DNA of 64,000 bases from Isoetes taiwanensis (taxonomy: Eukaryota > Streptophyta > Lycopodiopsida > Isoetales > Isoetaceae). The position numbers and the translations under genes are program-made. Where the stretch lies: assembly GCA_021234155.1 (NCBI GenBank), contig JAJEKV010000061.1, positions 3,435,950 through 3,499,949 on the forward strand, given 5' to 3'. Below, piece by piece: positions 1 through 64,000 of this stretch (positions are counted from its first letter, which is position 1; every line of letters starts with the position of its first letter). The notes beneath the pieces were generated by a model that worked only from the letters and a program-made list of their open reading frames with translations, did not search any database and was not told the DNA's origin.

Positions 1-298
1 GAGTTTGTTGAAGAAGCATACTCCAAATCCAGATGAAGTCTTGGGCACTCCAACGTTGTTGGAAATGACAGAAGAGCAGCTGGAGATAGTTCCAGAATTG
101 ATTCTTGATAAAGCCTTCAAGAAAACAAGGAGATCAGAGTTTCTCCAATATTTGGTCAAGTGGAAACACTTGCCGGTGGAAGACGCGACATGGGTACTTA
201 AGAAGGACCTAATAAAGCAGTACCCACAGTTTATGGAGCAATGGGATGGCAAGGTCATCTCCGAAGAAATCGGCTCAGGCATGTCGATTTGTGCTTAG
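1..298 (+). CDS. Chromovirus polyprotein C-terminus with chromodomain (partial)
   Basis: This is the last ~97 codons of a Ty3/gypsy pol gene whose 5' part lies outside the window. A chromodomain occupies roughly residues 33-76 and is marked by ILDKAF, then YLVKWKHLPVEDATW, the usual VKW(K)...(E/D)ATW signature. In chromoviruses this domain follows integrase and is thought to steer integration to chromatin bearing methylated histone H3. A homologous stretch lies in the minus-strand element at 38342-38650, including the tail that ends in MSIC, so both copies belong to one family. The reading frame is open to a TAG at 296-298 and looks less damaged than the second copy. The identification is firm; the activity of the element cannot be judged from this fragment. 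Confidence 0.9.
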   Translation, partial: SLLKKHTPNPDEVLGTPTLLEMTEEQLEIVPELILDKAFKKTRRSEFLQYLVKWKHLPVEDATWVLKKDLIKQYPQFMEQWDGKVISEEIGSGMSICA

Positions 299-1135
299 AT
301 TAATTTCTTCTGTAGTTAAGATTAATCTACGCATGCAGCCTATGCTAGGTATAGGTTGCATGCGTTGTTACCGATGATGAGACCACTACGGTGATCTTTA
401 GGACGTGGTGTAATGTCATTGTAGGCATGACCGCGGTTTTGCTTGAATGAGCTGGAAGGTAGATTAAAAAGTCTACTTCCATCCCACGGAGATAAGAGGC
501 CATTCAGAAATGCATTGATAGGAAAGCACCTCTAGTCAATGCCTACGGGAAGGACGCCACCTTCATGCCCAAGGCAACTAAAGGTGTAGGCATGAGTGTC
601 ATCCTAGGCATTATAGGGCGCTGTCTCCACGGCCACGATGGAAGAAGCATCCTCTTCCTATGCCGGGAGATTAGTCATGCATTCATTTAGTTAATTAGAG
701 GGGCGGTTACCTTATAATCATAATTCTATTAATAATTAAAATGGTACTAACGTAGTGTCGACCTGCATGCCAATAGAGCTCTCCGGAGGGCAAGGAGGTC
801 GAGCTACGAAGACTTGCAACACAAATTTTGTTGGAATGTGTTGCAAGGAATGAAGAGTACCTCGAAGGATAATTGTATATGAAACTGTTGAATTTTGATA
901 AACTAAAATGTTGTGTTAAATGAGGCAAATAAGTACCTTATTTTAATGAAGTTACGAATTGATAAGTTATTGGATAATGTAAGGACGTAGTAATGTTTTA
1001 AAAATAGGTAATCCTAATAATTGTGTAAGTATAATAGTAATAAATTGTATGCATCAAGTTGATTGCAGGATAAGAAGATCCCAAGGTGGGGAGACCCACG
1101 ATGCTGCGGACATCATCATTCCAAGGTGGGGAGAA
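299..1135 (+). other. 3' internal noncoding region and polypurine tract of the left chromovirus
   Basis: No coding potential is visible between the pol stop and the LTR. The last 13 bases before the LTR (AAGGTGGGGAGAA) form the polypurine tract that would prime plus-strand DNA. A second nearly identical tract, CCAAGGTGGGGAGA, lies about 40 bases upstream (1080-1094). The same double arrangement occurs in the minus-strand copy near 37451-37512. Confidence 0.75.
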
Positions 1136-3290
1136 TGTGTCGTTCCAGCACAGTATACGGTCCCAGGACGTATACTGTACTGCCTCGTCACGCGTACACG
1201 CCATCCCGACTGACGTGTACGCCGACGTGTAGCCAAGCAAGTAGCACCCTAGGGGGCAACTTGCAAGTGTGCACACATTTAATTATGTACACATTTACCC
1301 ATGTGTACACAATTATCCATGTGGACACTTTATGCCACTTAGTTAATAAAGGCAAGTGGGCCACACTATTTATCCCACATGCTCAAAGGGATAATGGAAA
1401 ACCCTAGCCCTATGTTAGTCCTGTGCCTCCTGGTACAGGACTATTCATGCATACGTCAGACCAGGTCAAGCTCAAAGATCCTCAGTCAACCACAGGTCAG
1501 ACATCCAAGCCTCCACAGAAGACTAAGCAGGCCACGCAGCCAAAGCCTTTGGCTGTCAACAAGAGGCGCCGCTCAGACAAGTGACGGCCCGTCACCGCCC
1601 GCGTCAGCGTCAGCGTCATTCTAGGCACTTCAAGAGGCACCGCCAACATTCCTGCAAATCAGGCCTCCTTCCAGGAGTCGGCACCGAGATCAGTCAGAGT
1701 GTCTATATTGGGCCCAAGGCCATTGTACTATATATATGAGTAGAGTTAGCTCATAAGTTTTTAGATGAGTTTTGAGTCTTGTCTCCTTTCAGTTTTCTCT
1801 CTATTGCGAGAGCTCATGTATTTTCATCATTGATATCAAGGAAGCTTATCATCTTTCTCTCATTTGTTCTGTTCTCTTCTTTTTCTTCTCTTCCAGCAAA
1901 TCCCGCGTGACATAGTCCCCCGGACTCTCCTGTTAGATCCACGGGTCCTCACAGAGGGCTGTCTTCCAGGAGTTCCCGAACCCAGACCCCAAACACCCTA
2001 ACCCTTAGTCTATATAAGTATAGGAAACCCTAGCTTTCTATTTTCGTCCACAGCCTTCTAGAACTCTATTTTGCTTGATCCAAGAGCCCATCTCGCCTCC
2101 CAAAATCTGTCTGGGCAGCCTAGCTTAGCAGTTTCCCTTTCTAGCTTCATCTTCGAGTAGATCTGTAGCATGAATGCGTTCAGAGCAGGAGGAGCAAGCC
2201 AAGGATCAGGTATTTTGTCAATTCAATAGTCTAATCCGCCTCCCAGACATAGAATAAGTAGGTTTAGCCTATTGAATTGCCCATAGCAGCCATCTAGATC
2301 TCTAGATACCAAGCCATAACTAAAAAACCTAACTCTGTGATTTAGATTAAATCTCGTTCTTTAGTTCTTCTATGATATGTATGTGATAATGATCTCTGTG
2401 GACTCATTGTATTGGGAAGGGGGGTAGAGGCCTTAAAAGCCTAGTAGTATGATGCTCCTAGCCAACCCTCTTTAATGCACTATTAAATTCGGCCTGTGTA
2501 CAAGAACCACACTTGGTTGTGGGTGAAGGGGCCAGACTGGCTTACAAGGAGGTTCATGTCCTGACTCATGATCATGTCCCTCTGGTAGTAAAGCCTATCG
2601 GAAACTATTGTGGACTAGACCTAATGCTCTGCCACTGCGTGCGGGCTTTGCATGGGTTCGACACTCTTGGGGTAGTGGACACCTTCCATGGAGTTCAGTC
2701 GAGTACGGGCAGTGGCCCTCTAGTCACCTTGAGTCAGCATGCCAACCTCTGGTGGGAGCAATCCCTATCTGCCCCATCAGAACTGGGGAGATGAAACCCA
2801 GGAATAGCCCCTCTGGCTATGCATCCGGCGGGCTGCAGTCAAGTCCCAACACTTTTCAACCTACTCTGCAAAGTGTGCACATGAGGGGCGAATGGAGTGG
2901 ACTACCCCAAGCTATGTTCTTATGCCAGCCAAATCCATTTGCCATGAATTCTGTCTGCAATGACCTCTGGAGTCCCAAGCCATCAGTCATCCCCTTTGTA
3001 GGATCTTCATATGTGATGTGCTGATCTCTGTCTATGCAGATATATGGGGAGCCATCCTTCGTGATGGTCATATGATGTTGATGTATTTGTACTTACATGT
3101 ATGTTTACGCTTCTGCAGCTAGGTAGGCCCTGAAGGGAGACAGGGTAAAATGACCCCTTCATTCTTCCCACTGGAACTCATCAAGGTTGCAGTGACAGTG
3201 GAGGGCCCTGTATTAGCATGGAGCTGGTATGGGGGATGAACTCCTGTTTGTATACGGTGAGAGCACCGTATACGAGTAGGGGATGTCACA
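1136..3290 (+). repeat. 3' LTR of the left Ty3/gypsy chromovirus (carries a nested solo LTR)
   Basis: The LTR starts TGTGTCGTTCC directly after the polypurine tract and ends GGATGTCACA. It aligns along its length with the two LTRs of the minus-strand element (35885-37450 and 47552-49122). Its 2155 bp reduce to about 1567 bp once the nested insertion at 1413-1995 and its duplicated target site are removed, matching the 1566 and 1571 bp of the other two. The element's 5' half is outside the window, so its target duplication cannot be confirmed; ATACT follows the LTR. Confidence 0.88.
1413..1995. mobile_element. Solo LTR inserted in the chromovirus LTR
   Basis: A 583-bp segment starts TGTTAGTCC, ends CCAAACA, and is flanked on both sides by CCCTA (1408-1412 and 1996-2000). 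The other two LTRs of the family have a single uninterrupted copy of this target. The segment has a TATA-like TACTATATATATGAG around 1728 and no coding capacity, as expected for a lone LTR left by recombination. The stretch around the TATA (GGCCATTGTACTA) recurs at about 25440-25465, so the family is present elsewhere in the window. Orientation was not determined. Confidence 0.85.
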
Positions 3291-4635
3291 ATACTGCAGT
3301 GCATGTTGGCCCTTGTGGAGGGCAACCATAAGGCTTGTGTCGATTCCTTAGTTGCTGGAGCTTTTCAATTAGTGGCTCTTTATATACTGTATTCGCGATT
3401 ATGTCGTTGCACTGTATGGATAATTGAATGTACTCCTTGTTGAAGAGATTTTCATTTAGCACCCGGCTTCTTCGCTTTGCATATGCTTTAGCAAATTCCA
3501 TCTGTTGCTCGACATTTACCCATCATACTACACAGATTTGTGCAGCAAAGATTTTGTGATTACTAGAAATAATATAAAACTTTTTGTTCAACAGCTCCTC
3601 AGGGCGAGACCAAGTGATAAACTTTTTGCATCGGTGTCCCATCAATGAATTGGCAGTATAAATAGGCGGTATAAAACAAAGAAATGTCTAATAAAACTTA
3701 CATTGTCACTTGGTCAAATGGGACGACATCGGCAGGCGTGAGAACCTCCATTGGGCACCTTTTGAAGCTCTTTACGAGTTAGATTTGCGGGGGCTGTCTC
3801 ACAATAAAAAATGTTGATCTTCTGGAACCAATTCACTCCCATAGGATAAAACCTTTTAAATTCTTCTAGTTTGGAGGCGATCTATTCATCAAGCTTCTTT
3901 TCTTCATCAGGATTGAACTTTAACTTATCAGGCATACGTGAAGCAGATGGCCATGTCAACACAGAAGTCGTAGCTGTAGGGTTGGTGGACGAGGTGGGAG
4001 TAGACGAAGAAAAAGACTGCCCTGTCTCTTCAATATTTAAATTTCGAAGCTTAATCTTGAAGGTACTTATCTTTCTTGGCAGAGGTGCTTCTTGTGCATT
4101 CGAGTCTTTAATTGGAAGAGGCATAAGCATATTTTGATCAGAGGGATTGACAATGGCAGATCCACCTGGATTCTCATTTTGTATAGGCTGAGAGGACACT
4201 AAAGGTTCTTTGGGAGTTGATGGTTCACCTGCAACAGACAATGGGACCACAGCTTTTTTCTTGGCCACTGCCCGCAACCAGTTTGTGTCCATCCGTGAAG
4301 GCAATTTGTTGTCTTTTGTAGCCTTCAATGCAATTGAAGGAGGTTTCTTATCAGCCGAAAGGCCCTTTCTGTACATGCTAAATCCAACAAGTATATCTCT
4401 GTTGCACTTTATCCTAGACAAGCTCAACGAATCATAAAATGGCAGGTTCCAACCATACCCCTTTCTACTAGTAGGTACCCCCTTGCCACTTGCAGGCTTA
4501 TTCGCTTGCAGTCATGATGGAAGGATCATAGTTTTGCCACCGCAAAACATACTCCACAAATTGAAGTTGCTGTGTATTCTCCACGTTGCATATGATTGCA
4601 TCCTGGACATTTTTCTTCGTGCCTTCCCACGTAGT
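3291..4635 (-). pseudogene. 3' part of an interrupted ORF of unknown function
   Basis: Reading from 4635 downward, the frame that continues from 9680-9424 runs about 48 codons past the copia target site (TTWEGTKKNVQDA..., ending near 4490). Further open stretches follow at 4427-3882 (181 codons, Ser/Pro/Lys-rich) and 3501-3286. I do not recognise the family. The coding-looking sequence stops exactly at the end of the chromovirus LTR (3290), so the gene's 3' end was probably displaced by that insertion. It could be a host gene or part of an older transposon. No catalytic motif is visible. Confidence 0.4.
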
Positions 4636-4932
4636 TGTCGAGATATATGATATCGAGATCACCATCTTGCTACATCACTTATAGCACTCAGCACATAAGT
4701 GCTGACTAAGCACCTTATCAGAGTCTAGCAACGGCCCACCACTTGTCATAATTAGCTACGGCATAATTAGGAGTGGTTGGTAACGGGAGCAATTAATATT
4801 GCCTGCCCTTCTATATATCTTGTATTCTCACATATGTTTAATACAATTCCTTTTTGCCTTTGTTTTGGGAGCTTGCGCTCTCGGATATTGGTGTGCATCC
4901 CCTTCTCTCCCTTTCTTGGTGCAACCTTGACA
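4636..4932 (+). repeat. 5' LTR of the copia element
   Basis: It starts TGTCGAGATATATG and ends CCTTGACA, followed at once by the primer-binding site. Compared with the 3' LTR it lacks about 26 bp near position 40 (around the run of AGCACTTA repeats) and otherwise is nearly identical. Confidence 0.95.
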
Positions 4933-4950
4933 TGGTATCAGAGCACTAGG
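4933..4950 (+). other. Primer-binding site, initiator Met tRNA
   Basis: TGGTATCAGAGCACTAGG starts at the first base after the LTR. TGGTATCAGAGC is complementary to the 3' end of plant initiator methionine tRNA, the usual minus-strand primer of copia and gypsy elements. Confidence 0.93.
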
Positions 4951-4982
4951 TGTGCTAAGATTGATTCAAGATCAACACAGCA

Positions 4983-5777
4983 ATGGAGAAGGATGCAAGC
5001 TACAACCAGATTACCTTCCCAGGCGGTCATGCGATTCAAATCTTTGACGGCACAGGTTTCTAGCAATGGAAAAGCAGAATGATCTTCATTCTCAAGGATG
5101 AAGGAGTTTGGAAAATTGTCAATGGCCAAGAACCTGCACCGGATGCCAAGAATATCGCTGATTTGCATGCTTGGCAGCGCGGAGATGACAAGGCAATGGC
5201 ATATATTGGGCTCTCTTTAGCTGACTCTATCCTTGATGAGTTCCAACAAGAGAATAGCCACGATTTGTGGCATGCTCTCATTGAGAAGCATGACCAAAAG
5301 ACCCATAAGATTGGGCACTTGTATGCAGAGGTGATGGATATGTGCTGGGACGAGACTGCTGAAAGTCTTGACGAGTTCTCAGAGCACATGAAGCACACCT
5401 TCCAGCAGATTGAAGCTTTTGGAGAAGAGCACCAGATCTCACAATCGATACAACTATTTTTCTTCCTCAGGCCATTACCTAATGCATTTGATTCTTTGTG
5501 CAGCAGCTTCATGCAAGACAAAGATATGGGCTTCCATCAAGCAATCACTTCTATTAAGGAGGAGATCATGATGAGGCAAGATGCAGGTAAAGATGGTCAT
5601 GCCACTCTCTTTGCAGCAGGGCATTCAAAGGCTCAATCTACCCTAAATGGGGATGAGCACGATGAGGAGGAGAAGCACATTGGCAGCATATTATCTCTTC
5701 CTAGTAAGCATGAAGTAGTGGATTTAGACCCTTCTACTTTCTGGATATCAGATGATGCAATAGCACCCAATAAATAG
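4983..5777 (+). pseudogene. copia gag (UBN2-type), broken
   Basis: The natural start is probably the ATG at 4983, because the frame gives the typical gag opening (FPGGHAI...FDGTGF then QWKSRM). That frame has a TAG at 5061-5063, after which it is open to 5777. The middle part carries the helical gag features of the family (DLWHALIEKH, IGHLYAEVMDM, LDEFSEHMKHTFQQI, LRPLPNAFDSL). The end DPSTFWISDD resembles the start of the copia protease (usually WxxDSGA), but the catalytic DSG is gone and a stop follows. No zinc knuckle is visible. The region 5778-6128 that follows is open but does not match protease or integrase. Confidence 0.82.
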
Positions 5778-6129
5778 ATGCCAATTTCTGATATTCCAGC
5801 ACCTTCCAAGCAAGGATTAATAGATACCTCAGCCATTGAGCTAGGATATCTTGATGTGGCCTTCGTCTCCCCATTTTCAGGGAATGTGGCAACACTTCAT
5901 CAAGTGGCATTCATTTCTGATACTTTGGTGGCATTTATGCAAGGACGCATTCAGGTTCTCACACCTGATCAACTGATTTTTCTGTTTGGATTGCAGAAAC
6001 TTCTAGCACTTAAAGCACTTCCAACAGTTCCAGCACCTGCAGTGCTTACAACACCCCTGTTTCCTGATCATGACGCAGATCTTGACACATCCAATCAAGG
6101 AGGAGATCTTGACTCATCTGATCCATGAG

Positions 6130-7735
6130 GTGATTTTGATCATCCTGATCAAAGGAGGAGTTGAAGAAGAACTTGGTCGAGGTAAAAGGAAACGTTTTCC
6201 TCCTCAAAGGTTTGCTTTCTATGCTGAAATTATGCCCAGCATTATGGAGTTTTGTGGTGCTGCTATTATCATTGAACTCATCAGCTACCGTGAAGCTATT
6301 TCATGTGCTGCTGCACCTCATTGGCAGCAGGCAATGGACCACGAAATGGATTCCATTGTTCAAAATGGCACTTGGGATTTTGTTCCTCTTCCTCATGATC
6401 GAAAGGTCGTTGGTGACAAATGGGTCTACAAATGCAAGCTCCATCCTGATGGCACCATCAACAGCTACAAAGCATACTTGGTTGCACATGGTTTCAGCCA
6501 GCAATATGGCATTGATTACTTGGAAACATTTTCTCCAGTGGTCAAAATGATAAGCATTCGCATTCTTCTTGCATTTGGTGCTCATTATAATCTTGAGGTT
6601 CATCAAACAGATGTCAAAACAACATTTCTAAATGGCAAACTTGATGAAGAAATATATATGAAGCAACCTCAGGGTTATGTCAAAGCTGGTGCTGAGCATT
6701 TAGTATGCAAATTGACGAAGGCACTTTATGGATTAAAGCAAGCATCACGTGCTTGGTACGAGACCATAGATTCTTTCTTCAAAGACCAAGGATTCCCGCC
6801 TATTGAGGCTGATTCTAATGTCTACATCCGTCGTCAAGGCAAGTTCTTACTCATCATTGCTTTGTATGTGGATGATTCCTTGCTCATAGGCAACAATAAT
6901 GAGCACATTGCTGAATTCAAGACAAGGCTTGCTGCTAAGTTTCCAATGGTAGACTTGGGTGAAGCTCGCTATTGTTTGGGTTTGCAAATTGCAAGAGACC
7001 GGAACAACGGGATTCTTCATATCTCTCAAAAGAAGTACATTGAAGAAATGCTTGAGCGCTTTGGCATGGCTGATTGCAATCCATCTAAAGTTCCTATGAA
7101 TCCAAGTACTCTTCTCACTAAGAAAGATTGTCCACAATGTCGATCTTTGAACGCGTCTTTCTATGGCAAAAGTTCCATTTCGGCAATTAATTGGCAGCCT
7201 CATGTATTGCATGGTTTGCACCAGACCTGATATTGCATTTGCTGTTATAGCTCTAAGCCAATTTTCAGCAGATCCAGGTCATAAGCATTGGGAAATGGCC
7301 AAACACATTCTCCGCTACTTAAAGGGTACTGCTGATTATGGCCTTACATATCGCAGCAATAGTGATGCTTTTTCATTACTGACATATCGTGATTCCTCAC
7401 TTAGTGATGTGATAGACAACTCCAGGTCCACATCTGGCATTTGTTTTCTGCTTGCCAATGCTGCCATTGCTTGGATCAGCAAGAAACAGGGGCATGTATC
7501 TCTTTCATCCACTGAAGCGGAGTATGTTGCAGCATCTATAGCAGCCCGTGAGATCATTAGTTTCAAGGACTTTCTTGCTGGCATTGGGCAATGCACTCCT
7601 GGATCAGCAAGGATGCTCATGGATAACAAAGGTGGCATTGATTGGTGCTCAGCTGAAGTTCGACATCCAAAATCTAAGCATGTTCCCAAGCATTATCATT
7701 TTGTAAGGGACCTTGTGGCTGATAAGCAGGTTCAG
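6130..7735 (+). pseudogene. copia reverse transcriptase and RNase H, broken
   Basis: Recognisable RT blocks in order: WQQAMDHEMDSI, DKWVYKCKLHPDG, YLETFSPVVK, TDVKTTFLNGKLDEEIYMKQPQG, LKQASRAWYE and the catalytic ALYVDDSLLIG, with both active-site aspartates present. Near 7150-7165 the frame shifts and continues as PFRQLIGSLMYC, TRPDIAFAV, then RNase H with STSGICFLL, SLSSTEAEYVAA and HPKSKHV. The coding sequence stops after KQVQ at 7735, where a poly(A) retroposon interrupts it. The last part (IEHVPTRDNTADLLIKPL) resumes at 8933 and ends at 9067. The integrase that should precede RT is absent. Confidence 0.93.
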
Positions 7736-8920
7736 GGATGCGAAAGCGGCTTGGCGGAAGCGGCTAGGGTAGGCGGCCGCCTCCCATTCTAGCCGCTCTA
7801 AACCATCGGTTTATGGTGCAAGCAGTTGTGATCTGGGTGCTAGCAGGGCTTGGATGTGTTCTGGCTCCTCAAGAAACAGTCATCAGATCTGCTGGTTGAG
7901 TGTAACCTTCCTTCTTTAAGCGACCATAATCGGTTGTTTGGTATTCCACTAGCGTGGCATCTTCCTTTGGTAGATTACAAGCTATGTCATCAAGACACGC
8001 TGAAAGGGTAAGCCAGTTGGGATCTTTGGCCGATAAAGCGAAGATAGATATTTACCACTAACGTGGATTCTTTCTTTTGCTTGCATTCTACTATGTCTAT
8101 TTCATTTGAACCGGTGAAAAGGTAAGCTCAAGATTGAGATCTTGGCCTATAAAGTGAAGGGGATAGAAACTTGGGTTATGTAAAGTAGGTCTTGGATATG
8201 CAAATTCCAGCCCGGGGATATCATACATTGTTTTTGAGGAACAAAACCTTTCATCCGGTTTGCTTCTTTCCTTGCTAGCGAGGAAGCATCGGTTATATGA
8301 CGGGGTTTGTTCAAAGAGGCGGGTGATATTTTCTTCCCTATTGATCTTTGAGCAATCACTCTTTTCTTGTAAGTACCAAGGATCACGAGAATTTAATCGA
8401 CAATGCGGCATTGATTGCTAGGGGCATGATACCTTTGGGAGGTATGGGACTCTTTGGTATGTCGGTTCTCTACGGTTTATGTTAGCTAGGGATTTAAAAT
8501 GTTTCAAGTCTTTGCTATGCTTGAACATTTTTTAGATGGGTGCTGATACCCAATCATATGCTCAAGTACTGATATGCTTGAAGCACTTTAGGCCAGGTTC
8601 TGATGCCTGTGTCAAACTCAAGTACTAATAAGCTTGAGGGCAGCTGGAGGACTGCTATACTTCAGCATGCTGGCTATTATCCTTTGCTTACAGGTTCTAA
8701 AATGGTGGCATAAGTTTTCGAGAAAAGGATTTGTTATCACATTAATTGTACTTTCTCATCGATTCTTTGATGTAGGAGGCTTCTTGAGCATATTATTTAT
8801 CAGGCCGGGGCTTTACTGTGCTTATTCTTCCTATCTGATCTTTTGGAGATCAAATGTTGTAACATCTTTTATATTAATAGAAAACCACCTTGCCTTCAAA
8901 AAAAAAAAAAAAAAAAAAAA
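7736..8920 (+). mobile_element. Poly(A) retroposon inserted in the copia RNase H
   Basis: The 1185-bp insert ends in an uninterrupted run of about 25 A (8898-8922) and is flanked by AAGCAGGTTCAG on both sides (7724-7735 and 8921-8932). That is the signature of target-primed reverse transcription. No RT or other conserved protein is visible, so it may be a 5'-truncated LINE, a non-autonomous partner or a retroposed RNA. Two imperfect internal repeats (about 8008-8055 and 8120-8172, both with GGTAAGC...GATCTTGGCC-ATAAAG) are present. The 3' end has TTAATAGAAA upstream of the tail, a possible polyadenylation region. Confidence 0.88.
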
Positions 8921-9100
8921 AAGCAGGTTCAGATTGAGCATGTTCCTACAAGGGACAATACCGCAGATCTCTTGATCAAGCCTTTGGCTCGTGAGCTCTT
9001 TGAGCGACAACAACTTGGTATTGGTCTTGATAGATTCCAGATCTCATCTCCAGGAGGAGGAGGTTGAGCATGGAGATGGTGACCTCTCATCAAGGAGGAG

Positions 9101-9423
9101 TGTCGAGATATATGATATCGAGATCACCATCTTGCCGCTAGACGTGATGTATCAGCACTTACAGCACTTATAGCACTCAGCACATATAAGTGCTGACTAA
9201 GCACCTTATCAGAGTCTAGCAACGGCCCACCACTTGTCATAATTAGCTACGGCATAATTAGGAGTGGTTGGTAATGGGAGCAATTAATATTGCCTGCCCT
9301 TCTATATATCTTGTATTCTCACATATGTTTAATACAATTCCTTTTTGCCTTTGTTTTGGGAGCTTGCGCTCTCGGATATTGGTGTGCATCCCCTTCTCTC
9401 CCTTTCTTGGTGCAACCTTGACA
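9101..9423 (+). repeat. 3' LTR of the copia element
   Basis: It begins TGTCGAGATATATG directly after the polypurine tract CAAGGAGGAG (9091-9100) and ends CTTGACA, followed by the duplicated target GTAGT. Confidence 0.95.
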
Positions 9424-9680
9424 GTAGTGACTATTATGCCCAGCTATTCGAAATCTTCTGGCCCCTTTCCGTTCCTCAAAAAGAGATACAAGTCTTTGCG
9501 GCGGTCTCCCGCCACATGTGGTTTGGCCTGGGCTATTTCCATGCACCATTTCTGACTTCTATCAAAAGTTATGATCCACATGGGTTCCACATTGGGGCCG
9601 CGGAAAAGATCCAGGCCGCAAGTAAAATATGAAACTGATAAGTAACACCGTTCGCTAGTCAATGTCCTGGCAATGTGCAC
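9424..9680 (-). pseudogene. 5' part of the ORF split by the copia element
   Basis: Reading downward from 9680, the frame contains NVEPMWIITFDRSQKWCM, DLYLFLRNGKGPEDFE, one TAG stop, then LGIIVTT. Once the copia element and one copy of GTAGT are removed, this frame runs straight into WEGTKKNVQDAIICNVEN at 4635. The insertion therefore hit a coding exon. I do not recognise the protein. An alternative is that the whole ORF belongs to an older transposon together with the DUF7869 gene nearby. Confidence 0.42.
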
Positions 9681-10769
9681 ACAAGGAACGCAGACGCGAT
9701 CTTTATAAGAAGTAGACAGATAAAAACACTATTGACTAGACATTATTTAGGGTTTAGGAGAATCTGCTCACAAGGATCGCGCCTGCGATCCTTGTAAGCA
9801 ATATGTTAAAAATATTTTGTATATGCTAGTGATAAGAATCGCGGCTGCAGTTTCTACAAGCATTATGATACTAAAAATAAAGAAGCAATGATCATGAACA
9901 TCGCGGTAGCGATCCTTTCGACCTCGTAGACTGCTTAAAAGGATACAAATAATGCTAGAACGACAGCACTGATCGTGAAAAGTGCAGAAATTACTTTCTT
10001 TCAAGGCGGCTGCGCGAGACATGATGGCGGTCGTTTTTGCTGAAGGCGCTCAAATTTTTTTTCTTGCGCTGGTAATTTGGATCATGAAGGATCTGAAATT
10101 TAGAAGGCTTGTTCATTTATAGGAGGGCGGTCGTTAATGGCCCGTCGTAATGACGGCCGCCAAATTAAATTTTGGCGGGCACAATAAATTCTGCGGGCGC
10201 AATAAATTCTGGCGGCGGGTCCGAAATATTCGGATAAATGCCAGATTTGAAATTCTCATTCTCTGTACGGGCGCCACCATTAAGTTCAAACTTCTGTACT
10301 ATGGGGGTAACTTGTGGCTATTCATGGGCCACGGGGAAGGATAATATAATACCCCCGGCACGTGAGTTTAAATGAGACAATGACAATCACAATACGACAT
10401 GGAAACACCCCGCCCAAATGAACAGAATTTGAAATTCATACTCAATTCACCCATCTGAATGGCCTCACCAGCCATTCATTCTAATAAAACTCGGGAAGGA
10501 GGCTTCTGAGGCGTTGAATAGGTCTTCCAAGGCGATCGTCCAAATTCGAAGCATTTGAGATGCTCATCAGGAAATGGAATGCGATCTTCTAAATTTGAAA
10601 GCATTTTCCTGGTGTTTGGACTGCTGAATGCTCTGAAGGGTGAAAGCAGGCAAGATACTCTATTAAACTTTGTTTTTATTAGATCTATTCCAATTTAAAG
10701 CCTGTTATATGAAATGCATGATTTAAATAGTACAAGAGGCCCACATTTGCATCTTGCATTCTCTTTAAA

Positions 10770-10919
10770 GTAGTTTCTTGGCTAAAATGAATTTTAGAAA
10801 ATAGGAATCACCCTGGCAAACCAGTCGCAGGAAGTAATTCGCAGCTTCTATTCTTTCTAAAGTAGTATCTTAGCTGAAAACAACTTTAGAAGATAGGAAT
10901 GACCCTGGGCAAACCAGTC
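10770..10919. repeat. Imperfect tandem duplication, period about 91 bp
   Basis: AGTAGTTTCTTGGCT...CCTGGCAAACCAGTC is repeated as AGTAGTATCTTAGCT...CCTGGGCAAACCAGTC about 91 bases later. Confidence 0.75.
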
Positions 10920-10984
10920 TCAACAACTAATTCATGACATACGCTGTGTTTATCAGAATCAAATCACTTTGTAGGTCCACATCC

Positions 10985-11260
10985 GGATCGCGACGACGAT
11001 CTTCATCAGCATTCAAAAAGTATGAGTGATTAACGTTGGAGCAAACTGATTGCAGAAAAAATGGATACTAATTTATTGTCTACTATATTCAGATTTCTTG
11101 AACAAATCTGTGAGTCCTCAACTAGATCGCGGTGGCGATCTCAGTATTCAAGAAGTATGAGTGGTTAATGTAGGAGCAAACTGATTGTAGAAAAAATGGA
11201 TACTAATTTATTGTCTACTATATTCAGATTTCTTGAACAAGCCTGTGAGTCCTCAGCTAG
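10985..11260. repeat. Imperfect tandem duplication, period about 135 bp
   Basis: Two units share GGAGCAAACTGATTG, TTTATTGTCTACTATATTC and GAGTCCTCA and differ by scattered substitutions. Each is bordered by a GATCGC...CGATC palindrome. Confidence 0.85.
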
Positions 11261-11385
11261 ATCGCAGTGACGATCTTGAGCAGCAGTTGCTTTTCCTATT
11301 GCTTTGTATCTTTAAACGAGCATTATGTGCTTGGTAATATTGCCACCGCGATTTCTAATAGCACTATCTGCCTTTCCAATTCAAG

Positions 11386-14300
11386 ATGGCTGATTTAAGA
11401 TCCATACTATTCAATGATGTCAAAGTCGGCGAGGCCAAAGTATATAGCTTCACCAAACATCACAACTTGCCCTTGCCTGAGGACACCGTGGTAATGTCTA
11501 TGGAGGACACCGTGGTAATGTCTATGGAGGTTATTGTGGATGGAAGCATACGTTTGCCATATCCAAAAGCTGAGATCTCAACACTCGGAGAGTCGCTCGG
11601 GAGTTTCATTTTGTGGCCTGCACGTTGTATAGTGTCCCTTGCGCTCAAAGTTGACATATCCACTCCACCAGCATAGTTAAAAAAAATTAACTGGCAGGTA
11701 GTCGAAGACGAGGAAGGTCTGTTCAAGCAAAACTGTCGTGATAAATGCATTTCAAGAGATGAGCTAGTGGTGAGGAACTGCATGCTCATGCGTGACTGCT
11801 GCGATATGCCTTATGGACACGGGATGATCATCTTCACTGATCCTGACCAGGCATTTGGTGACATGAGATTAGGGGAAGACTTCCTGGCTACCACCGTGAT
11901 GAAGATATATCCTATGCCAGAGAAGCCGTCTATGAGATGCCAAGCTTGTGCTAAAATGCCACAACTGCACGACTGGTCCAACGCCTTGGTGTTAATGGAC
12001 AATGTAACAGTATCGACACTCATAAAGACTGTGAAAGAACAGAACATCGAGGCAGAACCCTATGCAATGCAAGTGGAAGTTGCTAAGACTCGAAAGAGGT
12101 CTTATAAAATGGTGAATCAAACACCGCGAACACCGGCTACCCCATGTAAGGCTGATAGGAAGATCACTGTGGCTTCTATTCTAGACTTCAAATTCACGAT
12201 TTGTTGTATTGGAAGATGTTGTGCCAGCTTCTTCACCTGCGAGATCAAGTGCATGCGAAGTTTTTTTTGGAGCATGAGTGTGCGGACAGGACCACTTGAC
12301 CACCTTTGCTTACAACATCCTTGACCTTTGCTCAGAAAATGGGCAAGTCCAGAAGGTGATGCTAAATAATAAGCAAGTATGCTTGAAGGCATGGCACAAA
12401 GCCTACTATATACCAATAACTTTCTATAAGTGGCGTAAACTTTTCCTTGCTGGTCATAGAGTTGCTGAACATGGTAACACGGGCTCAAAGAAATCAAAGT
12501 CACACACTCTAGCAGGAAATGCCCTGCTATTTATATACATAGATGAGAATGCAGAGACGATGCCCCAAAGGTCGAAAATCACTAATGAAGGTATGAGAGA
12601 GAATGTGAAGAGGCTCCCTTTGTCCTAACAAAGAAGGACATTCTCCATGAGGTGGATGCCAGTGTCATGGAGATGACATGCAAGCACATCTCCCCATCTT
12701 CATTCTTAGGCGGGTGGAAGTTACACCACCCAGAGGTTGCAATTGCGAAGAGGATAGTTTTCTCCAAGTGCAATAGTTGTATTGTAATAAAAGAGAAAAT
12801 GGCTAAGACAAGAGATCCAATAGAGAGAAGAGAATTACAGATCGAAAGGAAGGCACACATGACAACCCAGATCTCTTGTAGGAGCCTGTATTGGTCGTGG
12901 AGAGCTTTATCGCATCGTGCTCCTGAGCATGCCCTGATGATCATTCATGATAAGATGGATCAGAACAAGACAATGGTACTTAGATTGAGAAGTTAGCCAA
13001 ATCAGTGTGGAGGGGAGAACACTTGAAAGTAAGTGTGACTGGTGCACTGATGCATGGCCACGATATTGGCACTCTGAGCCATTTTTCACTAGATTTATGG
13101 AAGGATGATTCTAATTTTCATATTGGTTCCTTGAACCACACATTGAAAACTCCGGAGGATGCTTTGAGAGCAATTGGGACCATTTAAGAGAGGTTGAACG
13201 CCCTGACTGTGCATGGGAAGCAGCAGTCCTCAACACCGACGCATTGCAGACTAAGAAGGTCAATAGCACTGGACAAGAATTCATGGCCCCTCCTAGTGCT
13301 CCAATTCACCCCAAACAGCTACCTATAATGCTATACTTACAATAGACAATTGCTCTGGCCAGAACAAGAATGATATCTCTTTTTCTACCTTTCTTATCTT
13401 GTCTGGCTAGGTATTTTTGATCAAATACAGCTTGGATTCATGATGGTTGGCTACACCCATGATGACATTGATGCACTGTTCGGAAATTACTCAACATTAT
13501 TGCGTAGGTCGGATGCACTCACCATTCCTGAACTAATGCAGCTTTTTCAAGAATGTAGTACCAAAGCACCGATGCCATACCTGGTCACTGAGGTTCCTAA
13601 TTGGACGTCATTTGTGAAATGATACATTCTAAACAAGAAGGACCACTTGGTTGGGCACTTGGAATTGATATTCAAATTTTGCATGAAAGATGGTTGGCCA
13701 CTCATGTATTACAAGATGAGGCCAGGGCATCGAGAATGGCTTCCTGACAATGAAATAAGAATGTGGAAGGCAGGTGCTGATGGTATGCAAACAATACCTA
13801 CTGGCGCACCTAAGGCTGTGAAACCATACGATAGCCTAAAGGATATGGATGCCTTACAATCGTCCATTGCAAAATACATGATGCATTGGGCAAATATATC
13901 TCATGGTGGTGTGAAGTCATGGTCTAATGCCTACATGAATGAGGTTATTGACTACTGGTCGAATCTGATGCATGCACTTGGACAGGTCCCACCTGGCCTC
14001 TAGGAAATTAGAGAATTTTGGCCTCTCACTAGACAGTCCGTGCTAATGGAGCCTGAGTCAGTAATGCTCGATGAGTACATAACACATCCGCACTATGTCG
14101 GCCCTGCAAAGGATAAACCACAGAACTCAGTTGAAACATTCGACCCATACCAGGATGTCAAGAGAGATATGCTCTTGCTCATTAGACTAGGAGACTCATC
14201 CCCTGCATTTATGGCCTTTGCTGAAGAGGACCCTGTACAAGACCCTACTCTTCCCCATTATGAAGAGGTGTTTGTGTCTTGATGTTAGCCGATAGCAGGA

Positions 14301-14515
14301 AAAGGTGCCACTTATGCACAACAGTATAGGGACTGCAAGCATAAAAGGTGGAGGCCAAATCCGAACGACAGGCCTCGTTACCAGCATCTCAAAACCATAG
14401 ATTATGGTTTGTCCGTCAAGGACAAGCCACATATGGTTGTGATATCTGCAAGTGTAGCGGCTCAGTTACCGGATCTACTAGCCAAAAAGGCCTCAGAGGA
14501 CGGAGAAGAAGCTTG
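11386..14515 (+). pseudogene. Decayed DUF7869-type transposon gene
   Basis: Pieces of one protein can be followed across several frames. Near the start LGESLGSFILWP resembles the block common in plant transposon proteins. A Cys-rich stretch CCIGRCC follows (~12200), then NILDLCSENG, CLKAWHK, FYKWRKLF and ARHGN-like AEHGNTGS (12330-12490), MIIHDKMDQNKT (12938-12975), LMHGHD (13050), DNCSGQNKN (~13350), VGYTHDDIDALFG (13444-13482), REWLPDNEIRMW and IPTGAPKA (13730-13820). A C-terminal block CKHKRWRPNPNDRPRYQ ends with a TGA near 14515. The acidic DN...NKN and GxTHxDxD blocks are the hallmark of the DUF7869 family, which I infer to be an RNase-H-like transposase relative. At least six frameshifts or stops make it a pseudogene. 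A 24-bp in-frame duplication encodes EDTVVMSM twice at 11480-11527. Confidence 0.8.
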
Positions 14516-14971
14516 AGTCTTCAAGGTATATTAAAGGAGTTGCTATTCATTATGCTCTACTTTTTTCAAATTAATACAATAGCTCTTATATATTACTATA
14601 TCTTATATGCCAGAACATTACTACATTATATATTGCTGAATAGGTGCTGGATACACCTAAAGCACACAATAATCACAGCAGTCACTCGTCGTGACCACGG
14701 AAGGTTAACGAGTTAATCTCATAGGTGTAGCGCTCCAGAAGCCATACGAGATGGATAACAATATGGTGGTAACCGAGGGAATCCATCTCGCGGCAATTAG
14801 CTATGGATTGCAAGTAGGGATCAAGCTGGATGCCTCTCATTATGCATTTATTCAGATCATTGTAAGTCATGGAGCAAATGATGGTCTCGATATCTTCAGC
14901 TCGAGCAGACGACAATGCTCTATCGGTAGCAGATCCTGAACGCTGAGACATTGCGGATATATTTATATCCA

Positions 14972-15110
14972 TGAATAATAATGGTGTATGTATCTACTAT
15001 CAATAATAGTGGTGTATGTATTTACTATTAATGTTAGTGGTGTATCTATCTACCATCAACAATAATAGTGGTGAATGTATCTACCATCAATAATAGTGGT
15101 CACATAATAC
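14972..15110. repeat. Minisatellite, unit about 30 bp
   Basis: AATAATAGTGGTGTATGTATCTAC-type units are repeated about four times with small changes in length. Confidence 0.85.
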
Positions 15111-15157
15111 TTGGGTGCCAATTAAAAATTTTGATGGATACTTGTGCTTTAGAAGAA

Positions 15158-15183
15158 GGAGAGAGAGAGAGAGAGAGAGAAAA
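15158..15183. repeat. (GA)n microsatellite
   Basis: An uninterrupted GAGAGA run of about 24 bases. Confidence 0.95.
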
Positions 15184-15967
15184 TACTTCTTCTTGACTAG
15201 ATTAGCTAAGGTCAAAATTCTCAAAATCACGTTATTCTCTCCAATTAATGAAATCATGCTTTCATGGATAAGATATGGTGATCTTCACACTGGTCCGGGT
15301 GTGACAATGCTCCAGCAATGGACAAAGGCAAGGGTCAGTAGAGGCATGGTGGAGGATGGTGTAGATGCTGACATAGTCTCCAAAAATGATATGGATGTCA
15401 GATTGGGATTTGCTCCTGCATGGAGGAAGAAATGAACAAGATGAAGTTCACATCTTCCATTCTCTGTTCCATGCATTATGTTTTTGCTATGGTCTTGCAG
15501 ATTGCACTTAACACAGAACCTTCTTTGCAGCTTGATTGTTAACCTAAGTTGGTTTTTTGTTGTGGTTTGCTTGTACTATGTTTCTTGTTTGCAGCTTCCT
15601 TGTTTGCAGATTGCTTGTTTGTTTGTTGTTTACTTGCTTGCAGATGCTTGTTTGTCTTGCTTGTGAGAAGATTGTCTATTTGTCTTGCTTATTACTCGTG
15701 TGTAATATGCAGGTGTCCAGCAATGCACCAGAATTCATTGAACTGCGGCCAAAGCCACCACTTGAGTATATCAATCTAGCTGGACCTGCTTCAATTGGGG
15801 CAGGGCCTGAGACAAGAGATCAATATGACTCGGACGTGACAATTGATGAAACCCATGCATCCTGATTATAAACAAGCAAATATCTATAGGGTTGTATATG
15901 GATATTTGTAGGAGATTAATACTGCCAGCATCTTCTGGACATTAAATTGTAAAATTGAATTGACTAT

Positions 15968-16960
15968 TATATTTTTTTTGTTGAAGGACGACAGTCTATT
16001 ATTCATGAAAAAATCAAGAAACATACAAGAGGTCTGTGAAATGGGACTCAAAACCTAGAGGACTACGAAGTCCCCTAAGCAAAACCACCCATACACAGTA
16101 CATAATCAAATATCTTGTACCATCTTGAGGCGTTTAATAGCCTCATCACAATCAGCATGTTCTACCACATCAATACAATCATTACTAGACATCGTATTAT
16201 CTGAACTCTGGAAATTATGACGGGCAGGGGCCTCACGGCATACCTTCTTTGACCTCTTCCTTGCACGAGACCCCATCCTGGCAACCTTTTTCCAAGTGGC
16301 ATGTTGCCATAACGCTCTATTACTCGGACTATTAGGACAATCATCCATAACTATCTTAGAAGTATCAGGAGAAGAAGAAGTGTCCCCTTGAGGAATAAAG
16401 GGAACAATAGGTGCATGTGAAGGTACAAATGCAGGAACAATAGGCGTATACTTAGGTGCTAGAGACAACGTCGTTGGAGCTAGACGTATATCAACTTCAC
16501 TCCTAGAAACATCACCTTCTAGCAGTAAAAAGGAACAATAGATCTGAGGAGGATGGTGCTAAAGGCGGTGCCATTGGGCGGATGTAAATCAACTTCCATA
16601 GGCCGAGGTGTAAAACAAGCGGCATAGGTTGATCATGAGTAGGTGGAGAATTGACACCATGAACTTGAGCACGAGATAAAGCGGAAGGTTTAGCAAGCTT
16701 GAGATACCACGAGGGCCTCTATGAAAGCGACAAAAGCCTCTTTATCGGGGAAATAAGCGAGCCAATTCGGTCCATTCAAAAGCTTAAGATCAATTTCTTA
16801 TACCAAGGACCACTTTTAACCACTATACACTCTGGTAAAGGCGAATCCACAGCGGCATAGAAACACAAATCCTTGGGCCATTCATGATAGAATGTGAAAT
16901 ATGAACCCCAAGTCGGATGCAATTTCGATAAGAACTGATGAGCCATTAAATCTGGAGGAA
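15968..16960 (-). pseudogene. Retroposon-like remnant with a Pro/Ser-rich ORF
   Basis: On the minus strand a decayed coding region contains LHPTWGSYFTFYHEWPKDLCF upstream. It ends in a 120-codon open stretch (16468-16106) with repeated PIVPAF/PIVPFIP and a basic segment RARKRSKK. About 100 bases further on the sequence ends in an A-rich run (T8 on the + strand at 15970-15978). An ORF followed by an A-rich tail suggests a non-LTR retroposon, possibly a LINE ORF1 or a retroposed gene. I do not recognise the protein itself. Confidence 0.4.
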
Positions 16961-17039
16961 GAATTGACTATTATATGATAAAATAATTAACAAATTTGTT
17001 GATAAAGAGAGGCTCTTGCACCGTTAAAAAGTATTTCTT

Positions 17040-18500
17040 TACCAAGAAAACAACGAACTATTTATATAAAATTGAGATCTCAATCCGGGGTCAATCTGAG
17101 CCATGACAAAAAGGGGCGAGGGGGGGGCTTTTAGTGGCCCTCGCGGTCCCTTGGCCCCATTCACACATTGAATCGAGGCAATGAGTCTGTGCCTCTTCAT
17201 AGGCAAATGGGTATGCAGGTAACATTGTGGACGTCGTTCCAATGTGGGATTTATGTAACGCTGGTAGTATGATATCTTGATTTGTTCAAAGGCACTGACG
17301 TCCCAGAGCTTCCTGAGGAAGCAATCGTCAAGGTATTGCCTCAAGCTGCGGTGATATGTTGCCTCTGTTTGTATATGTATGCATCTGTGCTCTTGCACAT
17401 TCCATCTCGCCAGCCATTGAGCTCTTTTTTCCCTCCAGCAAGCCTTGAGAGGTACTGCAACCCTACTTCCATAGGGAGATAAGCATCCTCTATATTGACC
17501 ATCTTCTAAAAGTAGATGATGTGACGATCAAGAGCCGCCCTTTAAAGAGGCAAGAAGAATTTGATATGCGACAGTGGACTTCACCCCCAATTCTCATGCT
17601 AAGAAGGCTTTCTGTACCTACTTCAAGTCATTCTAAGTAGCGAGGGACATCACCCGGCTCCATATTTCAATCTCGTATAAAAGGACAGGCTCCATTAAGA
17701 CCCTGAACATGTGCGATTGATGGGCCAATCATATAGCTCCACCCGGTGACTATTGTTCTACATTGCATATGGCGCCTTCCAGCCCGTTGTCACTCGTAGC
17801 CATATGGAAGTGTCCCAGTGCATTAAAGAAGGAAACTTCACTTCCAAATATTTGTAAGGCGGGTGCCACTTTCACATTTTGCCCCTGGTAACTGAAGGTG
17901 GAAGCCCTCGGCTAACTGAGAATGATATAAGGACCACCTTAATCTTGGCCAGGTTGATGCGCATATCAGTCACCTGGCAGAATGTATCCAGGGCATCGAG
18001 ATGGCACTGCATGTCTGCTGGAGTGTAAGCTAGGAGGTCCACATCATCAGTATATATTAGTTGCCTGATGACCTGGTGCAGAAGGTGAGCTCCGTTGCCC
18101 CCATTGTTAGCAAGCCAGCTCTCCAACTGATCAATGTAAAGTCCAAATAACGTTGGCAGAAAGAGGGCATCCCTTGTAGATACCGATACTGCTATCGAAT
18201 AGTTGGGTTGTTGGCTGCAGCCGGCCTCAGCATGTTTCATAGGTTCTATAAACTGCATTTTGTAGATCAGCAGGAACCCCTAGCTGCCGCAATCTTGCCC
18301 ATAGCTTTTCCCAAAGCACAATATCAAAGGCCTTGGCGAAGTCCACGAAGCAACAATATAAATCATGCTGGCAATTTTTGTTGTCTTTAACCAGAGTTTG
18401 CAACGTGAAGATAGGGTCAATGATTGAGCGTCGGGGCCTGCTTGGGCGCACCTCTGTTGCCTCTGCCCAGCCCGTCAACTGCTGCTCGAGAAGCAGTTTT
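17040..18500 (-). pseudogene. LINE-type reverse transcriptase remnant
   Basis: Reading from 18478 down, non-LTR RT blocks appear in order: RPSRPRRSIIDPIFTLQTLV, LYCCFVDFAKAFD, then in another frame QLIYTDDVDLLAYTPADMQ (the YxDD active site as YTDD) and DMRINLAKIKVVL. The region near 17900 gives the FSYQGQ...-type block after RT. Near 17390-17200 come LRKLWDVSAFEQIKISYYQRYINP and LPMKRHRLIASIQ, matching the C-terminal part of plant LINE ORF2. Several stops and frameshifts are present, and no endonuclease is seen because the copy breaks off at about 18500. Confidence 0.85.
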
Positions 18501-18510
18501 GGTCTAGCCC

Positions 18511-18960
18511 ATCTGCAAAGTATGCATAAGAGGGGCAGATGTAGTGGTCAATCCTAGCCATTGTCTATAGCCAGCCCCGCCATTGTTATATCTTGGTCTG
18601 CTCTATCTTGGGACTCTGTCTTTAGTCTACTTTCCCTATGAGTCCAAGCCGGGGTAGGAGCTTATATGTTTTACGATGTGTTGATATCTATAATGGATCT
18701 ATGGATGGATGGGTGGATGTGCTATCCTTCGTGGTAGTTATTATGTTGTATTATTGTCAGTGCTGATATTATAGTATGCTTCCGCTATTATAGGAGCTCA
18801 TAGGGGACGGGCGCGCAAGACACCTCCCTATCTCCTCACCCCCGTCCTGGCCATCCAGGAACGGGGCAGATGGAGGCCCCATGTAGCAGATGATGTTGGA
18901 TGGGTGTTTTCTCGTAGAGTATATGGCGGGGCGTCGTATATCTTGCAGGGAGCGTCACAC
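18511..18960 (+). repeat. Diverged chromovirus LTR fragment
   Basis: It starts TGCAAAGTATGCATAAGAGGGGCAG and follows the order of landmarks in the last ~430 bp of the LTR at 1136-3290 (TGCAAAGTGTGCACATGAGGGGCGA, CCATCCTTCGTG-GT, GTATAC-like sequence, terminal GCGTCACA). Similarity is patchy, so this is an older or related family. It abuts the LINE remnant directly, which suggests that the LINE inserted into it. Confidence 0.65.
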
Positions 18961-21782
18961 CATCTGTAAACAACAATAACTTAATATTTAAAAAAGTACG
19001 AATTCAACAACAGAGAGGTTGGATTGGAAATGAATGTTAATGCAAAGTATCCCTAATAAAGTACAATTCAAAGAAACTTAAATTGTAGATATGCATACTT
19101 TGGTGACATTCTATTTGTTGGAACTGTATAAGAAAGTTCTTTTCCATAACAAAGTAAGAAAGCTTTTTGGAACTGTATGGAGGAATCTACCTATTGAGAT
19201 AATACCTCATTATTACATGGGTCAACCCTGCAATATAACCCCTCCCAGCGGAAAAAAATAGTAGCAAGTAATATGACAAGCAATGTGTGCCACATATGTA
19301 ATAGAAAACGTTCTCCAAGTGATACAAGTTTGGTTGCAACAATAAAGTGATGGCCAACAAAGTTGTATATTGTAAGCTTAAGATTTGTAGAAACCCTTTT
19401 TCGTTGTTGTGCTTTAGCCATGTTGGGAACACACTATAACAATATGCCTTGGAGTTTAGATTTCTATGAAGCAAGAAAATATGATCAAATTGTGGAGTAT
19501 GAATTATACATCATATTTTCCAAACCCTACATAAATATTGACCTTTTAAAGGCATGAATGGCAGATTCATAAGTGCTGGCTTTGCATGTTTAGGCTTATT
19601 ATCCAAAACACTGTTAAAAAGCAAAATACAGCGAAACTTTCAGCTCAGCCCAAACTTACCAACAATTTCAGGTCGTCTTCTTCTCCGTGCTATAATGCAC
19701 TAATCATCATATGTGACTTGTTAGGGTATTACCAATGTCTTGCCAAAAAAATCTTCAACAACATGCTTGCTTCACAAGTTATCCAGCAACACGCAATCTA
19801 ATCTTAAACAACCTATAATCTTTGCATCATTTAGAAATATCTACGTGAATATCATGCCATCCACCCAATTGTTCAATTGAAGCCACGTCAATGCCTTAGC
19901 CCGTTAGGTCCCATAGGCCAATTGGTCTCCGTGGATTATAAAAAACATTCAACTCAATTCAATTCTATACAAATTAATGATATTACTAGATAGAGGACAA
20001 CTTTATTATTACTCCTAGCTAGCAGCTAAACCAACTCAGATCTTATAGATAGCCTCGGTCTCTGCCTTTTGCAGTAGTACCAATGTAATGATTAACTGTT
20101 TATGAGAGAGATTATTACTTACTATCTTAGAATAGAAGAATTAGCATGACCGAGATTATTACTTACTATTTTAAAATAGAAGAACAAGGCACGGCCATGT
20201 ATAAAACCAAGCTTTATAGGCCTTGTTCTGCAGTTCCAATAATCTAGATTTGTGTCAAGCTGCATGATGATGCCATTTCAAACTCCAACTTTAAGCAAGA
20301 CGTTTATTCAAGATCTGCAAATTCCTTGAGCAATTTTATCTTCAACATTATTTTAATAATGCCTATTAGCAGCTAGATTCATTGGGACACAAAAAATAGC
20401 TTCTATCTCTACTACAATTGCAGATTATAGTTTACCTTGTGTGAATATATCACTATTTCATCAAGAAAGCTTATAAGAGAATTGTCACTGCAATATCAGG
20501 AGTTAATCCAGAAGCACAATTAGATAGTGGGCAGATTCATCATAAGGCCTATAGAGTACTTTAGCGTAAAGCCTAAATAGCATTCAATCTACCTTTTCTT
20601 TAAGCTATTTAATGTCAGCTATGTCAATTTTAGCTAGATATGTCTATGTGCAGCAGTATGCAACCTTTACACAAATTTAACAAAAACCATTTCTAAAAAC
20701 ACCTTTCAAAATGGTATCCATAGTTAGATAATTGAAAGACAAATTGTTAAACCTGAGTCAGACGTTGAAGTTTGGATAATTTATCCATGGTATCATTTCT
20801 GACGCTGCCCTTAGCTTGCTCCATTTTTTGCACCAGGCTACAAATTTGTTTTCTCAATGGAATTTGCCCCCATAGAGTTATGGCCTACTACTTCAATCTA
20901 AGAATTAACAATGACAGGTTTAGCTTTGATTCAAGTAGATGTCTTGCGTGGAACATGCCCCTTATCACTGCATTTGGGATTTCCCTTCTCATCGATTTCA
21001 GAGCTGCCTTTAAGTGTTGGGACAAAGGCTGCCTTTAGAAACAGGAACTATAGATGAGGGTGAAGGACTTTAATTGTGAATAAAGGACTCAAAGTAGATC
21101 TTTTGCTTGTGCTTTGATTGAGTTTTTGGAAAATGTAGGCTTATAGCAAATCGATTGAAAAAACAACAAATATAGTAAACATGATGCATAAAAATAAGCT
21201 AAACTAAAGATGTTGAACTAGAGTCCGAAGGAAGAACATTATTTGGAAGGGAAATGCAAGGCGAGGACAGAAAAGCATCTCTTCTCATCTCCACAACCTA
21301 TTTTTCTGGCTTACCAATAATGCTACCTTAGTCTGATGAACCTGAGAAAGAAAGCAAACATGCCGTGCCTGCCAACATAAAAATATTTATTTTTCTCAAA
21401 CGTCTATTGACCTAGATTATGATCCAATGGTATAAGAAAACGCCAAGTCATATTTTAGGACACGTGAATAGGCTAGGCTTTTAGATATTGTGATGCTCAA
21501 GGTTAGGCTGTTGCGCTAAAAACTATAAAATAGGAAAGCCCTAATTCCAAAATAACAATTCCTGTGTACTTTCACAAAATACTAACAACTAAATACCATA
21601 AGGTTTTGGGCAATATTGCCACCAGAATAGAAACCCTAACAATCTATACTAGCCCACTCTATAACTTTCCCATCAGATATTATTGCAACGATATCACCTC
21701 TCGTAATGGTCTATTGCAATATGTACTATAATAATTCGACTATGACTAATGATATCATGAAATTATTGTCAAGAGAATTAGA

Positions 21783-22098
21783 TAAGAGGAATGACTAGAC
21801 TTATTTGGGTCCCAATATTTGCATGTTGTATTAATATACAAGACCAAGTTGACAATACGAAGGAGATATTTTGCTAGTTGTATAGGTCCCAAGACCAATT
21901 GCTTTCATGACACTAGAAATTTATTTCATTCTATTATGTCCTATTCGATTATATTCTATTCATATTGTGAAGGATCACGTAGAGGATTTGGGAACCATTT
22001 CCTTGTGATCCGAGCTGGATCTAGTCAATGGGTTGCCTCGTATGGTTACCCAATTAAACACTTACTTTACCTTACCTAGAAAAATACAATACTAGATT
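21783..22098 (+). repeat. Dispersed repeat, copy 1
   Basis: Shares with 23570-23860 the ordered landmarks GGTCCCAATA, GAAGGAGATA, TTCTATTATGT, GAACCATTTC and AATTAAACACTTACTTTACC. A short third copy of its beginning lies at 22133-22190. Confidence 0.75.
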
Positions 22099-23569
22099 AA
22101 TAGACTATATATAATGTTGTGAGGTTGACAAGGGTATTAGATAAGAGGGATGACTAGACTTATGTTTATCAAGGGTCCCAATGCTTGTAATCTTTATGAT
22201 AATAGATAAATAGATAGATAGATTGTATTTTAAACGTTCACAGGAAGCCGTAACTTATGGGAATCTACAATACACCCTAGTGGGTCCTGCCCCTACCACT
22301 GTACATGGATGAAGTGGGCTCTTCCCTCACCAGTTTTACAACAATGCATGGCCACTTTCACAACGAGGCGCTGAACTTGTGACCTTGGGTATGGTAGTTA
22401 TATAGAATATTTTGTGAGGAAGTGGTTAAATGTACAAGATAAAGTGCTAGAACATAACATTCTTACCATACATATGTAAGAGGATCTTTAGAAAATTCGG
22501 GGAACAATTTCCTAGTGTCTTGTTGATGAACACAACATTGTGAGAAATATCTAGGAAGGGAGAAACTTCATCATGGATAGGTGGTGGATTATCTTCTTTG
22601 TTATTCTTCATACCTTTATAAGGCCATCAAGGAAGTTGGTTCCAATGGGGCATGTGACTAGCAATAGTGGGGCATCAAACCAATAACCTTATAAGCTCAA
22701 CATAGGTTGGCTTTAGTGCCTCTATAGAATGAGGTGACCTAGTGACATTGACAAGCACGTGTCCCTTAGGGGAAGTATAATGCACGGTATGACATTTCTA
22801 CAGTATGGGCAATGCCCAGGAGTTTGAATTGATTCCCAAATATTGTCATATGTGATCTTCGGTCATGGAAAGGCAAATTCTTAAAGTTACCCTCCAATGG
22901 CCATGCTTTTGCCACGACACCAGGGGAACTTTATTTTCAGCCTGCTCCAAAATATGAAAGTACCAACATCATGTTTGTCATGTTGCCCAGGCCCTAGTGT
23001 CCAACAAATCTTCCCTCCAAAAAGAAACAAACCAAGATCCAAAAGTAGCTTACATATTAAATTAGCATTGGGGCCATATGGACCCCTTATAAGCTATTAA
23101 AATATTAAGAACAACTACACTCGAAAAGATCGAGCAACAGACTTTGATCTTAGGCAAAAGGTCGAGCAAGCAATGAAACTATGAGGTTATAAAAATACTT
23201 CGTTGGAGGAGGAGGAGGATTTTTATCGTCCATGGAGACTAACTGGCCTATGGGAACTAATGAAGGAGCGCAAATTACTATCCAGGTTAAAAAAAGCCCC
23301 ACCCCAAAGGGTTTTCGAGGGAAAAACTGTGGCAATAATAAGAATGCTGTCAAACTGTACAGTATATATATATATATATATATCATGAAATATATGTATA
23401 TATGCATGTCAAGTGTGTGCCCGAGGACATAAATGACCTTGCATATCCATGATCCCAGCATCCGTACGGAAGCCATGCTCAATGTCACATGTAGTGGGTG
23501 CTAAGGCACGACCAACTTAGCGTAAGCGCGGTTGGTCGTATATCTTTGGGCAGACTTTGAAGGGTATGA

Positions 23570-23860
23570 GGGATGACTTATTTCGGTCCCAATACTCGTG
23601 TCCTTTGGTAATATATAAGATTAAGTTTACAATATGAAGGAGATAATAGATTGCCACTTGTATGGATCCCTCGTCCAACGATTTCGATAACATAAAAAAT
23701 TATTTTATTCTATTATGTTCTATTCTATTCTATTCCTCACATTACGTAGAGCATTTGGAAACCATTTCTTATGGCCTATTGTTGAATCTCAAGGTTACAT
23801 AATTAAACACTTACTTTACCTTTACATTACAACAATATAATACTAGACTAGATCAAGGAG
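23570..23860 (+). repeat. Dispersed repeat, copy 2
   Basis: Diverged second copy of the 21783-22098 repeat in the same orientation. It has no coding capacity and no obvious terminal repeats. Confidence 0.75.
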
Positions 23861-24065
23861 GAAGCAATACAGAAACATTTATCATGGGTAGGTGGGGGAT
23901 TATACTCCTTGTAAGTTATCCTTCATCATGGATAAGTGGGGGATCATATCCCTTGTGAGTTATTCTAGTCTTATATACGAGAGGCTTAATCGTCCCATGT
24001 GAGGTTGTTCCAAACAACGCTTGCCAGAACAATTGGGCATGGGCGATTAAGCCCCTAACCGTCAT

Positions 24066-24780
24066 GCCTTCAATCATCAACATCAAGTCTATATTATCAA
24101 TTCATTCAATTCAATTCTATTACCAGCCTCAATCCAATCTTGTACCTAGCCTTAATTATCATCTTTCTAGCCAAGTTATCAGTCCCTAGCCTAGATTATC
24201 ACTATTTAAACCTAAACCCAAAGCAATACAACTTGTTTCTCTGCCGAGTCTAGAGGGCTTAAGCCAGTTTTGTCCTATCACAGGATCGGAATGGATGGCC
24301 ATGAATGATCAGATCAAAAGGTCTGCCAATAAAATTGCCATCAAGGAAGTTGCTTCCATACGATCGACAACAATAGGGCATGGAATCAATGGCTACAAAT
24401 GAGGCAACCCAGTACATTCACAATCACATGCTTCTTAGAGGAGACTTTAAGGATGGCCATATGCAATCTTCGCGTCCTCCAATATTGTATATAAATCTGA
24501 TACAAAAGAGGCCATGAGCGGGAGAAACAAGGGGGAAGAGGACAGGGAAAGAACAGACGAACAATAGAATCAATTTATATTTTTTGGATTCTCCCTTTTC
24601 CAGAGTGGAAGACTCAAAATTGGCCTCCGACTTCAAACAAAGGCCCTCACCTTCATTTTGACAGCAAAATCTTTCGCTAGAAGCGAAAAAAGGGATAGTA
24701 ACAGTGGCCGCATGTCACTTTTCCAATTTCAACGGGGAATTTTAATTAAAAAATGGAGCCTTTGATTGATGTCGGAGGCC
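24066..24780 (+). repeat. Duplicated block, copy A
   Basis: Order of landmarks: TATTATCAATTCATTCAATTC, CTAGCC...TTATCA, GCAATACAACTTGTTT, AGGTCTGCCA, ATCAAGGAAGTTG, CTTCTTAGAG, GGATGGCCATATGC, then GACAGCAAAATCTT. All recur in order in 24806-25740. Confidence 0.8.
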
Positions 24781-24805
24781 ACTTTTGTAAGTTCCAATCC
24801 ATCAA

Positions 24806-25740
24806 GGGCAACATCCACCAAGCTTCTATTATCAATTCAATTCAATTCAATTCTATTCCGTTCAATCCAATCCTGCACCTAACCTCAATTATCAACTTTC
24901 TAGCCTAGTTATTAGCCCCTAGCTTGGGTTATCACCACCCGAACTTCAATCCAATGCAATACAACTTGTTTATCAGCTGAATCAAAAGGACTTGTGGTTG
25001 GAATGAACGTCCATAAGCGATCATATCAAGAGGTCTGCCAGTTAAAATGCTATCAAGGAAGTTGACTCCACATGATCGGCAATAATGGGACATGGAATTA
25101 GTGAGCTATATGACTATTGCTCAGTTACTCACACCATCGTGACAAGTTTGCTCTGCGTAAGAAGTCACCAAAGTCTGCTCCCAAGGAAGAGGTGTCAAGA
25201 AGCACGATCTTCAAAAGTGTGACCACTCATGGTGTGTTGTGTCGAGATATCACAGCCTTCATAGCATGATACCATTAGCATCATGTATCACGACCTTCAT
25301 AACATGACCATTTTGCCTAAACAAGTCATGCCCTTGCGGCATTATCTGGTTAGAATATGCACCCTCCCAAGCTAGGACAGTCTCTTCATCAGATATTCTA
25401 GGAGGTGGTTGCCGCTTTATTTCTAGCAGTTTTGCTATTTTGGGCCTGAGGCCATTGTACTATTATATATCGACATGTTGCTTAGAGTTTACATTAAGGG
25501 TGGCCACATGCCATCTTCACGGTCTCTTCGTGATGATGTAGAGCGAAAGAACAGAGGGGGAAGAGTTGGGAAAGAGAGGAGAAAGAGCAGAATCAAACCA
25601 TTTTTTGGATGCACATAGAGTGATAGCCTGGGGCTTGAAACAGAGGCCTCCACCACCATTTCGACAGCAAAATCTTCAGCTAAAAGTGAAAAAGGGGCTC
25701 AGATGGCCGGCCATATTGCTACAGTAGGGCAAGCAATTGC
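24806..25740 (+). repeat. Duplicated block, copy B, interrupted by an LTR-like fragment
   Basis: A diverged copy of 24066-24780. The two halves of the block are separated by extra sequence at about 25140-25475 that copy A lacks. Confidence 0.8.
25140..25475 (+). mobile_element. LTR-like fragment inside duplicated block B
   Basis: Present in copy B only. Its end, TTTTGGGCCTGAGGCCATTGTACTATTATATAT split by one gap, matches the promoter stretch of the solo LTR at 1413-1995 (GGGCCCAAGGCCATTGTACTA), and TGTGTCGAGATATCA occurs near 25238. I could not define the ends. Confidence 0.5.
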
Positions 25741-26535
25741 TACAGTAACAATAGGGGGCAATGCATTTGATTCCCGAATGTTTTGGTCACGGAAAGGCAT
25801 ATTCTAAAGTTGGAACCTCCCAAAAATATGAAAATCTGCATCGGATAACACGCCGCCCAGGCGCCAAAAACAAACGGACCAAGATCCAGTTATCTTATTA
25901 ATGCAACCATTCCGTTACAGCATAAATATTCGCATCGGAATATTCCGCTTGTGGCCGTTCCGGAAAGCGGCATAGGTCAACATCGGGAAGAATGTGGTTT
26001 AGATACAAAATCGGCGGCGGAGATTGCGGGCAGAGAAATCAAGGGGAAGATCTGTGCCGTCGGATATGGGCGGAAACTGCCGGAGTCGCCTGCGGCCTGC
26101 CGCCTCGGCCTCCATAGCCAGAAGGAAGAAGAAGAGATGGAGAAGGAGCTTAGAAATGAAGAAATTGATTCTGGTGGCATATGCAGAATCAATAGAAAAA
26201 AGAATCCAAAAGTCCTCGGAGCTTATCCAACCGTACCTCGCCACAGGCGCAGCAGCCCCACCATAGCCAGAAAACCAAAGAAAATCCACTATGGCCCCAT
26301 AATCCGTCACATCTTTTCCCTCCCCCGGACAGAATTCACAGGTCCGGAGCTTTAACACCATGATGGTGGCTCTGCCGCCCTTCTAAACCGACGACTGCTG
26401 CCAGCATACGTGTTGCTAGCAAATACTTACTTCCGACACGCCCATGATTTCTTTATCGAAGGAAAAAAAAACTTCTTCTCGCCCTGAGCTGGAAGGAGGT
26501 GGGAAAGCCGTTTGATTTGTTAATAGAAAAATTGG
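25741..26535. other. Region upstream of sucrose synthase
   Basis: Overlapping open stretches on both strands at 25951-26361 (134 and 120 codons) show no recognisable protein. They lie in a slightly GC-richer part and could include an unannotated exon. Otherwise nothing is seen. Confidence 0.3.
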
Positions 26536-26542
26536 TATAAAA
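26536..26542 (+). promoter_or_regulatory. Candidate TATA box of the sucrose synthase gene
   Basis: TATAAAA within GGTATAAAACCCC, about 275 bases before the ATG. This would allow a 5' leader of some 240 bases, possibly with a leader intron. Position and match only; no expression evidence. Confidence 0.4.
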
Positions 26543-26812
26543 CCCCAACGGGATTGGGCTTTTGGATATCCCAAATTCGCGAGTGGTCCTTGTAGTTGGC
26601 AAGCTTAAACTGATTGTTTCATTTCGTTGTTCTTCCCTGTTCTGCCTCTTTGTGGCCCGGTCTCGGGCTGCGTGATTTTTGTTGTGGGTCTTCCACAAAT
26701 CACCGGTTTCATCCACCCGAGAACTATCTTCAGCGGTTTAATACTGCCTCTGTTCTCTATTTTTTGAGACCTTGAATTGTTTCTGCAAATTTTTCCTTCT
26801 CCAGGAGCAAAA

Positions 26813-29800
26813 ATGTCTTCCCTGATCCGGATGACTAGTGGCGGGCCTGTGCTTACCCGCATGACAAGTATGCAAGAGCGAGTTCAGGATTCGCTCTTGG
26901 AGCATCGGAACTAGCTGGTTTCCGTCTTATCAAGGTATGAGCCTTTCAAGCTTCAACAGTAGTGTGGAAAACGTTCCATTCTTTATTTCCTGCCATATGC
27001 CACACATCTGTCTCCCTCCTCCCATTACATCTCAAAATGTGCCATGCCGTCCCACTCAATCTACATTAAGGAAGTTATGCTAGGATCTAAGCTTGTTCTT
27101 CACAAGGTTCTAGATCATGATCAAACTTCGTTCTTGGGACCCCTCTTTAGAGCCCAACATTGAACCTCACCAACTGATACATTTGCTGTACAGGTTTATT
27201 GCTAATGGTAGCACAATTCTTCAGCCATATGAGCTTATTGATGGGCTAAACGCTGTAGAAGATGAGGAGACTCAGCAAATGCTCTTAGATGGTGTGTTTG
27301 GTCGGATTCTACAGTCTACTCAGGTGGAATTTTTTTGTGGAATTTTTTTAAGAAGATTTGCAAACGTTTGTAGCTTCAATGTAGCTAGTTCAAGATTGCT
27401 AAATGTTGGTGCTTTTTTATCCAGGAAGCTATGATCTTGCCACCATGGGTGGCTCTTGCAGTTCGTCCACGCCCAGGAGTGTGGGAGTATGTGCGAATCA
27501 ATGTGGATGAGCTTAGTGTTGAACAACTGAGTGTTTCTGAATACTTGGCATTTAAAGAGTGCCTTGCAAATGGATCAAAGTAAGCATTAGGCTTTCCTCC
27601 TATGGATATCCAATCTGTCTTCCACATTACTAACATGTTATTGTTTCCAGGAACTGTGCTGATCCCTTTGTCCTAGAATTGGACTTTGAACCTTTTAATG
27701 CACATTTTCCTAAGCTCACAAGACCCCAGTCCATAGGCAATGGGGTTCAATTTCTCAATAGACATCTTTCCTCTCGTCTGTTCCGTGACCCCGAAAGCAT
27801 GCAACCATTGTTTAACTTTCTTCAAGTACATAAATATGGAGGCGAGGTATTTTTATCATATTTGTTCTGTCATTTTACCTCGTTACATTTCTCACCTGCA
27901 TTTTTAAAACTACTTTTGCAGTCTTTAATGCTGAATGATAGAATCCCAAATCTCAACAAGTTGCGCCCTGCTCTTGTAAAAGTAGAAGATTATTTGACAA
28001 AGCTTCCAAAGGCAACCCCGTTCCGTGAGTGTGCAGCAAAGTAAGTAGTACGATAATGTGACAAACTTTGCCTTGCCAAATTATTTTGGTTTTCATGTAA
28101 TGATTGTCCTTGAAGGATGCAAGAATTGGGTTTGGAGAAGGGTTGGGGTGATAGCTCAGAGTCTATCCTTGAGATGGTCCATTTACTCATGGATATCCTT
28201 CAAGCACCAGATCCTGATACATTGGAAAAATTCTTGGGGAAAATTCCAATGGTTTTTAGAGTAGTTATACTCTCACCTCATGGTTATTTTGGACAAGCAA
28301 ATGTTCTCGGCTTACCAGACACTGGAGGCCAGGTAATAGCATAGTTAGTTGTTGCTATCATGCATGAAAGTTATCTCTTTTGAAAGGTGACACGCAGTTG
28401 GCTATGCAATGCAGGTAGTCTATATTTTGGATCAAGTTAGGGCATTGGAAGAAGAAATGCTTCAAAGGATCAAAGGTCAAGGACTTGATATAAAACCTCA
28501 GATTGTTGTGGTATGTCTTCAAATTGCAGAAGCTTTTTCCAGAGCATAATAACTCTCGAACAGAACTGTACATAGATCATTCACATCACATGATGGATTT
28601 TTATTGTCAGGTTAGTCGCCTCATACCAAATTCAAAAGGGACAACATGTGGTCAGCGTGTGGAGAAGATAAGTGGCACCGAGCATTCATTCATCTTAAGG
28701 GTCCCGTTTCGCAGTGAAAAGGGAATATTGAAAAACTGGGTCTCGCGATTTGATGTTTGGCCATATTTGGAGGCATTTGTTACGGTATTCTAAATTGCAT
28801 AGAACCCAAATGCTGAAGCAAAAGCAAAGAGACGTGTTTAATTTATGTGCAATGCAGGATGTTGCAAATGAGGTTTGTGCTGAACTCAAGGGACAACCAG
28901 ATCTAGTAATTGGAAACTACAGCGATGGAAATATTGTCGCATCATTACTGGCGCACAGGCTAGGTGTCACTCAGGTTGTTGCCATCATCTATTTTTGGCT
29001 TTTGCTCTTCATGACTTGCCAAGGAGAACCACTCATAATTTCATATGTTACTGTTTCAGTGTAATATAGCTCATGCGTTGGAGAAGACGAAGTATCCAGA
29101 TTCTGATATATATTGGCAAAAGTATGAAGAGAAATATCATTTCTCATGTCAGTTTACTGCTGACCTTATTGCCATGAATCACGCTGATTTCATCATCACT
29201 AGCACTTATCAAGAGATTGCGGGAAGGTGGATATTGTTTGAGGGTTCTAGTCAAGATGAAATTACAAATTTTTGTAGATGAAATGTGTAACTTTGTATTT
29301 GCAGTGAAGATGTTGTTGGTCAATATGAAAGCCATATGGCATTCAGCTTGCCAGGACTGTACCGTGTTGTGAATGGAATAGATGTCTTTGATCCAAAGTT
29401 CAATATTGTTTCACCAGGAGCAGACCAGAACATTTACTTCCCTCATACTGAAAAGTCACGCCGTCTATCAAGTCTTCACAAGGATATCGAGAAGCTCTTA
29501 TTTAGTCCAGATCAGACAGATGATCATATGTAAGTTCACTCTAGAGGAATTAATTCATAGTCTCTTGTATGTATTGACAGGAGAAATCTGATCATGCAGA
29601 GGTATATTGAAGGACACCAAGAAGCCAATTATCTTCTCCATGGCTCGTCTGGACAAAGTAAAGAATATGACTGGTCTAGTAGAAATGTTTGGTCAAGATA
29701 AACGGCTGAGGGAATTAGTAAATCTGGTAGTTGTGGCTGGTGATATTAATCCAGACAAGTCAAGAGATAGGGAAGAAGTTAAAGAGATTTTGCTCATGCA

Positions 29801-30700
29801 TGAGCTTATAAAAAAATACCAGCTCAATGGAGATTTTAGATGGTTAAGTTCTCAAAAGAATAGGGTTAGGAATGGGGAGCTCTACCGATACATTGCTGAT
29901 ACACGTGGTGCCTTTATCCAGGTAGGTAATCTGTCTGTAATCAAATTCTGAATAGCTACTCAACTCTAAATATCTAGCTTGGCCTATGGTAAATTTAAGT
30001 TATCTTTTGTGACCCAAAGCCCCTGTTGTCTGCAGCCTGCATTCTATGAAGCCTTTGGTCTGACTGTTGTGGAAGCAATGGGCTGTGGGTTACCAACTTT
30101 TGCAACCTGCCATGGAGGCCCCGCAGAGATCATTGTTGATGGTGTTTCTGGATTTCATATTGATCCTTATCATGGAAAGGTTGCAAGCACCTTAATTGCT
30201 GATTTCTTTGAGAAATGCAACACCGATCCGGGCTATTGGGACAAAATATCTGAAGCTGGTCTGAAGCGTATAAATGAAAGGTTCTTGTCAAACTGGTTGG
30301 GTGTTTTGGTTTTGCTGGATGGATGATTAAGTGTATATGAATCCTTCCTTTAATATCAGGTACACATGGAAGATATATGCAGAAAGGTTGATGACTTTGT
30401 CTGGAGTCTATGGATTCTGGAAATACGTGTCAAATCTAGACAGACGTGAAACAAGGAGATACTTAGAAATGCTATACATCTTGAAGTTCCGCGAATTAGT
30501 AAGTAGTTCAACTGTGACGAGTTGAATCAAGTAAGCTTGGATTGGCTAGGTTGCGCTAATATATGTGGTGATAATTGCAGGCTAAAACTGTTCCTCTTGC
30601 AAATGATGAAGAGGATGAAATTGGAAAACAGGAAAGGAAGGCCCAGTTGCCAGGACCATCTCCTAAGCTCACTTCTCCAAGCCTTGACCTCAATCCTTGA
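26813..30700 (+). CDS. SUS: Sucrose synthase, 15 coding exons, with an in-frame stop in exon 1
   Basis: Catalyses reversible sucrose + UDP = UDP-glucose + fructose in the cytosol or at membranes, feeding cell-wall and starch synthesis. Exons: 26813-26934, 27194-27323, 27425-27579, 27651-27846, 27922-28040, 28116-28332, 28415-28510, 28611-28784, 28858-28974, 29060-29226, 29305-29529, 29600-29921, 30036-30280, 30360-30498, 30581-30700. All junctions are GT-AG and total 848 codons in phase. Landmarks: RMTS near residue 19 in the position of the calcium-dependent kinase site, [72 protein letters not shown], and the GT4 motif EAFGLTVVE (E-X7-E) with GGPAEII. Codon 34 is TAG (26912-26914) where the family has Glu, although the other 14 exons are intact. 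The C-terminus extends about 35 residues beyond the usual ~805-810, as in some SUS classes. Confidence 0.95.
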
Positions 30701-31043
30701 TGCCTTTGGAGTTTAGGGCAGCTGGTACTGCCACCGTTTTTGGAAATGGAAGCTGAGCGGTTTTTGGTGCTGAAATGCTGTATCATTTCAAGCTCTGGAG
30801 GTTTCCATAATAATAAACTGTTGCAGAGAAAAAAGTGTTTGTCTATTGAATAGATATTCTCGCATTTTTTCTCTCGTATCTCCATGTTTAGTGTTTGCCA
30901 TATAAATATCATGGAATGGATTCCATATAAATATCTGAAATAATGCAAAGAAATATGCAAGCTAGCCTTAAATATGTTTTATCTTGTGGTTCCTCCTCTT
31001 GATACGATAAATCTACGCAGCCACTTGTGTAATACAAATTACT
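30701..31043 (+). other. 3' flank of sucrose synthase
   Basis: AATAATAAAC at about 30807-30816, about 110 bases after the stop, is a plausible polyadenylation signal. Nothing else is seen before the TIR at 31044. Confidence 0.45.
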
Positions 31044-31150
31044 GAGAATTACCTAATTGCCCATATGGTTTGAGTATATTATTAAAATGCCCTTGGTATT
31101 TTGATTATTTCTCTAAATGCCCTTGATCAACACAATACAACCATAGTCTA
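31044..31150 (+). repeat. Left terminal inverted repeat
   Basis: About 100 bp alignable with the reverse complement of 53255-53363. The inner ~38 bp are the best conserved. Confidence 0.6.
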
Positions 31151-31179
31151 GCGATGGTTCTAAGTACTCCCTATTTGGG

Positions 31180-31560
31180 TTGGGCTCCCATGGAAACCCT
31201 TCCAAATTTCCATGGAAACCTTTCCAATTTTCCTTAGAAAATAGGAAGGGTTTCTATGGAAACCCGGTTTCCATGGAAACCCTTCTTATTTTCCGTGTAG
31301 GAAGGGAACCCTTCCTGGTTTTAATGGAAAATTGGAAGGGTTTCCTCGGAAAATGGGAAGGGTTTATTTATTTTTTTTTTTTCAAGGCGCACGCCGCCCA
31401 ACACGCACGCCGCCATTAATGGTGCACGCTCATAAATATGCACGACACTCAAGAATTTAAATTTTAATTCAAATGGAAACCCTTCCTATTTTCCAAACCC
31501 ATGGGAAAATAGGAAGGGTTTCCACAAATGGGGGAAAATAGGAAGGGTTTCCACATCTAA
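31180..31560. repeat. Cluster of GGAAACCCTTCC-type inverted motifs
   Basis: GGAAACCCTTCC or its complement GGAAGGGTTTCC occurs about ten times in both orientations, usually next to ATTTTCC/GGAAAAT. The same unit recurs at 35822-35862, beside the chromovirus insertion point. The stretch can fold into many alternative hairpins. Confidence 0.75.
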
Positions 31561-31926
31561 TCAAAATTTTTTGAAAGGTGTATGCTCTTCTTGCACTTGC
31601 ACTCCGCCACTGCATTCTCCTAAGGATGTATGCCGACTTCGAATCTTGGATTCAATCTTGTGACCAAGAATTTGAAAGGTGTATGCCGACTTGAGGATGC
31701 ATCAAAGAAGATTTTTACAGGATGCAACTCCTGCCAGAGCTTTCAATCAGTTAAAAAGAAAAAAAAGAAAATGAAGCTAAATTGAAGCCGGATTTCTCTG
31801 TACCTGAACGCTTCCTGGATCGACTGTACGCCTTCCTCAATAGCCAAATGCAAAGAAAACTGCGGGAAGAAGAGCTAAGAACAAAAAAAAAACTAGCAGA
31901 ACTGCAGGGTTGGGGTGAAGGTTAGG

Positions 31927-32006
31927 GCGGGGATAGAGAAGTTACTTTGGCTAAGCTTATTTTTAAGCGGGGATAGAGAAGTTACTTTGGCTAAGCTTAT
32001 TTTTAA
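31927..32006. repeat. Perfect 40-bp tandem duplication
   Basis: GCGGGGATAGAGAAG...TTATTTTTAA occurs twice back to back without any difference, so the duplication is recent. Confidence 0.95.
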
Positions 32007-35000
32007 ATGCAACGTGGTACGGAGCAACGATTTAAGTTTTGTTGATTCTTTGTATTTACCTTTTCATGGACGGTCCTATAGAGGGTTGTATTGGTCCTTT
32101 ATAGCCACCACAATAGTGTACCTTTGTTGACAAATCAGGTGTTGGTAGATAATAATTGGTTTCGTGTTGTAGATAGATAGATAGATAGTATAAGATCGGG
32201 GATGTGCAATTTTACTTGTAAAATATGCAATTGATGTCCCTTGTTTCCTTTGATATGTGCAATCATATCAACCTAGAAATAAATACCATCTCTTCAATCT
32301 AAAGTGTCGTGCTACTTTGCCTGATCAACTTACTCTGACGGTACTCATCATAAGATGAGGCTCTGCGGTAATATTCTTATTGTTATTTGGTTAACCGTTT
32401 CCAAGAGCACTTGCATACCATAAAGGTTTTCATCACTCAAAAGTTATAACATTGAATGGCGACTGTCATTCTCAAAGGACTTGCAGCAAAGAGCACCCTT
32501 TAATTCAGGCCTACAAATAAAGATTTGTTACATGTAATATATTTACTTTTACAAGAAACTATGACAACCAGATATTGAAAATGAGCCAAATGTCTTGTAA
32601 ATGTTATTAAAATGGCTTGTCTTTAGGCTTGCAGCATTGCTCATGCTTCAGGGCATATCCAAACGGAGAAAGTCACATCCCCAGCGTACATTATTCAGTT
32701 ACAAGCATAATAGAAAATCACATATGAATATGATAAAATGAAGTCTCTAGATGTTTATGATTGTCATGCAAAATACTCTTTGTCTTGCCCTCTTATGAAA
32801 AAAAAGAAACGACTATGTCGTGTGCTCCTTAGCATTACCCAAGAAAGCTCAATAGTTTTTGTCACATTAAGGATATGTTCAACTAGGCCAATTTTCAATA
32901 AGTAATCGCTTGTCGAAGAGAGAAGTATTTCTGTTGTGCATACATAAATCCAACCTGGCCAGGTTTGACAAGCTTTGTAACCATATTCCTCTTTAATTTG
33001 CTCTATGCCTGCAAACAAAATATCAATCCAAGCCAAGCTTGATTTCTTTATTTTTATTGGGTCTTCTTCTCAAGCTTCTGCTTTTTTTGCAAACCCTAGT
33101 ACAATATGACAAAGAAACTAAAAGTTATGATCCGGAAAGTAAACTTACCCAACAACAATCACATTGGTGTCGGTGTATTATTTACCATGTATAGATCATG
33201 TTTGGAAAAAGCTAACAAGGGTACAACAGAATAGATTTGACAAACTTCTTTCATGCGCCTTCAAAGACCTATGGCCCTTGTCTTCAAATGCATCATAATC
33301 ACCATAAAATGAAGCCAATTGTTGGTTATATAGAGGCAAATATATCGTAACCATCTGCAACAACATAGTTAATACCCAACCCAACTAACCATATCCAATA
33401 TTATATTAGCAAATTATATAGTGTTTAGTTACCAATAGAGTCCGAGAAATACATTCTACAAGACTAGATTTTCTTTGTGGATTCAATCTTGTGACCATCG
33501 GTCGCACAATTGTAAAGAGAACTTTGCATTTGAAGATAACCCAAGTGAAGAAGCAATTCAACATAATGAAGTGTATCTTGAGCAGGTGTGGGAAGATGTA
33601 TTAACGGGACATATGATTTTATGGATTAAATCTAAGTCATCTTTGGAAAGTCTTGTTTCCTCAAAAAGAATATGCATCACAAAAAAGTAAGATGAGAATA
33701 GTCAATAATAGAAAATGATATACAAGAGGGAGGGGAGAAGGCTGAGACAAGTCTTCACCCAATGAACTAAAATTGCTATTGAATGAGAAGACCTACAAAA
33801 TTAGTGACAACTCTGCTCTTTAGAACTGGATCTTAGGTACAGTGAGCCATGCCAGATTATTAGTATCCTTCACCTCCAGCCTTCCAAATAAGCAAGGACC
33901 CAAAATGCACTGTAATTCTCTAAGCCTAGGAAAGGAATAGACCTTAAATCCATCACTCATCGGACATCTATATTCAGCAAATCTTACATGAGTATACTAC
34001 ATACTTTAGAACCACCATACAAGGGTGCACCCTCTTCTGGACGACCTTCTTTGCTAAATGTACTTTATTCTTTGCCAAAGCAATATGAGACATGCCCATA
34101 AGGTAGGCACACACCCAAACAAATAGATATATTGAAAAATGGGACTTCTTGTCAAATGCTTTACTATATCCCACATATGTCTCTGTTCTTTTATCTTGTC
34201 TTCATATGTACAGGTTATTTTCTAGTGAAAGGCTACAAAGAACTTACCCATATAAAAATGGAGTGTAATTCAAGTCTAAGTCTTCACACGCTTTTTACGT
34301 CTTCATCGGATAGGTCATTATTTGGTACAAATTGTCCGTTTACAAAATAACAAAACATATTGATCAGAAAAGCCACGAACAATGATGATGCACTCTCCAG
34401 GGAAGTAGTATCTCAGAGCCATCCCATTCCACATAGGACAAAAAGGTTTGATCAATAATTGCATAGCAACAGGAAGAACCTTGATAACAAATCGTGAACT
34501 TGCAGACCATGTTGAATTTGCAAGTTTTACCGTGTTAAAATAAAAAGAGCTAACACTACAAGCTTAGAGTTAGACCATCAAGCCTACATGATGAGCAAAT
34601 TTTTTAACAAGCGGACATAAAGATCATAGCTATCCAAATGGCACCATAAATAATTGCAAAATATTTCACAACATCTGTTAACTACATTCATTATATGAAG
34701 GCAATAGAGGTCAACAACAACATGGAGGCTAGCTTACGGCCATACATCTTACAAGGACAATAATATCATTGATGCAAAAGTGTCCAAACATGCATGGTTT
34801 AGTCGAAATACATACCTTTATTCCTTGGTTAGGCGTGATATATGTTCCTTGTTGTGGTTTAAGTCCGCACAATATAATCATTGCACCCGACAAAGAGATG
34901 GCCAATGCAGTTGAACCACTTCCATTTAATCTAGGAATAGACAGGGCCCTTCATAACTTCCATAGGATTTGGCTTAGGATATCCCTAGCTCAACACCTTA

Positions 35001-35884
35001 AGGAGGTGGCTATGATGAACACAAGACCTCCTATGATAAAGTAAGTCTAGCTTTTGAACTTGCGAGATCTATTGGTCATCGCGACCTATTAGAAATCATG
35101 AATCAGACCTTGATTGAAGCCACTCCATAACCGAAAAGATCCCGGTTCAGTCCGGCCGGCCGCGACCTAAAGCGAAGAAAGGAAGAAATGGAAATAAAAA
35201 ACTTCGAAGGATTGGGTTTCAAATCTCGATCAAGAGCGATAAGCAAAAACATGAAAAATCTAGGTCAAAGGATGGCTATGGCGAGGCTATGGGTCGGATT
35301 GGAGCGAGAATGAACTCATTGGAGGCGGATTGGGTTGGTGGAGCGAGAATGAACTTCGATGGAGCGGATTATGGTTACATTCCTTCTTGATGGAAGCGGA
35401 TTGGGTTTCATGGCAACAACTTCCACAAAGGAACAGGGCATCCGAACACGGTCGCGAACAGGCACTTGCCCTAAACGGCAGGAAGAAAAGAAAGAAAAAA
35501 AGTTGGCTATGGCCACCACGAAAGCTTGGTAGATCTCCGGCAGGCAAATACTTTGCTTTTCTAATTTCCCTGACCCTACGATCAGAAAATAAAGAATCGG
35601 ACGACTAAAAAAGAAAATAGCTGATGTGCCAAGACACGTGGCATAGCTCAGAACGCAGGAAAGTGGGCAGGGGGGGTTAGGCAAACCTGCTAAAAATTCT
35701 TTTCTGAAAAAAAAGCTCTTCAATAACAGCCGTAGAAAATTAATTCGTGCATTAATTACTGGTGTCGTGCATTAATTACTGGTGGATATCTTGAAAATCC
35801 GAAAAAAAATTATATTGTTGTGGAAACCCTTCCGGATTTTAGGGAAATTAGGAAGGGTTTCCATTTTTTTTTTTTTTAATAACC
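32007..35884. other. Left internal part of the TIR element
   Basis: A minus-strand open stretch at 33036-32764 with a possible acceptor (TTTGCAG before GCATAGAGC) reads IEQIKEEYGYKACQTWPGW; a + strand open stretch lies at 34769-35044. Neither is recognised. A 21-bp tandem duplication (TCGTGCATTAATTACTGGTG) lies at about 35743-35784. Confidence 0.35.
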
Positions 35885-37450
35885 TGTGACGTCCCCTACT
35901 CGTGTACGGTGCTCTCACCATATACAAACAGGAGTTCTTCCCCCACACCAGCTCCACGCTGATACAGGGCCCTCCACATATCACTGCACCCGTAACGAGT
36001 CCCAGTGGGAAGAGTGAAGGTGTCATTCTACCCTGTCTCCCTCAGGGCCTACCTAGCTGCGGAAGCGTAAACATACATGTCAGTACACAACAGAATCCTC
36101 CATCCACCCAGAAGGGTGGTATATCAACATCTGCATAGACACTGGTCAGCACATCGCATAGGGAATCCTACCCAAGGCTCAGACTCAAGGGAGCGACCGA
36201 CGGCTTGGGCCTCCAGAGTTCATGGCAGACAGAATTCATGGCAATGGAGTTGGCTGGCATGAGAACATGGCATAGGGTTGTCCACTCCATCCGCCCCTCA
36301 CATTGCACACTTTCTGGAGTAGGCTGAAAAAAGTGTCGGGACTGGCCTCAGCCCGCCCGGATCGCGTAGCCGAAGGGGCTACTCACGGGTCTCATCCTCC
36401 CGATTCGATGGGGCGGGAAGGGATCACTCCCCCAGATCTACATCTTTGACTCAAGGTGACTAGAGGACCACGCCCGTGTGACCCCCACCCACCGGAAAGT
36501 GTACACCACTTCCGCGGGTGTGAGCCCATGCCTCACCCGCTTTCGGTGGTGAGCCATTAGACCTAGTCACAATGATCCCCAGTAGGCTTTACACACCGGA
36601 GGGATCGTTCAAGAGTTAGGACATGAACCTCCTTCTTAGCCGGTCACGGCCTTCACCCACAACCGGGTGTGGTTCTTGTACCGCAGGGCGAATCTACGAT
36701 GTGCTAGAGAGGCTACTCTAGGAGCATCAACTACAAGCCTTAGGGCCTCTACCCCCTTCCCAATACAAGGAGTTCACAAAGATACATCATCCATATACAT
36801 CACGGGAAGAACTAAAGAACTAGATCTAATTCTAAATCATAGAGTTAGGTTCTTTAGTTAGTGTCCCAGATCTAAGATCTAGATAGCTACTATGGGCAAT
36901 TTAATAGTCTAAACTTCTTGGTTCTATGACTAGAAGGCGGTTTAAGATATTAAATTGACCAAATACTGATCCCCAGGTGGCTCCTCGACACGAGTTCAAC
37001 CATCTGTGAGCTGATCGAATTCGGGAAACCCGATGGCGCAATTAAACTTGAGGCGTGGGGAGGTGGTTTTGGCTCTGGGGCAGCCAAAACGAGCTCTAAA
37101 ACCCTAAGGACGAAAAACTAGCAAGCTAGGGTTTTCCTACCCTAAATAGACATGGGTTTAGGGCTAGGGTTTCCAATTATCCCTTTTGGCATGTGGGATA
37201 ATTGAAAGGGCCCACTTGCCATTAATGGCTAGGTGGCAAAATGTGTCTACATGGAAAAGTGTGCCCACATTAATGTGCATAAGTGCACATTAATAACATG
37301 TGAACATACCTAGCAAGTTGCCCCTAGGGCTACTTACCTGGCTATCCGTCGGCGTACACGTCGATTGGGTGGAGTGGCGTGTCTGTGCGCTGCGGATTTA
37401 GGCGATGCGATTATCGTTAAGGGACCGTATATCGCGTCTTTGGAACGTCA
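35885..37450 (-). repeat. 3' LTR of the minus-strand chromovirus
   Basis: Aligns end to end with 47552-49122, with scattered substitutions (many C/T or G/A) and a few small indels. Its element-5' end reads TGACGTTCC right after the polypurine tract. The two leading bases of TGTGACG seen at the outer end of the other LTR are AA here. Confidence 0.95.
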
Positions 37451-37462
37451 TTCTCCCCTCAC
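37451..37462 (-). other. Polypurine tract
   Basis: On the minus strand, GTGAGGGGAGAA abuts the 3' LTR. A second purine tract (CCAAGGTGGGGAGA) lies about 40 bases upstream, as in the left chromovirus. Confidence 0.8.
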
Positions 37463-38341
37463 TTGAAATGATGCCGTCCGCGACATGGTGGAGTCTCCCC
37501 ACCTTGGGATCTTCCTAATCGCAATGCGCAATCAGCGTGATGCATACAATATAATAGTTATACATTTACCAAGATTACCCTAAGGTAATATTTTTAAAAC
37601 ATTATCACGTCATCATACTATGGAATACTTATCAATTCATAACATCATTAAACAAGTTATTCGCTATCTCAGTTATTATGACATTAAGTTATACAAAATT
37701 TCAACATTTCATATCTATAATTATTGTTCGAGGTACTCTTCGTTCCTTGCAACACATTCCAAGAAAATTTGTGTTGCAAGTCTTCGTAGCTCGACCTTCT
37801 TGCCCTCCGGAGCGCTCTATTGGCCTGCAGGTCGATACTACGTTAGTACCATTTTAATTATTTAATAAATTTTTGGTTATATGGTGATCACCCCACCTAT
37901 CTACATGGATGCATGGCTAATCTCCCGGCGTAGGAAGAGGATGAATCTTCCATTATGGCCGTGGAGACAACGCCTATATGCCTATATGCCGCTCATGCCT
38001 ACACCCTAGTTGCCCAGCATGGAGGATAGGTCCTTCCCGTATATGGGGCGTGAAGGCCTGATTCCTCCTATCAAAGCATATATGGGGCTAGAGGTGCTTT
38101 TCCTATCAGTGCATTCCTTAATGACCTCCTTCTCTCGAGGTCGTCTACTTAGTGGGGACAGTAGACTTTCTAATCTACCTTCCACTTTCGCCCAAGCCCA
38201 AAACGGTCATGCCTACATTGGCATTACACCACCCTAGAGATCACCGTGGTGGTCCCATCATCGGTAACAACACATGCGACCCATACCAAGCATAGGTGGC
38301 ATCGTGGATTAATCCTAACTACACAAGAATTAACCTACACA
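37463..38341 (-). other. 3' internal noncoding region of the chromovirus
   Basis: Homologous to 299-1135 of the left copy in reverse orientation. No coding potential is seen. Confidence 0.7.
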
Positions 38342-39930
38342 AATCGACATGCCCGAGCCGATTTCTTGGGAGATGACCTTGCCGTCCCATTGCTCCATAA
38401 ACCGGGTATGCTTGTTTTCTAAATCCCTCTTAAGTACCCATGTCGCGTCTTCCAGCGGCAAGTGTTTCCACTTGACCAAATACCGAGGAATTCTGATCTC
38501 CTTGTTTTCTTGAAAGCTTTATCAAGAATCAGTGCGGAACTATTTCCAAACGCTCCTCCGTCATTTCCAACAACGTTGGAGTGTCCAAGACTTCGTGCGG
38601 GTTTGGAGTGTGCTTCTTCAACGAACTCACATGGAAGACCTTATGAATCTTTAGGTGTCTTTGGCAATTCTAACTTGTAGGATTGATTACCTACTCTCTT
38701 AATTATTCTGAAAGGTCCAGCCCACCCTTGGAGCAAGCTTCTTGCAATTCGATCCCGAGCTTTGCACGCTTCACCTTGATCTTGAGCCATACATCATCTC
38801 CAACTTTGAACTCTCCGATTGCTCGATGCTTGTCGTGATGCTCTTTTGTCGACTTCTTGCTGCTAGCGGATACCCTCGAACCTCTTCCACAAGCCGCCGT
38901 GCATATCGGCCAACATCTCGCCGCGAAACTTCCACTTTTGACCGCGGGGTTGTGCCAAGTGTCCGAGTTAGGGCAGCGGTAGCGTAATTGATCATAAATC
39001 GGCGACATTTGGGATGATTCCCGCTTGGTGCTATTGTATGCAAACTCCACCAAGTGAATAAATTCTTCCCACATACTTTGCTTATTCCGGACATAGTTTA
39101 AGTAGCATGTCTTCTAAGATCCTGTTGGTCCGCTCCGTTTGGCCATCCGTCGAGGATGATACGCCGTGCTCATGGATAGCTTGGTCTGAATTGTCGCCAA
39201 AGAGGTCTTGCCAAAATGCACTCATGAACCCGGTCCCTGTCGGGATATAATCTCCCTTGGCATGCCATGAAGCACGAAGATCTCTTTGGTGAAGAGCTTT
39301 TTTTGTATCCATAGTCGTATCGTGGTCTTGCAAGGCACAAAGTGTGCCATCTTCGACAACTTGTCGACCACTACCATCAAGGCATCCTTCCCTCTTACCG
39401 TCCTTGGGAGCCCCAGTGATGAAATCCATCTTTGATCACCTCCCACTTAGCGTTTTTGGCACCGCTAGTGGCTCTAATGCCCACGGAATTGAAGCTGCTC
39501 CGCCTTTCGTCTGGCTGGCATAGCCGACATTCCTTGATGTAGCGAAGCTACTTGCTTCTTCATTCATTCCTGGCCAATAATAGCTGCGCGCTTTGAAATA
39601 TGTTTTCATGAATCCCGCGATGGCCAGCTATTGTCTTTGTTAGCGTGTCATGGAGGATCAACTTCCTTACACCTGATGATTCGGTGCGCACAACTTGTTC
39701 TTATGGTATAACAGGTTGCCTTCCTTCTTATAATGCTTGAAGGCCTCCCCGCTCTTTATCTGTTCTAGCCTCCTTAGAGAGGCTTGCCCATACTTCCACT
39801 TTGAAATCCACACCCGTTGGCAAGGACTCTTCAATCTTCTTACCAAAGTCATTTGGAGGCGTCGAAATTGCATTGCAATGCACTCTAGTTGTCGGGGATG
39901 TCTTGAAAGCGCATCTGCTACCACATTGAG
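38342..39930 (-). pseudogene. Chromovirus integrase and chromodomain, broken
   Basis: Reading downward: VVADALSRHPRQ at the RNase H/integrase junction (39924), then KDALMVVVDKLSKMAHFVPCK, the integrase core start, followed by SSSTDGQTERTNRILEDML with the third acidic region (39150-39100). Next come FIHLVEFAYNSTKRESSQMSPI and IGEFKVGDDVWLKI of the C-terminal domain. Chromodomain remains (LILDKAFKKTRRSEFL and a WKHL-like piece) lie at 38560-38440. At least five frameshifts separate these blocks. Integrase would join the cDNA to host DNA, and the chromodomain would read histone H3 marks. Confidence 0.88.
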
Positions 39931-41754
39931 CTTCCCCGCTTGTAGACTATAACAAAGTCATATTCTTGAGGAACTCCATCCACCTCCCTGCCTCGAGGTT
40001 AAGGTGTGGTTGCGTGAATACATCTTGGGAGGCTCGATGGTCGGTATCAATTGGAACTTCCTTCCCAAGAGGTAGTGCCTCCATATTCTTAACATACGAC
40101 AACCGCAAGCAATTCACGATGCGTCGCGTTGGGTAGCGTCTCGGCGTCGTTCATCTTCACGGAATCATATGCTACCGCGGCTCTTCTTGCATAAGCCTTT
40201 TTTTTGTAGCTATCTTACTCGCATCTGTTGCTACAAGCTTATCCTTCTCCGGGTCCGGCAGGGTCAAGACAGGGGCTGTCGTCAAAGCTTCCTTCAACAA
40301 TTCAAACCCCTTTTGGGCTGTCTTGTGCCAATGCTCTGCCCAATCTTTCACCTTCTCTGCCCTCGTCAAATCTGTTAACGGGGCCGCTATCTTAGCAAAG
40401 TTCTTCACGAACTTCCTATAGTACCCTGCTAACCCGAGAAAACTTCTGACCTCGTGCACATTCTTGGCGCCGACCCTTTGAATCCTTTGCTTCAATCTTG
40501 GCGGGGTCCGTCGAGATGCCTTCTGCTGAGATCACGTGACCCAGGTATTCTACCTTCTCCGTTGCGAAGTGGCACTTCGACAACTTGGCGTACAACTGGT
40601 GCCTCTTCAACTTCTCTAGCACTCTCCTTAAGTGTTGTACGTGCTCTTCAAGGGATCTGCTATACACCAAAATGTCGTCAAAGAATACAATCACAAAGGT
40701 GTCTAAAAACTCCCTGAAGATGTCGTTCATGAGCCTCATGAGCGTCGGCGAGGGGCATTCGATAAGCGAAAGGCATTACCGTGAACTCATAGTGCCCATA
40801 CAGCGTTACGGCGGTCTTATGGATATCTTCCTCCTTTATCCGGATCTGATGATAACCTGACCTTAAGTCGATTTTGGAGAAGATCCTTGCTCCTTGAAGC
40901 TGATCCATCAAGTCGTCTGATCTTGGGAGCGCATACTTGTTCTTAATGGTGTGCTTATTCAACTGCCTATAGTCTATGCACATCCTCAAGGATCCATCCT
41001 TCTTCTTGACAAAAAGAATGGGTGCTCCAAACGGCGAGACGCTAGGCCTAATGAATCCTAGGTCGAGTAGCTCCTGCAATTGCTTCTTTAGCTCTGACAA
41101 CTCCTGCGTTGTCATTCTATACGGAGCCTTGCTTGTTGGCTTTGTTCCCGGTTCGAGTGCTATCTCGCACTCGACTCCCCTATAAGGAGGGAGCTGCTTG
41201 ATCTCATCTGGAAAGAGATCATGGAACTCCGTGATCAGCTTAGCTATTTGCTTCGGCAACTTGCTGAGAACCTTGTCTTCTTTGCTTTCTTCTGATTCCT
41301 GCTCACTGATCTCAAGCTTGAAGATGTATGCCACCCGCTCACTCTTGATGCACTTGAACAGCTGTTTAGAAGACATACACTGCATGACGGGAACAACTTC
41401 TTTACCTGTGATCTCAATGATCTTGCCGTCGGGCGTTGGGAAGGTCACCTTCCGCTTTCCACAATCGATAATGGCCCTTGCTGGTCCAAGGTACTCCATA
41501 CCTATGATCAAGTCGTACTTGCCAATACCCATTACTTCTGCCCCCATGTGGATTTTAATCCCTGGCAAGTCGATGTCGAAGTTGATTCTCTTACCTGCCG
41601 TCTGCCTTACTGCTCCACTTGCTAAGACAACGGGCCTTGGCTTTGACTTTAGTGGTTCCAACTTCAACATTTGAACCATTCTGGGGGATGCAAAGTTATG
41701 GCTACTTCCCGAATCTATCAGGACTATAAATGACTTGGCCTTGGCCTTTCCCAC
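39931..41754 (-). pseudogene. Chromovirus protease, reverse transcriptase and RNase H, broken
   Basis: From 41754 a long frame starts with the aspartic protease motif [13 protein letters not shown] and continues through [11 protein letters not shown]. It then enters RT with [53 protein letters not shown] and [15 protein letters not shown]. After a frameshift near 40740 the RT active site appears as [12 protein letters not shown], followed by [17 protein letters not shown]. RNase H begins at 40495 with [19 protein letters not shown] and keeps LVATDAS. The protease Asp and the RT DD pair are preserved. RNase H past 40170 is too broken to follow. Confidence 0.92.
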
Positions 41755-42299
41755 TGTGGAAATTACCTTATACTGGCTCTCTTGCTTTGCTCAGATCTAT
41801 TGCGGCAAAGATATGACACTCACCACTGAATGTAGTCGCGGCCCTCCTCATAGATGTCATTCGTGGGTCAGTCCCAATCTCCCAACTCGCGCTAGTATTT
41901 TGCACTCATAGCGTATGGGCGGGTTCGACGTCCTATGGCTTTGGTGGAAGCACACGAAACAAAGGCTGCTTTTCTATGCACTCCTGTCTCTTTTTCCTTG
42001 GGCATGGCCTGCAAAAGGATCATTGCCTTGGAGTGGTTTGACCCCTCACCGCTTGTCCTTGAAGGACACACGCTTCTTCTCCTGCTTTGTTTCCCCTAGT
42101 TGCCACTATATGGGGGCTCTAGGCGGACACGGATTTGGTTCCTGGGACTATAGCTTCCTGTCGCCTTGCCTTTATCCTGGAAATACTGTTGCCTCTGCCC
42201 GCTATTATGAGGTCCTGTTCCTTGCAAGCTTATAGCCTTGGATTCTGCTTCGATCTTTGTCTTAGGGTTTATTGCCCTTCTGAGGCTTCGCAGTTCCCT

Positions 42300-43185
42300 C
42301 ATTCACCCCTCAATATAGCTTTCTACTGCATGCTTCTCACCCAATTTTGGCACATACAGCCTCAGCCTCATGAATTCCTCTGTATATTTCTGGACTGATT
42401 TGTTTCCCTGTTGGAGCCTATAAAACTGCTGCATCATGCTGGACTTATGTTCCCTCGGGACGTAATGGCGCTTGAAGGCTTTAGCGAACTTCCTGAACTT
42501 ACAAGCATCCCTGCTTAAGCCATGTGCCTTTGCATACCCCTTCCACCAAATCCGTGCGGCTCCCTTCAAGTTGGCTGTTGCCACTCTTCCTTTGTCTTTA
42601 TCCTTCATGCCATAAGCATTGCCGTACTCACTCATCTCGTCCAGCCATGCCTCCGCTTCTAATCCTGACCTGTTCTCCCCCGAGAACTGTTCCAGTTTCC
42701 GGGCCTTCCATACATTGCCTAGTGCGGAATCTACCTTCTTCTGGTAGTCAGAGGCCCTGGTGTTCCTTTGTCGTCCATCTGGGGTGTTTCTCTGCCTTCC
42801 CTCTTCAGTGCTCCTTTGCCTTCCATCACGTTTGGGTCTGGGCCTGCTCTTCCTCTTCCTCGAGTCGAGTCGAAATCGAGCTTGAGCCGAGGAATCCGAA
42901 GGGATCTCCTTCTCTTGCTCCTCTTCTTGTCCCTTCCCGTTTTCCGAGCTGATGCTTGTGGCAATTGAGCATTGCCCACCGAACCTGCTCCTGCTTGTGC
43001 GGCTAATAGAGCCTTTATCTGTTCAAGGTCCGTCCTCATCTGGGATATCTCCTCCTCTGGGGTCATGGGTTCCATTTCTTCGAATAAGTTCCTTGCTGGG
43101 GGTGGTCTGGGCGGGGTCTGTTCTTCCCTAAGGTCCTGGCGTTGTCGCTCGCCTGGGCCTAGGCCTCTAACTGCATACACAAGTA
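42300..43185 (-). pseudogene. Chromovirus gag, broken
   Basis: Begins just after an acceptor-like TATGCAG near 43184, so gag may be reached by splicing, with no ATG at that point. The first part is acidic/basic (MTPEEEISQMRTDLEQIKALL). After a frameshift the capsid-type block of plant gypsy gags follows: RVATANLKGAARIWWKG, KFAKAFKRHYVPRE, MMQQFYRLQQGNKSVQKYTEEF (42600-42350). A zinc knuckle should lie at about 42100-41850, but only a CF..H trace is seen. Confidence 0.8.
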
Positions 43186-43354
43186 ATTCATGGTTATATG
43201 GTTAGTTTTACTTGTTCTCTTGCATTATTTATGTTTGTTGGTATGGTTGGGGATACAAAATATATCAACAAAACATTTATAGAGCAAAAGAAATTATATT
43301 CATATCTTATAATATGTTAATACAAAATTACACTTCCGTGGATCGAGATCGCTA

Positions 43355-44900
43355 ATCATTCCTCACGTGCCGGTAAAGATGGATTATCCTCTAGGAACTT
43401 TTTCACTTGGGCTGTTCCCACTGAATGGCCCAAGTTCCTAAGGACATTGGCTGAAGATCCACCCTGTAAAGCTCTCGCCAAGTCTTCTATTCAAGGGTCG
43501 AGGTATAAGCCGGCCGCCACCACCGGTCTTTGCCCCGCCGCCTGTAAGGTATGGCGAAGTCGAAGACGTCGAGTGCTACCGCTCTCTTCACCAGGATGGC
43601 ATACTCGGTGTTGAGGGGCAACCGCGCATGCCGGCCGAATCCTGAGAGTGCAATCAGCATCGATACTCCTTCTTCGCCTCAGGGGTGAACTTGCGGTGAA
43701 TTACCGCTAATCTACCATCCATCGGCAGGGGAGGTAATATCGCAACACATTGTTTGCGAGGCGGATCTTCCCGCCACTCGGTATCCAGCTCGTGTGCGCT
43801 TTGCGGTCATCAACCCTCCACCGTGGTGAGCTCCCCGTAGTCTCTGACGGCTTTCTGAAGCCCTCCCGAGGTCATCAACCTCTCCCCCGGGAGGTGCTGC
43901 GGAAGAGCTTGCCGTTAGGATGTTTGAGGTCGCGTAGCGGATCCCCATCTGTTCCTGTAAAGCAAGAAACTCTTCCTCCGTCGGTAGCTTGTTCTCGGCC
44001 TTGTCTCGCCTCCATAATCCGCTCGATGCTGCTTTGGAGGGCTTGGATGTCGGAGGTAGACTCTCCCCGCAGTGTCGGTCTCCCCTTACTTGGAGGGGGG
44101 AAGTCGAGATGCTCCTGGACGATGAAGTCGCCTAAGTCCGTTCTTCTTGGTGCAAAGAACTCTTCGGTCGGTACTCCCTTTCCCTCGCACTCCGGAGGTT
44201 TTGGATGTCGCTTAGGAGCGTAAACTCCGCGACCTTCTCGACAATAATGGGAGCTAGGCTTGTGATGCCTAACCCAAGGGGTGGCGTGACTCGAGAGTTT
44301 GCCCGGCTTCTTTTCGAGTCTTGCCACTCTTGCTCGCTTGTCGCCGCTTCCTCCGTTGGGTCGAGGCTTCGACATAGTCTTCCTCTTCTTCCGATTCACG
44401 CTCATGGTCTTCTTCCTTCCCTTCCCCCTCCCCCGTTCATCTTTTGTGTGAGGAGCCGTTGTTCTCTTTGCTATGGCTAATGGGTCTATGTCCAAGGGGG
44501 GAATGGAGGTTTCCCCCACGGTGTTCTCGGCACGGTGGGTGAGAAAGATTGCCAAGGCAGTGTTGAAAGAGAAGTACTTGGTCCTATTGACAGTTAGGAC
44601 CATTGGCTCAGGTGTGCGCTGCGCTTTGTTTGTTAGGTATTTGGCGATGTTCGGGACGTCGTCTAATGCTGCTTGCAGGGATTGTCTAGGGACAAAGTAG
44701 CCTATGCAAGGGGGGAGCTGTACTAGCGCTGGTTCTACCCTAGCTTGGAACTCAGACAAGACTCTACTGTAAGCTGGGGTTGCGTGCAAGGTTGCCTGGA
44801 CATCTACCTCCTTCCTGAAGATGTGGAAGATTTGGTCGACGTCGACCTCGGCAGCATGAGCGCTGACGCTGTACCATCTGCGAAATTCAGAGGTTGCCAT
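43355..44900 (-). CDS. Chromovirus accessory gene 2, basic protein of unknown function
   Basis: The ATG at 44900 (in ACCAATGG) opens a 341-codon frame; after frameshifts the same protein probably continues to about 43355. The first ~150 residues look globular (VDVDQIFHIFRKEVDVQA, QLPPCIGYFVPRQSLQAAL, TVNRTKYFSFNTALAIFL). A very basic, probably nuclear-targeting, segment follows (GRGKGRKKTMSVNRKKRK) and then a Pro/charged part. Reading frames near 43650 give LANNVLRYYLP and NTEYAILVKRAVALDVFDFA, and near 43430 RALQGGSSANVLRNLGHSVG. I recognise no domain, and it does not resemble gag, envelope or histones H4, H2A or H2B. It lies between the H3-like gene and gag in the sense direction and has its own TATA box and hairpin pair. 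Confidence 0.6.
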
Positions 44901-45012
44901 TGGTTAATTGCAGAAGAGGGTAACAAACGGTTGCAAGAGCGCCTCAGGGAGTTGAGAAATCGGCTAGAAGGGCAGGAGCGGATTTGTAGGGTGCTATCTG
45001 AGAAATGAGGGG

Positions 45013-45023
45013 TTTATTTATAG
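45013..45023 (-). promoter_or_regulatory. TATA box of accessory gene 2
   Basis: CTATAAATAAA on the minus strand, 113 bases before the ATG at 44900. The leader that follows shares AACCCC, CTCATTT, CTC and AAATCCGCTC, in the same order, with the leader of accessory gene 1, so the two promoters look like duplicates. Confidence 0.65.
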
Positions 45024-45210
45024 AAAAGGGGAAAACCCTAATTTTTGGGTGACTTGGGAAATTCCTGGGGTTGGGTAATTCTAGTCTGTCTAAGGTAAAA
45101 ATGGCAATTTGAAGACTAAATGAGATGTTTGAACAGGGCTAAATTACCTCAAGGATACTATCCAACAGGTTGAAGATGATTTGGACACGTTCTGGTGAAG
45201 AAATGGTAAG

Positions 45211-45478
45211 AGGTCTCACAGCTTGCGCCTCGCTCCAAAACTAACTTTTAGTTCTTTGACCAGGCGCGAGCTGTGAGACATCAGCCTCATTTCGATCAAA
45301 AGGTGTCTAATTTGGGTAACTAATGGTGTAAGGATGATGGGCTCATCAAATCAGACAGAATTGACCCCTTATTTGGTCGATTTGGAGCTGTTTTGGTCAA
45401 GTTTGGGCGAGGTCTCACAGCTTGCGCCTCGCTTCAAAACTAAAATTTAGTTTTGCGACCAGGCGCGAGCTGTGAGAC
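45211..45478. promoter_or_regulatory. Hairpin pair upstream of accessory gene 2
   Basis: Two ~68-bp palindromes at 45213-45279 and 45411-45478, starting 200 bp apart. Arms: GTCTCACAGCTTGCGCCTCGC and GCGCGAGCTGTGAGAC (after GACCAG), with an inner palindrome AAAACTAAAATTTAGTTTT at the tip. They lie between the stop of accessory gene 1 and the TATA box of accessory gene 2. Confidence 0.9.
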
Positions 45479-45626
45479 ATCACGTTTTTCGGTCTGCAAA
45501 TGTCCTATTTCACTGCAATAAAAGCTAAAACTTACTAACTTGCACTAGTTAATCCAGCTCATGCAGTTAATGTACCCAAAATTGCTTTATATTACAAAAT
45601 TTTCAATTATTTACAAAAAAAAGGTT

Positions 45627-46880
45627 CTAAGGGCGTTCTCCCTTTATGCGGGTCGCAAGACTCATGTCCTGTCGCATGAGGGTTACCCGCTTGGCGTGAA
45701 TAGTGCAAGCTGTTGAATCTTCGAAGTGTTGCACTATTTTTGCTTCTGCCGCTTCCTGCATTGCCGCCAGCCTCGTCAAAGGACCACGAAGTCCGCCGTT
45801 CTATAGGCCTGCATTACTTCTCGAACTAATCGAGCAAAGGGGCCTGCAGGGGATTAGAAGGCCGTAGGCTGCTTGTTTGGAAGTGATCTCCCTTAAGCTC
45901 TCCTCTCCACCTCCTTCATCAATCTTCTTCTTGGGTGGCGGCTTGGGAACTTTGGGCTTTGGGGGTGGCGGCTTTAAGGTCTGTTGCTTCGTTGGTCGCC
46001 CTCCCTCGATGATCCTAACTCTGTTTTCTTCATAGTACTTGCTGTAGGCTTCCCATTTCTTCATATAGGCTTCGTGCTCCCTCATCTTTCTTTCGTATAT
46101 CTTTACTCTGTCAGTGACGTAGGCTTCCCGGGCAGGTCGTGGTTGCTTCTTTCTATCCCATCCCGATTTTCGGGGGTTTCTGCACTTGATCTTCTTTGGA
46201 GTTGCTTTCGAGTCTTGGCTGGTCGTCGGGCACTACGTTAAATTACCGGGGTGCTTAGAAGAGCTTCCACCTGCGCAAACATTAGGGTTGAAGTCCTCAT
46301 CGGAAGAGTCGTCGGGAGGGGTTCGGAGGTTCGATGGCTTGCCGCTCCTTGATGATGATCTTGGGGTTAGGCCTCTTTTCGGGGGCAGTCCTTCAGCTTC
46401 CTTGTGCTATCCACGAACTTCCCCTTCGCCTTCTTTTTCTCTTCTGCTGCTTTCTGTTCCTCTTCCTCCCTTTTCCTCTTTTTGTCTTCCTTCCTCTTCT
46501 CCCGGCGTTCATATTTCCTAATGAACCTTCTAAGGTCTGCTTCTTCTGGCGGCTCCGGACCTCACACTCTTCTTCTGCTTTCGAGGATCTCGGTGGCTGC
46601 CCGGAATGGTCTTCTGCTCTTTCATGCTCCCGGATCTCCCGCTCTATTTCTTCATATACCTCCCTTGTCTCCTCGTCCATGGAGGTTGGTGATGTTGCCT
46701 CGTCCTGCTCCACCTGCTGGTTGAAGACGTCGATCAGATCGGACGTGTCCTGCTCTTCGTCCGTGAGCGACCCCCCCCCTTTAGCCTCTCGCGAAGCATC
46801 TGTCGAATGATCTCAGCCTCCGTGGCGCTGGTGGTTTCGCCTGGGCGACGCTTCCTGGCGGTCTGTTTGGTTCGGGCCAT
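45627..46880 (-). CDS. Chromovirus accessory gene 1: histone H3 homologue with a long linker (frameshifted)
   Basis: The ATG at 46880 (in AGCATGGCC) encodes [10 protein letters not shown], the histone H3 tail through Lys9, so both the K4 (ARTK) and K9 (QTARK) methylation contexts are present. The frame continues with [12 protein letters not shown] to a run of nine G (46779-46771), where it shifts. A long acidic, coiled-coil linker follows ([52 protein letters not shown]), then Pro/Lys-rich [16 protein letters not shown]. From 45899 to the TAG at 45627 an H3 histone fold can be read in three frames: SLREI and LLI (alpha-N), [11 protein letters not shown] (alpha-1), [10 protein letters not shown] and [16 protein letters not shown] (alpha-2, loop 2), then RIKGERP. 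Canonical H3 has LREI, RLVREI, QEAAEA, CAIHAKRVTIM and RIRGERA. The span is ~417 codons against 136 for H3. The start fits because of the tail, the TATA box 100 bases upstream and Met-Ala processing. CENH3 is less likely, since its tail differs and loop 1 here is not extended. This copy is not functional as it stands. Confidence 0.85.
46771..46779. other. G9 run at the first frameshift of the H3-like gene
   Basis: Nine G on the minus strand. Nine force the frame into an early stop, whereas ten would continue into [13 protein letters not shown] lost base, an assembly error or slippage are all possible. Confidence 0.7.
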
Positions 46881-46980
46881 GCTTTTCGGATCGTCAATCG
46901 GGTAAAAGCGCCCAAAGATCGCCTAAGTGGGGAAGAGCGGATTTCTAGGGCTGGGACGAGAAAATGAGGGGGGGTTTACA

Positions 46981-46991
46981 TCTATTTATAG
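46981..46991 (-). promoter_or_regulatory. TATA box of the H3-like gene
   Basis: CTATAAATAGA on the minus strand, 100 bases before the ATG at 46880 and preceded by TTTCCCAAG, which also lies upstream of the TATA box of accessory gene 2. Confidence 0.68.
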
Positions 46992-47092
46992 CTTGGGAAA
47001 TTTTTAGGTCAAAGTTCGAGTTGCTCTATTTAACATGCTAAGGCACCTACTTAGTTAAAATTTACACTTATTTCAGACTTTTTCTAGCTATT

Positions 47093-47347
47093 GGTCTCAC
47101 AGCTTGCGCCTCGCTTCAAAACTAAAGTTTAGTTTTTAGACCAGGCGCGAGCTGTGAGATCTCGTAGATTGCTAGGTTATTTAGGTAATTAAAACATGCT
47201 ATTCTAATTAATTCCTACTTAGAACTAGCCTTACCACATTACTTTTCTCAAATTCATCATGTTTTGGTGTTTTTGGCTCGATTTCTCCACGACTTAGCCT
47301 CGCTCAAAAACTAAAATTTAGTTTCTGCGACCGGTAAAATGCGGAGA
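47093..47347. promoter_or_regulatory. Hairpin pair upstream of the H3-like gene
   Basis: A ~68-bp palindrome at 47093-47160 is nearly identical to the two upstream of accessory gene 2. A more worn copy lies at 47284-47347 (TCTCC-CGACTTAGCCTCGC, inner AAACTAAAATTTAGTTT), about 190 bp away. Confidence 0.85.
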
Positions 47348-47535
47348 CCCACCTCACTTGGAAAAATTTGGGCTTATTCTTTTTAATCTTATCAAATTCC
47401 AATTAAACTTAATTGTTGCTAGCTTAGCATAACTACAAAAATGAGAAAAATTTTCCCACTTTTCGAGGCTTGAGGATCCTATCAAGTCGATTATTCTTCG
47501 GAACATGGCGGTGCTTTGCTCTTGGTCTCCAAGAA

Positions 47536-47550
47536 CATTGCTCGATACCA
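47536..47550 (-). other. Primer-binding site, initiator Met tRNA (variant)
   Basis: On the minus strand TGGTATCGAGCAATG follows the LTR after one base. Compared with the usual TGGTATCAGAGC, one A is missing. Confidence 0.8.
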
Positions 47551-47551
47551 T

Positions 47552-49122
47552 TGTGGCGTCCCCTACTGTGGTAATGCGGTGCTCTCACCGTATACAAACA
47601 GGAGTTCTTCCCCCACACCAGCTCCACGCTGATACAGGGCCCTCCACATATCACTGCACCCGTAACGAGTCCCAGTGGGAAGAGTGAAGGTGTCATTCTA
47701 CCCCGCCTCCCTCGGGGCCCTACCTAGTCGGGCGTAAACATACATGTCGAGACACAACAGAATCCTCCATCCACCCGGAAGGGTGGTATATCAACATCTG
47801 CATAGACACCGGTTAGCACATCACATAGGGAATCCTACCCAAGGCTCAGACTCAAGGGAGTGACCGACGGCTTGGGCCTCCAGAGTTCATGGCAGACAGA
47901 ATTCATGGCAATGGAGTTGGCTGGCATGAGAACATGGCATAGGGTTGTCCACTCCATCCGCCCCTCCACATTGCACACTTTGCGGGAGTAGGCTGAAAAG
48001 TGTCGGGGACGATTAGCCCGCCCGGATCGTGGCGAAGGGGCTACTCACGGTCTCATCCTCCCAGTTCCGATGGGGCGGCGGAAGGGATCACTCCCCCGTG
48101 AGATCTACATGCCGACTCAAGGTGACTAGAGGGGGCCACTGCCCGTATTCGACTGAACCCACTGGAAAGTGTACACCACTTCACGGGTGTCGAGCCCATG
48201 CCTCACCCGCACTCAGTGGTGAGCCATTAGACCTAGTCACAATGATCCCTGGTAGGCTTTACACACCAGAGGGATCGTTCAAGAGTTAGGACATGAACCT
48301 CCTTCTTAGCCAGTCTGGCCCCTTCACCCACAACCAGGTGTGGTTCTTGTACACAAGCCGAATCTACAGTGTGCTAGAGAGGCTACTCTAGGAGCATCAA
48401 CTACAAGCCTTAGGGCCTCTACCCCCCTTCCCAATACAAGGAGTTCACAAAGATACATCATCCATATACATCACAGAAGAACTAAAGAACTAGATCTAAT
48501 TCTAAATCATAGAGTTAGGTTCTTTAGTTAGTGTCCGAGATCTAAGATCTAGATAGCTACTATGGGCAATTTAATAGTCTAAACTTACTGGTTCTATGAC
48601 TAGAAGACGGTTTAAGCTATTAAATTGACCAAATACCTGATCCCTGGGTGGCTCCACCTGACCTGAGTTCAACCATCTGTGCCGAGCTGATCAATCCGGA
48701 ACCCCGATGGCGCCAATTAAGCTAAGGCGTCGGGAGGTGGTTTTGGCTCCTGGGGCAGCCAAAACAGAGCTCTAAAACCCTAAGGACGAAAAACTAGCAA
48801 GCTAGGGTTTTCCTACCCTAAATAGACATGGGTTTAGGGCTAGGGTTTCCAATTATCCCTTTTTGGCATGTGGGATAATTGGAAAGGGCCCACTTGCCAT
48901 TAATGGCTAGGTGGCAAAATGTGTCTACATGGAAAAGTGTGCCCACATTAATGTGCATAAGTGCACATTAATAACATGTGAACATACCTAGCAAGTTGCC
49001 CCTAGGGCTACTTACCTGGCTATCCGTCGGCGTACACGTCGGTCGGAGTGGCGTGTACGCGTGACGATTTAGGCGATGCGATTATCGTTCGGGACCGTTA
49101 TCTTTGTCTTTGGAACGTCACA
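47552..49122 (-). repeat. 5' LTR of the minus-strand chromovirus
   Basis: 1571 bp, starting TGTGACGTTCC at 49122 and ending GCCACA at 47552. Paired with 35885-37450. Confidence 0.95.
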
Positions 49123-50034
49123 TAACCCCATCGGGGGGAGATAGTGTAAGCGATAGTCTAGCGTATTTATCTAAATGCCCTTGCTTCACATGGACTTCAA
49201 CAACAATACTTGTAGTTCTAACAAACAGCCAAACCCGATGTCTAACAAAGCAACACCCGATAGTAGAAGTCCAAGTTTTTGCAAATTTACGAAAGCGTTA
49301 AATTGAAGGTTGATTTTCCTTCCAATAGTGGCAAGATAGATTGCAGTTTTTGACCCAAAGCTTTGCCATAACATTGACCCCCAAAACAAGAAAAATAAAA
49401 ATAACTAGCAGAACTGCAGGGTTGGGAAGGAGGCTAGGCAGATGGGTGTGTGTTGGTATTTTAATTGTAGTAATTTGAATTTCAGCCCATGGGAAAGCAC
49501 CCTAAGTGGTCGTCATGCATTTCTATCGTTTATAGTGCTATATTGTGCAAATGGGTTGGATTTGCAAATCCAAAATTCTATCATCTAAAATGCTATATTG
49601 TGCAAATGGGTTGGAATTGCAAATCCAAAAGTTTATCTTTTACTTTCTTCGATGCATACCTACAATACTGATGATTATATTCGTTCATGTAATCAAAACT
49701 TCAATGCCAAGGGATCATGATGAAAGCAAAAGCACTAAGGGAACATTATTAAAAGCAAGCACTAATTAGTACTAGAACTTAAGGCTTGGTAATAGTGTTG
49801 AAGATAACATTAGGATTTAATAATAGAGCTTAAAGTTTGGTATAGTAGCTGAGACGATTGTCATGTCTGCATACACAAAGAAATTCCATTAAAGAAAACA
49901 TACATAGGCACATTTTTCAGCAAAGATTCAAAACATATTCTCATCAAGCAGTGTTAAGCTTATATAAAGCTACATTTTCATTAAGTAAACTGTAAGCTTA
50001 TAAGCTTAATTGTAGCACTCTTTACATAAGGAAA

Positions 50035-50265
50035 TCAGACTGAAACCATCTTCCAGCGCTGATTGTCATGTTCCTTCAACCAGTGGTAAAGGACAAGCTT
50101 AGTTCCTTCTTTTATGCCACCATCCCCAAATCATCACTTGTAGACCACAAAATTGAATCATCCACATGTCCCTTGTGATATGGCACAATGTAAATCTGCC
50201 ATACAGATTCATAGATTCCCATATAAGAAGATTGTTCCTTGGATATGTACATTCAATATAAATAG
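50035..50265 (-). pseudogene. Fragment resembling the EUL (Euonymus lectin) domain
   Basis: Minus strand, two frames: IVPYHKGHVDDSILWSTSDDLG, then after a shift and a gap of ~20-25 residues GDGGIKEGTKLVLYHW and EHDNQRWKMVSV before a stop. EUL lectins end with the pattern VPYN...DESVLW-S-D-G, GDK-HGGVRDGT--VLWEW-KGDNQRWKI-P. Order and spacing fit with an internal deletion. In the family this domain binds carbohydrates in the nucleus and cytoplasm. Here it is a broken remnant inside the TIR element. Confidence 0.5.
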
Positions 50266-50424
50266 GTTTCTGACATATGGTATGGATATAGAAGATATGA
50301 TATAAAACATAAAAGGCAAAAATATAGTGATATTTTACATACAGGGGCACCATTTCTGTAGTGTAAGTAGCATAGACTACATTGCATTTGTCTTGCATAA
50401 TAATACTGATATGCATAATTCCTC

Positions 50425-50568
50425 TTCAGGCTTCTGGTTTCTCTCAATGCCCTGGCATATCTCTACGCTGCCATCCAAACAATGTTTACAAAGCATCAGT
50501 CTCTTGCGAGCAGAGCATGTTGGCTTCAAAATTCTGTTGTGCAGTATGTGAGTTTTATTGCAGATCAG
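50425..50568 (+). pseudogene. Possible CASP-like membrane protein exon
   Basis: An open 48-codon stretch ending at a donor-like CAG/GTTAGA reads RLLVSLNALAYLYAAIQTM and, further on, VVQYVSFIADQ. This resembles the third/fourth transmembrane part of CASP-like proteins (N-x-x-x-x-x-Y-x-x-x-Q and ...FxxDQ). One short exon only, so this is tentative. Confidence 0.25.
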
Positions 50569-53086
50569 GTTAGATTTTCTTTTGAAAATGCTTTACGTTG
50601 CAGCATAATATAATTGTAAAGAAGCAAAATGATGGGTAATAAATGCGTCATAAGCGGAATGAGTGGACGAAAATTTTGCAGCAAAATTAGTTTCCGCCCA
50701 ATCCAATTTACAAAAGGATGAGATTTAATTTTCTTTGAACTTCTTGTAGTCAATGTTGACGATTCTTCTCAGGGTGGTATTATCAATTTGCTTCCTTTCA
50801 AAGCCCACCTGTTACCATAAGACATAGGATCCTGTAAAAAACCGTTTTGAAACTTTGGCTTGTATTAGAAGTACCTCAACGATTTGAAACATAGCCAACA
50901 CATTATAAGATTTGGATAAGGAAACCTGAATTAAAACATCAAAAGTCTTGACGAGAATTTTATATCTTCTCCAGCACTTCCATAGTAGTCACTATATCCA
51001 GTAATAATCTTATAGATTGTTATTATAGTTGCCAGTGTTCAGGAAAATTGTAGTATATCTTTGGTTTTCTCCCTCCTTTTTCAACTTCTCTGTTTTTTTT
51101 CGTCATGTTTTATATCATAACCCGATTGTTACCACTAAAGGTTTGTCCAAACCGCCAATTAGCGAGGGCCACGTCAGCGGGAAATAACCAGATCTTACCA
51201 TCACTAGTAGTGACCATGAAGGAAAGGCTCGCCAATCGGGGACTCTTGGGCTCTGCCAATTTTGTCCTCAATTTCTGAAAAGAGGTTGCCATCCTGTCCT
51301 AGATCCCTTTACAAGCACTCCATGCACATTCCCTGCTCCTCCCACATTCCAAATCAGCACCAACATGAAGTATCTGTGACCATTTATGGTGAAGTGTATC
51401 CCTCCTTTTCTTACACATGGAACCCCAATAAAATAAACAACTTCCTATTATGCATAATGACACCTTTCATATGAAATAAACTGATGGATCTATGCAAATT
51501 CGTGCTCATCAAATGCAAATGTCAAGGTAGAGTAAAGGACCTTCTATACATAACAGGAACAATTCCTCCTTTATACTTGGCTATGAGCTCGAATGCGGGC
51601 TGAGCCATCTCGAAGTGCTTCAATGGAGGATTACATCATCCACCATTGTTGTTCGACAGATCATGATTTGGAGGACGAAGAATTGGTTCTTTGTCACAAT
51701 AATGGATGGACTTCTGGTAGACACCATTCGTGGTCTGCATTACATCTTACTTGGTAACATGCTCCACATGTCAAGCCTTTGTTGAATAATGCGATTGCTT
51801 AATGCACCGTCTTTACTCCATATCCTGGCAAGATTGCCATAGCCACATGCAATCGCTTTACTGAACCAACAGATCATAATCATCATGACCATTATCATAT
51901 GCAGTAAATAAAATGACATAACCGAAAGTGTTACAACATAAAACGGACATACTGATTGTAAAATTATAAATTGCAACTTGCAACATAGCGGTGATATTAT
52001 ATTAAAGACAAGTAAAATTTACTTGTTGCATAAATGGAAATGAACCCTTACCCATGGTGCCTTCTTTGCATCACCGCCTCCATAGAATGTAGCATGGGTC
52101 AGTGCTCCATTCTTGCCCTTGCATAAACCCCGAAAGACATATTGCACCAACATTAGCCAACATCATCCACACAAGCCCTTGAATCTTATATGTTACCATT
52201 TTGAATCTGCTCAAAAAAAGCGAGACCCTAAAACTACTGAGCTTAACACTTGAGTTCTCTAAACATTAAGCAATCACAGAGAACTCGGGTGGGATGTTAA
52301 AAATGAGATCTTGGCTTATATAACATTCTCGCAAACGTTGAAATAAGCTAATTACCTGGATTTCACCGAGACCTTTTAACTTTTACTTGCCTTTCAGTTA
52401 GGGCAGTTGATGCAGGAAGGAAAAAAAACGAATCCATAAAGCTTTTCACATGCAGATATGGCCCAGCAAGCATGGTAAAGAGCATCAATTCCTAACTTTG
52501 CCTTTTCTTTTGAATATTTATGTGGGCAAACTCAAAATCGACTCCTCATCTTCCGTTTTGTCGTGATGATCAGCCACTTTGTTAAGTGGAGAAGTGGGGC
52601 ACCTCCTTCCCACTCTACATGAAGCTCTTTATGTTTGCATATTCTTCACCGATTAAGCCATGCAAAGAGGGAGCCTAAGCTAAACCTGTTTAGAGGTGCC
52701 GGAAGTAGTTGTTCGCAGTATTTAAGGCCCATGAAAAATCTAGGCTTGTGTTGATACAAGCAAAGGACTGAGATGGCCATCTTAGATTGACCCATTGAAC
52801 TTGGATGAGATCTGAAGCAGAGAAGGCGGAGATTGGTATGTTGGGTTTTCCTCTCCATCCATCGAATTCGACAAGGCCTAGAAGAAAGTCGAGCAAGCAG
52901 AAGCAGAGGAGGGAATCGGGATGGTCGGAGAAGAGGAGAAGTGATTTTCAAGGACTTTCTAATTTTCATGGTCGTCCGATGCGAAAAGAAATCTAATGGT
53001 TGAGATTAAAAACAGCTGACGTGGCATGACACATGGCATAGCTAGGAATGCAGGAAATCGAGCAGGGGGGGTTAGGCAACCCTGCT

Positions 53087-53138
53087 AAAAATAAAAAAAA
53101 TAAAAATAAAAATAAAAATAAAAATAAAAATAAAAATC
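53087..53138. repeat. (AAAAT)n microsatellite
   Basis: About eight AAAAT units following the segment shared with 35610-35696. Confidence 0.9.
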
Positions 53139-53254
53139 AACACCCCTGTGCGCTTTTCTTGGAGGGAAACTCTTTTGTTAGTGCTTAGAAACCACAAGAT
53201 CCAAATTTGAGAATGGGTATTTTAGGTATATACCCTAAAACTCTAAGGGCATTT

Positions 53255-53363
53255 AGATCATCATGCTAAAATACAATTGTATTTTGTTGACCAAGGGCAT
53301 TTAGGAAAATAATCGAAAATCGAGGTCGTACACAAACTATAGAGGTATTTACGTAATTTTCTC
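53255..53363 (-). repeat. Right terminal inverted repeat of the 31044-53363 element
   Basis: Reverse complement of the left TIR at 31044-31150, with AATTACT outside. Confidence 0.6.
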
Positions 53364-53401
53364 AATTACTAACTTGTTAATAATGAAATCAAGTACATTC
53401 T

Positions 53402-54100
53402 CGGTGCTTCAAATGGCTCCCGAAACGAAGTTGGGCGTCAAATGGCGAACCCAAAAAATTAGCCTAAGGCCGAACCAGCCGGTCGCCTAAGGCGAACCAG
53501 TCGAAATGTGGTGACGTCGGTTACTTGGCATTCTTTGCGGGTTAAGCGAACCCTAACCAGGGTTATCTGCGTCGATGGCAGTGGATGGCGGAGCCCGAGT
53601 TGCCAGCGAACCCGCCGTGGGGGCGTCTGGCGGCGTTAAGCGGTATCGCAATCGTGGATGGCGAGGCCCTACGGGTTAAGCGAGCCGAACCCGGGAGGGC
53701 CGTCTGGCCGGCGTTAGCGGAAAGCGTGCGATGGCGGTGATGCCGCTTCACCCCCGGAGTTCGCCAAAGCGAACCAGGGCGGAAGGCGAATCTGGTCGGC
53801 GGGAATTCATGACGCGAGAAGCGGGTGGATTCGCGGTGGTTAGGTGCGTACTTTAGATTCGTCTTCTTGGCGCGATCCCCGCCTAACACTTTCGGTGCAA
53901 CAAAATCCCAAGGCTATAGTAGGGAATATATTGCCAACAACCAATGCAAGACAATGAAATATAAAATGTATTACACCAGAAGAGTGCTTATAAAATGTTT
54001 GTGACCCCTTTGAGCGAACCTAACAGCGAACCGCTTATTCGACTCGCTTGAAGCCGCTCTCTATTAGAAACTTGGTGGGCACTATTTTTCTTTGTTCTGG
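53402..54100 (+). repeat. Left TIR of the Mutator-like element
   Basis: Matches the reverse complement of 61270-61966. The outermost ~450 bp are GC-rich and diverged (GGCTCCCGAAACGA against GGCTCCCGGAACCGA). The inner ~220 bp, from ACACTTTCGGTGCAACAAAA to TTTCTTTGTTCTGG, are nearly identical. Confidence 0.92.
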
Positions 54101-54314
54101 TAAGGCATATTTGATTCTTTTTCTATTATCTAACTTAAAGGAGTAAAAAATAAGAAATAATAAGGGAAGCGTATGTACATTAATCAATAAAGAACTAGAA
54201 TGAACCATTGGTTATTTAAATGAAAACTCAAATGCAAGGCTTATGTTAGTTCTCTTGTTCACCTGTAATTCAGATATCTATTTGAGAGCACTCTACATTT
54301 ATCCGCCAGCGACC

Positions 54315-56662
54315 ATGTCTTACTCAGAGGCAGTTCCCCCAGTCGGCATGGCTGAGCGTCCCTTGCCGTTTGGCCTGCAGAGCGGCGCTGATGTTCCCGG
54401 ACGCATCGGTAGCATTGTAGAATGGTACCCCAACTGACATTGTCTTAACCCGCTACGTCTGTTGTGTGTGCTTGGTAACCGTATTTGTTTTGTGACAGGG
54501 AATACCATGGCATTTGGTGCCTCGTCCGCAGGGTCACGTCGGTTGAGAGCGGTCGGGCCCCCACCGTTGCCCAGTGGTGGATTTGCACAGCACCTGGGTG
54601 TACACACTTTGTGGACAAGATTCGTCGTGACCCCGGATTTCCGGGATTGACGCGCGATGGAGCTTGGGGCCACCATCAGAGCCACCATGCAGATCAATGG
54701 TGACGGTCCGCAACCCCGCGAATTGCAGAGAGAGTGGTGTCTGAGCGGGAGAGGGCTGCAAAACGTCGAGAAGATCCTGCGAAAGCCGCACGTATGATGG
54801 AGGCCGCGGCCAGACATAGAGAGGCGAGGAGACAAGGCGCAACAACAATGCGCCTACAGCATGTCCTAACCCCTGAGGCGGCCCTCGATGCCTTTCCTGA
54901 GGGGCCGGACGCCATGTTCTATGAGGCCAGCACACAGCACAGGCGGGAGCGCGAGAGGATGCAGCCCTTTCATGAAGGTTGCATCAGAGTCAGAGCTAGT
55001 GCCAGAGGTGGCGTTCGGCAGGAAGACTGGACCGCACATGCTATGCTCAATGACTGGGCCATTGCACAGAGGATGGGTGGCCATTTGCCCATAGAGGAGG
55101 AGTTGCTAGCTGAACTCCGCAGGATACGGGAGTCTCAGCCAGGTTAGGATGCGGGGTCATCTTTGCCACCAGTTTCTGTGGCTGGTAGCATCCACACTCC
55201 AACTGGTCCCTCCTTCGCCCGGGAGGTGAGTGGTTTGCAGGCCGACAGGGAAGAGTTCCAGTCAGAGATAGGGAGCAGGTCAGAATCAGCCCCCACTCAT
55301 GAGACATGTCCGCTGCCGGCCTATCTCTACATGGCCACCCCTCCTTCCATAGGGCGCTTGCGCGGTGACAGGGCTGACCCGCCGAGGGGTCGCCAGGTCT
55401 TCGATGATATAATGAGGACGGCGATGGCAGGCACGGGCATGGCACACACCTTGACATCGCCATTTCCGCCTGATCGCAATGTCGAGGGAGCAGAGGCATG
55501 GATGAGAGACCGAGCACGCGGTTTCTTCATGTACCACGCCGAGAGTTCCCGGCGGGCACACCATCTGGAGCTACCCGTGTGTGTACCCATTCGAGGATGG
55601 TCACCCCACCCCGCGACGATCGGCACGGTTCCGAAAGCACTTACGGATCCCGCGCCGTTACATCTTGATCCCTTTTACGGGAAGAGGTTAGGGTGTTCAC
55701 GCACTTTTACGGCCAGCAGATCACCGAACACCTTGCCATGGTTGCGAGCAGGGCGTCAGATGGTGTGGCCACTTGGATATTGCAGGAGGGCGCCGGGCCA
55801 GCATGCGGCGTACAACTCACATCTGACCTCATCAAGGCGTGCACCCCTGATGGACAGTGGGAGGAGGGGCACATTCGAGTGTTGATGAGGTACGTGTCGG
55901 GTTTAGGTTTAGTTTGTATGGATCGTTCAAATCTAACCACTGGACGTCGATGTATGTAGCGTCTTGCGGCAGATGCTTGGAGAGGCAGAGCGTCGTGAGC
56001 TGTTGATGATAGACCCCCCATTACTATCACGACTATGTTCAGTCGGAGTCAGGAAACGTCCCTCCCGAGGAGTGCGTCTCCCACCTTCTTCCCGCTGAGC
56101 ATCCTGACTGGGGTACACTCCGTCTGGTCCTCTGGCCCATCGTCACAAGGTAAGTACGCGATTCTTTGCTTCAGTTTCAATTCCAGAGGCCATCCTCTGG
56201 CTTGAAGGAGCTGAAAGTCATACATCTTTGGCGTGCAGTGGTAATTGGATGCTTGTTGCTCTCATACGAGACGCGGACCTGCGCACCCGGCTAGGCCTCG
56301 GAGATGACGATCACGTGGGCTGGTGGTACTTCGACAACCCCGCCTACACCGGGGTCTCGGGGTATGCATCAACCTACCGGCTGGGCCGTGTGAGTGTTTG
56401 TAGTCCCCTTGTCTTATCGCCATTGTGCCCGGCACTTTCGTGATCTCACCGCACTCTCTTTGTACAACGTGGCGGCTTGGGTCTTCGAAAGGACCGGGGC
56501 ACCAAATGGTTCGTCCGATGGGGTGCGGCAGCATATGTGCGGCCGGCATTGTGCCCGCTGCAGGTCGACAACAATACCTGTGGCATGCACATTGGATTCA
56601 TCATGCGCCAGCTCGTGCGAGACGTGTGGCAAACCCGACCGGGATCTGGTTGTACCGGATAA
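54315..56662 (+). pseudogene. Ulp1-like cysteine protease gene of the Mutator-like element, broken
   Basis: The ATG at 54315 opens exon 1; splicing at ATG/GTACCCC (54424) to an acceptor before 54500 keeps the frame. It leads into VEWEYHGIWC and a Cys/His-rich segment WWICTAPGCTHFV...GHHQSHH. The same frame continues through a TGA (~54704) into a charged coiled coil (ERERAAKRREDPAKAARMM) and a TAG (55146) to about 55640. After frameshifts and two introns come PAEHPDWGTLRLVLWPIV, GNWMLVALIRD, HVGWWYFDNPAY, then PLQVDNNTCGMHIGFIMRQLVRDVW. The last block holds the Gln and nucleophilic Cys of C48/Ulp1 peptidases. This family cleaves SUMO-type conjugates; the role in the transposon is unknown. Confidence 0.75.
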
Positions 56663-56945
56663 GCGGGGGGGCTGGTACACGGCGATGTCGCATTGTTTAG
56701 GAGTGAGTGGCCTGTAGTAGTCGGGCTGCTTTATTGTAGGGTGTACTGGTACCAACAGAGACTCAGTGGTCACTGTTAGTGCTGTTTGGGATCTATGTAA
56801 CTAGAAGCTTTTCTGCGTAATCATGTAATCATGTATGTAACATTATATGTAACATTATGTATGTGATAATGTAATCATGTGTGTAACATTATGTAAAGAA
56901 GGTAACTGGGAGGGCGGTGACATGGTAGCTATGAGTGATGGCCCA
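56663..56945. other. Gap between the tail-to-tail genes of the Mutator-like element
   Basis: Contains an AT-rich stretch with repeated TAATCATGTATGTAACATTATG units (56818-56895) and is probably a shared terminator region. Confidence 0.5.
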
Positions 56946-59900
56946 TCAGTTTTCTGTGTGGCCTCTCACTCGTGCGCGAGGTCGTGGTGGTTGGTCCCTC
57001 GCTACGGTCGGCCCTGCACGCCATCTGTGGACTCCACTGCGGGCATGTTCTTGCTGTCTGTCGTAACCGCCATGAAAGACGTGAACCAGGGGGCCGGCTG
57101 CGTCTCTATAGAATCGGATCTGCCTGCGAACCTTGGATATAATTTCACGCACATCTTCTGGGTCAAGAGCATGAGCATTTTGCATAGTGGCTTGCACAGT
57201 CTGGTGTTCGGCCATGAGCAACGCATCCCATTGTTGTAGCAGCGGCATCAGGACATCGACGTCGTTCCGCGGGTGCGGGTATCGGTGAGGCATGGGCGGA
57301 ATGAATTGTCGGTTGGGAAATAGCTCATTAATGCGGGGTGGCTGCTGGTAAGGAAATAGTCTCCCGCTATGAGATGTTTGCACACAGCATGAGGGCATGG
57401 GCAATCGCAATATCGCATCCTCATATGCTGAGTGTATCTCAATCCCTCCGTTGACTGGCTAGCCATAGATAACCTGACGTCTGCAGCATCTTCCAACCGG
57501 ATGGCGTTGGGGTTATCGTGCATGGATTGGATAATGGAGTGAGCACCTGCATGTCTCTTTGGATATGAGCGTGTGCTATAGCGTCCAAACTCGGCTGCAT
57601 GGAAAAAGAGAGGTTAGGGCCAGCAAGCAGACAAAAGGACCGTTCACACGAGAGAGTTACACCCGTGTGTACTTACCAAGACTCCATCTTTCTTCGCACC
57701 GAGTGAGGATTGTGCCTCCAGCCGGCATGGTCCCATCCGGAAAGCCAATGAGATGAGACACTAGTGTGTACATCCTTATATTAACTTTGCACTGCAAGGT
57801 TTGGGTCTTCAAAACTTTCCAGTGTGATTCCACATAGTTTGTTGTGTCGACGTTAGCATGGTTGAACATCCGTTTGTGTCTCTGCCATTTACCATCCCAC
57901 GTCGCCCCATTCAACCAGTTGTGATTCAAGTACCTACATCGCGCAACACTTTGTTTGGCCCAGAGTCAGGATGAAACAACTAATTTACGTTGTGCACTCA
58001 CCCTTGTATGATGTGGTTTTGTCCGTAGAGAAGTTGAAATTGTGCCAGCTGGACATTGCAGGCGTTGGCGTTTGGCTCTGTCATCAACTTTGACAGCTGC
58101 AAAGCCACGTCTCTCTTTAGCACCTCCCCGGCCAAGCGTGGCAACAGATATTTTGCCACGCACGCTTCGCATGGAACCAACATGCAAGAACATTGCCTGC
58201 AACCTGTTTGCAAAACCACAACTATCGTTTCCAATGTGTTGATACAATCAATGCACGCTCAACATACCTGCTCGCCATCTTCCCAACAATGTGGGTCTTC
58301 TGACACAACCTCGGTGATAGCCCGTCTCTCACAGCCGTCCATGTCAATGGTGATTGACCTGGGCCTGATTGTGCCCATTCGCTCGAAGACAAGACGTAGT
58401 GCTATCTTCAGGGCATGTCGTTGGTGCCCCTCGTCGGCCTCTACGCTGCAGAGCATGTAAAACACTGGGTACCCCACACCCCCGGCAATCGGGACAATGG
58501 CTCCGTACAACGGAAACTTCCACAGATTTGTGCAGAAGGTTGAATCCATGGCCCAACCACCACCGCCGCTCCACCTTACAGCAGCCTCCAACATCTTGTC
58601 ATCTTGGATGACTAGGATCCATGGCCGGGCCAACGGGTCTGCAGCATTAGGATTCCAGGGCTGGTGGAAAATCACCTTCCCGGCGGCTTTCCAATCGTCT
58701 ATCCCGCTCTCAAGGCTTTCCCAGTCCGTACCCAAACTCCCGCCTACGAGGTGCAATGTGGTGAGATTGAATGATAAAATATTTACGGTGACAATTTCAT
58801 TGAAACAATAGTTTGGACCAAGGGTAAGCATATCCAGAATGACAAAGTTGAGTGAGAACTCCAAGTTAATTACTGTTCCAAAAACTAAGCATTCTCTGGA
58901 ATCTACAACAACATCACTGTTCCATAGTAAAAGAATTTTCAGTGGAGCTTACCGAGTATTCTCTGCCGGTAGGCCAATTGCCACACATCCTCCTGCGCCA
59001 TCGTGAAGCGGTATGTGACTCTCTCAACTGGGCTTACTGTCATACGTATTTGTGGTCCCCGTGCTCTTGCGACGTCCCACGCAGCACGGGTCATTCCAAT
59101 ACTTCTAAGCTCCAGTGCGACAGCCGCAAGCAGTTCAGGATGCACGGGCATGGACCAATCCTCCGCATTGGTGAAAGGATCATGGCCAGTGTATTCTGTG
59201 CTAACGTATATCCGTGCACCATTTCCATTATCTTTCACTGTCCGCAAACGAAACAAGCATCCTCTACGGTGGGACCGTCTGATTTGCCTATCCCCCCGGG
59301 TCCCTCTCCTGCGTGGTTGCCTCCATCGGTGGCAGGCATAGTCATCCACAATCTCACCCGTTGCAACCCTGACACGTTGATGCCCATGGACCAAACGGAC
59401 ACGATGAGTGGTTTGAAGCTCAATCACCCTTTGCTCGAGGCGGTCCACAGTGGTCTCCTCAGAGTAGTTGAAGTCGCTGTCCTTCATGGTGCGACCACTT
59501 TTGCACGTGCACACTTCCATGCATGCAGTTATGTATTCCTGTGGGATGCCATGGCGCCGCAGACCGATTTCCCATTCCTCTGAAATCTTTTCAAACGTGG
59601 CAGTGGGATGGGTGCTTCCATTCAAGTGGCCCAAAGCAACTAGCTGGCTCCAAAACTCCACGTAAGGGACTAACTTATGAGGCCCGGTTACGCGCCGGTA
59701 CAACCAACCGCTGGAGTCATCGTCAACTGCAAACTCCTCACAATATGCAGCCCATCGGTACATCAACCGGACATGGTGCTCGATGGGTGGCCTCCCGCTT
59801 CTCTGCGAAACCGGGGGCAAGCGAGGATCAGCAGCACTTATTTCGGACGGGTGGGGAACATAGTATTGCTGTAGGCACAGCCTCATCAACCCATACACAG

Positions 59901-60138
59901 ACTCGTTGAGGGCATAACCACCCTGAGGAGCAACACGGAGCCATTGAACTGGGTTCGGGTAGAGACCGGCCAGTTCATGTACAAGCAGTTCTTGGGAATC
60001 TTAGGTGGGAGTAACTTGTGGAGCAACCTGACCAGGCGGGTTCCACCCATCGCCTGCATTTTCCCCGGTGTCCTCCTCTGACATTGTGTCATCCTCGGTG
60101 TCATGAAGGTCATACTCACTATCATTTTCATCTGACAT
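56946..60138 (-). pseudogene. Mutator-like transposase with SWIM zinc finger, broken
   Basis: The ATG at 60138 starts an acidic N-terminus (MSDENDSEYDLHDTEDD). A TAA at 60003 interrupts the frame, which then runs on to 58939 with LVHELAGLYPNPVQWLRVAP, WRQPRRRGTRG and GCLFRLRTVKDNGNGARIYVS...GHDPF, the Cys/His DNA-binding region. After an intron the catalytic core follows at 58864-58259: GGWAMDSTFCTNLWKFPLYG (first Asp), VFYMLCSVEADEGHQ, ITIDMDGCERRAI (second Asp). C-terminal blocks: VAKYLLPRLAGEV, NHNWLNGATWDGKWQRHKRM, NYVESHWKVLKTQTLQ, and the SWIM motif YCDCPCPHAVCKHL (~57400). It would cut and join the TIRs. One premature stop and at least one frameshift are present. Confidence 0.85.
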
Positions 60139-60540
60139 CTGACTGATGAGTCGTCAGTGACTACCTCTGCCATTCTCGTGCACTCTACTTGGAAGACAAA
60201 TATAAACTACTGCAGCAAAGTGCACCTGCTCTAGCAACTGCGCCTGCTCTAGCACCTGCTGTCGCGCGAACGAAGAACTTTCAAACAAAAAACGATGGCT
60301 ATAACAATGTCCGCGCGCCGACGGTCTCGAATAGATATCTGAGGTACAGGTGAACATGAACACAAGCCTGAGTACAAACCTATAGATGCATTGGGGTCTT
60401 GACAAAACACAAATAGAACAAATAGCATTTATATCCAAATCCAAATTAATATGCTTTATTCCAAATCCAAATTAATATGCTTTCTTTCAACTTTAATTGA
60501 CTCCGGTGGACGTTAAAATTTTTATCTTTTTTTATTCTCC

Positions 60541-60573
60541 CTAACTAACCCTAACCCTAACCCTACCCCTACA
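60541..60573. repeat. Short telomere-like repeat
   Basis: CTAACCCTAACCCTAACCCTA, three TTAGGG-type units, not the common plant TTTAGGG. Confidence 0.8.
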
Positions 60574-60668
60574 TCCACTTTATAAGTGCATCCCTCACTA
60601 GCGATTGTCAAGCCTCCTCCTCCTCCTCCTCCTTCTCCTCCTCCAATCTTCTTGCCCATCTTGTTATA

Positions 60669-61040
60669 ATGGTCCGGCAGTTAAAGACCGTCTTCGCACG
60701 ATATGTCCCTTCTAGCAGTAATCCTCCTCCTCCTCTTCCTCCAAGGGACATCTCCAGCAATCCCCCTCCTCCTCCTCCTCCTCCTCCTCCTCCTCCTCCT
60801 CCTCCTCCTCCTCCAAGGGACAGCAATCCCCCTGCTTCTCCCGCTCCTTTCACCATCGTCGCAAGGATGAGTGAAAGGGAGCTTCTGATTGCTTTAACGT
60901 CTGGCGTTCCCTGCGGGGAACGACTGGTAGAATGGCTCACCGAGCCAAATAAAGATGAAACGATGTTGAATGTGCAGATAATGATGCAAGTGGTTGCATC
61001 AAATTGTCACGTCCTCAGGATGGACAAAAACAATGTATAA
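60669..61040 (+). CDS. ORF with a polyproline tract, inside the Mutator-like element
   Basis: 123 codons. The first half is created by a (CCT)n microsatellite and reads as up to 18 consecutive prolines. The second half reads MSERELLIALTSGVPCGERLVEWLTEP, which looks protein-like but unknown to me. It lies in a segment between the transposase start and the right TIR that has no counterpart on the left side, so it may be acquired sequence. It could equally be a chance ORF. Confidence 0.25.
   Translation: MVRQLKTVFARYVPSSSNPPPPLPPRDISSNPPPPPPPPPPPPPPPPPPRDSNPPASPAPFTIVARMSERELLIALTSGVPCGERLVEWLTEPNKDETMLNVQIMMQVVASNCHVLRMDKNNV
60768..60812. repeat. (CCT)n microsatellite
   Basis: About 15 uninterrupted CCT units. 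Confidence 0.97.
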
Positions 61041-61269
61041 TTTTTTTTATGAATGGGAAACAAGTAGTAGAATCAATAAAGTAGTAGTAGAATTAGTAAA
61101 TCAAGTAGTAGAATCAATTTATAGCATCTGATAGTCTTCAAAGTTATAAAATTCCCTCTGCAAATACTAGCCCTCCTCCCATGGAGGTGGTAGCAGTGTT
61201 CCACAAAAATGGCAATATCAAGCAATTTCCCTGCCATTGTTAGAATAAAACATTTTAACAAAATATGGA

Positions 61270-61966
61270 CCAGAACAAAGAAAAATAGTGCCCACCAAGT
61301 TTCTAATAGAGAGCGGCTTCAAGCTCAAGCGCTCGGGCGTCGCCAGAAGTCGGAGTCGAATAAGCGGTTCGCTGTTGGGTTCGCTCAAAGGGGTCACAAA
61401 CATTTTATAAGCACTCTTCTGGTGTAATACATTTTATATTTCATTGTCTTGCATTGGTTGTTGGCAATATATTCCCTACTATAGCCTTGGGATTTTGTTG
61501 CACCGAAAGTGTTACGCAGGCGGGGATCCTCGCCAGCGTGAATCTAAAATGCGTGCGACCACTGCGAATCCACTGCTCAGCCCTGCGACCTGGCTGACCG
61601 GTACCTGCCACCACATACAGGTTCGCAGGTGAACCCGGTAGGGTGAGCGAACACTTTGCCATCGGGTATACCGCCAACGCCGTCGGGCCCGCCCGGTGGG
61701 TTAAACTGGCCGAACCGGTAGGGCTGCCATCCGGCCGACTTCCAGCGCCATCGGCGCCATCGGCGCCGCCACCGACGCATAACCACTGGTTAGGGGTTCG
61801 CTTGGCGAACCCCGCGACAAATGCTGGTAACCAAGACGCCCCGCCACGTCTTCAACCGGGTTCGCCTGGGCGAATCCGGCGGGTTCGCCTAGGCGAATTC
61901 CTGGGGTTCGCTTGGGCGAACCCGATTGGTTCGCGAACTCGGTTCCGGGAGCCAATAAAGTGCGCG
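61270..61966 (-). repeat. Right TIR of the Mutator-like element
   Basis: Inverted copy of 53402-54100. Its outer 150 bp hold four near-perfect palindromes of the type GGTTCGC-(3)-GCGAACC (about 61795, 61860, 61882, 61905) and one shorter TTCGCGAA (61930). Confidence 0.92.
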
Positions 61967-61976
61967 AGTACATTCT

Positions 61977-62865
61977 GCATTGTACATGTGGCAGGTATAG
62001 AAATTGATACATTGGGTGGCTTCATGCAAAGAACAATCAATTTGTACACAACATGGAAATTGGTTCCCATTTTTTGTCAGAAGCTAGGTTAGGCCTGACA
62101 CGTGGCATGTCCCTACAATCCAGAATGGAAAGTGGGAAGCCAATTCCGTGCCCAGTCAAACTTACAGGTTATAACCGGTAGAGCATATTACAGTGGGATT
62201 TGAACCCATAAAATCCGAAAGTATCATGGCAAATATCTCTACTCATCAAAATGAAGCTCAAGAATAAAAAGCAAGCAAAAGATCTGCTAAGGCAAAAGAT
62301 ACTGCTAAGAAATTGTGAGATTAAGAACAAAAAATACCTGACAAAAGTGTGAAATGAAGCAAACAGCTACAGATCTAAACAAAGAACACAAAAAAAATAA
62401 AGCAAAAACATTGAATCAAGCAAGAAATGAAATCCAGAAGTGACGAAGCTGGAAAAAACCTAACACGATCTCCAATCCCTTCCATTTTCACGGTTTTGTC
62501 TATGTCTGAGCCCAACCGTTACAAGATATGGCCTCCTAGCCAGTGTACCTGTGAGCATCTTGCCGAGCGCCTCATTTCTAACCTTGCTTCTACGTCAGAA
62601 TGCGATGTGTCGGATCTGGAAGAAAGAAGGCCTGCTAATAAGAAAATCACCGCTCATATAGCATACCAAGGCCATTGTATAGAGCAGGCCGTGTTTAGTA
62701 AAGCAAGAAGTGAAGAAGGACATGCAGACAAGGGTTTCTCTGAAAGATTAATCCAAGAAAGCTAGCATAAGAAATCACCCTAACTTGTTTTTTTTTTTCT
62801 TAAGGATGACTCTGATACCCGCGCACAAAAAAATTGCAATAAGAAAAAATGGTCCCAATTTACAT
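61977..62865. other. Gene-free flank
   Basis: A 112-codon ORF at 62427-62765 shows no recognisable domain. GGGATTTGAACCCAT at about 62199-62213 is a B-box-like sequence on the minus strand without a matching tRNA fold. Nothing else is seen. Confidence 0.4.
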
Positions 62866-63003
62866 GTTGTGGTGGCATGCCACATGGTCCCACATTCCGG
62901 TGGGACTGGTGACCCGCTCCCGGCTGCCGCCGGTCGCGGGACCCCACCAGTCCACACTGGAATGTGGTCCCAGGTGACATGCCACCATACATACATGTGT
63001 GGG
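62866..63003. repeat. Fold-back hairpin element
   Basis: Left arm GTGGCATGCCACATGGTCCC, ACATTCCGGTGGGACTGGTG pairs with the right arm CACCAGTCCACACTGGAATGT, GGTCCCAGGTGACATGCCAC. The arms are ~55 bp around a GC-rich centre. It may be a MITE remnant or a small-RNA precursor. Confidence 0.8.
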
Positions 63004-63376
63004 AAGAATATTAGGTAATATTAGAGCATGTAGCATGCCAATGCTAAGCATGCATGAGGTCTCCGTGCAAGTTTGCAGGCATATTTAATCCCAACATCAT
63101 CTTAAAATATCTTACCAGCTTTAGAAACAAACAATGTATGCATTAATTCATAATTTCTATTTTGGATGATTCACTTGCAATCTTTATCTTCAAGGCAAGA
63201 TATAAATAAAAGTTTATGTTCATATCAGAGCCTCTACCAAAAATGGGAAAATATTAAATATACCCCTCAAATTTGTAAATATTCTTGAAATTCCCATAGA
63301 ACCTGTGATCCATCGAATAAAAAAGTGTTCTTCATAACACTTATAGATGAGAGTGAGAACAATCAGGATATGGAAT

Positions 63377-63616
63377 TCAGTTGTTCCAGGCACTTACCTC
63401 CTCAATCTTCTCATCCAGGTCTATGCTGAGCTCCCTGCCGCCGTCATCGAACAGAGGCAGGGCAAAACAGAGCAGGTGATTCCATGGGATGGTATAAACA
63501 GCCGTACGGGGATGAGAATTTTTAAAATTCTGGCGGGTTGGACTGACGACGATGCCATGGCCGTCGATCTGGTCCTTCATATGCGGTCTCGATATTGTCA
63601 CGTGTCGAACATGCAA
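63377..63616 (-). CDS. Possible terminal exon fragment, unknown protein
   Basis: A minus-strand open frame reads YTIPWNHLLCFALPLFDDGGRELSIDLDEKIEE from about 63500 up to a good donor GAG/GTAAGTGCC at 63410. The residues look natural, but I do not recognise them and no neighbouring exon is obvious. Confidence 0.25.
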   Translation of the reverse strand: MHVRHVTISRPHMKDQIDGHGIVVSPTRQNFKNSHPRTAVYTIPWNHLLCFALPLFDDGGRELSIDLDEKIEEVSAWNN

Positions 63617-63627
63617 CTGCGTAGCTG

Positions 63628-64000
63628 GGGTGATTTCATCTGGCGGAATTCCATCGGGGTGATTCCGCCGGGAGGAATCAGATTGTGGTGATTCCGCCCG
63701 GTGGTATCAGATTGTGGTGATTCCGCCGGACGGAATCATAATGTGGTGATTCCGCCGGGTGGTATCAGAATGTGGTGATTTCGTCGGGCAGAATCAGAAT
63801 ATGGTGATTCCGCCTGGCAGAAGTGCAATGGGGTGATTCTGTCTGGCGGAATTACAAATTAGTGATTCTGTCGGCCAGAATTCTTCACGTGGTGATTTCG
63901 CCTGGCGGGATATCGTCCACAATATTCTGTGCCATGGAATCAGTCATGGGTGATTCCGCGGGGGTGAATGCTAGAACGTGATTCCATCCGGCGGTATCAA
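63628..64000. repeat. Palindromic minisatellite, unit about 29 bp
   Basis: About 12 units of TGGTGATTCCGCCGG-GG-ATCAGAATG run to the end of the window. Many units contain the imperfect palindrome GATTCCGCC-GGCGGAATC. The units differ by 10-30 percent. Confidence 0.9.

What the first reader, a model, noticed from the sequence alone, without database searches (positions are those of the whole stretch)
45627..46880. A retrotransposon-encoded histone H3 homologue
Seen: the first ten residues are [10 protein letters not shown], identical to the H3 tail. At the other end of the same gene-length stretch [25 protein letters not shown] and RIKGERP occur in the order and spacing of the H3 fold. The gene sits between the primer-binding site and gag of a chromovirus with a TAACC target duplication, in the sense orientation. 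Known: chromodomains of chromoviruses read methylated H3, and histone tails are mimicked by some viral and host proteins. Inference: the element family acquired an H3 gene and inserted a ~300-residue charged linker between tail and fold. It could mark, decoy or package element chromatin, or provide the ligand for its own integrase chromodomain. I know of no described LTR retrotransposon with its own H3.
Basis: partly seen in the sequence, partly recalled or inferred. Interest (0 to 1): 0.97.

Follow-up and report, generated by a model that had tools for sequence, protein, structure and literature searches.

The report
Histone H3 gene inside a retrotransposon
A decayed plant-type LTR retrotransposon in this stretch carries its own gene for a histone H3-like protein (an H3 tail tip, a long charged linker and an H3 core); the gene seems to have been readable when the element landed here, but only this one broken copy could be examined.

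Summary
On the minus strand of 45627-46880 lies a broken gene that starts [10 protein letters not shown] and ends in an H3 histone fold. Its last 48 codons alone hit H3 in the PDB at E 3.3e-13 and Pfam Histone at 1.5e-11. It sits in sense between the primer-binding site and gag of a 13.2-kb chromovirus with a TAACC target duplication. A frame model trained on gag and protease-RT scores the gene and its ~300-codon linker as coding and four non-coding controls as not; training on ORF B alone is much weaker. Its breaks per kb resemble gag-pol and do not clearly exceed what the LTRs predict since insertion, so it was probably open when this copy landed. It shares a promoter-like cassette with a second leader ORF. 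The core is H3-like and fast-evolving; H3 versus CENH3 origin is unresolved. No second copy, host genome or expression could be examined. Function is inferred. Precedents are a hAT-transposon H3 and single viral H3s; I found no LTR retrotransposon with one. New variant of a known kind.

The parts
35880..35884 (+). target-site duplication TAACC, left
   Evidence: read
49123..49127 (+). target-site duplication TAACC, right
   Evidence: read
35885..37450 (-). 3' LTR
   Evidence: 91.6% identical to the other LTR; K80 0.082
47552..49122 (-). 5' LTR
47540..47551 (-). primer-binding site, initiator-Met-tRNA-like (the match to the plant tRNA is recalled, one base short)
   Evidence: sequence
47270..47360 (-). 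diverged palindrome (fourth copy)
   Evidence: z -2.5; 3 of 200 shuffles fold as well
47091..47164 (-). 74-nt palindrome upstream of the H3-like gene
   Evidence: z -7.1
46983..46991 (-). TATA-like box CTATAAATA about 110 nt before the H3-like start codon
45627..46880 (-). H3-like gene: tail tip, charged linker, H3 fold; broken by frameshifts and stops
46851..46880 (-). codons 1-10, [10 protein letters not shown] (start Met plus H3 residues 1-9)
45627..45899 (-). H3 fold region, pieces in two frames
45409..45482 (-). palindrome upstream of ORF B
   Evidence: z -10.7
45210..45283 (-). palindrome upstream of ORF B
   Evidence: z -7.0
45015..45023 (-). TATA-like box CTATAAATA about 120 nt before the ORF B start codon
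43878..44900 (-). ORF B, 341 codons open from its ATG, further pieces to about 43359 by eye; no known family
42306..43022 (-). gag (capsid part)
   Evidence: Pfam Retrotrans_gag 8.3e-17
40681..41790 (-). protease and first half of reverse transcriptase
   Evidence: Pfam RVP_2 3.2e-9, RVT_1 3.4e-12
40175..40775 (-). second part of reverse transcriptase and RNase H, overlapping pieces in two frames
   Evidence: RVT_1 3.7e-16; RT_RNaseH_2 7e-11
38706..39627 (-). integrase pieces (named by eye; of the four pieces given to Pfam only one matched, zinc-binding H2C2, E 0.016)
38333..38518 (-). chromodomain
   Evidence: Pfam Chromo 3.8e-8

Best explanation
This is a decayed copy of a plant-type chromovirus that carried, in its leader, a stand-alone gene for a histone H3-derived protein: the start Met and H3 residues 1-9, about 300 charged linker residues, and an H3 histone fold. 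Shown: the homology, the position, a codon signal like that of gag and protease-RT, and break density like gag-pol. Inferred: the gene was intact when this copy inserted, was kept by the element under selection, and was transcribed from its own TATA promoter. Most likely mechanism (about 0.35 on its own, inferred): the protein pairs with host H4, forms the H3-H3 bundle, and enters chromatin as an unusual H3. There the long linker and an H3 tail tip with S10 changed to R would alter how new or unintegrated element copies are silenced or sited.
For: H3 homology: PDB E 3.3e-13 from 48 aa; Pfam 1.5e-11; 95-aa fold versus an H3.1 chain E 4.1e-21. Coding: with the frame model trained on gag and protease-RT alone, the H3-like gene scores z 4.0-4.8 and its linker z 4.6-5.6, 0 of 100 shuffles reaching either at each of three settings; the leader, ORF B spacer, 5' LTR and 3' spacer score z -0.45 to -1.84 (first version). 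Decay: 4.0-5.6 breaks per kb in the gene against 3.9-6.1 in gag-pol with that training, 4.0 against 4.3. LTR divergence predicts 6.8 frameshifting indels per kb per copy since insertion (21 of 28 indel events, 1543 aligned bases), plus 1.2-2.1 new stops per kb in the four correctly framed pieces. Own cassette: palindromes 93 and 96% identical (62 and 64 of 67) and a 55-nt stretch between TATA and ATG 75% identical (E 4e-4) to those of ORF B, both with CTATAAATA. Fold: 8 of 8 recalled H3-H3 bundle residues kept, against 41 of 82 other positions, p 0.007 (the list was chosen after seeing the sequence).
Against: One copy only. ORF length alone does not show the gene or linker to be coding: 46 of 300 shuffles have an ORF as long, and the antisense strand has a longer open stretch (172 codons against 143). 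Break counts per kb are less extreme against shuffles in the gene (3, 4 and 7 of 100 at or below) and linker (7, 8 and 11) than in gag-pol (0). A model trained on 241 ORF B codons gives the gene z 1.8-1.9 (3 to 5 of 100 shuffles), the linker z 1.1-1.4 (9 to 15 of 100), breaks of 4.8-8.8 per kb, and the non-coding 3' spacer up to z 1.4. The chaperone site 87-90 is changed at 3 of 4 positions, and five of 12 recalled DNA contacts (52, 53, 56, 63, 64) are changed, about the rate elsewhere; both speak against ordinary nucleosome assembly. No relative of the linker was seen: the one protein found (1 of 618 candidates at E 0.01 or better) matches over 45% of the query stretch, about the length of the fold; nothing in viral contigs.
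Confidence: 0.6

Rival explanations
1. Passenger: a host H3 mRNA or gene piece was captured once by this element or a few copies (transduction) and never did anything for it.
For: Gene capture by plant LTR elements is well documented (PMC13317346, passages). Only one copy was seen and no relative found. The fold is far from H3 (48 of 90 identical to H3.1), and part of that distance could come from a divergent source gene.
Against: Inference: a passenger that drifted this far while neutral should have lost its frame long before; yet breaks are about as dense as in gag-pol and within what the LTRs allow. It has a promoter-like cassette shared with ORF B. The recalled H3-H3 bundle residues are kept.
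Confidence: 0.2
2. Tail mimic or tether: the protein is not a nucleosomal histone. Its H3 tail tip attracts or titrates readers and writers of H3K4/K9, and the fold or linker docks the element's particle or integrase on chromatin.
For: The tail is identical only over Met plus 9 residues (K4, R8, K9 kept; S10 changed). Two linker pieces are 22 and 24% K+R. The chaperone site and N-terminal DNA contacts have changed. The element has a chromodomain.
Against: The recalled H3-H3 bundle residues are all kept, which a mere mimic would not need. The chromodomain lacks Y48 in the part read.
Confidence: 0.2
3. A centromeric H3 (CENH3) was captured, to guide the element to centromeres.
For: Motifs LLIPxxPF and VTLMRxD resemble plant CENH3 (the Arabidopsis sequence is recalled). 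Loop 1 seems one residue longer, but a frame break lies in it. The AU test does not reject a group with two plant CENH3s, p 0.43.
Against: Identity is higher to H3.1 (48 of 90) than to Arabidopsis CENH3 (41 of 92, recalled) or Typha CENH3 (44 of 94). The tail tip is canonical H3. The smallest well-supported set in the tree joins the element with two unnamed H3 variants with H3-like tails, P0002 and P0003 (97/83), apart from the CENH3s, and from H3.1/H3.3 too; its branch is very long.
Confidence: 0.1
4. Nested insertion: the H3-like gene and ORF B belong to another mobile unit that landed in the leader of the chromovirus; the palindromes are its ends.
For: Palindromes lie on both sides of the H3-like gene.
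Against: Both genes run in the element's sense, decay is similar to gag-pol, and the palindromes lie in pairs upstream of each gene with a TATA box, not as one outer pair.
Confidence: 0.08

Closest known systems
H3L gene of a hAT DNA transposon in Pyrenophora tritici-repentis (PMC3538342, passages read)
   Same: A mobile element carries a divergent H3-like gene plus an ORF of unknown function; insertions in the tail; neither H3 nor CenH3 completely; 26 H3L genes, with ESTs.
   Different: A DNA transposon in a fungus, not an LTR retrotransposon; the passages do not say how long its tail insertions are.
Single H3 genes of DNA viruses, and bracovirus H4 (PMC9145170, passages read)
   Same: One histone taken from a host by a selfish element; some have longer N-terminal tails (53 and 68 residues added).
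   Different: Those six H3s are in DNA viruses with 73-87% identity to a possible host's H3 in the fold; here about 53% to H3.1. The review's text has 0 occurrences of 'retrotransposon' or 'retrovirus'.
Ty3/Gypsy elements with an m6A-demethylase ORF in Phalaenopsis (PMC9289625, passages and section 12)
   Same: A plant Ty3/Gypsy element with an extra ORF akin to a host regulatory gene.
   Different: A different enzyme and lineage. No histone domain is among the extra domains named in section 12; the full chart is in a supplement that I did not see.
Plant chromoviruses with CHD_II chromodomains (PMC3350952, passages)
   Same: Gag, protease, RT, RNase H and a C-terminal chromodomain lacking Y48.
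   Different: Here the leader is about 4 kb and holds two added genes.

Membership tests
histone H3 | H3 histone fold by sequence | tested here: met
   E 3.3e-13 from 48 aa; Pfam above its cut-off, 45 against 26.4 bits; read-through fold E 4.1e-21
histone H3 | canonical N-terminal tail through residue 37 | tested here: not met
   only Met plus residues 1-9 match, then a linker
histone H3 | assembles into nucleosomes | not testable with these tools
   recalled bundle residues kept, chaperone site and N-terminal DNA contacts changed
CENH3 | groups with CENH3 rather than H3 | tested here: inconclusive
   tree places it apart from both, with P0002 and P0003; AU test p 0.43 with plant CENH3, 0.37 with H3.1/H3.3
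chromovirus (Ty3/Gypsy LTR retrotransposon) | LTRs, target duplication, primer-binding site | tested here: met
   tRNA match of the primer-binding site recalled
chromovirus (Ty3/Gypsy LTR retrotransposon) | gag, protease, RT, RNase H in Ty3 order | tested here: met
chromovirus (Ty3/Gypsy LTR retrotransposon) | chromodomain at the end of integrase | tested here: met
   Pfam Chromo 3.8e-8; the integrase core itself by eye only
chromovirus (Ty3/Gypsy LTR retrotransposon) | place in an RT tree among named chromovirus clades | not tested
   no reference elements were fetched
element-encoded histone (stable cargo, as in the hAT H3L family) | present in many copies of the element family | not tested
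   The genome search gave no answer in 10 tries; no relative in 3 viral-contig scans
element-encoded histone (stable cargo, as in the hAT H3L family) | open when the element inserted | tested here: met
   indirect: break density against gag-pol and LTR divergence

The most novel reading that the evidence does not exclude
A lineage of LTR retrotransposons makes its own long-linkered histone H3, from its own promoter, and uses it to build or mark chromatin on its copies: a retroelement that brings part of its own nucleosome to escape or steer silencing and integration.
Probability: 0.3. Interest if true: 0.92.

Novelty: new variant of a known kind. Interest (0 to 1): 0.72.

Why it matters
Plants silence retrotransposons largely through DNA methylation and marks on histone H3 (established knowledge, recalled). 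An element that encodes its own H3 variant would attack or exploit that system at its substrate, and would make it directly testable whether selfish DNA can alter the nucleosome itself. It would also extend histone theft from DNA viruses and a DNA transposon to retroelements.

Tried and rejected
Looked for other copies: the genome search on the window's own genome was unanswered all ten times. Viral-contig scans with one linker piece, ORF B and protease-RT found nothing (0 confirmed of 4, 25 and 9 pattern matches). Protein search with ORF B: 0 of 1995 candidates at E 0.01. Long H3-like proteins: one hit, P0001, 299 aa, 36% over 45% of the query stretch, with a serine/arginine-rich front half.

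ORF length as proof of coding for the linker: rejected (46 of 300 shuffles as long); replaced by the frame model. In one search the stop estimate for one linker piece (linkF2, 10.1 per kb) came from coordinates two bases off frame and is not used. AlphaFold on the first 153 residues of ORF B: mean pLDDT 42, so no fold search was made. ORF B as a paralogue of the linker: no likeness (one linker piece only). No Rfam match at gathering score and no tRNA in the window. No NCBIfam match to the H3 or ORF B pieces. Host species: not identified; 'plant-type' rests on the primer-binding site and chromodomain class and is partly recalled. PMC6554479 looked relevant by its terms, but the passages shown concern host CENH3 genes.

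Full report
What is there. The window holds a 13.2-kb LTR retrotransposon on the minus strand, 35885-49122. The two LTRs align at 91.6%. Reading the ends gives TGTGACGT...ACGTCACA and TAACC on both sides; the 3' LTR lacks the first TG. A primer-binding site that resembles the plant initiator-Met type (recalled, one base short) follows the 5' LTR. Pfam finds gag (8.3e-17), protease (3.2e-9), RT (3.4e-12 and 3.7e-16), RNase H (7e-11) and a chromodomain (3.8e-8), in Ty3 order. Integrase pieces are visible by eye; of the four given to Pfam one gave a weak zinc-binding match (E 0.016). The element is a chromovirus by structure; I built no RT tree.

The H3-like gene. From 46880 downwards the translation begins [10 protein letters not shown] (Met plus H3 residues 1-9) and then leaves H3. 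After about 300 codons of charged sequence the H3 fold follows: LREI...LLIPCRP in the first frame, [17 protein letters not shown] in a second, and QEAAEA...IKGERP back in the first. The final 48 codons alone are decisive: E 3.3e-13 to PDB H3.3 and 1.5e-11 to Pfam Histone. The middle piece by itself is weak (E 0.05). The read-through 95-aa fold matches an H3.1 chain over residues 3-94, E 4.1e-21. In the six-frame motif scan QTARK, EAAEA, HAKRV and IKGER occur only here; ARTK and LVRE[IV] each occur once elsewhere, alone.

Was it a gene when the element moved? Open-frame length does not answer this: 46 of 300 shuffles of the gene have an ORF as long, and the antisense strand has a longer one. 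I therefore scored frames with codon usage learned from the element's own gag and protease-RT. The H3-like gene scores z 4.0-4.8 and its linker z 4.6-5.6 (0 of 100 shuffles reach them, three settings). ORF B, not in that training set, scores z 4.4-5.0. The four non-coding stretches score below zero. Against this, training on 241 codons of ORF B alone gives much weaker values: gene z 1.8-1.9 (3 to 5 of 100 shuffles), linker z 1.1-1.4 (9 to 15 of 100), with the non-coding 3' spacer at z 0.1-1.4. The first version, trained on all three genes, gave z 3.8 for the gene and 4.1 for the linker (0 of 200 shuffles each) and 4.0 breaks per kb in the gene, against 3.3 in ORF B, 4.3 in gag-pol and 11-15 in non-coding stretches; gag-pol and ORF B are partly their own training there. 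With gag and protease-RT training the gene has 4.0-5.6 and gag-pol 3.9-6.1 breaks per kb; with ORF B training 4.8-8.8 and 4.7-10.8. The path does not see the two frame changes inside the fold; adding them brings that count to 7 in 1.25 kb, about 5.6 per kb. The LTRs differ by K80 0.082 and 21 frameshifting indels in 1543 aligned bases, so each copy should have gained about 6.8 frameshifts per kb since insertion, plus 1.2-2.1 stops per kb (one mis-framed piece dropped). The observed breaks fit decay after insertion. Most of the distance from H3 is then older than this copy and arose while the frame was kept, in the element or in the source gene.

Own regulation. Upstream of the H3-like gene and of ORF B lie copies of a 74-nt palindrome (three of four fold with z -7.0 to -10.7; the fourth has z -2.5, 3 of 200 shuffles folding as well). 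The well-kept copy before the H3-like gene is 96 and 93% identical over 67 nt to the two before ORF B. After them come CTATAAATA, about 110 and 120 nt before the two ATGs, and a 55-nt stretch that is 75% identical between the two (E 4e-4). The two genes look like two transcription units of one build. That the TATA boxes work is inference.

What kind of H3. By identity it is nearer canonical H3 (48 of 90 to H3.1; 49 of 90 in the hand alignment) than CENH3 (41 of 92 Arabidopsis, recalled; 44 of 94 Typha); the highest is an unnamed H3 variant with an H3-like tail, P0002 (54 of 92). In the tree the smallest well-supported set that holds it is with P0002 and P0003 (97/83), apart from H3.1/H3.3 and from the CENH3s, on a branch of 2.2 changes per site; AU tests separate nothing (p 0.43 with plant CENH3, 0.37 with H3.1/H3.3, 0.44 with these plus P0002 and P0003). 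The recalled H3-H3 bundle residues are all kept (8 of 8, against 41 of 82 elsewhere), while 5 of 12 recalled DNA contacts are changed, about the rate elsewhere (all five lie between positions 52 and 64), and the chaperone site 87-90 is changed at 3 of 4 positions. The lists were set after seeing the sequence. This fits a protein that still tetramerises but sits oddly on DNA, and leaves open whether host chaperones would load it.

How it may work. I favour entry into chromatin with host H4 (about 0.35), then a tail mimic or tether. Plant CHD_II are reported to lack Y24 and usually Y48, and little is known of what they bind (PMC3350952, passages).

What is known. Transposon-borne H3 is in print: a hAT element in Pyrenophora with 26 H3L genes (PMC3538342, passages). 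Viruses with single H3s, some with longer tails, are reviewed in PMC9145170 (passages). Plant Ty3 elements with an m6A demethylase akin to a host enzyme are in PMC9289625 (passages and section 12). A 2026 review of gene capture by plant elements has 0 occurrences of 'histone' in its text (PMC13317346, passages). My paper searches (also on CENH3) showed, in the titles and abstract starts listed, no LTR retrotransposon with an H3 gene; two searches listed nothing, one search showed 12 of 29 and 12 of 17. I opened six papers. Most subscription papers are not in that library.

Limits. One broken copy; no host name; no second copy; no expression. The claim 'an element family with its own H3' is an inference from one copy's codon signal and decay.

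Noticed in passing
43359-44900 (-): ORF B: a second leader gene of the element, 341 codons open from its ATG, no Pfam or NCBIfam family in the pieces tried, no homologue among 1995 candidates at E 0.01; scored as coding by a gag and protease-RT model.
   Followed up: partly
45210-45283, 45409-45482, 47091-47164, 47270-47360: Four long palindromes in pairs upstream of the two leader genes; the fourth has diverged in both arms yet still pairs moderately (z -2.5).
   Followed up: partly
5064-7789 (+): Remnant of a Ty1/copia element (Pfam Retrotran_gag_2 1.5e-18, RVT_2 3.8e-77).
   Followed up: no
58262-60000 (-): Two ORFs, one with a weak MULE transposase match (E 1.3e-4, below the curated cut-off).
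   Followed up: no
P0001 (protein): A 299-aa protein (source jgi, 1059-base contig) with a serine/arginine-rich N-terminal half and a C-terminal H3 fold.
   Followed up: no
P0002 and P0003 (proteins): Unnamed H3 variants with an H3-like tail start and [11 protein letters not shown] in the fold, the two closest to the element's fold by identity.
   Followed up: partly
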